DNA of 45,884 nt from Acidobacteriota bacterium (GTDB lineage Bacteria; Acidobacteriota; Terriglobia; Terriglobales; Acidobacteriaceae), in assembly GCA_021804965.1 (NCBI GenBank), contig JAJZGG010000013.1:1-45884 (forward strand). The letters run 5' to 3'. The first letter of the stretch is position 1. Each line of letters opens with the position of its first letter. The notes beneath the pieces are model-generated. The model was not told the DNA's origin and did not search any database. It saw nothing but the letters and a program-made list of their open reading frames with translations. The position numbers and the translations under genes were made by a program. Positions 1-45,884 of this stretch are shown here, in pieces.

Positions 1-96
1 AGTATTGAAGACCACTTCACCCAGGGCTTCGCCCGGAGCGCCGTATCCTTCGCCCGCAAAGATGCGCCCGTCTTCGAGCGCAAGAGTCGCTTGCAT
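1..96 (-). CDS. carA: Carbamoyl-phosphate synthase small subunit, N-terminal fragment
   Basis: The minus-strand frame from an ATG at 96 runs off the window edge after 32 codons. It reads [20 protein letters not shown] and continues to a VVFNT motif, which matches the start of the CarA N-terminal domain (the family has an LEDG..F.G...G..GE.VFNT pattern). CarA is the glutamine amidotransferase subunit that feeds ammonia to CarB for arginine and pyrimidine synthesis; its catalytic domain lies outside the window. A GGAG ribosome-binding site precedes the ATG by about 7 nt. The gene follows lepB on the same strand with a 96-nt gap that holds a promoter-like sequence, so it may be transcribed on its own. 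Confidence 0.85.
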
Positions 97-123
97 CGCG
101 TCTCCAAGGAGTGGATTCAATCG

Positions 124-153
124 ATTTTAGCAGGAAAGCATGGGAAACAAGAA
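124..153 (-). promoter_or_regulatory. Candidate sigma-70 promoter of carA
   Basis: On the minus strand TTCTTG (153-148) is followed after 18 nt by TAAAAT (129-124), about 30 nt before the carA ATG. The -10 is good and the -35 moderate. No start-site data exist, so this is pattern matching only. Confidence 0.35.
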
Positions 154-192
154 AACTATTGATTGCAGCGGGGTTTCTACAGGCTTTATGCC

Positions 193-795
193 TCAGCGAA
201 CAAATCCGGCATCCCGACTGGGCCAGTAGACAAACTCGGCCTTGCCGTAGATCAGTCGGCGCTCCACCATGCCAAAATCCCGACTGTCACTGGCAATGGA
301 GCGATGATCGCCCAGCACAAAATACTCTCCCGGCGGAACGACTTCCGGCTCCATCGAACGCATGTCCCGGTATTGCAGCGGAACATAGGGCTCCGACAAC
401 GGATTCCCGTTCACCACCACCTGCCCGCGATCAATCTCCACCCTGTCCCCAGGCACGGCAATCACCCGCTTGATGTAGCTGAGGCGCGGATCGCGCGGGT
501 AGTGAAAAACGATCACATCGCCGCGCTGAATCGCCTCAAAACGATAGACAAATTTGTTGATGAAGAGCCGGTCGTGATTCTCCAGCCGCGGCAGCATGCT
601 TGTGCCTTCCACGCGAACCGGCTGATAGAGAAACGTGATGATGAAGACTGCGACCACGACGGAGACAACAATATCCCGCATCCAGACCCAGGCAATTGCA
701 GCCGACGCGCGCCCGGATGCGTGCTTGTCGTCCGGCGGCAGAACTGCCGTCGATGTTTCCCTCTCTACGGGGGACTGTGCGTCCTGCTCCATCAT
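193..795 (-). CDS. lepB: Signal peptidase I
   Basis: A 200-residue S26A signal peptidase, which removes signal peptides from exported preproteins at the outer face of the inner membrane. A cytoplasmic tail of about 40 residues is followed by one membrane segment (about 41-57) and the catalytic domain. The serine motif GTSMLP (Ser66), the general-base lysine in YIKRVIAVPGD (Lys109) and the late LGDHRSIASDSRDFG box (161-175) are all present. The frame is open upstream to 993, but that part reads as non-coding repeat-like sequence and would overlap the divergent hydrolase gene, so I place the start at the double ATG (795 or 792). No strong ribosome-binding site is visible there, so the start is less certain than the identity. 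Confidence 0.92.
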   Translation of the reverse strand: MMEQDAQSPVERETSTAVLPPDDKHASGRASAAIAWVWMRDIVVSVVVAVFIITFLYQPVRVEGTSMLPRLENHDRLFINKFVYRFEAIQRGDVIVFHYPRDPRLSYIKRVIAVPGDRVEIDRGQVVVNGNPLSEPYVPLQYRDMRSMEPEVVPPGEYFVLGDHRSIASDSRDFGMVERRLIYGKAEFVYWPSRDAGFVR

Positions 796-940
796 GCATT
801 CAGGGTATCGCACGGTGCGCCGCACAGAAAGCAGACAGGCAGCGACGATGGCCATGCGCAGAAAGTCATATCTGACCCAATGGCACACTGACTGCATGGT
901 TTGAATTCGAATGGAGACCCGCGTAAGAATAGGATCAAGA

Positions 941-988
941 TAGGAAACCACGCAGGAAACCACGTAGGAAACCAGGCAGGAGGTCGCA
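941..988. repeat. 12-nt tandem repeat supplying the hydrolase ribosome-binding site
   Basis: Four consecutive 12-nt units at 941-952, 953-964, 965-976 and 977-988. The first three share the pattern YAGGAAACCASG. The last is degenerate (CAGGAGGTCGCA) and contains the AGGAGGT Shine-Dalgarno sequence of the next gene, so each repeat carries an AGGA core spaced 12 nt apart just before the start codon. Confidence 0.75.
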
Positions 989-2121
989 TGCAACCGCTGG
1001 AATTCCCTTCAGGCAACGACGGGACGCTGACTTCGGCACGATCGCTCCTGCTGGATGCCATCGAACGCCGCGTCTTTCCCGGTTGCGCATACGGCGTTTG
1101 GGCGGCTGGAGCGGCGATTGCCTGCGAAGGACTGGGCCGCTTTACCTACGCGGAAGATTCCGCGCCAGCAAAGTCTGAGACCGCGCAGTCTGAGATTGTG
1201 CAGGCTGAGACGGTCTATGACGTGGCCAGCCTGACCAAGGTGGTGGCCACCGCAATGATGGCCATGCTGCTCTTCCAGCGCGGACAACTCGATCTGGAGA
1301 TGCCGCTGGGAGAGCTGCTTCCGGGCTTTGTGGTGGGACGCTCCGGGCAGCAGAGCAGCTGGGCCCGAGCCGTGACGCTCAGGCACCTGCTGGCCCACAA
1401 CTCCGGCCTGCCCGGCTACCAGCCACTGTTTCGCCAGGCAGGCAATGCCACCGAACTGCTGCGCGCCTGCCTGACGATGACCCTGGAAGCCGAACCGGGC
1501 AGTCGCGCCGAATACTCCGACCACGGCTTCATCCTGCTGGGCAAGGCACTGGAAGTGCTGGCAGGCAGTGATCTGGCGGCCTGGACCAGCCGGGAGATCT
1601 TTGCGCCGTTGGGCATGCACCATACGCGCTTCTGCCCCCCGGCCAGCGAGCGCCCGCGCATTCCACCCACGGAGATTGATTCCACGCTGCGGCATCGCGT
1701 GATTCAGGGCGAGGTTCAGGATGAGCATGCGTATCGCATGCAGGGGGTGGCCGGCCATGCCGGCCTGTTCAGCAATGTCCCGGACCTGCTTCGGCTTTCC
1801 GCCGCATTGCTTGCCCCCGACGAAGATGGCTTGCTGCACCGGCAGACGCTCGATCTCTTCAGCCAGCGACAACTGCCCGAGGGGAGCAGTCGTGCGCTGG
1901 GCTGGGATACGCCGTCAACACCCTCCTCCAGCGGCACACACTTCAGCAGCGATTCCATCGGACACCTGGGCTACTCCGGCTGCTCGCTCTGGATCGATCG
2001 TCAGGCACAGATCGCAGTGGTTCTGCTCACGAACCGGACATGGCCGGATCGCAGTCAGGATGCCATCCGGCAGCTCCGGCCTGTTTTTCATGATGCCGTG
2101 AGAAATTCGTTGCTTCTTTGA
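988..2121 (+). CDS. Serine hydrolase of the class C beta-lactamase/AmpC fold
   Basis: A 377-residue protein with the penicillin-binding-protein fold motifs: SLTK (Ser81, Lys84) as the nucleophile box, YSD (176-178) in place of YxN, and HLG at about 326 in place of KTG. This is typical of non-resistance serine hydrolases of the beta-lactamase superfamily. The ATG at 988 is chosen because AGGAGGT (978-984) precedes it; the frame is open upstream to 901, but that part is the tandem repeat. No clear signal peptide is visible. murQ follows 122 nt downstream, and in Bacillus a beta-lactamase-like gene (ybbE/amlB) also neighbours murQ, so a role in cell-wall recycling is a reasonable inference. Residues 61-75 are a pentapeptide repeat. 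Confidence 0.85.
   Translation: MQPLEFPSGNDGTLTSARSLLLDAIERRVFPGCAYGVWAAGAAIACEGLGRFTYAEDSAPAKSETAQSEIVQAETVYDVASLTKVVATAMMAMLLFQRGQLDLEMPLGELLPGFVVGRSGQQSSWARAVTLRHLLAHNSGLPGYQPLFRQAGNATELLRACLTMTLEAEPGSRAEYSDHGFILLGKALEVLAGSDLAAWTSREIFAPLGMHHTRFCPPASERPRIPPTEIDSTLRHRVIQGEVQDEHAYRMQGVAGHAGLFSNVPDLLRLSAALLAPDEDGLLHRQTLDLFSQRQLPEGSSRALGWDTPSTPSSSGTHFSSDSIGHLGYSGCSLWIDRQAQIAVVLLTNRTWPDRSQDAIRQLRPVFHDAVRNSLLL
1168..1212 (+). repeat. 15-nt in-frame tandem repeat in the serine hydrolase
   Basis: Three 15-nt units (1168-1182, 1183-1197, 1198-1212) encode AKSET, AQSEI and VQAET, an acidic linker directly before the SxxK catalytic box. The period is a multiple of three, so copy-number change would keep the frame. 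Confidence 0.75.
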
Positions 2122-2243
2122 CCCAGGCAACCGTCGCCGGCGAACCCTGCGACGCGATTTCCCGCCCCGGAAGAAACTCTGAAAGTTTCTAGGGCCAGAC
2201 CTCAGGTGCAAGGGCTACAATCAGAATGTGAGACTGAAACACC

Positions 2244-3230
2244 ATGCTCAGTAGCTCTCCTATGATCGAACCCAATCAGACCGGTTCCAAAGCCGAACCC
2301 AATTCCAGCCGCGATCAGGCGGCTCTCCTGCAAAAGCTGACGACGGAAAGTCAGAATGAGGCGTCGCAGGGGCTGGACACCAAGTCCGCCCTGGAGATTG
2401 CACGCATCATCAATCAGGAAGATGCCAAGATTGCCGTAGCCGTGAAGAAGGCCCTGCCGGAGATTGCCCAGGTCATTGACCAGGTGGCACGCAGCCTGCG
2501 GGATGGCGGTCGCCTCATCTACGTGGGAGCTGGCTCCAGCGGTCGCATTGCCGCGCTGGACTCCTCCGAATGCCCGCCCACCTACTCCACAGCGCCGGGC
2601 CAGGTGCAATACATCATGGCAGGCGGACCCAAGGCGCTGGCCTCTGCCGTTGAGGTGAATGAAGACTCCGAAGAGCTGGGCCAGCGCGATATTGCGCGCC
2701 GTCGCCCCACGCGCAAGGATGTTGTAGTCGGGCTTTCCGCCTCGGGACGCACGCCCTATGTGGTTGCGGCTGTGGCCTATGCCCGGGCACGCGGCGCCAG
2801 GACGGCTGCCGTCACCTGCAACCATGGCACCCCGCTGGCCGCTGCGGCAGACATTGCCATTGTTGCCGAGGTGGGCGCCGAGGTGGTCTCCGGTTCCACG
2901 CGCATGAAGGCCGGCACGGCACAGAAGATGGTGCTGAACATGATTACCACCGGAGCCATGACCCGGCTCGGGTACGTGTACGAGAATCTGATGGTCAACG
3001 TGCACATGCAGAACTCCAAGCTCGTCGAGCGCGGCATCCGCATCCTGATGCAGGCCTGCAAGATTGATCGGGAGACGGCCGTGCACACGATCAAGAGTGC
3101 CGGACGAAGTGTTCCGGTCGCACTGGTGATGCTGAAGGCCAAGGTGGACAAACCGGAGGCAGTTCGCCGTCTGGCGCGGTCGGATGGCAATGTGCGCCGG
3201 GCCATCGAGGACTCCGTACTGGAACTCTAA
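2244..3230 (+). CDS. murQ: N-acetylmuramic acid 6-phosphate etherase
   Basis: A 328-residue SIS-domain enzyme that cleaves the lactyl ether of MurNAc-6-phosphate to give GlcNAc-6-phosphate and D-lactate in peptidoglycan recycling. Family signatures are clear: the sugar-phosphate loop GAGSSGRIAALD (95-106), SSECPPTY with the catalytic Glu109, a second candidate acid at Glu140, GLSASGRTPYV, and the SGSTRMKAGTAQKMVLNM stretch. An ATG at 2262 is an alternative start; neither has a strong ribosome-binding site, and the first 20 residues are not conserved in type. It lies downstream of the serine hydrolase and ends in a strong intrinsic terminator. No MurNAc transporter or MurNAc kinase is visible here. 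Confidence 0.96.
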   Translation: MLSSSPMIEPNQTGSKAEPNSSRDQAALLQKLTTESQNEASQGLDTKSALEIARIINQEDAKIAVAVKKALPEIAQVIDQVARSLRDGGRLIYVGAGSSGRIAALDSSECPPTYSTAPGQVQYIMAGGPKALASAVEVNEDSEELGQRDIARRRPTRKDVVVGLSASGRTPYVVAAVAYARARGARTAAVTCNHGTPLAAAADIAIVAEVGAEVVSGSTRMKAGTAQKMVLNMITTGAMTRLGYVYENLMVNVHMQNSKLVERGIRILMQACKIDRETAVHTIKSAGRSVPVALVMLKAKVDKPEAVRRLARSDGNVRRAIEDSVLEL

Positions 3231-3261
3231 GGCTGGGGCTCCGATCCGGTTGGAAATTTGG

Positions 3262-3290
3262 AAGCGCAGGCTCGGGCAGCCTGCGCTTTT
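3262..3290 (+). terminator. Intrinsic terminator after murQ
   Basis: An 11-bp perfect stem (3262-3272 with 3278-3288), a 5-nt loop and a TTTT end, 31 nt after the murQ stop codon. Confidence 0.9.
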
Positions 3291-3405
3291 CCGTTGGCAG
3301 GCAGCGGACCATTCCGGCTCCAGAACACCGTGACTGAAGGGATTCCCGCGCTGCGCACTGCCAGCTTTGCCCATTACACTGGGGTATCAGGAGCAGCTCG
3401 AAATT

Positions 3406-4704
3406 ATGGACAAATTTGTAGTGCGCGGTGGAAATCCGCTGGTCGGCAGCATTCGTGTCTCTGGAGCCAAAAACTCAGCCCTGCCCTGCATGGCAGCCGC
3501 AATCCTGACGGAGGATGAGGTTGTCCTTGAAAACATTCCGCAGGTCCGGGATATTGAGACCGAGCAGAAGCTGCTCATCTCCATGGGTGCCCAGGTGGAG
3601 TTGGGCTACGGACGCGCCCAGCACCGCACCACGATCAGTTGTCGCCATCTCTCCGATCCGGTTGCCAAATACGAGATCGTCAAGACCATGCGTGCCAGCT
3701 CCCTCGTGCTGGGACCGCTGGTGGCACGCTGCGGCATGGCGCGCGTGGCCATGCCCGGCGGATGCGCCATCGGAGGGCGTCCGATTGATCTGCACCTGAA
3801 GGGGCTGGAAAAGATGGGGGCCACCATCACGCAGGAGCATGGCTACCTGGAGGCCCGTGCCGAGCGGCTGCGCGGAGCGCATCTGTTCTTCGACAAGATC
3901 ACCGTCACCGGGACCGAGGATCTGCTGATGGCCGCCGTACTGGCCGACGGCGAGACTGTGATGGAAAATTGCGCGCGAGAGCCGGAGGTCACCGACCTGG
4001 CCGCACTGCTGACCGGCATGGGTGCCCAGATTGAGGGTGCCGGCACTCCCACCATCCGGGTTCAGGGCGTGGAGCGGCTGCACGGCACTCGGCATCGCAT
4101 CAATCCCGATCGGATCGAGGCAGGCACATTTCTGATCGCCGGAGCCATCACGCACGGGGATCTGATTGTGACCAACTGCAATCCCGCTCATCTGGGCGCG
4201 GTGATGGAAAAGCTGCGCGAGGCCGGAGCCCGCATCGATGTGCTGGGAGAGGATTCCATTCGTGTCCGCGCGGAGGAACATCTGACCGCCGTCGATATTT
4301 CCACCAAGGAGTATCCCGGCTTCCCAACCGACATGCAGGCTCAATTCATGGCCCTTGCCACCCAGGCGGATGGTGTTTCGCGCATCACCGAAAACATCTT
4401 TGAAAACCGCTTCATGCATGTGCAGGAGCTGGTCCGCATGGGAGCGAATATTGCCGTGGATGGTCGCACCGGCACGGTGCAGGGCGCCACGCGGTTGTCC
4501 GCAGCGGCCGTGATGTGCAGCGACCTGCGCGCGTCTGCCTCGCTGGTCCTGGCCGCGCTGGTTGCCGAAGGGGAGTCCATTCTGGACCGGGTCTACCACA
4601 TGGATCGCGGCTATGAACGCATTGAAGAAAAGCTGCGCGGCGTGGGGGCGCAGATCCGTCGCATGGGCAATGTCTTCGGGACCAGGACTTCAGACGAGAA
4701 TTAA
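3406..4704 (+). CDS. murA: UDP-N-acetylglucosamine 1-carboxyvinyltransferase
   Basis: A 432-residue EPSP-synthase-fold enzyme that makes the first committed step of peptidoglycan synthesis in the cytoplasm, moving enolpyruvate from PEP to UDP-GlcNAc. The N-terminal SGAKNSALP motif (Lys22, Asn23) and the active-site loop [11 protein letters not shown] with Cys120 are intact, so it should be sensitive to fosfomycin, unlike variants with Asp at this position. AGGAG at 3389-3393 lies 12 nt before the ATG at 3406, and the family length fits that start. The longer frame from 3367 adds residues with no family resemblance. It has its own terminators on both sides, so it is probably monocistronic. Confidence 0.97.
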
Positions 4705-4744
4705 CTCCGAATGTTATGACAATTACGGAGTACCACTTTGGAAC

Positions 4745-4779
4745 AGGTTGGCTGGAAGCACAGCCAACCTATTTCTTTT
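4745..4779 (+). terminator. Intrinsic terminator after murA
   Basis: A 10-bp perfect stem (4745-4754 with 4761-4770), a 6-nt loop and a T-rich tail ATTTCTTTT, 40 nt past the murA stop. It separates murA from the cyclase promoter. Confidence 0.88.
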
Positions 4780-4841
4780 AGTACAGAAACGATTTATGTT
4801 ACTTTTGGATACACCAAAGATTTGTTAATTCTCATCTATAG

Positions 4842-4868
4842 TAAGCGAAAATGGATCGTTGCCGATAA
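4842..4868 (+). promoter_or_regulatory. Sigma-28 (FliA)-type promoter of the diguanylate cyclase
   Basis: TAAGCGAA (4842-4849), an exact 11-nt spacer, then GCCGATAA (4861-4868). The -10 matches the enterobacterial FliA consensus at 8 of 8 positions, and the -35 keeps the TAA start of TAAAGTTT. Transcription would begin near 4876, leaving a leader of about 43 nt with a small CCCGAAAGGG hairpin (4881-4890) before the ATG at 4919. Confidence 0.65.
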
Positions 4869-4918
4869 CTGTAGGATAGACCCGAAAGGGAGATGCTCGT
4901 TCGCAGCCGGAGTACGGA

Positions 4919-6214
4919 ATGGACTGGACAAAAATCCCCGATCTGCTGGCCATCACAGCATTGGTTCTGGCATTTGCCTCCATCCTGCGACGGGAATCCC
5001 GCGAAGACCTGGAGATAGAAGGAAGTCCCTTTGCCGACTCAAAGCTCTGGTTGCGGGGATGGATTCTGATCCTGGTTCACTTTGCCGCGAGCATGGGCGA
5101 GCAGTGGGATGGATGGCTCGGTTACACCGCTGTCGCACTTAGTCTGGTCTCTCTGATTGCTGCTGCCGTGGTCTTCATGCGGGCTTCTGTCCGCTATCGG
5201 AATCATGCCTCTTCACTGTGGATGACTGCCGCTCTTGGCGTTCCACCTTCGGCATACATTCTCCTGCTTTTGTTGCCGACCACGCCCGGCTGGACGCTGA
5301 TTGTTACGGCCTGCGTCACGGCTGTCGGACCGCTTGTCGTGATCCTGCTCTCGCCGCGGCGGCTGCTGGCCGCCCCACGATTTATCGTGATGACGCTCTA
5401 TCTCCTGCTCGGCGTGGGACTGCTGGTGTGGGGTCCTCCCAGGCAGGTGAATGGTGGCTCCTTTGCCCTGAATGCCATCCTGTTCACGGTATACCTATGC
5501 TGCTGCCTCATCTTCTGGAGCAACTATCGCGGCCGTGTCAGCTCCGGTTCGGTGATTACGATTGGCGGATTCCTCGCCTGGGCAATGGTTTTTTCCGTTG
5601 CCCCATTTCTGCAGATCCGCATGCCGGCCCTGCATATTGAAGGCGAAGTATGGAATCTGCCCAAGTATGTGGTTGCGGTGGGCATGCTCCTGCTGCTGCT
5701 GGAGAACCAGATTGAACGCTCGCAATATCTGGCGCTGCACGACGATCTGACTTCCCTGCCCAATCGCAGAAAATTCCAAGCCCAGCTTGCCGAGCGCATT
5801 ACGCTCTGCGCACAGACCGGGGAAAGCCTGGGACTGCTGCAGATTGATCTGGATCGCTTCAAGCAGGTCAATGATGCCTATGGCCACCATGTCGGCGACC
5901 TTCTGCTGCAGCAGGTGGCGGAGCGGATGCGGCTGCGCATTCGCCGGGGAGATTTGCTGGCGCGAACCGGCGGCGATGAGTTTTCCCTGATCCTTGCCCA
6001 GCCGAACTCTCCCAAGGATATCCACACCGTTGCCGATTCCCTGATGGAGCTGCTGAGCCTGCCTTTCTCCATTAACAGTCATCCCATGGAGATTGGAGCC
6101 AGCATCGGCGCTGCCATTTATCCGGAAGACGCGCAGGATGCCTCCTCGCTCTATATCGCTGCCGATCTGCGCATGTACGAAGAAAAAGAGATACGCCGCG
6201 GACTCTCCGCCTGA
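4919..6214 (+). CDS. Membrane-bound diguanylate cyclase (GGDEF)
   Basis: A 431-residue protein. About the first 270 residues form roughly eight hydrophobic segments with no recognisable named sensor domain (not obviously MASE1, MASE2 or 7TMR). The C-terminal GGDEF domain starts at HDDLTSLPNRRKF. The active-site GGDEF (351-355) is intact, and an allosteric I-site RRGD (342-345) sits exactly five residues before it, so the enzyme should make c-di-GMP from two GTP and be product-inhibited. There is no EAL domain. The gene stands alone between terminators and is preceded by a sigma-28-type promoter, which suggests co-expression with late flagellar genes. Confidence 0.93.
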   Translation: MDWTKIPDLLAITALVLAFASILRRESREDLEIEGSPFADSKLWLRGWILILVHFAASMGEQWDGWLGYTAVALSLVSLIAAAVVFMRASVRYRNHASSLWMTAALGVPPSAYILLLLLPTTPGWTLIVTACVTAVGPLVVILLSPRRLLAAPRFIVMTLYLLLGVGLLVWGPPRQVNGGSFALNAILFTVYLCCCLIFWSNYRGRVSSGSVITIGGFLAWAMVFSVAPFLQIRMPALHIEGEVWNLPKYVVAVGMLLLLLENQIERSQYLALHDDLTSLPNRRKFQAQLAERITLCAQTGESLGLLQIDLDRFKQVNDAYGHHVGDLLLQQVAERMRLRIRRGDLLARTGGDEFSLILAQPNSPKDIHTVADSLMELLSLPFSINSHPMEIGASIGAAIYPEDAQDASSLYIAADLRMYEEKEIRRGLSA

Positions 6215-6275
6215 TCGCCCGCCGTCCCGGCACTGCAGTGCTACAGATACCCGCAAACAGCACCCCATAGACAGC

Positions 6276-6311
6276 AAAATGCCCGCTCCCTGAAAAGGAA
6301 GCGGGCATTTT
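6276..6311. terminator. Two-way intrinsic terminator between the cyclase and pnp
   Basis: A 12-bp perfect stem, AAAATGCCCGCT (6276-6287) with AGCGGGCATTTT (6300-6311), and a 12-nt loop. It has A and T runs on both sides, so it can end transcription from both convergent genes. Confidence 0.92.
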
Positions 6312-6323
6312 CTTGGGACTGCG

Positions 6324-8747
6324 TTATGCGTTCGAGGCTGGTCCACGGCCCGGTCCGCCGGGACGACCGCGACGGCGGCGACGGCGGTTGTTGTTGTTGT
6401 TGCCGTTGGCTCCCAAGCTTCGTCCCGGAGCGGCTGCTCCCGGATTCGGCATGGGCGTGCCGTCGGCCACGTTGAAGTTCGGCTCGTTGTCCTCGTCGAA
6501 CTCCTCGGTTTCCTCGAAGTCTTCCCCACCCTCGATAAGGATGGTGCTGGCATTGGAGCTTGGCTGACGCTCGTCAAACTCGTGGCGCGGCGCACGCGGT
6601 GCCGGAGCGGATTCGCTGGACTGCGCATCCGAAGGAGCATCCACAATGCCGAGCTTGGCCTTCTGCTCCTTGATGAGAGCCTTGCGGCTGAGCTTGATGC
6701 GGTTGCCCTCAATCGCCAGAACCTTGACCATCACCTGATCGCCCTCGCGCAGTTCGTCCTTGACTTCCTTGACGCGATGCTCGGCAATCTCCGAGATGTG
6801 CAGCAGACCATCCGTGCCCGGGAAAAGCTCGACGAAGGCACCAAACTCGGCCAGACGAACCACCTTGCCCAGATAGGTCTTGCCCACTTCCGGAACCGCT
6901 GTCAGATTGCTGATGATGGCAAGGGCCTGAGCCAGACCGTCGGCATCCGAGGAGGCCACGTTGACGCGTCCCGTATCATCCACATCGATCTTGACACCGG
7001 TCTGCTCGATGATCCCGCGGATGGTCTTGCCGCCGGGTCCGATCAGATCGCGAATCTTGTCCGTGGGAATGTGAACTGTACGGATCTGCGGCGCGTAGCG
7101 GGAACGCTCCGTGCGCGGTCCGTTCAGGATCGCATCCATGGTATCGAGCAGGAAGAGACGACCGCGGCGTGCCTGCTCCATGGCCTCCTGCAGGATCTGG
7201 CGGGTCAGCCCGCTGATCTTGATATCCATCTGCAGTGCCGTGATGCCGGCCCGGGTGCCTGCAACCTTGAAGTCCATATCGCCGTAGTGATCTTCCGCAC
7301 CGGCGATATCGGTCAGGATGGCGTACTCCTCGCCTTCCTTGACCAGGCCCATGGCCACGCCGGCCACTGCGCCCTTGAGCGCAATGCCCGCGTCGAACAG
7401 AGCCAGGCTGGCTCCGCAGACCGAAGCCATGGACGAGGAACCGTTCGACTCCAGAATGTCGGAGACGATGCGGATCGTGTAGGGAGACTCATCCGGAGAA
7501 GGCAGCACGGCGCTGATGGCGCGCTCTGCCAGTGCTCCGTGTCCCACTTCACGACGGCCAACACCGGTCATGCGGCCCACTTCGCCGACGGAGAACGGCG
7601 GGAAGTTGTAGTGCAGCATGAAGGGCTTCTTCATTTCGCCTTCAAAGGTCTCCAGCCGCTGTCCGTCGTCGGTGGTGCCCAGCGTGGCTGTCACCAGCGC
7701 CTGCGTCTCTCCACGGGTGAACAGGGCGGATCCGTGAGTGCGCGGAAGAACGCCGGTTTCAATGCTGATGGGACGAATCTGATCGAAGGCGCGACGATCA
7801 GGACGGATGCGGTCACGCGTCACCTGTTCGCGGAAGATGCGCTCACGCATCAGCTCGTAGTAGTGCGCCAGCTTCTTCTTGGCATTCGGATCGTCGGCCG
7901 GCAGGTCTGCGGCCAGCTCCTGCTTCAGCGCCTTGATGAGCGCGTAGCTGTCGGTCTTGGAATGCTTGTGGGTGTCCAGAGCATCCATGAGCCGCTCCCC
8001 GGCGCGCGCATAGAGCGCCTGGTAGTATTCCGCGTCCTCCACCGGCGCCGCATAGGCCCGCTTGGGCTTGCCGGCGCGCGAGGCCAGATCATCGATGGCC
8101 GCGGTGATCTTGCGAATCTCTCCGTGGGCAAACTCGATGGCCGCCAGCACGTTTTCTTCCGTCTCCTGCTTGGCTCCGGCTTCAATCATCACGATGCCGT
8201 CCTTGTGGCCGACAACCATGATGTTCATCGTGCTCTCGGCACGCTCGGAGTAGCTGGGATTGATGATGAACTCGCCATTCACGCGACCCACGCGGACGGC
8301 GCCGACGGTGGCCATGAAGGGAATGTCGGACAGGGCCAGAGCGGCAGCGGCAGCATTGATGGCCACCACGTCCGGATCGTTCTCCTTGTCTGCGGAGAAG
8401 ACCAGTGCAATCACCTGCGTTTCATTGCGGAAGCCTTCCGGGAAGAGCGGGCGGATGGGACGGTCAATCTGACGCGAAGTGAGGATCTCCTTTTCGCTGG
8501 GACGTCCTTCCCGCTTGATGAAGCCGCCGGGGATGCGTCCACCGGCATAGGCATACTCGCGGTAATCGACCGTGAGAGGGAAGAAATCAATGCCTTCCTT
8601 GGGGTCTGGCGACGCCACTGCGGTGGCCAGCACCACGCTGTCACCCAGCGTTACAAGTGCCGATCCTGAGGCCTGCTTGGCAACGCGGCCGGTCTCAATC
8701 ACCAGACGCTTGCCACCGGTCAACTCTACGATTACTTCTTGCTTCAT
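6324..8747 (-). CDS. pnp: Polynucleotide phosphorylase
   Basis: An 807-residue phosphorolytic 3'-5' exoribonuclease of the RNA degradosome type. Two RNase PH-like domains flank an alpha-helical linker, then a KH domain with DLIGPGGKTIRGI (near 567) and an S1 domain (about 620-690, beginning GKTYLGKVVRLAEFGAF). The remaining about 115 residues are unusual: an acidic stretch (GGEDFEETEEFDEDNE), then asparagine, arginine and glycine runs ending in RGRPGGPGRGP. That disordered basic end could bind RNA or protein partners. Most PNPases of about 700 residues end soon after S1. GAGG lies 6 nt before the ATG. It follows rpsO as in many bacteria, with a terminator-like hairpin between them. Confidence 0.97.
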   Translation of the reverse strand: MKQEVIVELTGGKRLVIETGRVAKQASGSALVTLGDSVVLATAVASPDPKEGIDFFPLTVDYREYAYAGGRIPGGFIKREGRPSEKEILTSRQIDRPIRPLFPEGFRNETQVIALVFSADKENDPDVVAINAAAAALALSDIPFMATVGAVRVGRVNGEFIINPSYSERAESTMNIMVVGHKDGIVMIEAGAKQETEENVLAAIEFAHGEIRKITAAIDDLASRAGKPKRAYAAPVEDAEYYQALYARAGERLMDALDTHKHSKTDSYALIKALKQELAADLPADDPNAKKKLAHYYELMRERIFREQVTRDRIRPDRRAFDQIRPISIETGVLPRTHGSALFTRGETQALVTATLGTTDDGQRLETFEGEMKKPFMLHYNFPPFSVGEVGRMTGVGRREVGHGALAERAISAVLPSPDESPYTIRIVSDILESNGSSSMASVCGASLALFDAGIALKGAVAGVAMGLVKEGEEYAILTDIAGAEDHYGDMDFKVAGTRAGITALQMDIKISGLTRQILQEAMEQARRGRLFLLDTMDAILNGPRTERSRYAPQIRTVHIPTDKIRDLIGPGGKTIRGIIEQTGVKIDVDDTGRVNVASSDADGLAQALAIISNLTAVPEVGKTYLGKVVRLAEFGAFVELFPGTDGLLHISEIAEHRVKEVKDELREGDQVMVKVLAIEGNRIKLSRKALIKEQKAKLGIVDAPSDAQSSESAPAPRAPRHEFDERQPSSNASTILIEGGEDFEETEEFDEDNEPNFNVADGTPMPNPGAAAPGRSLGANGNNNNNRRRRRRGRPGGPGRGPASNA

Positions 8748-8848
8748 GTTTGTCCTCTTTTCGCTTTTTCTTGGGAAACTTAGGCTTGGCCGGGCGCGCA
8801 GGAAACATGCGCCAACGGCGGGAGCGGATGGCTCCGGCAGGAACCTGC

Positions 8849-8887
8849 AAAAACAGCCTGAGCTGCAGGTTTCACTGCCTCAGGCTG
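8849..8887 (-). terminator. Terminator or attenuator between rpsO and pnp
   Basis: On the minus strand CAGCCTGAG (8887-8879) pairs with CTCAGGCTG (8862-8854), a 9-bp stem with a 16-nt loop, followed by TTTTT. It lies 118 nt past the rpsO stop. Partial read-through into pnp would be expected by analogy with other rpsO-pnp pairs. Confidence 0.7.
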
Positions 8888-9004
8888 CATCTGGTTCACG
8901 GGATAGATGGGGTCAGACGGGTGGTCGCAGACTGCTGGTGGAAAATCTGCAGCAGTCTGGACCACATCCCGGTCTCGACTGAATCGTTTCAAATGCGTCG
9001 AATC

Positions 9005-9271
9005 TTACTTGCGGATACCCAGCTTGGCGATCACGTCGCGATAGCGGTCGGCGTCGTGTGTCTTCAGGTAATCCAGAAGACGACGACGCTTGCTGACGAG
9101 CATCAGCAGGCCGCGGCGCGAAGCGTGGTCCTTTTTGTGGGTGTTGAAGTGCTCATTCAACTCGCGGATGCGGGTGCTCAGAATCGCAATCTGGACCTCG
9201 GGCGATCCGGTGTCAGTGTCGTGGGTACGAAAGCGTTCGATCAGTTCAGTTTTCGTTACAGTTGCAAGCAC
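9005..9271 (-). CDS. rpsO: 30S ribosomal protein S15
   Basis: An 88-residue S15, the usual length, which binds the central domain of 16S rRNA early in 30S assembly. The family hallmarks [15 protein letters not shown], [19 protein letters not shown] and LLDYLK are present. The start codon is GTG at 9271; AGGAG (9287-9283) lies 11 nt upstream. An inverted repeat overlaps this ribosome-binding site and could serve feedback control. Confidence 0.97.
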
Positions 9272-9285
9272 AGCTTCGGTTGCTC

Positions 9286-9321
9286 CTCAGAAACTCAAAT
9301 CCATCGCAATAACTTTCTGAG
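9286..9321 (-). promoter_or_regulatory. Inverted repeat in the rpsO leader, possible S15 feedback site
   Basis: CTCAGAAA (9321-9314) and TTTCTGAG (9293-9286) can form an 8-bp hairpin with a 20-nt loop. The 3' arm runs into the GAGGAG ribosome-binding region. A possible -10 TAAACT overlaps the 5' arm, and if it is the real promoter the transcript would begin inside the arm and weaken the hairpin. Confidence 0.4.
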
Positions 9322-9404
9322 TTTAGCATGAACCGGACGAAAATGCATCCTGCCCGTTCCCAATGCCCCCGGAAGGCGAAATCCAGCATGGCCTGGCAGC
9401 GTCC

Positions 9405-10469
9405 TCAGGGACTTTCACTGGCCCAGTAGTTGGTGCGGGCAATCACCCGGGCATCGTAATCCTGGGTGAGCGAGACGTGGATGGTATGCAGGCCGGGGGC
9501 GGGATTCTGGGGCTGGAAGCTCAGCATGTATCGGTTGTGTACCCGCTGGGCAAGCTGCGAAAGGTGCTCCTGCAGAGCCTTGTCGCGGGTAAAGGTGGCG
9601 TATTCCCCGCCGCTCAACTGTGCCAGCTCCCGCGCCACATTCTTCTTCATGGCCTGGGCAGCCATGAACAGCGTGCCAATCATGCTCATGGTGCGGTTGC
9701 TGCCGCTATCCCCCAGGTCATGTAGAAACTCGGCTGCGGAGGGCGAAAAGCTCAGGCTGAGGACCAGAATATTGCTGGCGCCAATGCGCTGCACCAGCAC
9801 GGAGGGCTTCACGTGATGGCTGCCATGATCCCGACGCTCGCTGACCAGCAGCAGCACGCGACGATAGGAGTCCGGCTCCGACTCCAGCAGATCAATGGCG
9901 TAATCCACAGAATCCAGAATGGCTGCACCCCCGTCTCCGGGCTGCAACTGGTGCAGACTGCCCTCGATCGCGTCCAGCGATCCGGTAAAGTCGTGCAGCA
10001 GGTGCGGGGTGCTGTCAAAACCCACCAGCGCCATCTGCCCCCGACTGTTCCCGGTAAAGATGGAAAGCAGCGGACCCAGGCGGGCAATCTTGTCCATCTC
10101 CAGTGCGGCACTCCTGCCCTGCTGCACGGCAATCACCAGTGCCACCGGAGCCGTATCCATATCCGGGTCGACGTGTAGCCGCTGCGGCACCCCGTTGTCG
10201 GTGAGCACAAAGTCGCCCGGCTTCAGCCCGTAGAGCACCTTGCCGGAGTTTTCCACCAGCGTGGGAACCAGCACCTCATTGGTGGTCACATGCAGGGTTG
10301 CCATGGGCTGGTTCGTGCCTGGCTCCGGTGCCGGTGGCTCGGCCGGAGGAAGCTGCTGCGCCGCAGACCGGACGCCCGGCAGCAACAGGCCAAGAGCCAC
10401 CACTGCCCCGGCAAGCACACGGGCACAAGGGAACGATGGCCGTCGTTGCAGGCTTGGCCGCTCGCGCAT
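9405..10469 (-). CDS. VWFA-related secreted protein of acidobacterial type
   Basis: A 354-residue exported protein: basic N-terminus, hydrophobic stretch (about 16-36) and cleavage region, a proline-rich linker (40-54), then a domain beginning with a beta-rich VPTLVENSGKVLYGLKPGDFVLTDNGVPQ segment. This segment is typical of the VWFA-related family (TIGR03436-like) expanded in Acidobacteria. The metal-ion adhesion motif expected after the first core strand is degraded: LVIAVQQGRSA (111-121) lacks the DxSxS residues. It therefore probably binds partners without the normal metal site. Its ATG is 2 nt past the stop of the xylanase gene, so the two are translationally linked. Function unknown; family assignment fairly sure. 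Confidence 0.75.
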   Translation of the reverse strand: MRERPSLQRRPSFPCARVLAGAVVALGLLLPGVRSAAQQLPPAEPPAPEPGTNQPMATLHVTTNEVLVPTLVENSGKVLYGLKPGDFVLTDNGVPQRLHVDPDMDTAPVALVIAVQQGRSAALEMDKIARLGPLLSIFTGNSRGQMALVGFDSTPHLLHDFTGSLDAIEGSLHQLQPGDGGAAILDSVDYAIDLLESEPDSYRRVLLLVSERRDHGSHHVKPSVLVQRIGASNILVLSLSFSPSAAEFLHDLGDSGSNRTMSMIGTLFMAAQAMKKNVARELAQLSGGEYATFTRDKALQEHLSQLAQRVHNRYMLSFQPQNPAPGLHTIHVSLTQDYDARVIARTNYWASESP

Positions 10470-10471
10470 CC

Positions 10472-11767
10472 TTACCGGCCCTGCGTGTGCGGCTTGCCCG
10501 GAGCGGGGCTTCCCGGCACGGCAAATGGAACAAATGGCTGCTGCTGCGCAGGAGGCATCTCCTGCTGCGGAATGCGCGTCGCTGCAGTCCGTGCGGCATC
10601 AATCGCATCCCGCATGGCATAAAACGCCTTGACCGGCTGATAGTGCGCATCGAACGGAAGCGGGCGCTGCGGACTGCCATCCGGTCGATGTCCCCGAGGC
10701 AGTTGCGACTGGTTCAGCCAGGTGTGGGCATCGCTGATGCCCCAAGTCAGGCAGGCCTTCACGTTTGGCTCCGGCAGCAGCAGACGCAGAGTGTGGTCAT
10801 ACACCCGTGCGACAGCCTCATCCTGCGTTGCAGCATCCCCGGGCAGATCGACGGTATTCACATCCATCTCCGTGATGTAGACCTCCATGCCCAGCGTAGC
10901 CACCTCGCGAATGAAGCCCACCAGCCCGGCACCCGGCATGGGTCCGGTCGCCTTCAGGTGACATTGAATGCCTACCGCAGAGACCGGAATTCCCCGCGCA
11001 TGCAACCGGCGAAGCAGCAGCAGAACCTGCCCGCGCTTGATCTGCTGATCCGGCGTATCCAGCTCGATGTCGTAATCGTTGTAGGTCAGCTTGGCATGCG
11101 GATCGGCCTTGGCTGCGGTCTGGAAGGCCAGCTCGATATATCCCGGCCCCAGCATGCGCAGCCAGGGAGTATTGCGCAGGCCATCCGGACGCCCATCTGC
11201 CGGATTGACCGCCTCATTGACCACATCCCAACTCTGCACGCGCCCGGCATAGCGGGCCGCCACGGTCAGAATATGCTCGGTCAGCAGCGATGCCGCATTC
11301 TCCGCCGTGGCCACGGAGGAAAACCATCCGGGAAGCTGCTGATGCCAGCAGAGGTTGTGCCCGCGTACAAGCTGTCCACCCGCACGCGCAAAATCAAACA
11401 GCTGGTCACTGGCGGCGAAGTTATATCCGGCCGGCGTGGGCCGCAACGCCGACCACTTCATGGCATTTTCCGCCACCAGGATGCCGGCCTGATCCAGCAC
11501 CGTCTGGGTATAGGGATCGGAACTTTTGCCTTTGCGTGCCCCCTCCAGGTCCAGAATCTCGGGAACCACCGCGCAGCCCACCTGCAGGGAGGCCAGCATG
11601 CCATGTGAGCGCAGCGAATCCGGACCGGCAACCGAGGGAAGCAGGACAGGAGCCGGAGTAACCACAGGCGGATGTTTCTTCTTGCGAAAATAGGGCCAGG
11701 CCTGCTGCGAGGCTCCGGCAGCCATCATCCATGCGGCCATGCCGGATGCAAACTCTCTTCGATTCAT
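10472..11767 (-). CDS. Endo-1,4-beta-xylanase, glycoside hydrolase family 10
   Basis: A 431-residue retaining glycosidase for xylan backbones. The N-terminus MNRREFASGMAAWMMAAGA looks like a Tat-type signal (twin arginine at 3-4, then a hydrophobic stretch). The GH10 barrel follows, with HNLCWHQQLPGWF, the acid/base WDVVNEAV (Glu185), TYNDYDIE and the nucleophile in VYITEMDV (Glu300). The last about 35 residues are proline- and glutamine-rich. GGGAGG precedes the ATG. It sits between a small unknown gene (51 nt upstream) and the VWFA protein (2 nt downstream), likely one operon. No carbohydrate-binding module is visible. Confidence 0.93.
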   Translation of the reverse strand: MNRREFASGMAAWMMAAGASQQAWPYFRKKKHPPVVTPAPVLLPSVAGPDSLRSHGMLASLQVGCAVVPEILDLEGARKGKSSDPYTQTVLDQAGILVAENAMKWSALRPTPAGYNFAASDQLFDFARAGGQLVRGHNLCWHQQLPGWFSSVATAENAASLLTEHILTVAARYAGRVQSWDVVNEAVNPADGRPDGLRNTPWLRMLGPGYIELAFQTAAKADPHAKLTYNDYDIELDTPDQQIKRGQVLLLLRRLHARGIPVSAVGIQCHLKATGPMPGAGLVGFIREVATLGMEVYITEMDVNTVDLPGDAATQDEAVARVYDHTLRLLLPEPNVKACLTWGISDAHTWLNQSQLPRGHRPDGSPQRPLPFDAHYQPVKAFYAMRDAIDAARTAATRIPQQEMPPAQQQPFVPFAVPGSPAPGKPHTQGR

Positions 11768-11818
11768 GCCTGCCTCCCTGTTCTCTGTCGCTGGATCTCG
11801 CAGCCCGCAATGAAACGC

Positions 11819-12052
11819 TCAGGACAAAAACTCTCGTCGCCGCGCAATCCGGTGAAGCTTCCCGGTCCAAAGCAGAAAGGCCAGCAATTCCCCGCGCGAC
11901 GACCACAGGAAACGCCAGACATCGGCTGCCTGGATCGTCTCCGCCTTCTGCCCGGAAAAGGTTTCGATGCGCCACTTCACATACTCGCTGCGCCAGGGCG
12001 CAAAACGATGGCCCCGGGTCGCATTCCAGACAAATCGCATCGCATCCAGCAT
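11819..12052 (-). CDS. Small basic protein of unknown function
   Basis: A 77-residue protein, MLDAMRFVWNATRGHRF and onward, rich in tryptophan and arginine. It has a PWRSEYVKWRIETFSG core and a helical second half (DVWRFLWSSRGELLAFLLWTGKLHRI). I do not assign a family; composition and spacing look like a real gene. The ATG at 12052 is chosen because AGGAGG lies 9 nt upstream; an in-frame ATG at 12082 has no such site. It is the first gene of the probable xylanase/VWFA operon. Confidence 0.55.
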   Translation of the reverse strand: MLDAMRFVWNATRGHRFAPWRSEYVKWRIETFSGQKAETIQAADVWRFLWSSRGELLAFLLWTGKLHRIARRREFLS

Positions 12053-12150
12053 CCAGCCTGTCCTCCTGGCGGTCTTCGCCATTCAGTATAGGTTGCTGCA
12101 GTGCACTCGGAACGAACGAATTCAGGAAAGCATACCTGCGGGGTACACAG

Positions 12151-12180
12151 AAAACGGCGAAGGCAGAAGCGCCCTCGCCG
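12151..12180 (-). terminator. Intrinsic terminator at the end of the flagellar cluster
   Basis: On the minus strand CGGCGAGGGC (12180-12171) pairs with GCCTTCGCCG (12164-12155), 10 bp with one G-T pair and a 6-nt loop, followed by TTTT. It lies 35 nt after the flgL stop. Confidence 0.85.
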
Positions 12181-12215
12181 CTGAAACCACATCCGGTGCG
12201 TGAACGGGAAAATGC

Positions 12216-13109
12216 CTAGAGCTTGTCGAAGAGACTGCCGGAGCCAAGCGCGGCAATCACATTGATCAGCGCCGTCTGCTGGGATTTGACCAGCGAAAGC
12301 TGCGTGGAAACCGCAGGAATATCCGCCTGCATCAGGTTGGTCTGGACGCTGGTCAACTGCGTCTGCTCCGTGGTGGCCAAGGACGATGCGGTGTTCAGGC
12401 GATTGATGGAGTTGTCCAGCGTAACGCGCTGCTGGCTGACAAAACTCAGGGCAGAGTTCAGTGCCGCCGTATCCGTGGCACCGGCGGCAGCATTGCCTGA
12501 TGCAAAGTCGGCAATCGCCGTATTCAGCGCTCCCAGCACATTCGAGGAAGAGGCCGTGAAGATCTGATCGCCGGGAACATTCAGCGCAATCGGCTGGCCG
12601 GTGGGGGGCTGAATCTGATTCACCACATTATCCCCGTTGTAGGTGACCGTCGCCGGTGTAGTTCCGGTGTTGAGCGTAAACGGAGGACCGCTCGTCTGGC
12701 TTCCACCGAAGACATACTGCCCCTGATAACTGGTGTTGGCCAGCGAAAGCACCTCGTCGCGAATTCCAGCCAGCTGATTGGAGATGGCCTGCATCTGCGA
12801 GGTGGAGAGCGTCCCGTTGCTGCCCTGCGTGCTCAGCGAGATGGCCTGATCCAACTGCGTCACCACGCTGCCCAGTGCGGAGTCGGTCACATTCAGCATG
12901 CCCTGCGCCAGATTCGAGGACTGCGTGAACGACACATCGATTCCGATCTGATTCAGCAGTTGCGCATTCTGCGCCGCAGCCACCGGATTCTGACCGATCG
13001 AAGTGACACCGAGTCCGCTGGAAATCTCGGTACTGAGCTGCTGTTCCGTTGCCTGGGTCTGATCCAGCGCACCGCTCAGATTGGTGACAAAATAGGGATT
13101 CACGCGCAT
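12216..13109 (-). CDS. flgL: Flagellar hook-filament junction protein FlgL
   Basis: A 297-residue FlgL (HAP3), the junction protein between FlgK and the filament, exported through the flagellar secretion system. The flagellin-like N-terminal helix (MRVNPYFVTNLSGALDQTQ, with ISSGLGVTSIGQNP) and the C-terminal coiled segment (INRLNTASSLATTEQTQLTSVQTNLMQADI) are present. The QYVFGGSQTS sequence in the middle is a strong FlgL mark. It is the last gene of the cluster, 77 nt after flgK, with a hairpin between them and a terminator after it. The ribosome-binding site is weak. Confidence 0.94.
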   Translation of the reverse strand: MRVNPYFVTNLSGALDQTQATEQQLSTEISSGLGVTSIGQNPVAAAQNAQLLNQIGIDVSFTQSSNLAQGMLNVTDSALGSVVTQLDQAISLSTQGSNGTLSTSQMQAISNQLAGIRDEVLSLANTSYQGQYVFGGSQTSGPPFTLNTGTTPATVTYNGDNVVNQIQPPTGQPIALNVPGDQIFTASSSNVLGALNTAIADFASGNAAAGATDTAALNSALSFVSQQRVTLDNSINRLNTASSLATTEQTQLTSVQTNLMQADIPAVSTQLSLVKSQQTALINVIAALGSGSLFDKL

Positions 13110-13146
13110 GGGACTGCCCCGCTTTCGTACACAAAGTTGGAATTGT

Positions 13147-13181
13147 CTTCTGCCGGAGCCTGTGCGGCCAACCGGCAGAAG
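13147..13181. other. Hairpin without T-tract between flgK and flgL
   Basis: A 10-bp perfect inverted repeat, CTTCTGCCGG (13147-13156) and CCGGCAGAAG (13172-13181), with a 15-nt loop, 5 nt after the flgK stop. It lacks a T-run, so it is more likely an RNA-stabilising or processing element than a full terminator. Confidence 0.6.
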
Positions 13182-13186
13182 GTTGC

Positions 13187-14593
13187 TTATGCGACCGCAG
13201 TCTCCACGCCGATATTCAGCGCTGAGGCCATGATGGTGTTCAGAATGGTGAATGCCTGGGAGGCTGCCTGATAGGAGCGTTCATACTGCTGCATCATGCT
13301 GGCCTCCTCGTTCAGATTCACGCTGGAGAGCGCACTGATCTGATTCTGCAACTGGGTCACCGAGGCACCCAGCGCCGTGCTCGCCGTCGTGGCCGAGGAG
13401 ACGGCAGTCCCCAGCGTGCTGATCAGATTCGAGTAGTAGTTGGAGGGCGACGATCCACTGACGATGGATTGATTGGCCAGATTGGCCATGGCCACAATAT
13501 TGGAGTTGTCTCCCGTCCCGTTGCCCAGTCCGGCTGCGGCAATGTGATTCGGGTCCGTCATCACGACGCTCATGCCGGCAGCGCTTCCGCTGACCGCCGT
13601 GGGAGCGGCAAAGATATTTCCCGCGCCTCCATTGTCCCCGGCCAGATCCGTTCCGGCATTGTTCACCGTATTCACCTGGGTCGAGATGCTGTAGGCCAAC
13701 TGATCCAGAGAGGCCAGGGTGCTGGGGATCACCTGATCGCGCACCGTCAGCTGACCGCCAATCTGCCCGCCACCGGAGGCCAGCTGGCTGGTAATATCCG
13801 TGCCATTCAGATAAATATGCGTGGTGCCACCCACCATTCCCGTCGCCAAGGCAATGGAATTTCCGCTGGTCGCCAGCAACTGGCCGGCCGTCGTGGTCAC
13901 GCTCAGGCCATTGTTTTCCGTGGTCACCAGGTTGATGCCAATCAGCTGCGAAAGCTGGGAGAGATCATTCTGTCGCTGATCCTCCAGCACACCGGCATCC
14001 TGCGTGGGAGAGGTGGACTGAATCTGCTGACTGATCTGTGCCAGCGAAGCCGTCAGCGTATTCACCTGGGAGACCGCTGAGGTGATCGACTGGTTCAACG
14101 ACGACTGCTGCGCACTCAGGCTGTTCGCCGTACCGGACACGTCCCCGGCCAGCACGGTCGCCGTGGACAGAACCTGCTGGCGAAGCGGGTTGCTGGTCGG
14201 TGAGGTCTCCAACTGCGTCAGCGAATTGAAGAAGTTCGTGATATCCGTTCCAATATTTCCACTGCTGGTGCTGCTGCTGGCCACCGTAAAGTTTGTCTGC
14301 AGCGTGGTGAGCGCCGACTCCATGGCACTGGCCGAGGCACTCGCCTGCTGCTGCTGAAACAGCCGCTGGTTCAGAATGCGATCCCGCTGGGAGACGCCGC
14401 CCGTCATCGTGACGCCCGTTCCATACCCCACACCGTTCACATAGATCGGCGAGTTCTCCTGCCAGTTGGCCACCTGTCGCGTGTACCCGGTATTCGAGGC
14501 GTTGGCCACGTTGTTGGACACCACATCGAGCGCGCCCTGATCCGCATTCAGAGCACTGGTAATCACATTCAATGCCGAGCTAATTGTCCCCAT
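13187..14593 (-). CDS. flgK: Flagellar hook-associated protein FlgK
   Basis: A 468-residue FlgK (HAP1), which joins the hook to FlgL. The N-terminus contains the rod/hook signature ALDVVSNNVANASNTGYTRQ. A helical Ser/Gln-rich middle follows, and the C-terminus ends with SSVNLNEEASMMQQYERSYQAASQAF, the conserved axial-protein end. The ATG overlaps the flgN stop by 14 nt, so translation of the chaperone and its client is coupled. Transcription most likely comes from the sigma-28-type promoter before flgM. Confidence 0.95.
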   Translation of the reverse strand: MGTISSALNVITSALNADQGALDVVSNNVANASNTGYTRQVANWQENSPIYVNGVGYGTGVTMTGGVSQRDRILNQRLFQQQQASASASAMESALTTLQTNFTVASSSTSSGNIGTDITNFFNSLTQLETSPTSNPLRQQVLSTATVLAGDVSGTANSLSAQQSSLNQSITSAVSQVNTLTASLAQISQQIQSTSPTQDAGVLEDQRQNDLSQLSQLIGINLVTTENNGLSVTTTAGQLLATSGNSIALATGMVGGTTHIYLNGTDITSQLASGGGQIGGQLTVRDQVIPSTLASLDQLAYSISTQVNTVNNAGTDLAGDNGGAGNIFAAPTAVSGSAAGMSVVMTDPNHIAAAGLGNGTGDNSNIVAMANLANQSIVSGSSPSNYYSNLISTLGTAVSSATTASTALGASVTQLQNQISALSSVNLNEEASMMQQYERSYQAASQAFTILNTIMASALNIGVETAVA

Positions 14594-14978
14594 AGCATGC
14601 CCCCGCCGATCGATGCTGCCAGTTCTCCCACTGCTCCAAGGTTCCCGCCTCGGCCTTCAACCGAAGCAGATGCAGATGCGTCAACACGCGAAGATTGGCT
14701 CGCGTCTCCTCCAGCAGCCGCGCCAGCGTGGCAAGCGACTGCCGCTCCGCCGAAACTCCCGCAGCGGAGCTGCTCGCAATGGACCTGCGCGGAATGGACA
14801 AAGGCGACGGCGCCTTGGAACGCCGTGACTGTTTCGGCTGCCGGTTCAGGTCCGCGCAGCACCGGGCAAGCTCCTCCAGACGGTCTGCATCCATTTGGAT
14901 CAGCGCCTCTGTCGCTTCCTGCAACAGTTCCTGCCAGCACGCATCCTGCCGCTTTGCTTCAGCATCCACTGGAAACAT
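14580..14978 (-). CDS. flgN: FlgN-like export chaperone
   Basis: A 132-residue, mainly helical and charged protein. FlgN binds FlgK and FlgL in the cytoplasm and delivers them to the export gate. The sequence (LLQEATEALIQMDADRLEELARCCADLNRQ, then a long second helix) has the length and helical pattern of the family, but similarity is weak. Position between flgM and flgK, with a 14-nt overlap on flgK, is the main support. The ATG at 14978 is preferred, with GGAAGG upstream; the frame continues to 15047 in sequence that looks non-coding. Confidence 0.7.
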   Translation of the reverse strand: MFPVDAEAKRQDACWQELLQEATEALIQMDADRLEELARCCADLNRQPKQSRRSKAPSPLSIPRRSIASSSAAGVSAERQSLATLARLLEETRANLRVLTHLHLLRLKAEAGTLEQWENWQHRSAGACYGDN

Positions 14979-14994
14979 CCCTTGTCGATCCTTC

Positions 14995-15022
14995 CCTGCG
15001 CAATTTGCCCTGCACAATTTGC
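14995..15022. repeat. 14-nt tandem repeat before flgN
   Basis: CCTGCGCAATTTGC (14995-15008) and CCTGCACAATTTGC (15009-15022) differ at one base; a partial third copy follows. It lies in the flgM-flgN gap (14979-15123), which otherwise shows no gene. Confidence 0.7.
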
Positions 15023-15123
15023 CTGCGCGCGCGTTTCCCTGCTGCACTCCACTTCGCTGCCGAGGAGCGTCGCGTCACGCTTGCACCTGCCGCGAGACGG
15101 CAATCCAAGGCAGCACCGCTCCG

Positions 15124-15444
15124 TTACGCCTGTTCGCCCACCATCATGCTCTGCATCAGCTTGCCGGCCACCTGCGAGGCGGATACGTTGTATGTCCCCG
15201 CCGCCAGTGCACTTTGCACACGCTGGACCACCGCCGTGCGCACATCGGAGCTGCCGCCGTCGGCCGGCAGCGTCTGGGACAACTGCGTGGCCGCAGCACT
15301 CACCCGGGCCTGATCATTGCCTGCCGGCGCACTTCCATCCCGGACGCCGGCCGCCTGGGACGGTCGGGCCGCTCCGGCCACCTCACTGGCAGCACCGGAG
15401 GCACGGGTCAAATTCGAGTTTTCAATGCCATTGCGGATATTCAT
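15124..15444 (-). CDS. flgM: Anti-sigma-28 factor FlgM
   Basis: A 106-residue FlgM, which holds FliA inactive until the hook is finished and is then exported. The C-terminal sigma-binding region is recognisable: SSDVRTAVVQRVQSALAAGTYNVSASQVAGKLMQSM, matching the family pattern VR...V..I..GxY.V....VA.KL. The N-terminal half is disordered and Ala/Gly/Ser-rich, as in other FlgMs. GGGAG lies 9 nt before the ATG. It is the first gene after a sigma-28-type promoter, so FliA would feed back on its own inhibitor. Confidence 0.88.
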   Translation of the reverse strand: MNIRNGIENSNLTRASGAASEVAGAARPSQAAGVRDGSAPAGNDQARVSAAATQLSQTLPADGGSSDVRTAVVQRVQSALAAGTYNVSASQVAGKLMQSMMVGEQA

Positions 15445-15464
15445 TCTTCTTCTCCCACTGTGCA

Positions 15465-15491
15465 GTATCGGCGAGTTCTCTAATCACTTCA
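15465..15491 (-). promoter_or_regulatory. Sigma-28 (FliA)-type promoter of flgM
   Basis: On the minus strand TGAAGTGA (15491-15484), an 11-nt spacer, then GCCGATAC (15472-15465). It matches FliA consensus at 5 of 8 (-35) and 7 of 8 (-10) positions. It lies at the very end of flgJ, and transcription would begin about 14 nt before the flgM ATG. It would drive flgM, flgN, flgK and flgL. Confidence 0.6.
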
Positions 15492-15492
15492 G

Positions 15493-16077
15493 TCATTCGA
15501 GGGGAGATTTTCCGGAAATCCTGTTCTGCTTTCCCACAGCGGCAGTCCTGCCTTTGCGCTGTCCCAATCCGGACACTCTTCCGGTCGCTTCGGCTCCGGA
15601 ATGGCGTTCGGCCACCTCCGCCTTCAGCTTCTTCAGCACACTGTCGGCAATGCCAAATCCACCGTGCAGGGACAAGGCCTCGCCCAGTGCCTCGGAGGCA
15701 AACGAGGTTAACGCCTGATTCGACCCGCCGTCATCCTCATCCTCCCCAAGACCATCCATGCCTTCCAGTTGCTGCGTCAGCGGACCCAGCAACTGCTGCA
15801 TCATGGCGGCTTCAAACTGATGGGCTGCGGTCTGCAGGCGCGGAGACAGCACTTGCGATGCCGGGTCGGAAGTAGCTGTCCCGGCCTGCGCCATGCTCGC
15901 CTGCGCCAGGCTGGCCTGCCCCGCACTGGCCTGCCCGCGCAAACTCAGCCCGCGCAAGCCCATCGCTGCCGTCGCCGGCAATCCACCGCCCAGGCTCCTG
16001 CCTGCTGCGGATGGTCCGAGCCTCCCCTGCGACGCCGCCATCGACTGCGGCTGAAGTTGCGTAAGCCCCACACTCAT
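15493..16077 (-). CDS. flgJ: FlgJ-type rod-binding protein without muramidase domain
   Basis: A 194-residue protein. The rod-binding core is at about 82-155: HQFEAAMMQQLLGPLTQQL, then NQALTSFASEALGEALSLHGGFGIADSVLKKL, the pattern of the FlgJ N-terminal domain that caps the growing rod. The C-terminal peptidoglycan hydrolase domain of enterobacterial FlgJ is absent, so another enzyme must open the wall. The first about 75 residues are low-complexity with a pentapeptide repeat. Its ATG overlaps the flgI stop (ATGA), with GGAGG upstream inside flgI. Confidence 0.8.
   Translation of the reverse strand: MSVGLTQLQPQSMAASQGRLGPSAAGRSLGGGLPATAAMGLRGLSLRGQASAGQASLAQASMAQAGTATSDPASQVLSPRLQTAAHQFEAAMMQQLLGPLTQQLEGMDGLGEDEDDGGSNQALTSFASEALGEALSLHGGFGIADSVLKKLKAEVAERHSGAEATGRVSGLGQRKGRTAAVGKQNRISGKSPLE
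15886..15945. repeat. 15-nt in-frame tandem repeat in flgJ
   Basis: Four diverged 15-nt units (15886-15900, 15901-15915, 15916-15930, 15931-15945), each beginning CTGC. They give GQASA/GQASL/AQASM/AQAGT-like pentapeptides in the FlgJ N-terminal region. Confidence 0.7.
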
Positions 16078-17564
16078 AAGACCTCCAGATCGGCTTCCAG
16101 AGCACCGGCCGCCTTCATCGCCTGCAGGATGGAGATCACATCCCGCGCCGTTGCTCCAATCTTTTGCAATTCACTGACCAGATCCTCCACCGTTGCTCCC
16201 TGCTTCAGCTCAATCCGGTTGACCGGCCGATCATTGGCCTGGACGGTGGTCTGCGGAACCACCTGCGTTGTCCCCTGTCCAAAGGCATTGGGCTGCGAGA
16301 CCTGAAATTCGGTGACAACATTGACCGATAATCCGCCATGCAGAATCTGCACCGGCTGCAGCCGGACCTTGCCGCCAATGACCACCGTACCCGTGCGCTC
16401 GTTGACCACCACCCGGGCGCGCGGATAGACATCAATCTCGGTCGATTCGACCCGGTCCAGCAGCTCCGGCAGATCCTCGCCCGGCTGCGGAATCAGCTCC
16501 ACGGTGCGGCTGTCGACGACGTGCGCACGCGGCGCTCCCAGCGAGACATCGATGGCCTGGGCCATGCGGTCGGCGGTATGGAAATCGGCATCCTGCAGCT
16601 CCACATCAATCCGGTGCAGCTGCTTCAGGCTGAAGGGAACCGTTCGCTCCACCAGCGCGCCGCCGGGAATCCGCGCCGTCGTCGGATAGTTGACCTGGGT
16701 CGTGTTGAATCCGGCCGAAACACGATATCCGCCAATGACCAGCGGACCTTCGGCCTGCGCGTAAATCTGACCATCCGGACCATAGAGCGGCGACAGCAGC
16801 AGGACACCGCCTTCGAGAGATCGGGCATCGCCCGCCGAGGAGATCGTCACGTCGATCTTCTCCCCGGTATGGCTGAATGGCGGCAGCGTGGCTTCAATAA
16901 ACACGGCGGCCATATTCTTCACCTGCATGTTCTGCGCGCTCAGCGTGCCTGTCTGCGGCACGTTCACGCCCATGCGCAACAGAATCGACAGCAGCGACTG
17001 CATGGGAAAGATCGTCTGCTGCGTGTCGCCGGTACCCCGCAGGCCCACCACAACGCCATAACCCACCAGCTGGTTGTCACGGATGCCTTCAATCGAGGCC
17101 ACATCCTTGATGCGGGCACGGCGCTGCGCCTGAGGATCCATCGACGCGGCAGTCGCTGCCGGCGGCGACGGCATTCCGCCGGGGCCAGAGACGCCGGGGC
17201 CAGAAACGCCGGAGCCAGAGACGCCCGGGGCAGGCACGCCGGTCGCTGCCGGAAGAATTGCTCCGGCAGGCGGCTGGCTAATCCCGGTGGCCGCGCCCGG
17301 AGCTGCAACCGGAACCGGAAGCGCTGAATTTGCAGCTGGATTCCTGGCTGCATTCGCTGCCGGATTCTGGGCTGGATTCGGGGCCGCATTCGGAGCCGGA
17401 TTCGGAACCGGATTCTGGGCCGGATTGCCCGCCGCAGCGGGGCGGTTGGCCGGCAGTTGCGCCAGAAGGCTACTGGCTGGCATCCCCAGCAGGAGCCAGG
17501 CGGCAAGCATTCCGGCTGCCACGGAGCGAAAGGTCGAGTGGTTCGGCATATGCGTCTTATCCAT
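16074..17564 (-). CDS. flgI: Flagellar P-ring protein FlgI with long N-terminal extension
   Basis: A 496-residue FlgI, the periplasmic ring around the rod in the peptidoglycan layer. A signal peptide-like segment (about 12-36) is followed by an unusual Pro/Ala/Asn/Gly-rich stretch of roughly 110 residues made of tandem repeats. The conserved protein then starts at RIKDVASIEGIRDNQLVGYGVVVGLRGTGDT and ends VEDLVSELQKIGATARDVISILQAMKAAGALEADL. Typical FlgI is about 350-380 residues, so the insertion accounts for the extra length. The gene starts at the flgH stop (TGATG) and ends overlapping flgJ (ATGA). An ATG at codon 6 is an alternative start. Confidence 0.95.
   Translation of the reverse strand: MDKTHMPNHSTFRSVAAGMLAAWLLLGMPASSLLAQLPANRPAAAGNPAQNPVPNPAPNAAPNPAQNPAANAARNPAANSALPVPVAAPGAATGISQPPAGAILPAATGVPAPGVSGSGVSGPGVSGPGGMPSPPAATAASMDPQAQRRARIKDVASIEGIRDNQLVGYGVVVGLRGTGDTQQTIFPMQSLLSILLRMGVNVPQTGTLSAQNMQVKNMAAVFIEATLPPFSHTGEKIDVTISSAGDARSLEGGVLLLSPLYGPDGQIYAQAEGPLVIGGYRVSAGFNTTQVNYPTTARIPGGALVERTVPFSLKQLHRIDVELQDADFHTADRMAQAIDVSLGAPRAHVVDSRTVELIPQPGEDLPELLDRVESTEIDVYPRARVVVNERTGTVVIGGKVRLQPVQILHGGLSVNVVTEFQVSQPNAFGQGTTQVVPQTTVQANDRPVNRIELKQGATVEDLVSELQKIGATARDVISILQAMKAAGALEADLEVL
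17178..17237. repeat. 15-nt in-frame tandem repeat in flgI
   Basis: Four units (17178-17192, 17193-17207, 17208-17222, 17223-17237) of the form GCCGGGGCCAGAGAC encode GVSGP-type pentapeptides just before the conserved FlgI domain. Confidence 0.8.
17335..17430. repeat. 12-nt in-frame tandem repeat in flgI
   Basis: Eight 12-nt units of the form GCCGGATTCKGG encode four-residue NPAP/NPAQ/NAAP-like repeats directly after the FlgI signal peptide region. Confidence 0.8.
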
Positions 17565-18316
17565 CAGAAGACCAGCAGCTTCTGGACAAATCGCCAGAGC
17601 GGATTCTGTCGATACGTGGAGTCGTTGACGATTCCCTTGCCCACAACCTCAATCTCCAGATCCGTCATGGCCGAGGAATCCACCTGATTCAAAAAATTCA
17701 CATCTTCCGGCCTCACCAGCCCGCGCAGACGAATCAACTGCGTCTGTTGCGAGAAGGTCAGCTGCCGGGTGGCCTGCACCACCAGCATGCCGTTCGGCAG
17801 CATGTCGACCACCTCTCCGCCGAAGGTGGTCACCAGGCTCGAGTTGGTCACGCTCTGGCCCTGGGCCGCAAGCGTCGAGGTGGAGTTCTGTCCCAGCAGA
17901 TTGGCCAGCGTGCTGGTCGTCTTGGGCACGCCGAACAGGCCGGTAAATCCTGTATTGGCGGAGCTGGCACGGGAGTTCTTCACCTGTCCGTCGGTGGAAG
18001 CCGCCAGACTCTCCGTCACCACAATCTGGATCACATCATGCAGCTTGGTCGCCTTGGCATCGTCGGACAGTCGCACCAGACTTCCCTGATCCGACCAGAT
18101 CGACCCCGGGCTCAGCACCTCGGCATCGTGCTCGGCACGAACCCGCTGCACATAGGCTGCCAGCGCCTCTTCCGGAGGCGTCGGCTTGGCCACGGCCTTC
18201 GTTTTCTTGTGGCGACCGAGAGCTGCCGCTGCCGGACCGGCACAGGCGCCCAGCGCCAGGCAGGCGACCAGCAGAGAGATCCCCGAAATCCGAACTGCGC
18301 GTTCCAAGCTCACCAT
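17564..18316 (-). CDS. flgH: Flagellar L-ring lipoprotein FlgH
   Basis: A 250-residue FlgH, the outer-membrane ring of the basal body. The start MVSLERAVRISGISLLVACLALGAC ends in a lipobox (LALGAC), consistent with a lipoprotein. Conserved parts include GSIWSDQGSLVRLSDDAKATKLHDVIQIVV, the GGEVVDMLPNGMLVVQATRQL segment and RGLVRPEDV. The ATG at 18316 has GGAGG upstream and overlaps the flgA end by 7 nt; the frame stays open to 18925 only because it runs antiparallel in phase to flgA sequence. The presence of FlgH implies a Gram-negative envelope. Confidence 0.93.
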   Translation of the reverse strand: MVSLERAVRISGISLLVACLALGACAGPAAAALGRHKKTKAVAKPTPPEEALAAYVQRVRAEHDAEVLSPGSIWSDQGSLVRLSDDAKATKLHDVIQIVVTESLAASTDGQVKNSRASSANTGFTGLFGVPKTTSTLANLLGQNSTSTLAAQGQSVTNSSLVTTFGGEVVDMLPNGMLVVQATRQLTFSQQTQLIRLRGLVRPEDVNFLNQVDSSAMTDLEIEVVGKGIVNDSTYRQNPLWRFVQKLLVF

Positions 18317-18942
18317 CCGGCCTCCATCTGTTGCCCATCCCAGCGAGCCAATCCCGGAGCAATGGCCTGAACGCGAATCCGATGTCCGCCCAGCCTGCCG
18401 AAGCTGCCATTGCCCACCTGCAGCCTTGCCGGCAGCCAGGCTCCCACCGCAGCCGCCGCCATGGCCACTGCGGGAAATCGTGCCACCACCGTACTCCCGG
18501 ATTGCACCACCACGATGGCCTCTCCCACTTGAATCACAGGATGCATTGCGACCGCAGGATGGGAAGCTTCCTTCGGCGCCACGCTGGCGATGGACTGCCC
18601 GCTGTCGGGATGCTGCGATGCCTGCGCGGACTGCCCCCGCTTGCCTTCGGTCCCGGCGGCACATGCCGGCTGCTCGCCCTCGCCGACAGGCACCAGACGA
18701 TTCGGCCGACCCGGCCCTTGCGGCTCCAGTCGCCAGCGCAGGCCCAGTCCCCGATCGACAATCAGTCGAAGGCAGCCCTGCGCGACCCCGGCAGGAGAAC
18801 CCACCTTGACGGCATCTGCGGCAGCGATCCCGGCCGACGGCGTCCCGGCCTGCATGGCCGGAATCCAGAATGCTCCCCAAAGCCCCAGACCGGCCCACGC
18901 ACAGGCCCAACCGCATCTCCTCCATGCCCTGAATTGCCTCAT
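18310..18942 (-). CDS. flgA: FlgA-like P-ring assembly chaperone
   Basis: A 210-residue exported protein (hydrophobic segment about 13-30). The C-terminal about 75 residues resemble the FlgA SAF-type beta-clip: HPVIQVGEAIVVVQSGSTVVARFPAVAMAAAAVGAWLPARLQVGNG and an ending in IRVQAIAPG. The N-terminal half is divergent. FlgA helps FlgI assemble in the periplasm, and its place between flgG and flgH-flgI supports the call. The start is 7 nt past the flgG stop, with GAGGA upstream. Confidence rests on context plus the C-terminal pattern. Confidence 0.72.
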   Translation of the reverse strand: MRQFRAWRRCGWACAWAGLGLWGAFWIPAMQAGTPSAGIAAADAVKVGSPAGVAQGCLRLIVDRGLGLRWRLEPQGPGRPNRLVPVGEGEQPACAAGTEGKRGQSAQASQHPDSGQSIASVAPKEASHPAVAMHPVIQVGEAIVVVQSGSTVVARFPAVAMAAAAVGAWLPARLQVGNGSFGRLGGHRIRVQAIAPGLARWDGQQMEAGW

Positions 18943-18949
18943 GCCGTCC

Positions 18950-19738
18950 TCACTGCGTCATGTTGTTGACCTGGGAATACATCTGGTCGGCCGCCTTGAT
19001 CACCTTCGAATTCGACTCGTAGGCCCGCTGCGCCAGCACCATCTGGACAAACTCGGTCACCACATCCACGTTGGAGTTTTCCAGATACCCCTGCTGCAGC
19101 ATGCCCAGACCCTCCACGCCTCCCGGATTGCCCACGATGGGATTGCCCGAAGCCAGCGTTTGCGTCAGCAGGTTGCCGCCCATGCTCTCCAGCCCGCCGG
19201 GGTTGGGAAAGGTGGCCAGCTGAATCTGTCCCAGCTGCGAGGGATTGGTCTGTCCGGGCAGCGTCGCATTCACCACGCCATACGGGGTAATGGTCACCGA
19301 GGTGGCATTCGGAGGCACGGTGATGGTCGGAATCAACGTATCTCCGTTGGAGGTTACGATTGTGCCCTGATTGTTGAGCTGAAACTGCCCCGCGCGGGTA
19401 AAGGCGATCTGGCCATTGAGCTGCTGCACCTGAAAGAATCCCGCCCCTTCAATGGCCACATCCAGCGGATTGTTCGTCTGGTTCAGCTCGCCCTGGGTCA
19501 TGATCACCTCGGTCGCCGCCGGCAGCGTGCCCAGACCAATCTGCAGACCGGCAGAGATCGTCGACTGGGTCTGCGCCGCGCCCGGGGTAATCAGGTTCTG
19601 GTACAGCATGTCCTGGAACTGCAGGCGCAGCTGGTGAAATCCGGTGGTTGAGGAGTTCGCCAGATTGTTGGCGATCGTGTCCAGATTCATCTGCTGCGCC
19701 ATCATGCCGCTGGCCGCCGTATAAAGTGCTCGTATCAT
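18950..19738 (-). CDS. flgG: Flagellar distal rod protein FlgG
   Basis: A 262-residue FlgG, the usual length, forming the distal rod through the periplasm. The N-terminus is MIRALYTAASGMMAQQMNLDTIANNLANSSTTGFH, with LQFQDMLYQNLITPGA, characteristic of FlgG. The C-terminus VEGLGMLQQGYLENSNVDVVTEFVQMVLAQRAYESNSKVI is conserved. AGGAG precedes the ATG. It follows flgF by 88 nt. Confidence 0.97.
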   Translation of the reverse strand: MIRALYTAASGMMAQQMNLDTIANNLANSSTTGFHQLRLQFQDMLYQNLITPGAAQTQSTISAGLQIGLGTLPAATEVIMTQGELNQTNNPLDVAIEGAGFFQVQQLNGQIAFTRAGQFQLNNQGTIVTSNGDTLIPTITVPPNATSVTITPYGVVNATLPGQTNPSQLGQIQLATFPNPGGLESMGGNLLTQTLASGNPIVGNPGGVEGLGMLQQGYLENSNVDVVTEFVQMVLAQRAYESNSKVIKAADQMYSQVNNMTQ

Positions 19739-19826
19739 CCTGTTCTCCTGTCCTGCCGATTCCCTGGATCGTTCTCCAGGCTTTGCGTCCGACTCCTGCC
19801 CGAAGTGCCATCCCGCCCGGGCAAGG

Positions 19827-20561
19827 CTAGACCCGCGGCAGCTCCTCGGCGGCTGTCTTGTTGAAGTCCATATGGAAGATCGTCAGCGCCTTCTGCATGG
19901 TCTCTGCCTGGCGCTGCATCAGAATCAGCTTCATGCTGCCGGTGATCGTGTCCTGATTGGACTCCTCCAAGGCATGCGAGTGAATCCCGGCACTGGACAG
20001 CGTTGTCTTCACCTTGTCCGGCGCGCGGTAGCGATTGGTTCCCTCTGGCGTCAGCTGTGTTCCCTTGGGAAACTGAAAGACCCCCACCACGGCAACGGCT
20101 CCGCCATCGACGGAAAGCACGCCGTCATTGCCGACGGCAATCTCGCCGGGAGGAATCACAATGGACTTGTTCTGCGTGGACAGCACCGGATCCCCGGTGC
20201 TGTTGACCAGAATGCCGGTATTGCTGCGATGAAAGCCGCCGTTGCGCGTGTAGCGCACTCCGGCGGGCGTCTGCGTGGCAAAGAAGCCCTCGCCCTGAAT
20301 GGCAAGATCCAGCGGATTGCCGGTTGCCGTCAGCGCTCCCTGACTCATATCCAGCTGATCCCCATGGACCACGCCGTAGTTGTTGACTGTTGTGCCCAGC
20401 TGCGAGTTCCCTGCCAGTGGATCCAGCAGCACCGAACGAAAGTTTTCGCGCTCGGCACGATAGCCAACCGTCTGCGCATTGGCCAGGTTGTCTGCGGCAG
20501 CATCGAGGGCCTGTGTCCGGGCGATGTAACCGGCATAGGCGGCATAGTAGCCACTGTCCAT
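19827..20561 (-). CDS. flgF: Flagellar proximal rod protein FlgF
   Basis: A 244-residue rod protein with the axial N-terminal motif ALDAAADNLANAQTVGYRAE, a central LDLAIQGEGFFATQTPAGVRYTRNG segment shared by FlgF and FlgG, and a C-terminal helix with SMKLILMQRQAETMQKALTIFHMDFNKTAAEELPRV. The variant ends and the pairing with flgG favour FlgF. AGGAGG lies 6 nt before the ATG. The 289-nt stretch upstream to cheX shows no gene, only a strong hairpin. Confidence 0.88.
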   Translation of the reverse strand: MDSGYYAAYAGYIARTQALDAAADNLANAQTVGYRAERENFRSVLLDPLAGNSQLGTTVNNYGVVHGDQLDMSQGALTATGNPLDLAIQGEGFFATQTPAGVRYTRNGGFHRSNTGILVNSTGDPVLSTQNKSIVIPPGEIAVGNDGVLSVDGGAVAVVGVFQFPKGTQLTPEGTNRYRAPDKVKTTLSSAGIHSHALEESNQDTITGSMKLILMQRQAETMQKALTIFHMDFNKTAAEELPRV

Positions 20562-20813
20562 GAGCTTCCTCCTGTACTGCTGTTGCTTGCAGTAGAGGAG
20601 CCAAAGGGGAGGAGTGTGGATTAGAAGAGATTGATGAGGAAGGGAGGGAGAATCCCGCCGCCGATGCAGCGGCTTGCTGCCTGCGCTGGAATTGCGCCCG
20701 GAGCGTCGCTATCGGAACCCGAGGCGTCCACCGAATGGCCGGGAATGCGTTCTTCACCGTGCATGCTGCCGGAAACCTGCCCGACGGAATGCCGTCAGAG
20801 GACGCGGAGGATT

Positions 20814-20838
20814 CGATGCCGGCCAGGAGCCGGCATCG
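20814..20838. other. Strong hairpin between cheX and flgF, no T-tract
   Basis: CGATGCCGGC (20814-20823) and GCCGGCATCG (20829-20838) form a perfect 10-bp stem with a 5-nt loop, 13 nt past the cheX stop. It has no T-run, so it may slow or end transcription only with help, or protect the cheY-cheX mRNA end. Confidence 0.65.
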
Positions 20839-20850
20839 GCAGCAGGCAGG

Positions 20851-21336
20851 CTATTGCAGACCGTCGCAGATGATCGTCACCTCAAAGCCCGAGCCATCGA
20901 AGCGGTAGCACTGGTGCAGGCGAAACTCCGGCGCCTGCACGTGGATGTTGTAATCCCGTCCGGTAATCACGGCAGGAATGGACAGTCCGCAGTTGGCAGA
21001 CAGATCCGGCACCTTGCCCTTCCACGCACCGGCCAGCATATTGCAGATCTCTCCAATGGCATCCTTGACCGTGTCATCCATTTCCGTAAAGCCCATCCCG
21101 GTCAGCCGCTCGGCAATCGCAAGCGCCGTTCCTCCATCGGAACGGAAGACGCAGGCTCCCGTGAGCATTCCGCCAAAGCCAACCACGGAGGTGATGGTTT
21201 CCGCCGATGCCACACCACTACAGGGCACCATCTCACATCGCACCCCCAGCATGGTTTCAAAGACCTCTTCCACGCTCGACTGCAGATGCATTGGATCTGC
21301 TACTGTTTGAAGATTCTCACGCAGCGACTGCGCCAT
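20851..21336 (-). CDS. cheX: CheX-like CheY-P phosphatase
   Basis: A 161-residue protein of the CheC/CheX/FliY family, which dephosphorylates CheY-P. The ExxN phosphatase motif is intact in DAIGEICNMLAGAWKGK (Glu96, Asn99), and the VVGFGGMLTGACVFRSD and later beta-strands match CheX. Only one ExxN is present, as in CheX (CheC has two). The ATG at 21336 has AGGAAG upstream; the frame is open to 21477. It follows cheY by 155 nt, and the pairing fits substrate and phosphatase made together. Confidence 0.88.
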   Translation of the reverse strand: MAQSLRENLQTVADPMHLQSSVEEVFETMLGVRCEMVPCSGVASAETITSVVGFGGMLTGACVFRSDGGTALAIAERLTGMGFTEMDDTVKDAIGEICNMLAGAWKGKVPDLSANCGLSIPAVITGRDYNIHVQAPEFRLHQCYRFDGSGFEVTIICDGLQ

Positions 21337-21491
21337 ACTCGTATCTTCCTCCGCTTCAGCCTTTCGCCTTACTCCCGATGCCGTAACACCCTGACACTTT
21401 CCCGTGGTCCACCCTGTACAAAGACACATTCCCTTCACCGCCATCTCCCGACCTGACGACGGACGATGCGGCACCACCCGGCACGCACGGC

Positions 21492-21872
21492 TCAGGCAGC
21501 CAACAGCGGCAGCACGCGCTCTTTCACCTGCTCGGCTGTGAACGGTTTGCGAATATAGCCCTGCGCCCCTGCCTGAATGGCCTGCCGCACATGCTCCTCG
21601 CTGGACTCGGTGGTGATCATCACCACCGGCACGCCATCGGCAAGATTCTGGGCGCGCAGCTGACGCAGAAACTCCAGTCCATCCATCGATGGCATATTGA
21701 TGTCGGACAGAATCAGCTGCACCGATCCGGCACGCAGCGCATCCAACCCCTCCACGCCGCTTCCCGCCTCCAGAACCACCAGCGGCTCCAGCCCCGCCTG
21801 CCGCAAGGCACGCTCCACAATCTTGCGCATCACCGATGAATCATCCACGATCAAGACGCGAATCTCGCTCAT
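21492..21872 (-). CDS. cheY: CheY-type single-domain response regulator
   Basis: A 126-residue receiver domain. The acid pair Asp10-Asp11, the phospho-acceptor Asp57 (SDINMPSMDG), Thr87-Thr88 and Lys109 (YIRKPF) are all present. It would bind FliM when phosphorylated and change motor rotation. The ATG at 21872 is set by AAGGAG (21886-21881); the frame is open to 21941 but runs through a tandem repeat. It is encoded between an MshEN-domain gene next to the switch genes and cheX; no cheA is in the window. Confidence 0.93.
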   Translation of the reverse strand: MSEIRVLIVDDSSVMRKIVERALRQAGLEPLVVLEAGSGVEGLDALRAGSVQLILSDINMPSMDGLEFLRQLRAQNLADGVPVVMITTESSEEHVRQAIQAGAQGYIRKPFTAEQVKERVLPLLAA

Positions 21873-21881
21873 TCCAAGTTC

Positions 21882-21971
21882 TCCTTGATTGCCCGATACG
21901 AATTTGCCCAGTACTGGATTGCCCCATGCTGGTTTGCCCAATGCCTGATTGCCCCATACTGGATTGCCCTA
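21882..21971. repeat. Six-unit 15-nt tandem repeat in the cheY leader
   Basis: Consecutive 15-nt units at 21882-21896, 21897-21911, 21912-21926, 21927-21941, 21942-21956 and 21957-21971, of the form TACTGGATTGCCCCA. The unit nearest cheY overlaps its ribosome-binding site. It lies in the presumed untranslated leader, not in a gene. Confidence 0.85.
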
Positions 21972-21989
21972 TGTCTCTTGATAGGCTAT

Positions 21990-22016
21990 GTATCGGAACC
22001 CCCGGGCAAAACATGA
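21990..22016 (-). promoter_or_regulatory. Candidate sigma-28 promoter of cheY-cheX
   Basis: On the minus strand TCATGTTT (22016-22009), an 11-nt spacer, TCCGATAC (21997-21990). It matches FliA consensus at 6 of 8 in each box. Transcription would begin about 110 nt before cheY, so the 15-nt repeat would be in the leader. Confidence 0.42.
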
Positions 22017-22052
22017 GCCGGGAATGGGAATGCGACGGCAGAGATTTCCATC

Positions 22053-22973
22053 TCACGGTCGTCCAATGGCGCAGACCACATCCTCCACCTGTGCCGCATC
22101 GGCTGGCACACCCGCACTCAGCCGCCGCCACATCCGCAGCCAGAGAAAATCCCGCATCCGCACCAGGCGCGACTCCACCGGCTTCACCTTTTCCACCACG
22201 CGGCTCAGGGCTCTTGCCACCTGCGCTTCGCTGGAAACCTCCAGCAGCTCCACGCGCGGAAACGGTGCCGACAACATCTGGCTGTGCGCGGCACGAAACT
22301 CGGAATCCGGCACCAGCACCGGCTCCACGCGCACGTCCAGCATCCGCTCCACTCCAAGCGCCACCACCGGATCGGGACGGTCCTCAAAGCCGAGATAGAG
22401 CAGCCTCCGGGTTGCCATCCGCAGCGGCAACGCCCCAAAGGCATCCAGAAACAGACGCGGCAGCGCCGAGGCCATCGCCTCGCGATCATGAAAGGGCAGC
22501 GAAACCACCGGGCAGCTCCACTGCAATCCCAACGCACGCGCCACCAGCTGCTCGGAGACACCCTCCTGCCGCACCAGCCAGCTGCCAAGACGACCTTCAC
22601 CACTGCTGCGCTGTGCCTCCAAGGCGCGGCGCAGCTGTCCGGCATCAATCCATCGCTGCTCCAGCATCAGCAGCCCCAGCGGAATGCGATGCTGATAGAG
22701 ACGCGTCTCCGGCGAGCGCCCCTCCAGCTCACGGCGTACAGCCGCCTCCACCCGTCGCTCGGTGCAACCGGCCGAACACGACCATCCCCCTTCAAAGATC
22801 GGAACCGATCGGCTGCGCAGCAGATGCATCCACCCGGTGGCGCACTCCGGATTGGAACAGCTGGGGAAGAATCCACCACGAACAGGTTGCGCCTGCTCCG
22901 GCATCGCTTCCCGCGCCGCAGCCGGTCGGGATGCAGAATTGGGATCCTGAGGTTGCGAATCTAAAACAGGCAT
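22053..22973 (-). CDS. MshEN (GspE N-terminal)-domain protein with Cys cluster
   Basis: A 306-residue soluble protein with no ATPase domain. Residues 98-121 and 128-151 are two 24-residue motifs of the form xLGxxLxxxxxxxxxxLxxALxxQ (PLGLLMLEQRWIDAGQLRRALEAQ-like, then RLGSWLVRQ to LQ). Together they make the bipartite MshEN fold that binds c-di-GMP in MshE. N-terminal to this are four cysteines (39, 44, 66, 70) in a zinc-ribbon-like arrangement. The last 150 residues are unassigned. It overlaps the fliN end by 13 nt and precedes cheY, so it belongs to the flagellar operon. It could link c-di-GMP to the switch or CheY; it could also be an assembly factor. Confidence 0.68.
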   Translation of the reverse strand: MPVLDSQPQDPNSASRPAAAREAMPEQAQPVRGGFFPSCSNPECATGWMHLLRSRSVPIFEGGWSCSAGCTERRVEAAVRRELEGRSPETRLYQHRIPLGLLMLEQRWIDAGQLRRALEAQRSSGEGRLGSWLVRQEGVSEQLVARALGLQWSCPVVSLPFHDREAMASALPRLFLDAFGALPLRMATRRLLYLGFEDRPDPVVALGVERMLDVRVEPVLVPDSEFRAAHSQMLSAPFPRVELLEVSSEAQVARALSRVVEKVKPVESRLVRMRDFLWLRMWRRLSAGVPADAAQVEDVVCAIGRP

Positions 22974-23815
22974 CGGATGCTCTCCAATCTGCGCTGCGGC
23001 TCGGCCACCTGGGTCACCCGCAGGCCAAAGTTTCCATTCACCAGCACGACCTCGCCGCGGGCGATGATCTTGTCGCCGACAACCAGGTCCACCGGATCGC
23101 TGATGTGGCGATCCAACTGCACCACATCCCCCGGTCCCAGATCGAGAATCTCTCCCAGCGGCAGCTCACGCGAACCAAAGCGCAGCGAAGCCTCCAGCTC
23201 CACATCCAGCAGCAACTGCAACCCTTCGGACAGCATGGATGTGTCCGTGGGCGAGGCTCCGAGGCCACCGGACGGGGCACTGCTTCCTGCCCCGGCCGGA
23301 GGCGCTGTTTCCACCTGCTCCTTCGGCTGCCCGGATTTTTCCTCCATCGACTTTTTGCTTGCGGTCGCGGATTTCCGGGCTCCCTCCCCACGGTTCGCCT
23401 TCAGGTCGCTGGCCACCAGCAGGGTCCAGCTTCGATCTCCGGCCTTCAGCTGAAAGGAGCGGGTGATCTTGCTCTCCGGCCCTGCCTCCTCAAAGCCCGT
23501 CACCTGGCACTTGGCTCCGGTCCGCGCCAGCAGCTCTCCGGCAGCGGCATCGACGGTCTCGCGCAGCAGCTCCATCCAGGCGGCTCGCGCATCCGGCACA
23601 TCGCCCAACAGCGCAGCCTCCAGCAGGCCACCATCCAGCAACAGGACCAATCGTCCCGTTTCGTCCCCATCGATGGTTGCGGCAAAGCCAAAGGAGCCTT
23701 CCGGAAGCGGCTTGGGCAGCGACTCGCTCAGAACCGGCTCTCCCATCAGCGCCTGGCCAAACAGACTGGTCGCAACCGTGATCCAGCAGTCGAGATAACG
23801 GACCGATTCGCTCAT
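22961..23815 (-). CDS. fliN: FliN/FliY-like motor switch protein with CheC-like N-terminal region
   Basis: A 284-residue protein. The C-terminal SpoA domain (about 205-277: LLDVELEASLRFGSRELPLGEILDLGPGDVVQLDRH to VNGNFGLRVTQV) is typical of FliN in the C-ring. The first about 130 residues look like a CheC-type fold (GFAATIDGDETGRLVLLLDGG and ELLRETVDAAAGELLA). The place of the phosphatase ExxN motif reads ETVD, so activity is doubtful. A Lys/Glu/Pro/Gly linker joins the two. Length and layout resemble FliY. It starts in a 4-nt overlap with fliM (ATGA). A second, shorter SpoA protein is encoded at 32107-32505. Confidence 0.85.
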   Translation of the reverse strand: MSESVRYLDCWITVATSLFGQALMGEPVLSESLPKPLPEGSFGFAATIDGDETGRLVLLLDGGLLEAALLGDVPDARAAWMELLRETVDAAAGELLARTGAKCQVTGFEEAGPESKITRSFQLKAGDRSWTLLVASDLKANRGEGARKSATASKKSMEEKSGQPKEQVETAPPAGAGSSAPSGGLGASPTDTSMLSEGLQLLLDVELEASLRFGSRELPLGEILDLGPGDVVQLDRHISDPVDLVVGDKIIARGEVVLVNGNFGLRVTQVAEPQRRLESIRCLF

Positions 23816-24771
23816 TTCCCTGCCTCCTCCACTTCCATCTCCAGTCGCGCGCCCCGATGCACACCCAGCCGGATGGGCTGTGCCTCAAAGAGCTTCTGCC
23901 CGTTCACGCGAAACTCCGAAATCCGATTCACCGGAAGATCCAGCCGGACGATCTTGCCCACGGCCAGATCCTCAAGATCGCGCGCCTCCATGCGGACCGA
24001 AGGCAGCTGCAGCGCAGCGCCAAAGCTCAGCTTGCGCACCGTCTGCTCCATGCGCCGGCGCGTCTCTCCGGCATGGCGTCTCCGCCCTCCCCACTCCCCG
24101 GTCAACCGGCGCAGGATCGTGTTGGCCACCACTGCAGGGAAGGCCAGATTCAGCAGCCCCGAGGACTCCTGCATGCGAATCTCAAAGCTCAGGCAGAGCG
24201 TCTTCTCCGTCACCGGCATGATGCGTGCGGTCTGCGTCTGCATCTGGCGTCGCTCAAAGTTGAAGCTCAGTCCCACCGTCTGCCAGGCCGTCGTCAACTC
24301 GCGGCAGATAATCTCCACCACACTGGCCACAATCGCCTCTTCAATATCCGTCAGCTCGCGAAGCTCTCCGGATTGGCCCTCCCCGCCCAGCAGAAGATCA
24401 ATCATCGCCGGCGCCATGCCCAGATCCAGCTGGAGGACGGACAGCGCACCCAGCGGCTCCAGACGCACCGAGGCAATGTAGGAGATCTCCGGAATCCGCA
24501 GCAGAAATTCGTTGAAGGGAATCTGCTCGGCGGAAACCAGATTCACCTGCAGCCGTGTCCGAAGCCAGGCCGAGAGATTGTGCGTCAGATTGCGGGCAAA
24601 GAGATCGTTGAGCATGCTGATGGCACGCAGCTGCTCGGTGGAAATCTGTCCTGCGGCAGCGAAATTATAGGGAAGCACGCGCGCCTTGATCTGCGCTCCG
24701 GCCTCCGGAGTGGTGGCACGCGCTGCCTGAAACAAGGCATCAATTTCATCCTGCTTGAGTGTTTTCTCCAT
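23812..24771 (-). CDS. fliM: Flagellar motor switch protein FliM
   Basis: A 319-residue FliM, the C-ring subunit that binds CheY-P, FliG and FliN. The N-terminal CheY-P-binding motif is present as LKQDEIDALF (5-14). The middle domain (PEISYIASVRLEPLGALSVLQLDLGMAPAMIDLLLGG) and a C-terminal SpoA domain (VGKIVRLDLPVNRISEFRVNGQKLF) follow. GGAG precedes the ATG at about 11 nt. Transcribed after fliA with a 158-nt gap that contains a 12-nt tandem repeat. Confidence 0.96.
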   Translation of the reverse strand: MEKTLKQDEIDALFQAARATTPEAGAQIKARVLPYNFAAAGQISTEQLRAISMLNDLFARNLTHNLSAWLRTRLQVNLVSAEQIPFNEFLLRIPEISYIASVRLEPLGALSVLQLDLGMAPAMIDLLLGGEGQSGELRELTDIEEAIVASVVEIICRELTTAWQTVGLSFNFERRQMQTQTARIMPVTEKTLCLSFEIRMQESSGLLNLAFPAVVANTILRRLTGEWGGRRRHAGETRRRMEQTVRKLSFGAALQLPSVRMEARDLEDLAVGKIVRLDLPVNRISEFRVNGQKLFEAQPIRLGVHRGARLEMEVEEAGK

Positions 24772-24865
24772 TCCTTCACTTTCTCCATTCCGCTGCCTGC
24801 ACGCTCACAAATTCGACCCCAATCCGCCATCCGGATTCCTGATTCGGACTCACCGGCAGAGGCTT

Positions 24866-24901
24866 CCCATGCCGATCCCCATGCCGATCCCCATGCCGAT
24901 C
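24866..24901. repeat. Three-copy 12-nt tandem repeat between fliA and fliM
   Basis: Units CCCATGCCGATC at 24866-24877, 24878-24889 and 24890-24901 are identical. They lie in the 158-nt gap between the two genes, 29 nt past the fliA stop. Confidence 0.9.
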
Positions 24902-24929
24902 TCCGACGCGTGGCAAATCCCTCCGCGGC

Positions 24930-26024
24930 TCATCGCGGAATGGGAACTCCACTGCGGGGATGCGTGCGCTGCAGCATGGCCTTGGGCAGTGCCTCCACGC
25001 CCGACCGCAGACCGGTGCGCGCGGGCCGCTTTTCCATCCGTCGCGCCAGATCTGCCAGTGCCGCACGCAGGTGCAACACCGCCGAGGCATGTATCTGCGA
25101 GACGCGCGACTCGACCACCCCCAGAGCCAGTCCGATCTCGCGCATCGTCATCTCCTCGAAATAGTAGAGCGTCATCACCAGCCGCTCCCGTTCCGGCAGC
25201 CCGCGAATGGCCTCCGCCAACCGCTCCTGCATCTCCCCGTGCAGACATCGAAAGAGCGGATCATCCTCGACGCGACCCGGCACATACGCCAGCTCCTCTT
25301 CGCCGGAGTCCTCGTTGCGCTCCATGTGCAGCGTGCCAATCTCCAGACCCTTCAGCTCGCCCAGCAGCTGCTGATAGCTCTCCAGCTCCAGACCCAGCTC
25401 CCTGGCCACCTCGGCCTCCGACGGCGCCCGACCCAGATTGGCCGTCAGCTGGCGAATCGCCTCCTCGACGGCACGGCCCTTGCGCCGCAGCTCGCGCGGG
25501 CTCCAGTCCAGCGTGCGCAGGCTGTCCAGAATGGCTCCGCGAATCCGGAACTGCGCATAGCTGCGAAACTGAACCTTCTTGGCCGGATCAAATTTGCTGA
25601 AGGCATCCATCAGGCCCACCACGCCGGCCGAGACCAGATCCTCCATCTCGACATGTTGCGGAAGCCGCTCATGAATGCGCCGCGCCAGGAAGCGCACCAT
25701 CGGCAGATGCTCCAGCAGGATCCGCTCCTGCTCGGGCGTGAACTCCGTTCGGCTGGCTCCGTAGCCGGTCCTGCCCAGACTGAGCGCAATCCGCTGCAGC
25801 GATCCGTCTGCCTCGACCTCCGCCTCGACCTCCGCCTCCACCTCTGCCTCCACCTCCTGCGCGAAGCAGTCGTCCTGGCTGAGAGTTTCCTCATCGAGCC
25901 GGACTGGATCGCTGTCGCCATCCGGTTGGGATTTCGCGCTACGCCCACCCCGGACAGACTTCTGCGCACTGCCGGTCCCATCGATTCTGCGTCGGTTACT
26001 CTTCTGGTCTTCCATCTGCGACAT
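24930..26024 (-). CDS. fliA: Flagellar sigma factor FliA (sigma-28)
   Basis: A 364-residue sigma factor for late flagellar genes. Regions 2 (HLPMVRFLARRIHERLPQHVEMEDLVSAGVVGLMDAFSKFDP, KKVQFRSYAQFRIRGAILDSLR), 3 (ELRRKGRAVEEAIRQLTANLGRAPSEAEVARELG) and 4 (LPERERLVMTLYYFEEMTMREIGLALGVVESRVSQIHASAV) are complete. Usual FliA is about 240 residues; here about 90 N-terminal residues are added, including an EVEA tetrapeptide repeat, and about 30 basic residues at the end. GAGGGAG precedes the ATG. It lies between flhA and fliM; no flhF or flhG is present here. Confidence 0.95.
   Translation of the reverse strand: MSQMEDQKSNRRRIDGTGSAQKSVRGGRSAKSQPDGDSDPVRLDEETLSQDDCFAQEVEAEVEAEVEAEVEADGSLQRIALSLGRTGYGASRTEFTPEQERILLEHLPMVRFLARRIHERLPQHVEMEDLVSAGVVGLMDAFSKFDPAKKVQFRSYAQFRIRGAILDSLRTLDWSPRELRRKGRAVEEAIRQLTANLGRAPSEAEVARELGLELESYQQLLGELKGLEIGTLHMERNEDSGEEELAYVPGRVEDDPLFRCLHGEMQERLAEAIRGLPERERLVMTLYYFEEMTMREIGLALGVVESRVSQIHASAVLHLRAALADLARRMEKRPARTGLRSGVEALPKAMLQRTHPRSGVPIPR
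25810..25857. repeat. Four-copy 12-nt in-frame repeat in fliA
   Basis: Units at 25810-25821, 25822-25833, 25834-25845 and 25846-25857 encode four EVEA tetrapeptides (about residues 57-72). They form a strongly acidic run in the N-terminal extension of FliA. Confidence 0.9.
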
Positions 26025-26081
26025 CGCGCTCCCTCAATCCCCTGTGTTCGCCTGGCATTTCCCTTGTTCCGCACCCCATCC

Positions 26082-28190
26082 TCAGCGGATGGTCCCAACC
26101 GCACGCAGTCGAATCTCCGGAGGAATATCGCTGGCAACCACCACGGCCATCCGTGGTGTCCATGGCTCAATCCACCGCTTGACGAAGTAGCGTGCCGGAC
26201 TCGGACAAAGGAGCACGGGAAGTGCCGTTGCCGGGGTGGAACCGATAAGCTGCCTCAAAGAATCGCCGAGGCGGCGAATCACCGGAACCCCGGACCGGCC
26301 CGGTGCCATCAGTTGCCGCTGGCCGGACTCCTGGGCCACGGCACTGAGCACCTCCTCCTCGAGCGGCGTATCCATCAGCACCACCGCCAGCTGCCCATCC
26401 GGATCAAGCAGCGGCTGAATCAGTCGGCGTCCCAGCGCATGCCGCGCGGCTTCCACCAGCGCCACCGTGCTCTTGTTCTGCGCAGCCACTTCCAGAATGG
26501 CTTCCAGAATCGTGCCCAGGTCGCGAATCGAAACCCGCTCGCGCAGCAGCTGCTCCAGCACCCGCTGCACCTCGCCCAGCGTCATCAGCTTGGGCACCAG
26601 CTCCTCCATCAGCTTGGGGTGGGAATCGTTCAGGCTGTCGAGCAGGCGTTTGGTTTCCGCACGGCTCAGCAGCTCATGGGCGTGCTGGCGCATCATCTCG
26701 CCCAGATGCGTCGTGACCACCGTCACCGGATCGACGACCGTGTACCCAGCCGCAATGGCCTGATCCTCCAGCCCGGGAGCAATCCACAGGGCCGGCACTC
26801 CGAAGGCCGGCTCACGGGTCTCCCGCCCCGGCAGCGGGCTCCGTGCCGCATCGGTGGTCACCGCCAGCAGCTGCGTCCCTTCGGTCTGCCAGCGTCCGAT
26901 CTCCATGCCGCGCAGGGAAAACAGATATTCCCGCGGACGCAGCCGAAGATTGTCCGAAATATGCACCGGCGGAATCAGGAAGCCCAGCTCCTGGGTCAGC
27001 TGACGGCGCAGCGTGCGCACGCGGCTCAGCAGCTGCCCTCCCTGCTTTTCATCCACCAGCGGAATCAGCTGGAAGCCAATCTCCAGCGTCAGCTCTTCGG
27101 TTCGCAGCAGCGCCGTCATCTCCTGCACCGCAGCCGTGGGTTGGCCGGCACCTGCCGCGGCGGCCGGAGCATCGGCAACCGCAGCCGCTGCCTTGCTGCC
27201 GCCCATGCTTCGGGCAATCACGATCAGACCTCCGGCCACGAGCAGAAAGGCAAACTTGGGCAGACCGGGAATCAGACACAGTGCCGCCGAGACTCCGGCA
27301 GCAATATAAAGCGTGGCCGGCTGGCCAAAGAGCTGGCTGCGCAGCTCGCCGGAGAGCGATCCGGCACCACTGGTTCGGGTCAGCGTGATGCCGCCGGCCA
27401 CCGAGACCAGCAACGAAGGGATCATCGTCACCAGTCCGTCTCCCACCGTCAGCACCGTGTAGGTGCGCACGGCCTCGCCCAGCGCCACGCCCTGCTGCAG
27501 TGTGCCAATCAGCAGTCCGGCAATGATGTTGATCGAGGTGATCAGAATCGTGGCCATCGAATCCCGCTGATTGAAACGCGCCGCGCCATCCATGGCACCG
27601 TAGAACTCCGCCTCGCGGGCAATCGCCTGGCGACGACGCCGGGCCTCCTGCTCGTTGATCAGCCCGGCATTCATATCCGCATCAATGGCCATCTGTTTTC
27701 CGGGCAGCGCATCGAGGGTAAAGCGGGCCGTGACCTCGGCCGTGCGCACGGCACCATGCGAGACCACCAGAAACTGGATCGCAATCAGGGCCAGAAACAG
27801 CACGAAGCCGACCACATAATTGCCGCCCACCACAAACTGCCCGAAGGCCTCAATCACCTTTCCGGCCGCCGTCGTTCCCTCCGAACCGTGCAGCAGAATC
27901 CTGCGGCTGGAGGCAATGTTCAGCGCCAGACGAAAGAGCGTCAGCAGCAGCAGCAGCGTGGGAAAGACACTCAGTTCCACGGCCCTTCGCACCTGCACGG
28001 CGGTTAAAAACACCACCATCGATGCGGCCATCGAGATGGCCAGCAGCAGATCCAGCGCCGCTGCCGGCAGCGGCACCAGCATCACAAAGATCACGCTGAT
28101 GGCACCGATCGGAAGCAGGTACTCCCGCAACCGCTCCAGCCAGGCCATGCGGCCACCGGCCAGCGGTGGACTCATTGCAACACTGCTCAT
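26082..28190 (-). CDS. flhA: Flagellar export gate protein FlhA
   Basis: A 702-residue inner-membrane component of the flagellar type III secretion gate. About eight membrane segments occupy the first half. The family signature TLLLLLTLFRLALNIASSRRILL, the FHIPEP-region FTLDALPGKQMAIDADMNAGLI and the channel motif TYTVLTVGDGLVTMIPSLLVSVAGG are intact. The cytoplasmic C-domain (from about 345) receives export substrates and chaperones such as FlgN. It starts in a 4-nt overlap with flhB and is followed by fliA after 57 nt. Confidence 0.97.
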   Translation of the reverse strand: MSSVAMSPPLAGGRMAWLERLREYLLPIGAISVIFVMLVPLPAAALDLLLAISMAASMVVFLTAVQVRRAVELSVFPTLLLLLTLFRLALNIASSRRILLHGSEGTTAAGKVIEAFGQFVVGGNYVVGFVLFLALIAIQFLVVSHGAVRTAEVTARFTLDALPGKQMAIDADMNAGLINEQEARRRRQAIAREAEFYGAMDGAARFNQRDSMATILITSINIIAGLLIGTLQQGVALGEAVRTYTVLTVGDGLVTMIPSLLVSVAGGITLTRTSGAGSLSGELRSQLFGQPATLYIAAGVSAALCLIPGLPKFAFLLVAGGLIVIARSMGGSKAAAAVADAPAAAAGAGQPTAAVQEMTALLRTEELTLEIGFQLIPLVDEKQGGQLLSRVRTLRRQLTQELGFLIPPVHISDNLRLRPREYLFSLRGMEIGRWQTEGTQLLAVTTDAARSPLPGRETREPAFGVPALWIAPGLEDQAIAAGYTVVDPVTVVTTHLGEMMRQHAHELLSRAETKRLLDSLNDSHPKLMEELVPKLMTLGEVQRVLEQLLRERVSIRDLGTILEAILEVAAQNKSTVALVEAARHALGRRLIQPLLDPDGQLAVVLMDTPLEEEVLSAVAQESGQRQLMAPGRSGVPVIRRLGDSLRQLIGSTPATALPVLLCPSPARYFVKRWIEPWTPRMAVVVASDIPPEIRLRAVGTIR

Positions 28191-29413
28191 TGCCGACCTC
28201 CCTCATCTGTTCTGCTGCGATTTCGACCCTTCGCCGGCCTGCCCACGCCCTTGGCCGTTCGCCCCCTGCCGGGCGTCGACGATCGCAATCTGCCGGCAAC
28301 CTCTGCCGGTGCAGGCGCAGGGCCCGGTCGAGGCTGCGCCGCCGCCCGCTGGCGCTGGCGCGCACTCTCCGTGACCCGCTGGCGATAGAGATAGGCCAGA
28401 ATCGACGCCACGGCGGCATACAGCTCCACGGGAATCGACTGTCCCGGTTCCACAACCCGATACAGCGACCGGGCCAGCGGCGGATTCTCCATCACCGGAA
28501 CTCCGGCCCAGCGCGCCTCCTGCTTGATCTCCTCGGCCAGCAGGTTGCGCCCCTTGGCCAGCACCTTCGGCGCCTCCATCGTCTCGAAATCGAAGCCCAG
28601 CGCCACGGCATAGTGCGTGGGATTGGTGATGACGACAGCAGCCTTGGCCACATCCTGCTTCACCCTGCGACGTCGCCCCTGTCGCTGCAGGCTGCGAATG
28701 CGGCTGCGAATCTGGGGATTGCCCTCGGTGTCCCGAAACTCCTCCCGCATCTCCTCGCGGCTCATGCGCAGTCGCATCTCACGGCTGCGCCACTCCACGG
28801 CGTAGTCAATTACGGCCCAGCCAAAGGTCACCCAGGCCGCCGCCAACAGCAGCGTCCACACGTCACTACCAAGTAGCGCCATGCGATCGGTCGAGAACGG
28901 TGCCACCAGCCACTGCTGCTCAATCCGCACCACCACAAAGACCCCGAGAATCGCCACCGGCAGCAGCGATTTTCCCAGCCGTGCCAGGGCGCGCAGCGAA
29001 AAGACGTTCTTGGCATTGGCCAGCGGACTGACCCGATCCAGCTTCCAGGCCAGCACCTGGGGATGGATCTGCAAGCCTCCGGTCTGCAGCATGCCTGCGC
29101 CCAGCGTGCCCAGCACCACCGCAGCACCCACCAGCGCAAACGGCTCCAGCGTTCTGCCCATCTCGGCCAGCAGCGCGCGCAGGGTTCTGCCCATCGACGC
29201 GCCTTCCCAGTTGCCGACATTGCCAAAGCCCATCACCACATCCAGGGAACCGGCCCAGCGCATCAGGAAATCGCCCCAGGCCACGCGCAGCAGCATCACG
29301 CCGGCCAGGGTTCCGGCCGCCGTCGTCAGCTCACGGCTGTGCGTAATGTCGCCTTCCCGGCGTGCCTTGTCGCGTCGTTGCGGAGTGGCTTTTTCTGTGC
29401 GGTCTCCCGGCAT
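28187..29413 (-). CDS. flhB: Flagellar export substrate-switch protein FlhB
   Basis: A 408-residue FlhB with the opening GDRTEKATPQRRDKARREGDI, four membrane segments and the self-cleavage site NPTH (near residue 263, in VVITNPTHYAVAL). Cleavage, with FliK, switches export from hook to filament substrates. The tail after the conserved domain is about 45 residues long and rich in Arg, Pro and Ala. It lies 2 nt after fliR and overlaps flhA by 4 nt. Confidence 0.96.
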   Translation of the reverse strand: MPGDRTEKATPQRRDKARREGDITHSRELTTAAGTLAGVMLLRVAWGDFLMRWAGSLDVVMGFGNVGNWEGASMGRTLRALLAEMGRTLEPFALVGAAVVLGTLGAGMLQTGGLQIHPQVLAWKLDRVSPLANAKNVFSLRALARLGKSLLPVAILGVFVVVRIEQQWLVAPFSTDRMALLGSDVWTLLLAAAWVTFGWAVIDYAVEWRSREMRLRMSREEMREEFRDTEGNPQIRSRIRSLQRQGRRRRVKQDVAKAAVVITNPTHYAVALGFDFETMEAPKVLAKGRNLLAEEIKQEARWAGVPVMENPPLARSLYRVVEPGQSIPVELYAAVASILAYLYRQRVTESARQRQRAAAQPRPGPAPAPAEVAGRLRSSTPGRGRTAKGVGRPAKGRNRSRTDEGGRQ

Positions 29414-29415
29414 CG

Positions 29416-30234
29416 TCAGCCCCTCACCGCAGCCGAAAGAATGCGCTCGGCCATGGCCAGCAGCTCCTCAAACCGCGACTCCAGATAGCGCGGCCAAAGC
29501 TGGAGCGTTGCCACCAGCACCGCCAGCCCAAGCAGGGTCTTCAGCGGAATCGTCAGCGAAATCACCGGCAGCTGCGGCGCCAGCTTGCCCACCAGCGCCA
29601 CGGAAAGATCGACCAGCACCGTCACCGCCAGCAGCGGAGCCACCAGTTGCAGAGCGGCAAAGAAGGCCCCCGACAGCAGCGGCATCAAGGCATGCGCCAC
29701 CGTTCCGGCATGCAGCACAAAGCCGCCCGGAGGCAGCGCCCGCAGGCTCCGCATCAGCGAGTCCAGCAGCAGCCGGTCCAGACCTGCCGCAAACAGGATC
29801 CACAACCCGAAGAGCTGAAAGAGATCGGCCAGCAGCGGCGTCTGAATCTCGGAGCTCGGATCAAGCAGGTTGACCAGCGAAAAGCTGAACTGCACGCCCG
29901 CCACCTGCCCGGCCAGCAGCAGGATCTCGCTCAGCATGCCCAGCGTCAGTGCATAGACCGCACCCACGGCAGCCTCACCCAGCACGGCGGTTACGCTCAG
30001 GCTGCGCGCCGGAACCGTGGCCGCCACCGGCAGCAGCAGCCAGGTCATGGCCACCGCCAGCACAATCTTGGTCCGCGCCGTGAAGACCCGGGAGGAAAAC
30101 AGCGGCCCGATGGCCAGCACCACGCTGACGCGAATCAGAATCAGCACCAGCGCCGCAAGCGTTGCCGCCCACTGCGCTCCCACCGTACCGGCTCTCATCT
30201 GGCTCCACAGATCGGCTGCACTCAACCCGGACAT
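29416..30234 (-). CDS. fliR: Flagellar export gate protein FliR
   Basis: A 272-residue membrane protein of the FliPQR export gate with about six hydrophobic segments; RVSVVLAIGPLFSSRVFTARTKIVLAVAMTWLLLP is typical of the N-terminal part and DLSVALVGKLAPQLPVISLTIPLKTLLG of the C-terminal part. The frame is open to a TTG at 30243, but GGAGA sits directly against that codon. The ATG at 30234 has the same site at a usable distance and is preferred. Confidence 0.94.
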   Translation of the reverse strand: MSGLSAADLWSQMRAGTVGAQWAATLAALVLILIRVSVVLAIGPLFSSRVFTARTKIVLAVAMTWLLLPVAATVPARSLSVTAVLGEAAVGAVYALTLGMLSEILLLAGQVAGVQFSFSLVNLLDPSSEIQTPLLADLFQLFGLWILFAAGLDRLLLDSLMRSLRALPPGGFVLHAGTVAHALMPLLSGAFFAALQLVAPLLAVTVLVDLSVALVGKLAPQLPVISLTIPLKTLLGLAVLVATLQLWPRYLESRFEELLAMAERILSAAVRG

Positions 30235-30258
30235 CGTCGGCAATCTCCATTTCGACCC

Positions 30259-30528
30259 TCAGTGGGTGTAGCGGCCCAGGTTGTCATAGAGCACATGGGT
30301 GTAGCCGGTCAGCCGATGGATGAACCACGGCATCGCCACCGCCAGCAGGCCCACAACCACAAACAGACGCGGCACACTGGTCAGCGACTGATCCTGCAGC
30401 GAGGTCAGCGTCTGCAGCAGACTCAGCACAAAGCTGATCACCACCGTGGCCAGCAGCACCGGCGTGGCAACGATCATCGATTCCTTCAGCAGCTGCCGCA
30501 CCATCTCTGCGGCCATATCCGGTGTCAT
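30259..30528 (-). CDS. fliQ: Flagellar export gate protein FliQ
   Basis: An 89-residue FliQ, the normal length, with two membrane segments: MIVATPVLLATVVISFVLSLLQTLTSLQDQSL is the family core, with VVVGLLAVAMPWFIHRL after it. Several copies pack around FliP and FliR in the export gate. GGGAGG precedes the ATG. It lies between fliP (33 nt) and fliR (24 nt). Confidence 0.96.
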   Translation of the reverse strand: MTPDMAAEMVRQLLKESMIVATPVLLATVVISFVLSLLQTLTSLQDQSLTSVPRLFVVVGLLAVAMPWFIHRLTGYTHVLYDNLGRYTH

Positions 30529-30561
30529 GGCATCCTCCCGGCGCTCCTCTGCGCCTCGTTC

Positions 30562-31269
30562 TCAAAAACTCTTCAGCAGCGATCCGGCCACCAGATTCCA
30601 TCCGTCCACGATCACGAAGAGCAGAATCTTGAGCGGCGTCGAGATGACCACCGGTGGCAGCTGAAACATGCCTATCGAGGTGGTCACCGCAGCCGTAACC
30701 ATGTCGATCAGCAGAAACGGCAGATAGAGAACCGCCCCGATGGCAAAGCCCGACTTCAGCTCGGAAAGCATGTAGGCCGGCACCACCACCCGCATCGGCA
30801 GATCCATCGGCTGGTTGGGTCGGGGAATCTGTCCGGCTGCGGTAAACAAGGCCAGATCCTTTTCCCGCGCATACCGAAGCAGATAGGCCTTGATCGGCGT
30901 TGTTCCCTGCTCGATCGCCTGCCATCCGGTCACCCGGCCATCGCGATACGGCGTCACCGCCTGCTGCTCGACCTGCACCAGTACCGGCTGCATCAGGAAC
31001 CAGGTCATCACCAGCCCCAGCCCCAGCAGCGTGGAATTGGACGGAGCCGTCTGCGTGCCCAGCGCCTGACGCAGGAAATGAAAGACCACCATCAGACGCA
31101 CCATCGGCGTCATGGCCATCACCAGTGCCGGCAGCAGCGTAATCAGCGTCAGCACAAAGAGGATCGTCCAGGGCGTCGAATCCCCCGGCCGCAGCCGCGC
31201 ATTCAGGTCCGGCAAGACCGGGGCCACGCGCGGAGCCGCCACACGGATCAGCAGAAGCAGGCTGCTCAC
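30562..31269 (-). CDS. fliP: Flagellar export gate protein FliP
   Basis: A 235-residue FliP. The TPMVRLMVVFHFLRQALGTQTAPSNSTLLGLGLVMTWFLMQPV stretch is the family signature, with IPAYMLSELKSGFAIG-like VPAYMLSELKSGFAIGAVLYLPFLLIDMV later. The start is a GTG at 31269 that overlaps the stop of the upstream gene (GTGA), with GGGAGG about 9 nt before it. The N-terminal signal-like segment is short compared with enterobacterial FliP. Confidence 0.96.
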   Translation of the reverse strand: MSSLLLLIRVAAPRVAPVLPDLNARLRPGDSTPWTILFVLTLITLLPALVMAMTPMVRLMVVFHFLRQALGTQTAPSNSTLLGLGLVMTWFLMQPVLVQVEQQAVTPYRDGRVTGWQAIEQGTTPIKAYLLRYAREKDLALFTAAGQIPRPNQPMDLPMRVVVPAYMLSELKSGFAIGAVLYLPFLLIDMVTAAVTTSIGMFQLPPVVISTPLKILLFVIVDGWNLVAGSLLKSF

Positions 31270-32087
31270 TGGATCTCGCCTCCCGTCGCCCGGTCCAACA
31301 GTCTGTGTTCACCAAGCGCATCGACCGGCATCGTCGCACCCGCATTCCATCCAGAGGCGTATCTCCTGGCGGTGGACTTTCCAGAGCTGGAATGCTTGGG
31401 GCTGGAATGCTTGGGGATGGAATGCTCGGGGCTGGATTTCTTTGCGCTGGAATGCTTGAAGCTGGACTTGCTCGTCGCCAAGCGCCGACTGGCCGCCGGA
31501 GTCGCGCCCAGATCCAGCAACGCCGGCGCATGATCCCCGTTTGCCGCCAGCAGAATCCGCTTTCCGTCCACCTGCAGCAGCACGGCACGCAGTCTGGGCC
31601 CGGCGGCAATCTGATCCACCACCGTCATCGGCCTTTGCCCCGAGGCTCGGCGCTGCAGCCGCGATCGTCCCACCGCTGCGGCCTCGAGCAGCAGCGTTCG
31701 CGCCCGATTCCATCCCTTCCGGATTCCGACCGCGATCCCTTGCCGCCAATGCCGCCATTGCAGGGTGCGCCCGGCAGCAGCTCCCAGCGCCGCGCCGGAG
31801 CCCGATGCAGCCAAGCCGGACCTCCGCGCGCCAGCCAATGCCCTCGCGACTCCGGAGCCACCCGTCGCACGCGAGGCTTGCTCTGGAATGGGAGTTCCGG
31901 CCCGGGCAGCGGCTGTGTGCGTGGCCTGTTTCGGTCTGGCATGTTTCGGTCTGGCCGGTTTCGGCTCACCCAGCTCCGGCTTACCCAGTTCCGGCTTACC
32001 CGGCTCTGGCAAACTCCGCGTGCCTGCATGACGGCGCCCAGTTCCCGGCCCGCCTACCGTCGCTTGATTGCTGTTCGTCTTCTCCAT
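31266..32087 (-). CDS. FliO-like protein lacking a membrane segment, repeat-rich
   Basis: A 273-residue basic protein in the place of fliO, directly before fliP. The only FliO-like part is about 165-210: MTVVDQIAAGPRLRAVLLQVDGKRILLAANGDHAPALLDLG, resembling the FliO cytoplasmic region. FliO normally has an N-terminal membrane helix to help FliP assemble, but no stretch here is hydrophobic enough. PELGK-type pentapeptide repeats occupy the first 50 residues and SSPKH-type repeats follow the core. The ATG at 32087 has GGAGAGA upstream; an in-frame TTG at 32114 would overlap fliN. It is a candidate FliO; function uncertain. Confidence 0.6.
   Translation of the reverse strand: MEKTNSNQATVGGPGTGRRHAGTRSLPEPGKPELGKPELGEPKPARPKHARPKQATHTAAARAGTPIPEQASRATGGSGVARALAGARRSGLAASGSGAALGAAAGRTLQWRHWRQGIAVGIRKGWNRARTLLLEAAAVGRSRLQRRASGQRPMTVVDQIAAGPRLRAVLLQVDGKRILLAANGDHAPALLDLGATPAASRRLATSKSSFKHSSAKKSSPEHSIPKHSSPKHSSSGKSTARRYASGWNAGATMPVDALGEHRLLDRATGGEIQ
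31385..31474. repeat. Six-unit 15-nt in-frame repeat (FliO-like C-terminal part)
   Basis: Units of the form GGCTGGAATGCTTGG at 31385-31399, 31400-31414, 31415-31429, 31430-31444, 31445-31459 and 31460-31474 encode SSPKH/SIPKH/SSFKH-like basic pentapeptides. Confidence 0.85.
31919..32008. repeat. Six-unit 15-nt in-frame repeat (FliO-like N-terminal part)
   Basis: Units at 31919-31933, 31934-31948, 31949-31963, 31964-31978, 31979-31993 and 31994-32008. Two sub-types (GTCTGGCATGTTTCG-like and GCTTACCCAGTTCCG-like) encode PKHAR- and PELGK-type pentapeptides. Confidence 0.85.
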
Positions 32088-32106
32088 GGGTTCTCTCCGG
32101 GTCCTC

Positions 32107-32505
32107 TCAGGCAAGCCTCGTCACACGCACGGCAAGCTGCGTGTCAATGACCTCAAACTCCGTCCAGGCAAGCGAGACGTCCCCGCTCGCCAGCGGCAGG
32201 TCTTCCCCGTGGCCCCATTGGGTTTCCAGCACCGTCCCGGCCTGCATGGCCAGCAGATTGCGCACACGGAAGTTGCGGACAGGAATGCCAACAGACACGG
32301 TCACCGGCAAGGGCAGCACCACCGCCGGGATGGCATCCTCGCTCCCATCGGCTTCCGCCGGTGCGTCGGAGAGCACCGCACGCTCCAGCGCAACCGCAGT
32401 CGGGATCAGATCCCCGTTCGGTGCCTCCGCGCGAACAGGATCGGCAGTCAAAGCCGGAGGAATGGGGCGAAGCGTGCTTTCGGGAGTGGGTGCAGCCGAT
32501 GCCAT
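32107..32505 (-). CDS. Second FliN-like (SpoA domain) protein
   Basis: A 132-residue protein whose last about 70 residues form a divergent SpoA domain: LPVTVSVGIPVRNFRVRNLLAMQAGTVLET to FEVIDTQLAVRVTRL. The N-terminal part is Pro/Ala-rich. SpoA proteins of this size are C-ring FliN subunits, so this may be the structural FliN while the FliY-like one has an extra task, or it may be a modified FliN used with export. The ATG at 32505 is preferred over a TTG at 32544; neither ribosome-binding site is strong. It leads the fliO-P-Q-R-flhB-flhA run. Confidence 0.75.
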   Translation of the reverse strand: MASAAPTPESTLRPIPPALTADPVRAEAPNGDLIPTAVALERAVLSDAPAEADGSEDAIPAVVLPLPVTVSVGIPVRNFRVRNLLAMQAGTVLETQWGHGEDLPLASGDVSLAWTEFEVIDTQLAVRVTRLA

Positions 32506-32786
32506 AAGCCGTCCGAAGAAGAGATTCACTGCGGAGCGGAGCAAGCGAGAGACCGGAATGGGGAGAGACTTATGAGAGAAAACTTAGAAAGACGGAATTG
32601 CCCATGCACGCCGGCAGGAACCGGGCCTTGCCTGTCCGTTTTCCGGGAGAAAACCAGAACCGTACCGGGAGAGAAACAGACAGGCATGCCGGAGCAGGCA
32701 GGCAGACAATCCCATCCAACGCAGTCCATGGACCATTCTGGGAGGCCATGGCGCAGTCCAACCGCAACCGGCCATGGCCGCCTGAG
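32506..32786. other. Gap between flgE and the second fliN
   Basis: 281 nt without a gene. It holds a 12-bp inverted repeat (32630-32641 with 32674-32685, one G-T pair, 32-nt loop) that lacks a T-run, with the short direct repeat CCGGGAGA inside its loop. The sequence next to fliN is AT-richer on the minus strand (TCTAAGTTTTCTCTCATAAGT) and may hold the operon promoter, but no clear -35/-10 pair stands out. Confidence 0.5.
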
Positions 32787-34025
32787 TTACCGCACCATAT
32801 CGATCGTGTCCTGGGCCACGTTGTCAAAGGTGGTCACGGCCTTGGAGTTGGCCTCAAAGGCGCGCTGGGCGATGATCAGATTCGAGAACTCGGTGGAGAT
32901 GTTGACGTTGGACTGCTCGAGCGACCCGCCCTGAATGTTTCCCACGCCGGCAGCGCCGGGAGCATTGGTCACTGCCGTTCCGCTGGCCAGTGTTGTCGCG
33001 TACTCGCCATTGCCCAGCAGCTTCATTCCCTGCTGATTGACCACCGATGCCAGGGCCACCCGACCCACAGCCTGCTGCTGTCCGTTCGAGAAGCTGGCGA
33101 CCACGGTTCCATCCGAGTTCACCGAGAAGCTTTGATACTGCCCGCTGGCGTAGCCATTCTGGTTGGTTGCCGAAACCGCCGAAGCCGTATCCACCTGCGT
33201 CAACGTCGGGTTGTTGTTGCTGTCATACAGATTCCAGCTGAAGTTCAGGTTCGAGGCCCCATCCGCCAGGCCGGTGAAGCTGATTCCCGAGACGTTGGCC
33301 GCCGGCGTAGTCAGGTTTCCGTTGCTGTCGAAGGTCAGCGTTCCGGTGGTGTTGGCCGAGGTGCCGGCGCCTGTCTGGTCCCCGGCGGGCAAGGCAATCG
33401 AATAGCTCCAGGTATTGTTGGCCGTCTTGGTATAGTTGACGGTCAGCGTGTGGCTCTGGCCCAGCGAATCATAGACCTTGACCTGGCCCGGAACCACCGT
33501 TCCCACCGCTGCCGACGAGTTCAGATTCGCCGTCATGCCGAATGTATTCGTGGCTGCCGGAGTCTGCACCTGACCGACCGGGATGGAAAGCGCCGTCAGC
33601 GGCGCATTGGTATTCACCACCCCGTTGGTTGCCGGATACCCCATCACGGACAGACCGTCCTGGGAGACCAGTGCCCCGCTTGCATTCACCGTAAAGTTGC
33701 CATTCCGGGTGTAGACGTTGTTGTTGTTTCCCGAACTCAGGACAAAGAATCCATTGCCATCAATCGCCATATTGCTGGCCGTTCCGGTCGAGTTCACATT
33801 GCCCTGGGTAAAGTTCGAAGAGATATTGGCCAGCTGCACGCCCGATCCCTGCTGGATCGGATTCCCGGATCCGGTCTCGCCGACCTGCTGGTAGAAGAAA
33901 TCGGAAAAATTGACCGTCTGATCCTTGTAGGCTGTCGAATTCAGATTCGACAGGTTGTTGGCGATGGTGTTCAGCGCGGTTGCATCATTGTTCAGGCCCG
34001 TCAAAGGAATATAAAAACTTGCCAC
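32787..34025 (-). CDS. flgE: Flagellar hook protein FlgE
   Basis: A 412-residue FlgE, which polymerises into the hook. The N-terminus MASFYIPLTGLNNDATALNTIANNLSNLNSTAYK and TVNFSDFFYQQVG, the MAIDGNGFFVLSSGNNNNVYTRNGNF segment, and the C-terminal GGSLEQSNVNISTEFSNLIIAQRAFEANSKAVTTFDNV are diagnostic. The start is a GTG at 34025 with a strong GGAGGAG site 6-7 nt upstream. flgD precedes it by 68 nt. Confidence 0.97.
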   Translation of the reverse strand: MASFYIPLTGLNNDATALNTIANNLSNLNSTAYKDQTVNFSDFFYQQVGETGSGNPIQQGSGVQLANISSNFTQGNVNSTGTASNMAIDGNGFFVLSSGNNNNVYTRNGNFTVNASGALVSQDGLSVMGYPATNGVVNTNAPLTALSIPVGQVQTPAATNTFGMTANLNSSAAVGTVVPGQVKVYDSLGQSHTLTVNYTKTANNTWSYSIALPAGDQTGAGTSANTTGTLTFDSNGNLTTPAANVSGISFTGLADGASNLNFSWNLYDSNNNPTLTQVDTASAVSATNQNGYASGQYQSFSVNSDGTVVASFSNGQQQAVGRVALASVVNQQGMKLLGNGEYATTLASGTAVTNAPGAAGVGNIQGGSLEQSNVNISTEFSNLIIAQRAFEANSKAVTTFDNVAQDTIDMVR

Positions 34026-34093
34026 AGTCTCTCCTCCTGCTTGGTTGCGTTGTGAATACCCGTCTTCGCCCTGTCCAACCCGTTGGGGAAGCC

Positions 34094-34735
34094 CTACTCG
34101 TGTGCGTTGCCGAGGAAACGCGGCAATGGAATATCCCGGATGGCATGCCCGTAACCCGGCTGGCTGTGCGGCTTGCCGAGGGCTCCGGCCACCTTCTCCG
34201 CCGAGGCGGAGATCGGCGGCACACTCATGTTTCCGTGCTCCACATGCTGGGGCACCATCCTGGTCATGGAGGAGGCCCGTCCTGCCGTGCCGCCCACCGG
34301 AGCCAGTGCCCCTGTACCGGTGCCTGATCCGCTGGTGGCGCCGGTTCCGGATCCGGTTCCAGTCCCGCTGCCCGATCCGGTCCCCGTTCCCGATCCGGTG
34401 CCCGATCCCGTCCCGCTACCCGTCCCCGAAGTTGCGCCCACAGCCGTCGTATTCTGATTGATCGAAATCAGCTGCTCCAGGCTGTTGATCTGCACCAGCT
34501 GGCTGATGTACTGGTTGGGATCGACATCCGCCGTCGGATCCTGATTCTGCATCTCGGTCACCAGAAGCGTCAGAAAATCATTGGCCGTAATCCCCGTGTT
34601 GGCCGCCGCACTGCTGCTGGCCGATCCGCCGGAAGCCGCTCCACTGCCCGTGCTTGCCATCGGACTCAGTCCGCCCTGCGGTCGGCTGTTGGCATTCCAT
34701 GCCGAGAGCATGCCCATCATCGCTGCCTGACTCAT
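34094..34735 (-). CDS. flgD: FlgD hook cap protein, shortened and repeat-ended
   Basis: A 213-residue FlgD, the scaffold for hook growth. The conserved domain (about 48-95) is clear: ITANDFLTLLVTEMQNQDPTADVDPNQYISQLVQINSLEQLISINQ. The usual C-terminal FLN/Tudor-like domains (about 120 residues) are missing. In their place is a Gly/Thr/Ser repeat (about 100-140) and a short unrelated tail. The ATG at 34735 is set by AAGGAG; the frame is open to 34846. The gene sits between fliK and flgE, its usual place. Confidence 0.9.
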   Translation of the reverse strand: MSQAAMMGMLSAWNANSRPQGGLSPMASTGSGAASGGSASSSAAANTGITANDFLTLLVTEMQNQDPTADVDPNQYISQLVQINSLEQLISINQNTTAVGATSGTGSGTGSGTGSGTGTGSGSGTGTGSGTGATSGSGTGTGALAPVGGTAGRASSMTRMVPQHVEHGNMSVPPISASAEKVAGALGKPHSQPGYGHAIRDIPLPRFLGNAHE

Positions 34736-34900
34736 CTTCGGCTCCTTCGCCTGCTCCTGCCTTCGAATCCTGCGCACCCTGCGCAGCTTCCCAGTTCCTG
34801 CGGCCGGTTGCCCGCTTCCTTGCGATTCGCCTGCCATACTTCGCAACGGGCTATGGAAAAACTCTCAGGGGAAGCCATTTCATTCCCCTCATTGACGGAG

Positions 34901-34925
34901 ACCCGAGAGGCTAAATAGCTCGGGT
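34901..34925. other. Hairpin in the fliK-flgD gap
   Basis: ACCCGAG (34901-34907) and CTCGGGT (34919-34925) form a 7-bp stem with an 11-nt loop that contains a further short inverted repeat (GGCTAAATAGC overlaps the stem). The 246-nt gap (34736-34981) shows nothing else I can assign. Confidence 0.4.
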
Positions 34926-34981
34926 TCTAAGAGCATTCCCATGCCTTCACCCGCTCTCGGTCCCAATCCAGGACCACCCTG

Positions 34982-37282
34982 CTAGGCATGCACGGATATC
35001 CTTTGCCCGCGACCGCCGGATGCCGGAGTTATCGCCCCCCGGCTGCTGCCGGAAACCGGCGGCAGCGCCGCAGCGCCCATGGCCAGCCCCGGCTCGGCAA
35101 CCGACCGGCCGCTGCGGGAGACCACACTGCCGGTGGCGGCCAGGGCTTCGACCAACTGCCCCGAGGAGTGTCCGGAGGCCGAAGAATCCTGTCCACCGCC
35201 GAAGCCGGCTCCTGCGCCGGAGGGATTTCCCTGCCCATACCCCATCCCGGCATTGCCCTGCCAGGAGCGGGCCTGCGAGGAGGGATCGCCACCCCCCTGC
35301 GACTGTCCGCCCATATTTCCCGCCAAACTGCTCATGGCCGCCGGAGCAACCACGGCCAACCGCTCCACCGGTGTAGCGCGTTGCGCCAGCCAGCCGCCCA
35401 GAGCCCCCAGTTGCCCCTGCAGCGCATGCTGCGCCGCCTCGGAGCTGGGAATCAGCGTTGCCTGAATCGACCCGGCCACCTGCCGGGCCTGTAGCTCGAC
35501 GTACCCCAGACGCGCATCCTGATATCCGACCGAAAGACTGGCCGCACCCGGCGCACTCGGCATCGCGCTGCCGCCCACCGCCGCGCTGCCGCCATCCATC
35601 GCCTCAAAGACCTGCCCCGGATGCAGCAATGCCGCATGCATGGGGGAGTTCGAGGCATTGGCCATCGCAAGAGTTCCAGGGGCCACAGGCGCAGGGGCCA
35701 TGATCGAGGGTGCCGTCATCGGAGCCGCATTGCCCTGCGGCATGGGGTGGACCACAGCCACCGCAGAGGCACCAGCTTCCACGGTTGATTTGGACGCACG
35801 AGCGTTCCCGTCACTTCCACCGCTGCTCGATGCTGCGGTCGGCGTCGCTGCAGAAGCGCTTCCGGTCGAACCGGCAGCTGCGGGACTGGATGGAGCGGCA
35901 GCCGATGCCGGTTTTACGGATGCAGACGCGGGTACAGACGCGGCTGCCGTGGGAGTTGCAGCCGAAGCGGAGTTGGCAGCCGCCGTCGTTCCAGCGGAAG
36001 ATGCAACCGCAGGCAGCGGCACAACCGCTGGCGCAACCTTGCCTGCCAGGACTGTCGGGTCCGTACCCGCAACTCCGTCGGCTGCTGCCCGTGGAGGAGC
36101 AGCATTCGGCCCGGCGATCGCATGACCTGTCTGGCTGGTGGCTGTCTGATTGGTGGCTGTCTGGCTTAAAGCTGTCGGGCTCAAGCCGGGTTGCGGCACC
36201 GTCGCATTGCCTGACCCCGGACTGCCCGCGTCCCCATTGCGAATCGACGCGGCCACACCGGCTTCAGAGACTGCGCCCGCAGCGGCCGTGCCAGCAGAAA
36301 CCGCACCAGCAGGGAGAGTCCCGGGCAAAAGGGTGGCCGTTTTGGCAGCATCGGAAACTAGGGCAGCACCCGGAGCTGCACCCGGAGCTAGACCCGGAGC
36401 TAGACCCGGAATCAGGGCTCCACTTTGGGCCGCGCTCCCAGGCAGCGGGAGTGCTGCGGATTTCCCTGCGCCGCTCCCTTCGCTGCTCCCTGCGCCGCCA
36501 GCCGTCGCTCCGGAAGCTGCGAGAGTTCCAACCTGAGAGCTGGCCGTCTGTCCGGAGGATCCCGCAGAAGCCATTCCCGGTTGCGACAAAACCGGAGTGA
36601 CCGGTGCGGGGATGGCAATCGCATGCAAGACCGGCGGCTGCGGACCGGAAATCTGACCCGAAACAGCTCCCCCCGGCGTGGACTTTGTCGCCTGCGAGCG
36701 CTCGCGCATCAGGCGAGAGGTCGCAGCCTCTGTTTTGGAGTCAGGAGTCGCGGTTCCGGAAAGTTGACCCGTGGCAATGGCCGCAATCCGGCCCAGAATC
36801 TGCCCGGAAGGCGCGCCCGGCACTGTCGCAGCGGCGAGCTCAAGTGTCGCAGACGAAGCCGGAGTCGGTGCAGCCTTGGCGGCCAGCGGACTGCCTGCCG
36901 TCACGGTAGCAGCCGGAGCTGTCGATTGCGAGCCGTTCTGCACCGCAGCCGTCGCGGCTTCGGCAACTGCAGCTTCGGCAGTAGCGGCTTCGGCAACTGC
37001 GCCGCTCTGCTGGGCCAGATCGAAGACCCGGCTCCAGAGCTGTTTCTGCCCATCGGCAGCAGCAGCGGCACCATGGTTGGCCGATGCCGGCAACGGAACT
37101 CCAGCCGGCGATTTGCCCGCCGGAAGCGGAGAACCAGCCGCCTGTGGCCCCAACAGAGCGGCAAGGGCGGCATCCAGCCCAAGGCCGCCAGCGGTAGCAC
37201 CCGCAGCCAAGCCCGCCTTCAGGCCGGGCAAACCAGCCGGGGCAGGAGCAGATCCATCGGAATTGATCGGTGCCAGAGCCAT
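34982..37282 (-). CDS. fliK: Flagellar hook-length control protein FliK, Ala-rich
   Basis: A 766-residue protein, far larger than the about 400 residues of enterobacterial FliK. The first 560 residues are low-complexity Ala/Pro/Ser/Gly/Thr with tandem repeats, as expected for a molecular ruler whose length sets hook length. The hook-length domain is near 585-645: VGYQDARLGYVELQARQVAGSIQATLIPSSEAAQHALQGQLGALGGWLAQR. A Gly/Ser/Gln-rich tail follows. No Shine-Dalgarno sequence is seen before the ATG at 37282. It is the first gene of the flagellar run; flgD follows after 246 nt. Confidence 0.85.
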   Translation of the reverse strand: MALAPINSDGSAPAPAGLPGLKAGLAAGATAGGLGLDAALAALLGPQAAGSPLPAGKSPAGVPLPASANHGAAAAADGQKQLWSRVFDLAQQSGAVAEAATAEAAVAEAATAAVQNGSQSTAPAATVTAGSPLAAKAAPTPASSATLELAAATVPGAPSGQILGRIAAIATGQLSGTATPDSKTEAATSRLMRERSQATKSTPGGAVSGQISGPQPPVLHAIAIPAPVTPVLSQPGMASAGSSGQTASSQVGTLAASGATAGGAGSSEGSGAGKSAALPLPGSAAQSGALIPGLAPGLAPGAAPGAALVSDAAKTATLLPGTLPAGAVSAGTAAAGAVSEAGVAASIRNGDAGSPGSGNATVPQPGLSPTALSQTATNQTATSQTGHAIAGPNAAPPRAAADGVAGTDPTVLAGKVAPAVVPLPAVASSAGTTAAANSASAATPTAAASVPASASVKPASAAAPSSPAAAGSTGSASAATPTAASSSGGSDGNARASKSTVEAGASAVAVVHPMPQGNAAPMTAPSIMAPAPVAPGTLAMANASNSPMHAALLHPGQVFEAMDGGSAAVGGSAMPSAPGAASLSVGYQDARLGYVELQARQVAGSIQATLIPSSEAAQHALQGQLGALGGWLAQRATPVERLAVVAPAAMSSLAGNMGGQSQGGGDPSSQARSWQGNAGMGYGQGNPSGAGAGFGGGQDSSASGHSSGQLVEALAATGSVVSRSGRSVAEPGLAMGAAALPPVSGSSRGAITPASGGRGQRISVHA
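36127..36186. repeat. 15-nt in-frame tandem repeat in fliK
   Basis: Four units beginning CTGTC (36127-36141, 36142-36156, 36157-36171, 36172-36186) encode TSQTG/TNQTA/LSQTA-like pentapeptides in the FliK ruler region. Confidence 0.75.
36372..36407. repeat. 12-nt in-frame tandem repeat in fliK
   Basis: GGAGCTGCACCC (36372-36383) followed by two identical GGAGCTAGACCC units (36384-36395, 36396-36407) encode PGLA/PGAA-like tetrapeptides. Confidence 0.8.
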
Positions 37283-37328
37283 GCGCGGCGACTGGAGCAG
37301 CTACCGTGCCATCGGCAACGGCATGCGT

Positions 37329-37343
37329 TTAGGGAAGATTCAT
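37329..37343 (-). other. Possible four-codon leader ORF before fliK
   Basis: GGGAGG (37355-37350) lies 6 nt before ATG AAT CTT CCC TAA, which gives MNLP and a stop 46 nt before the fliK ATG. It is preceded by an eight-codon frame whose TGA overlaps this ATG. The signal is suggestive because fliK itself lacks a ribosome-binding site, but so short a frame can occur by chance. Confidence 0.25.
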
Positions 37344-37386
37344 TGAAAACCTCCCACAACGCGCATGGCTCTCTCCCGAGCTGGGT

Positions 37387-38757
37387 TTACCGCGGCAGCA
37401 GTTCGGCCTCCGCCTCGGCCAGCGCCTCTTCCAGAATGTCGATCGCAACGGTGGCCTCCTCGCTGCGAACCACCAGAGGCGGACACAGGCGGATGGCCGT
37501 CTCGCCGCAGCCCAAGACCAGCAGGCCCTTTTCAAAGCACAGCTCTTCGACGCGATTGCGCAGCAGCGGTGCCGGCTCCCGCGTCTGCTTGTTGGCCACC
37601 AGCTCCAGGCCAATCATCAGTCCGCGTCCCCGCACATCCCCCACGCTGGGATGCGTGGCCTTCCAGCCTTCCAGCCGGGTGAGAATCTCCCCGCCCACCG
37701 TGGCTGCATTCGGAATCGCTTCCCGCTCCAGGATGTCCATGGTTGCCAGCGCTGCGGCAATGGCGACCGGATTCCCACCGAAGGTGGACGCATGAGAACC
37801 GGGCAACCAGTCCATCACCTCGGCCTTGGCCATGCAGACGCTGAGCGGCATGCCGGAGGCGATGCCCTTGGCCGAGCAGACGATATCCGGCTCCACGCCC
37901 GTATGCTGGATTGCCCACCACTTGCCGGTTCGTCCGGCGCCGGACTGCACCTCGTCGGCCACCAGCAGAATCCCGTGCCGGTCACAGATCGCGCGCAGCT
38001 CCTGCATGAAGACCGTCGGTGCCACCACATACCCGCCTTCGCCCTGAATCGGCTCCACAAAGATGGCAGCCACCTCTTCCGGAGCCAGAACGGTCTTGAA
38101 GAGCTTCTCTTCGATAAACCGTGCGCAGCCCAGTGCAAAGGCCTCCTCGGCCTGCGGTCCGCCGGAGCATCCGCGATACGTATAGGGGTAGCGCACATGC
38201 GTCACACCCGGCACCAGCGGCGCAAATCTCCGCTTCTGCTGGGGCTTGGACGCGGTCAGGCTCAGGGCACCCATCGTCCTGCCGTGGAAGGCCCCATAGA
38301 ACGCGATCACGTGCTGCCGTTTGGTGTGGTACCGTGCCAGCTTCAGCGCGCACTCCAGCGCCTCGGCCCCGGAGTTGCCAAAGTAGAACCGATGCGGCCC
38401 CTTCATCGGAGCCACGGCCGAAAGCCGCTCGGCAAACTGCGGCATCAGCTCGTAGTAAAAATCCGTTCCCGACAGATGCAGCAGCTCTCCGGCCTGCTTC
38501 TGTATGGCAGCCACCACCTCCGGATGGCAGTGCCCGGTCGAGGTCACCGCAATGCCGGCGGCAAAGTCCAGAAACTCATTGCCATCCACATCCTCAATCC
38601 GCAGCCCGCGTCCGCGCTTGGCCACCAGTGGGTAGCCGCGCGTGTAGCTGGGGGACATCAGCGCCTCATCGCGGGCCACCACCGCTGCCGCCTTCGGTCC
38701 GGGCAACGCGCCCTTCAGCTTCGGTCCAAACTCCGCATGCAATGCCTTGCGATCCAT
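37387..38757 (-). CDS. Class III PLP aminotransferase (4-aminobutyrate/ornithine type)
   Basis: A 456-residue fold-type I aminotransferase that moves an omega-amino group to a keto acid. Motifs: GNEFLDFAAGIAVTSTGHCHPEV, FGNSGAEALECALKLAR, FYGAFHGRTMGALSLTASK, the FVEPIQGEGGY and LLVADEVQSGAGRTGKWWA (PLP-binding Asp) segments, and CSAKGIASGMPLS with the Schiff-base lysine (near 297). Substrate cannot be fixed from sequence; 4-aminobutyrate, ornithine or a longer diamine are possible. AAGGAG lies 8 nt before the ATG at 38757; the frame is open to 38883. It is upstream of fliK on the same strand without obvious relation. Confidence 0.93.
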   Translation of the reverse strand: MDRKALHAEFGPKLKGALPGPKAAAVVARDEALMSPSYTRGYPLVAKRGRGLRIEDVDGNEFLDFAAGIAVTSTGHCHPEVVAAIQKQAGELLHLSGTDFYYELMPQFAERLSAVAPMKGPHRFYFGNSGAEALECALKLARYHTKRQHVIAFYGAFHGRTMGALSLTASKPQQKRRFAPLVPGVTHVRYPYTYRGCSGGPQAEEAFALGCARFIEEKLFKTVLAPEEVAAIFVEPIQGEGGYVVAPTVFMQELRAICDRHGILLVADEVQSGAGRTGKWWAIQHTGVEPDIVCSAKGIASGMPLSVCMAKAEVMDWLPGSHASTFGGNPVAIAAALATMDILEREAIPNAATVGGEILTRLEGWKATHPSVGDVRGRGLMIGLELVANKQTREPAPLLRNRVEELCFEKGLLVLGCGETAIRLCPPLVVRSEEATVAIDILEEALAEAEAELLPR

Positions 38758-39240
38758 CCTGTTTCTCCTTCTTGCTCCCGCTGCTCGCGAATCCGTTCTT
38801 GCCGGTGCCGTGCATGGCAGCGATTCCGGAGCCTCCGGTCGCGCACACACGCACCATTCCCTTGGCCGGTTGGACAGACGCACTCATGCGCTCTGCCATC
38901 CGGGAATGCGGAAAATAAGAGGAAATTAATCGCCGGAAAAGAGATTGGGACGGCTCTGGCACGGCCTGGGCAGGCAGAAAAGCGCATGCAGGGCTGTTGC
39001 CCCGCGATGAACTCCGCTCACGTTTTTCCCAAGCATCTGCAGCATCGCTTCGATCCCCGATCCGCCATTTGACTGGCGGATATGGCTGGAGCATACCACG
39101 ATCCCGCTGCCATCCGCGAGTATCGGCTCAAGGCCCGCAGGCTTGCTGCGAGCGAAACTCCATCCCTTGCGCGCATTTAGCGCGCACAGGCAGCGCACAG
39201 CGAAACTCCCGCAGCCAAACTCCGGCAGCGAATCTCGGGC
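38758..39240. other. 483-nt gene-free region
   Basis: No convincing gene. It holds an 8-bp hairpin (39060-39067 with 39074-39081), a 7-bp GC hairpin (TGCGCGC, 39168-39174, with 39180-39186), and loosely repeated CAGCGAAACTCC-like units at about 39150-39235 just past the COA1-like gene. The AT-richer sequence near 38905-38935 may hold the aminotransferase promoter. Confidence 0.5.
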
Positions 39241-39660
39241 TTAGGGATGGATCGTGCACGCCTCGGCATGCACCGGATGCAGCCGGATGCGTTCCCCATC
39301 GGAGGCCACGAACTCGGCCGTGCAGGCGGTCCACAGCTTGTCCTGCTGCTGGGCAAACTCCTCCAGCCGACCACTGCCCTTGGGGCCATGCAGGGGAATC
39401 GTCAGATGGGCACTGCCATTGCCGCCCCGGGAAGCCACCTTGCCGGCAATCGGCCAGCCGCCGGAGATCGGAGCACCCAGCCGCGCAATCACCGCATCCG
39501 AGCTTTGCGCAGCAAAGATCGCCGGCTCCGCTGCGGCCTGTCGCCGCGCACTTCCCATGAACCAGTCCAGCGCACCCAGAATCAGCGCCGGAAACAGGCA
39601 CAGCACCACCGCCAGCACCAGCGCATTCCGCCTGCGGACAACTGCATCTCCCGTGCTCAT
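39241..39660 (-). CDS. COA1-like single-span membrane protein
   Basis: A 139-residue protein with a positively charged start, one membrane segment (about 12-32) and an outer domain. The GAPISGGWPIAGKVASRGGNGSAHLTIPLHGPKGSGRLEEFA stretch resembles the cytochrome oxidase assembly factor COA1 domain found in many bacterial proteins of unknown role. The ATG at 39660 overlaps the stop of the M24 peptidase gene (ATGA), so the two are co-translated. No oxidase gene is nearby, so the family name is only a structural hint. Confidence 0.6.
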   Translation of the reverse strand: MSTGDAVVRRRNALVLAVVLCLFPALILGALDWFMGSARRQAAAEPAIFAAQSSDAVIARLGAPISGGWPIAGKVASRGGNGSAHLTIPLHGPKGSGRLEEFAQQQDKLWTACTAEFVASDGERIRLHPVHAEACTIHP

Positions 39661-40859
39661 GCGATGCGTACCAGTTCCGTCTGCAGTGCTCCGGTCACCC
39701 ATGCCCGGTCCTCAGTCGTCAGCATATTGATCTCGCTGCGAATGCCGAACTCGCCCGGAAGATAGATTCCCGGCTCCACGCTGAAGCAGGTCCGCGGCAG
39801 AATCCGCCGCTCATCATGCGTCTCCAGATCGTCCAGATGCGCGCCCGTTCCATGCAGATCGGCAGCGATATTGTGTCCGGTCCGATGCGTAAAGTAGGCT
39901 CCATATCCGGCAGCCTCAATCTGGGCCCGCGCCGCCCGGTCGGCCTCGAATCCACAGATCGGTCTGTGCGCGGCAAAGGCCTCCTGCACCACCCGGATGG
40001 CCGCATCCCGCGCCGCACGTACAGCGTTAAAAATCGTCTGCTCCCGCTCGCTCTGCTCCCGGCCAATCACGCCCGTCCAAGTCACGTCATAGTGAATGGC
40101 CGGCTTGCCATCGCCCAGCGGCTCCTGCTGCCTGCCCCAGATGTCGATCAGCAGAAAATCTCCGGTGCGAATGGCCCGCGCCTGCGCTGCGGTCGGCTCG
40201 TAGTGGGAGTCGGCGCTGTTGGGGCCCACGCTCACATTCGGCCCGTTCTCCCAGGTCAATCCCTCGCGCCGCATCGCCTCTGCCAGCCGGCCCATCAGCG
40301 TAAATTCGTTGATCGCTCGCGGCATGCCGCTGGCCGGGCGCAGGCAGTCGGCAATCTCCTTCCAGGCAGCCGTCAGAATGCCATCAATGGCGCGCTGCGC
40401 CACCGCATGCGAGGCCATCTGATCGTCGCTCAGCACGGCCTCAAACCGGCTCACCAGATCGGCGGAGCTCACAATCTCCTTGCCCATCTCGCGCAGCAGC
40501 TCCACCGTCCCGGCGTCCACCATCGAAAGATACAAAATGGCATTGCGCGGGGAATACTGCATCGCAATCCGGCGCACACCGCTCAGCATCGACTCCAGCT
40601 CGCGGCCCAGTTCCTGCCAGGAGGAGTACTCGCGCCGCGTACCCGGCAGCGCATCCAGCCGGAAGGACTCAATCCGATGCACCAGCTTGCGCGGTTCACC
40701 CTCGGCCGGCACCAGGTAGTACCATCGCCGCGTCACATGCGCAGCCGGATCCAGCCCAAGCACCCGCGTGGCAATCGGATCCCGATGATGATGATCGTAG
40801 AAAAGCCATCCGTCCAGTCCCTGCTCGCGGATTGCCGCCTGCATCTCGTCCATGCGCAT
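39657..40859 (-). CDS. M24-family metallopeptidase (Xaa-Pro aminopeptidase-like)
   Basis: A 400-residue protein with the creatinase N-domain and pita-bread M24 catalytic domain. The five metal-ligand positions are visible: Asp in DFLLIDIWG, Asp in HYDVTWTGVIG, His in THRTGHNI, Glu in FSVEPGIY and Glu in GIRSEIN. The ligands therefore look complete, although the second motif deviates from DxTRT. Likely a cytoplasmic Xaa-Pro or related peptidase. It has a possible start two codons later (ATG). It lies 123 nt after scpA, which includes a 15-nt tandem repeat. Confidence 0.88.
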   Translation of the reverse strand: MRMDEMQAAIREQGLDGWLFYDHHHRDPIATRVLGLDPAAHVTRRWYYLVPAEGEPRKLVHRIESFRLDALPGTRREYSSWQELGRELESMLSGVRRIAMQYSPRNAILYLSMVDAGTVELLREMGKEIVSSADLVSRFEAVLSDDQMASHAVAQRAIDGILTAAWKEIADCLRPASGMPRAINEFTLMGRLAEAMRREGLTWENGPNVSVGPNSADSHYEPTAAQARAIRTGDFLLIDIWGRQQEPLGDGKPAIHYDVTWTGVIGREQSEREQTIFNAVRAARDAAIRVVQEAFAAHRPICGFEADRAARAQIEAAGYGAYFTHRTGHNIAADLHGTGAHLDDLETHDERRILPRTCFSVEPGIYLPGEFGIRSEINMLTTEDRAWVTGALQTELVRIA

Positions 40860-40955
40860 GAGGACAGCATATCCGACGCCCGAGCCGGCCGTACAACCGG
40901 ACCACGACAGCGCCTGTCTCCGGTCGCATCCTCGCCGGGAGATCCTGTCGGCTCT

Positions 40956-41000
40956 GGGCCAGTTTTGTCAGGGCCAGACTTGTCAGCGCCAGTCTTCGCC
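40956..41000. repeat. 15-nt tandem repeat spanning the scpA stop codon
   Basis: GGGCCAGTTTTGTCA (40956-40970), GGGCCAGACTTGTCA (40971-40985) and GCGCCAGTCTTCGCC (40986-41000). The scpA stop (40983-40985) lies inside the second unit, so the repeat crosses from coding to non-coding sequence. Confidence 0.8.
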
Positions 41001-41870
41001 CGAGTTGCTCTGCGCGATCTCGTTCATCGCCGCATCGAATCCGGTGCTTTTTTTGATCAGAATATCGCCGAAGAGCTGCTTCTGCAGCAGCAGCACGGCC
41101 TGCAGCCGAACCAGCTCCAGCAGGGCCAGAAACGTGGCAATCAGCGCCCGCTCGCTGCGGCTCTGCGCCAGCATGCGTCGCAGGGAGACCGGCTTTTCCT
41201 CAAAGCTCAGCCTGCGGCCCACATACTCCATCATCTGCCGCACCGTCACGCTGTCTTCTTCAATGTTCAGAACCGGGCGCTTCTTCAGCCGATCCAGAAT
41301 CTCGCGGAAGACGCGCACCAGATCCACCGTATCGGCGGCGATTTCCCGATCCTCAGCGGCCACCTCCCGAAACTCCCGCATGCCCGGGTTGGTCCACGTC
41401 GCAGCCTCCAACACCTGCTTCTGCTGCAGCATCTGGGCGGCGTTCTTGAAGCGCTCATGCTCCAGCAGCCGCTCCACCAGCTCCCGTCGCGGATCCTCCG
41501 CCGTGGCATCCTCGCTGCCTGCCGCCACGCGCGGCAGCAGCATCCGGCTCTTGATGTGAATCAGCAGGGAGGCCATGTAAATGAACTCTCCGGCCACGTC
41601 CACATCCGACGCCCGCAACTGCTCCACATAACTCAGAAACTGCTGCGTGATCCGCGCAATCGGAATGTCATAGATATCAATATCCTGCTTGCGGATCAGA
41701 TCCAGCAGCAGGTCCATCGGCCCGTCGTACACCTTGCCCACGGTCACGGAAAAGGGAAACTCCGTCTCCTTGGCCCGCGCTTCTGCAGCAGACGGCTTCG
41801 CCGGTTCCGGCCGGGTTCCATCCCCGCTGCCCTGCGGTTCCGGAAAAGCCAGCACCGGATCCTTGCTCAT
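40983..41870 (-). CDS. scpA: Segregation and condensation protein A
   Basis: A 295-residue kleisin subunit of the SMC-ScpAB complex, which compacts and separates chromosomes. After an Ala/Pro/Glu-rich start, the conserved N-domain reads FSVTVGKVYDGPMDLLLDLIRKQDIDIYDIPIARITQQFLSYVEQL, with EFIYMASLLIHIKSRMLLP following; the C-terminal winged-helix part is RRMLAQSRSERALIATFLALLELVRLQAVLLLQKQLFGDILI. The ATG at 41870 overlaps the trpS stop (ATGA). scpB is not in the window. Confidence 0.94.
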   Translation of the reverse strand: MSKDPVLAFPEPQGSGDGTRPEPAKPSAAEARAKETEFPFSVTVGKVYDGPMDLLLDLIRKQDIDIYDIPIARITQQFLSYVEQLRASDVDVAGEFIYMASLLIHIKSRMLLPRVAAGSEDATAEDPRRELVERLLEHERFKNAAQMLQQKQVLEAATWTNPGMREFREVAAEDREIAADTVDLVRVFREILDRLKKRPVLNIEEDSVTVRQMMEYVGRRLSFEEKPVSLRRMLAQSRSERALIATFLALLELVRLQAVLLLQKQLFGDILIKKSTGFDAAMNEIAQSNSGEDWR

Positions 41871-42898
41871 CGCGCCACCCCGGAGGCAGCAGCATCCAGC
41901 TTGGGCATGCGCATGGCCGCATCCACCTCCTGCATGGTGGCCTCGGCGCGGCTTCGGGCGCGCTCCGAACCGGCCCGCAGAACCTCCATGGCCTGCGCCG
42001 GTGTAAACGAAGCCCTGCGCTGCTGGATGGGACCCAGAATCTGCACCAGCGCGTCGGCAGCCCAGCCCTTGCACTCAATGCATCCAATCCCCGCAGAACG
42101 GCAGCCGGCATTCACCGCCTGCATCCGCTCCGGCGTGGAAAACACCTTGTGCAGATCGCCCACCGGGCAGCGGTCCGGATCGCCGGCATCGGTTCGTCGC
42201 ACGCGGGCCGGGTCGGTCACCATGGTCTTCAGCTTCTGCCGCACGGTCGCTTCCGGATCGGTCAGCTCAATCGTATTCCCATAGCTCTTGGACATCTTGC
42301 GACCGTCGGTGCCGGGCAGCTTCGGAGCCGGCGTCAGCAGCACCTGCGGCTCCGGCAGCACCTCGCGCTCGCCCAGCTTGTAGAACTGGTTGAAGCGCCG
42401 CGCAATCTCCCGCGTCAGCTCCACATGCACCACCTGATCCTGCCCAACCGGGACGAACTTCGGTGTGTACAGCAGAATGTCCGCAGCCTGCAGCAGCGGG
42501 TAGCCCAGGAACCCATAGGTGCTCAGGTCCTTTTCGCTCAGGTTCTCCTGCTGTTCCTTATAGGTGGGCACCCGTTCCAGCCAGCTCACCGGCGTAATCA
42601 TGCTGAAGCGCAGATGCAGATCGGCATGCTGCGGCACGGCACTCTGCAGAAACAGCACACACCGCTCCGGGTCCAGCCCGGCTCCCAGCCAGTCCAGCGC
42701 CACCTCTTCGGTATTGCGAATCAGATTCTCCGTATTCGCATAGTCGGTGGTCAGCGCGTGATAGTCCGCAATGAAAAAGTAGCACTCGTATTCATGCTGC
42801 AGCTTCACCCAGTTGGCCAGCGCACCCATGTAATTGCCCAGGTGCAGTCTGCCGGTCGGCCGCATGCCGCTGAGCACGCGCCCTTTGTTTTGCTTCAT
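41867..42898 (-). CDS. trpS: Tryptophan-tRNA ligase
   Basis: A 343-residue class I aminoacyl-tRNA synthetase that charges tRNA-Trp. The HIGH-type motif HLGN (19-22, in RPTGRLHLGNYMGAL) and KMSKS-type KMSKSYGN are present. The family stretch FLGYPLLQAADILLYTPKFVPVGQDQVVHVELTREIARRFN is intact. Length agrees with bacterial TrpS (about 330-350). The ATG at 42898 is chosen; upstream sequence in frame has no family similarity. It sits between trpD and scpA. Confidence 0.97.
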   Translation of the reverse strand: MKQNKGRVLSGMRPTGRLHLGNYMGALANWVKLQHEYECYFFIADYHALTTDYANTENLIRNTEEVALDWLGAGLDPERCVLFLQSAVPQHADLHLRFSMITPVSWLERVPTYKEQQENLSEKDLSTYGFLGYPLLQAADILLYTPKFVPVGQDQVVHVELTREIARRFNQFYKLGEREVLPEPQVLLTPAPKLPGTDGRKMSKSYGNTIELTDPEATVRQKLKTMVTDPARVRRTDAGDPDRCPVGDLHKVFSTPERMQAVNAGCRSAGIGCIECKGWAADALVQILGPIQQRRASFTPAQAMEVLRAGSERARSRAEATMQEVDAAMRMPKLDAAASGVAR

Positions 42899-42977
42899 GG
42901 CTTCACTCTTGGTCGTCAATTCCGGTCCTTGTCTCAATTCTAACTTTGCGGCCCTGCTGTCCCGTCGGCAGCTCAGG

Positions 42978-43019
42978 GCTGGGCAGACTGCGCGCACGGC
43001 TGGGCAGACTGCGCTCAGG
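42978..43019. repeat. 21-nt direct repeat between trpD and trpS
   Basis: GGCTGGGCAGACTGCGCGCAC-type units (42978-42998 and 42999-43019) differ at two bases; diverged half-copies continue towards and into the trpD end. It lies in the 131-nt trpD-trpS gap. Confidence 0.75.
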
Positions 43020-43029
43020 GCTGCTCAGG

Positions 43030-44145
43030 CTATGCTCCAGGCTGGGTAGCCCAGCGCTGGCCAAACTGCCGCAGCCGCGCCAGCGTGGCCGCCGCCATTC
43101 CCGAAGCAATAGCCTCTGCCCCGCGCTCCACACCCTCCCGCAGGCTGGCGGCCACTCCGCAGGCCACCAGTGCCGCAGCAGCATTCAGCAGCACAATATC
43201 GCGCTTCGGCCCGGTCATTCCGGTCAGAATATCGTAGAGAATTTCGGCATTCGCCTCGGCATCGCCTCCGCCCAGCTGGTCCAGCGTACTGCGCTCCAGC
43301 CCGGCCATCTCCGGGGTAATCTTGGCAGCCTTCATCGCCGGATCGCCCGCCGGCTCCACGCGCACCGTCACCGACTCCCCGGTCGTCGTCAGCTCATCCA
43401 GCCCATCGGAGCCATGCACCACAAAGGCATGGCGGGTCGACTTCAGCTCCAGCAGCGTGCGCGCCACCAACAGCGCACGGCTGGGGGCAAGCACGCCGAT
43501 CACCTGCGTCCGGGCTCCGGCGGGGTTGGTCAGCGGTCCGCAGAGGTTGAAGATGGTCCGGAATCCCAGCGCATTGCGCACCCCGGCCACTGCCTTCATC
43601 GCCGGATGCAGCATCGGCGCATGCAGAAACACAAATCCCGTCTCGCGCAGGCATTCGGCCGCCAGCTTGGGCTCCAGCGTAATGGGCACGCCCAGCGCCT
43701 CCAGCACGTCCGCCGAGCCACAGCGCGAGGTCACGGCCCGATTTCCATGCTTGGCCACGCGCGCACCGGCCGCCGCTGCCACCAGCGCCGCACCGGTGGA
43801 AATATTAAAGGTCTGCGGACCGCCACCTCCGGTTCCGCAGGTATCCACAATCGATGCCCGTTCCTCTTCGGTCAACGGAATCTCCGTGGCCCGTGCCCGC
43901 ATCTCCTCCACAAATCCAGCCAGCTCCGGAGCCAGCTCCCCGCGCGTGGCCAGCGCCGTCAGCAGGGCTCCGGTCTCCAGCTCGCTCGCCTTGCCCTCCA
44001 GCATCTCCACCAGAGCCGCCCGCGCCTCTTCGCGCGTCAGCGCCGCTCCGTCCTGCGCCACCGGTTTCAGCAGTTCTCTTACCTTGGACAAACCCGTACC
44101 CCTCCCGCGTGCGTTCCCTTTTCGGCGAGCCGCACCGTCCCACAT
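43030..44145 (-). CDS. trpD: Anthranilate phosphoribosyltransferase
   Basis: A 371-residue enzyme (353 if the alternative start is used) that joins anthranilate to PRPP, the second step of tryptophan synthesis. The PRPP motif [54 protein letters not shown] and the acidic GLDELTTT region are intact. Two starts are plausible: ATG at 44145 with GGAAG upstream, or TTG at 44091 with a stronger GGGAGGGG site and a length closer to the family's about 340. The gene is divergent from sucC and stands first in the trpD-trpS-scpA run; no other trp genes are here. Confidence 0.95.
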
Positions 44146-44181
44146 CCTGTCTTCCAGCCGCAAATCCGGCCTGCATCCGGT

Positions 44182-44211
44182 TTGCCCGCCTGTTGCCTCG
44201 TCCGATACGAT
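44182..44211 (+). promoter_or_regulatory. Candidate sigma-70 promoter of sucCD
   Basis: TTGCCC (44182-44187), an 18-nt spacer and TACGAT (44206-44211), about 100 nt before the sucC ATG in the gap divergent from trpD. Moderate match only. Confidence 0.35.
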
Positions 44212-44317
44212 GAAGGCGCGACAGGCGCGCACTGGACTCTCGGATCCTGTACCGCACTCCGAAATCTTCCCGGACAGCGCAATCTTCCCTGCCGCCAGAG
44301 AGCGCATCTCAGCATTT

Positions 44318-45496
44318 ATGAAGATACACGAGTATCAGGCAAAGGCAATTCTCGCCAAGTACGGCGTCCCCGTACCGCGGGGTGAGGTGGCGAACACGCT
44401 GCCAGAGGCAGTGGAAGCTGCCAGAACCCTGCTGGCCAATGGCGCCACGGGCGTCGTCGTCAAGGCCCAGATTCACGCAGGAGGGCGCGGTAAAGGTGGC
44501 GGCGTCAAGGTGGCCCGCGCCCTGGCCGACGCAGAAACCCATGCCAAGAACATCCTCGGCATGCAGCTGGTCACTCACCAGACCGGTCCGGCCGGGCAGA
44601 AAGTCCAGCGCCTGCTGATCGAAGAGACGGCCGCCATCGACCGCGAACTCTACCTCGGCATCGTCCTCGACCGCGCCGTCGGCAAATACGTCTTCATGGC
44701 CTCGCAGGCCGGTGGCATGGAGATTGAAGAGGTTGCAGCCAAGGACCCGAAGGCCATCATCAAGGAAGTCATCGATCCGGCCATCGGCCTCGGAGCCTAT
44801 CAGGGCCGCAAGCTGGCCTTTGCCCTGGGCATCAAGCCCACCCAGATCAACCAGGCCGTGGCCTTCTTCCAGAGCCTCTACCGGGCATTTCTGGAAACCG
44901 ACGCCTCGCTGGTCGAGATCAATCCCTTCATCACCACCACCGATGACAAGCTCTTTGCCCTCGATGCCAAGATGACCTTCGACGACAACGCGCTCTTCCG
45001 CCATCCGGAAATCAAGGCACTGCGCGATGTCGCCGAGGAAGATCCGCTCGAGGTCGAGGCCAGCAAGTACTCACTCAACTACATCAAGCTCGACGGCTCC
45101 ATCGCCTGCATGGTCAACGGTGCCGGACTGGCCATGGCCACCATGGACATCATCCAGTACGCAGGCGGCAGCCCGGCCAACTTCCTCGACGTGGGCGGCG
45201 GTGCCACCCAGGAGCAGATCGAGCACGCCTTTGAGATTCTGCTCTCAGACAAAAACGTCAAGGCCATCTTCATCAACATCTTCGGCGGCATCCTGCGCGT
45301 GGACCGTCTGGCAACCGGCGTCGTCGCTGCTGCCCGCAAGCTCAGCGTCACCCTGCCCATTGTTCTGCGTCTGGAAGGCACCAACGTCGAGGAGGGTCGC
45401 AGAATTCTGCAGGAATCCGGCCTCAACTTCCAGGTGGGCGCAACCATGAAAGAAGCCGCCGATCTCGTGGTGGCAGCAGCGAAAGCGGGGGCCTAA
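44318..45496 (+). CDS. sucC: Succinate-CoA ligase (ADP-forming) beta subunit
   Basis: A 392-residue ATP-grasp subunit that works with SucD in the TCA cycle (succinyl-CoA to succinate with ATP or GTP formation). The start [38 protein letters not shown] (nucleotide-binding), [23 protein letters not shown] and [15 protein letters not shown] are family marks. The ATG at 44318 gives the standard length; the frame is open far upstream across the trpD region, but that is not coding. No strong ribosome-binding site is visible. sucD follows after 1 nt. Confidence 0.97.
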
Positions 45497-45497
45497 G

Positions 45498-45884
45498 ATG
45501 TCAGTTCTTGTGGATAAAAACACGCGTCTCATCGTCCAGGGCATCACCGGCAAGGAAGGCACCTTCCATGCCAAGGGTGCTGCCGAATACGGCACCCAGG
45601 TCGTCGGCGGAGTCACGCCCGGCAAGGGTGGAACCACCCACGAGGGCTGGCCGGTCTTCAACACCGTTGCCGAAGCCGTGGAAAAGACCGGGGCCAACGC
45701 CACCGTCATCTTTGTTCCGCCTCCGTTTGCCGCCGATGCCATTCTCGAAGCCGAGGACGCCGGACTGCCGCTGATCGTCTGCATCACCGAGGGCATCCCC
45801 ACCCTCGACATGGTCAAGGTCTGGAGCAAGATCAAGGGCTCCAGCTCCCGGCTCATCGGCCCCAACTGCCCCGGCGTCATCTCG
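45498..45884 (+). CDS. sucD: Succinate-CoA ligase alpha subunit, N-terminal fragment
   Basis: The first 129 codons, cut by the window edge. The CoA-binding Rossmann region reads [33 protein letters not shown], followed by [34 protein letters not shown] and IGPNCPGVI, all SucD signatures. The phosphohistidine lies beyond the edge. The ATG is 1 nt after the sucC stop, so the subunits are translationally coupled. Confidence 0.97.

Follow-up and report, generated by a model that had tools for sequence, protein, structure and literature searches.

Within a flagellar cluster of Acidobacteriota bacterium (order Terriglobales), we identified a gene for a 306-residue protein (22053..22973, minus strand) which, on balance, we take to be a c-di-GMP receptor specific to the flagellum, most likely at the FliN/FliM switch ring. 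The protein, named Zn-MshEN here as a working name, is an MshEN-type protein by domain identity and predicted fold. The window, i.e. the whole stretch of 45,884 nucleotides analysed here, had been read by a first-pass annotation that saw in this protein an MshEN-type c-di-GMP receptor and a possible motor brake or switch modulator. That interpretation is supported, the brake or modulator role being our inference as well, and to it we add the spread of the gene, its fixed overlap with fliN, the conservation of the predicted pocket and the observation that YcgR-type N-domains are almost missing from the order.

Gene and operon setting

The Zn-MshEN gene, defined by its ORF and translation, by family models and by a structure model, starts with an ATG at 22973 and its stop codon ends at 22053. 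The end of fliN overlaps its start by 13 nt (22961..22973) and cheY (21492..21872, Response_reg 9.5e-31) follows after a gap of 180 bp, the overlap with fliN and the place ahead of cheY being as the first-pass annotation had described; next comes the gene for the phosphatase CheX (20851..21336, CheX 1.5e-17). Upstream lie fliN itself (22961..23815), whose 284-residue product has a long N-terminal extension and a FliMN_C match at residues 201-271 (2.6e-23), and fliM (23812..24771, Pfam FliM 5.6e-38). All these genes are on the minus strand, as are the upstream portion of the same flagellar cluster, with a fliA-type sigma factor gene, flhA and flhB (24930..29413), and the downstream portion, with flgF/G-type rod genes, flgH, flgI, flgK and a flagellin-N (flgL-like) gene (12216..20561), where ORFs with no Pfam match are interspersed among the flg genes. 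The order along this strand is flhB, flhA, fliA-type, fliM, fliN, Zn-MshEN, cheY, cheX, flgF/G-type, flgH, flgI, flgK and flagellin-N.

The extension of FliN, of about 200 residues (window 23200-23815, minus strand), gave no Pfam match, and the gap between Zn-MshEN and cheY holds an imperfect tandem repeat (window 21886-21973) with a 15/30-nt unit, GATTGCCCAATACTG. Elsewhere in the window, a candidate diguanylate cyclase is encoded on the plus strand (4919..6214, GGDEF 1.7e-44), with a GGDEF motif and an RxxD immediately ahead of it, and the genome as a whole has four EAL places, one of these partial, and four PilZ places. Two ORFs on the minus strand, of 766 and 390 residues (window 34982-37282 and 2202-3374), have no Pfam match at E<=1e-5.

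Domain architecture and predicted ligand pocket

Two 24-residue motifs separated by six residues, as claimed previously, can be read in the translation: motif I extends from P98 to Q121 (22611..22682, minus strand) and includes L99, G100, L114 and L118, motif II extends from R128 to Q151 (22521..22592, minus strand) and includes L129, G130, V144 and L148, and residues 122-127 form the spacer. Two curated families score the protein above their cut-offs. NCBIfam NF053729, an MshE-related c-di-GMP motif, gives 39.2 bits (cut-off 38, E 4e-10) and matches all 75 members of alignment A2 at E<=0.001, the window protein among them, whereas Pfam MshEN gives 23.2 bits (cut-off 23.1) over residues 157-235 and at E<=0.01 matches 37 of the 75. 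MshEN is the sole Pfam match in the 306 residues, in line with the proposal of an MshEN domain lacking the ATPase, and with no C-terminal ATPase the protein was rejected as a GspE/PilB/MshE-type ATPase.

The AlphaFold model (pLDDT 88.2, pTM 0.83), compared by Foldseek and VIA-align, matches MshEN over residues 96-236, with a four-helix MshEN_N and an alpha/beta MshEN_C; the fold is thus recovered in both the profile search and the structure prediction against MshE that had been suggested. Residues 152-236 constitute the MshEN_C subdomain (22266..22520, minus strand; Pfam 157-235, fold match up to 236), and therefore the C-terminal half, previously regarded as unassigned, is unassigned only in its last ~70 residues. 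In the structure model these form a beta-alpha-beta-beta-beta domain (residues 237-306; 22056..22265, minus strand), whose own model (pLDDT 88) gave no specific match in a structure search. In profile-profile comparison, alignment A3 aligns over 94-294 with PilB from Acidobacteriota (99.8%, E 1e-29), and the C-terminal part alone weakly matches the beginning of PilB N2 (E 0.0012, 20% probability; nine controls at E 0.35 or higher), of which it may be a remnant.

The N-terminal part carries C39, C44, C66 and C70 (codons 39-70; 22764..22859, minus strand), the four-cysteine cluster noted before, which may bind zinc. All four cysteines are invariant in the 75 rows of A2, as in a four-cysteine zinc finger, and in the 32 rows of the more diverse A3 C44, C66 and C70 are invariant and C39 nearly so. 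No Pfam zinc finger scored above cut-off in the three N-terminal segments searched (window protein, L135 and L143).

On the motif that Wang et al. describe (PMC5013675, in the parts covered), the MshE contacts R9, L10, G11, L25, L29 and Q32 map to P98, L99, G100, L114, L118 and Q121, and R38, L39, G40, L54, L58 and Q61 map to R128, L129, G130, V144, L148 and Q151. The Leu, Gly and Gln contacts are conserved in both motifs: G100, L114, G130, L148 and Q151 are kept in 75/75 rows of A2, Q121 in 74 and L118 in 68, while position 144, which corresponds to Leu54 in MshE, holds Val in 63 rows and Leu in 7, and motif II starts with Arg in 70 and Lys in 5. Besides the start Met and the three cysteines, A3 has G100, G130, Q151, P183 and W278 invariant, and L114, Q121, P172 and R280 nearly invariant. 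The 11 contact columns other than P98 are conserved above the non-contact columns of MshEN_N (p 0.002 in A2, 6e-6 in A3), and the predicted pocket is a conserved one. Among the 20 copies of the order in L033-L052, Q121 is replaced in four and G130 in one, so some copies may not bind c-di-GMP.

One point that speaks against a receptor is the first residue of motif I, which is Pro (P98), and not the Arg expected at the start of each motif, in all 75 rows of A2; the window protein has in addition Arg in place of the turn Gly at 107. The Pro-bearing Terriglobales rows (n=18) form one side of a branch of a 58-row tree (support 100/98), and in the 13 flagellar copies from outside the order (A3) motif I starts with Arg in 5, Lys in 5, Leu in 2 and Thr in 1. 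P98 weakens the claim of c-di-GMP binding, yet several observations from MshE and PilF offset this. The relevant passages of PMC11731258 extend the motif-start Arg to Arg/Lys/Leu and report for PilF GSPII-B, whose motifs open with Lys and Leu, a KD of 6 nM; GSPII-C, in which the second motif begins with Pro, has an affinity about that of MshE, so a motif-start Arg is not obligatory, although GSPII-C has three motifs and these passages do not tell which two hold the ligand. They also describe in MshE an Arg ahead of motif I that touches a phosphate, a place likely taken in Zn-MshEN by R96, two residues upstream of P98 and invariant in A2. A further point against binding comes from PilF GSPII-A constructs, in which restoring Ser for the motif-II Arg abolished binding, according to the part of PMC12002112 covered.

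Distribution and linkage to flagellar genes

In order to assess the coupling of the gene to flagella, we used a sample of 150 genomes of the order, counting that of the window. A protein search matched 123 genomes at E<=0.001, and family membership was read down to E 3.5e-15, giving 92 places in 88 genomes; the weaker matches left out are long ATPase-type frames, save one frame of 178 residues. FliM was found in 95 genomes, 87 of which also have Zn-MshEN and 8 do not, and only one of the others has Zn-MshEN, leaving 54 with neither (Fisher 7e-31, with genomes counted as independent and relatedness ignored). Zn-MshEN is nearly restricted to FliM-bearing genomes of this sample, and in the sole exception, G102, a partial fliM match found by tblastn adjoins the gene. 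The suggested survey of other flagellar operons places 85 of the 92 copies 650-1819 bp downstream of a FliM match on the same strand. The remaining seven also sit behind fliN within flagellar clusters, according to tblastn for six of them and to a short fliN recognised by eye for the seventh (G034). The position after fliN is fixed: among the named loci, which are the best 80 of 114 matches and all come from close relatives, fliN is upstream in 78, the other two ending at contig ends, and 73 of these 78 have an in-frame start codon exactly 13 nt ahead of the end of the fliN stop. The downstream neighbour in the same 80 loci is cheY in 69 and flgF in 7, with none detected in 4. Terracidiphilus gabretensis and Silvibacterium bohemicum also carry the gene.

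In a number of Terriglobales loci (L034-L038, L160, L169-L172) no fliM was found between fliA and fliN, and Zn-MshEN keeps with fliN. These genomes have a FliM in another place, for example beside cheY and cheX in L160 or adjoining an oppositely oriented fliN-like gene in L169, L170 and L172.

Outside the order, FliM scored above cut-off in 47 of 297 genomes sampled, 37 of which were covered by a dedicated search and the other ten, all of family f24, by the A1 profile alone, among the matches listed. In fifteen of the 47, Zn-MshEN adjoins flagellar genes; G339 carries a partial, unplaced copy and G372 the non-flagellar copy L143, and about two thirds have none. The gene is thus common, not universal. 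Thirteen of 20 phylum regions are flagellar (L133-L142, L144, L145, L151), extending the survey beyond the order, whereas six (L146-L150, L152) have no cysteine cluster and no flagellar neighbour, at most a cheY-like match, and L143 has the cysteines without flagellar neighbours. This last copy (L143:7249-8070, minus strand, family f53) encodes a Cys4-MshEN protein with RLG at the beginning of motif I, fliM being on another contig of its genome. Two further copies (G279, G322), placed by coordinates alone, lie ~1.5 kb downstream of FliM. Altogether Zn-MshEN occurs in ten families: f1 and f2 of the order itself, f8, f25, f29, f34, f38, f47, f59 and f63. In the 58-row tree, for which warnings were given on three very long end branches, the cysteine-bearing proteins split from PilB and the cysteine-less MshEN proteins (branch 100/94). 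Zn-MshEN is absent from the flagellar clusters L161, L163 and L168.

The slot after fliN tends to hold signalling genes, since Zn-MshEN or HDOD-type genes occur there. In L134 and L135, the two f29 loci covered, fliN is followed by an HDOD-type gene, a gene for a coiled-coil, membrane-like product, Zn-MshEN and flgF; in L135 the HDOD gene lies at 6359-7276 (HDOD 1e-61) and the short coiled-coil membrane-like gene at 7310-7729. A similar short gene is upstream of Zn-MshEN in L140, L141, L142, L144 and L151; these short genes score under the curated cut-offs for DUF2802/DUF6115 or not at all, and their coiled-coil/membrane character was judged by eye. In the second-type flagellar operon of four g4 genomes, an HDOD-type gene (L164:5420-6088, L165:4936-5610, L166:5190-5915 and L162:5790-6473, all minus strand; HDOD 8.5e-11 for L164, the others by eye) lies between fliN and flgF, with no Zn-MshEN there.

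Proposed role and alternatives

In the mechanism we propose, residues 96-236, an MshEN domain related to the N-terminal part of PilB/GspE ATPases but free of the ATPase, would hold a single c-di-GMP between the two motifs of 24 residues. Made along with FliN, Zn-MshEN would most likely be active at the FliN/FliM switch ring, where c-di-GMP may rearrange the two MshEN subdomains relative to each other and the cysteine-cluster or C-terminal part would then engage or release the switch, so that rotation is slowed or biased. We consider binding of c-di-GMP very likely, and action on the flagellum just as likely; we lean slightly towards action at the switch over a role in assembly or expression. 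Zn-MshEN is not required for rotation, because it is absent in 8/95 FliM-positive genomes of the order and in about two thirds of the 47 outside it. The L143 copy argues against a dedicated flagellar role, and the PilZ domains of the genome could be the flagellum's c-di-GMP receptors instead.

The fixed overlap with fliN would also suit a c-di-GMP-dependent assembly or export factor, bound to FliN and controlling C-ring assembly or substrate export and not rotation of the finished motor. So would the loci where Zn-MshEN remains with fliN when no fliM is found between fliA and fliN, and the protein, by eye membrane-anchored and coiled-coil in appearance, that several other families encode just upstream and that presumably resembles SwrB, an activator of flagellar export. 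Nevertheless, we find this explanation rather unlikely, as three flagellar clusters have no Zn-MshEN and the prevalence of cheY as the next gene (69 of the best 80 of 114 matches) points to switching. Loss of c-di-GMP binding in Terriglobales, with MshEN retained as a scaffold, would fit the Pro for Arg that opens motif I, the Val for Leu 144 and the Arg for the turn Gly 107, but the remaining contact residues are kept and conserved above their surroundings, R96 is invariant in the likely place of the phosphate-contacting Arg of MshE, and in the passages covered of PMC11731258 binding is described both for PilF GSPII-C, whose motif II opens with Pro, and for GSPII-B, with Lys and Leu; we regard such a loss as improbable. 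Still less credible is a link between flagellum and type IV pili, in which the PilB-like N-domain, by competing against PilB for a partner in the pilus, would coordinate swimming with twitching: the alignment of A3 to PilB of the phylum and the titles of solved structures of the X. citri PilB N-domain with PilZ bound are in its favour, yet the gene tracks flagella and not pili, being absent in 54 of the 55 FliM-negative genomes of the order, 32 of which have an ATPase-type long frame with an MshEN domain. A putative c-di-GMP effector at the switch is the best-supported reading.

Zn-MshEN resembles the MshEN (GSPII) domains of MshE, PilB and PilF in its predicted fold over 96-236, in the two 24-residue motifs and in the contact Leu, Gly and Gln, and differs from these proteins in lacking the ATPase, in its four-cysteine N-terminal part, in its spacer of six residues instead of five, in the Pro at the start of motif I and in its location in a flagellar operon. 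With YcgR and MotI, PilZ proteins that act as c-di-GMP flagellar brakes, it has in common the proposed job alone; Pfam finds no PilZ domain in it, and it was not assigned to this type. YcgR-type N-domains, unlike Zn-MshEN, are nearly absent from the order sample (YcgR N-domains in 3/150 genomes, PilZNR in 0/150). PilZ proteins carry the c-di-GMP signal to the flagellar motor in a few groups. The Cle proteins of Caulobacter, one of whose genes sits in a chemotaxis operon, likewise do so, according to the part of PMC5677366 covered. These share with Zn-MshEN the proposed job of a c-di-GMP effector at the flagellar switch, but consist of a CheY-like domain and an Arg-rich peptide, whereas Pfam finds no receiver domain in Zn-MshEN, and a Cle-type identity was rejected. 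MshEN fused to REC, CheX, CheA or HD-GYP, listed in PMC5013675, shows a similar use of the domain in signalling, outside pilus ATPases; the main-text parts covered make no mention of a Cys4-MshEN protein or of placement in a flagellar operon.

Acidobacteriota are a major soil phylum, and our literature searches brought up no paper dealing with flagellar control by c-di-GMP in this phylum, nor one on a gene such as Zn-MshEN. We give an even chance to Zn-MshEN representing a new class of c-di-GMP effector for the flagellum: an MshEN domain of the pilus-ATPase type, without the ATPase and with a Cys4 part, that became a co-translated partner of FliN and fills the role of YcgR, as brake or switch modulator, in flagellated Terriglobales and a number of further Acidobacteriota families. 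If this is true, one more receptor fold would have been recruited to the flagellar motor, and a conserved gene with no assigned role would gain a concrete, testable function.
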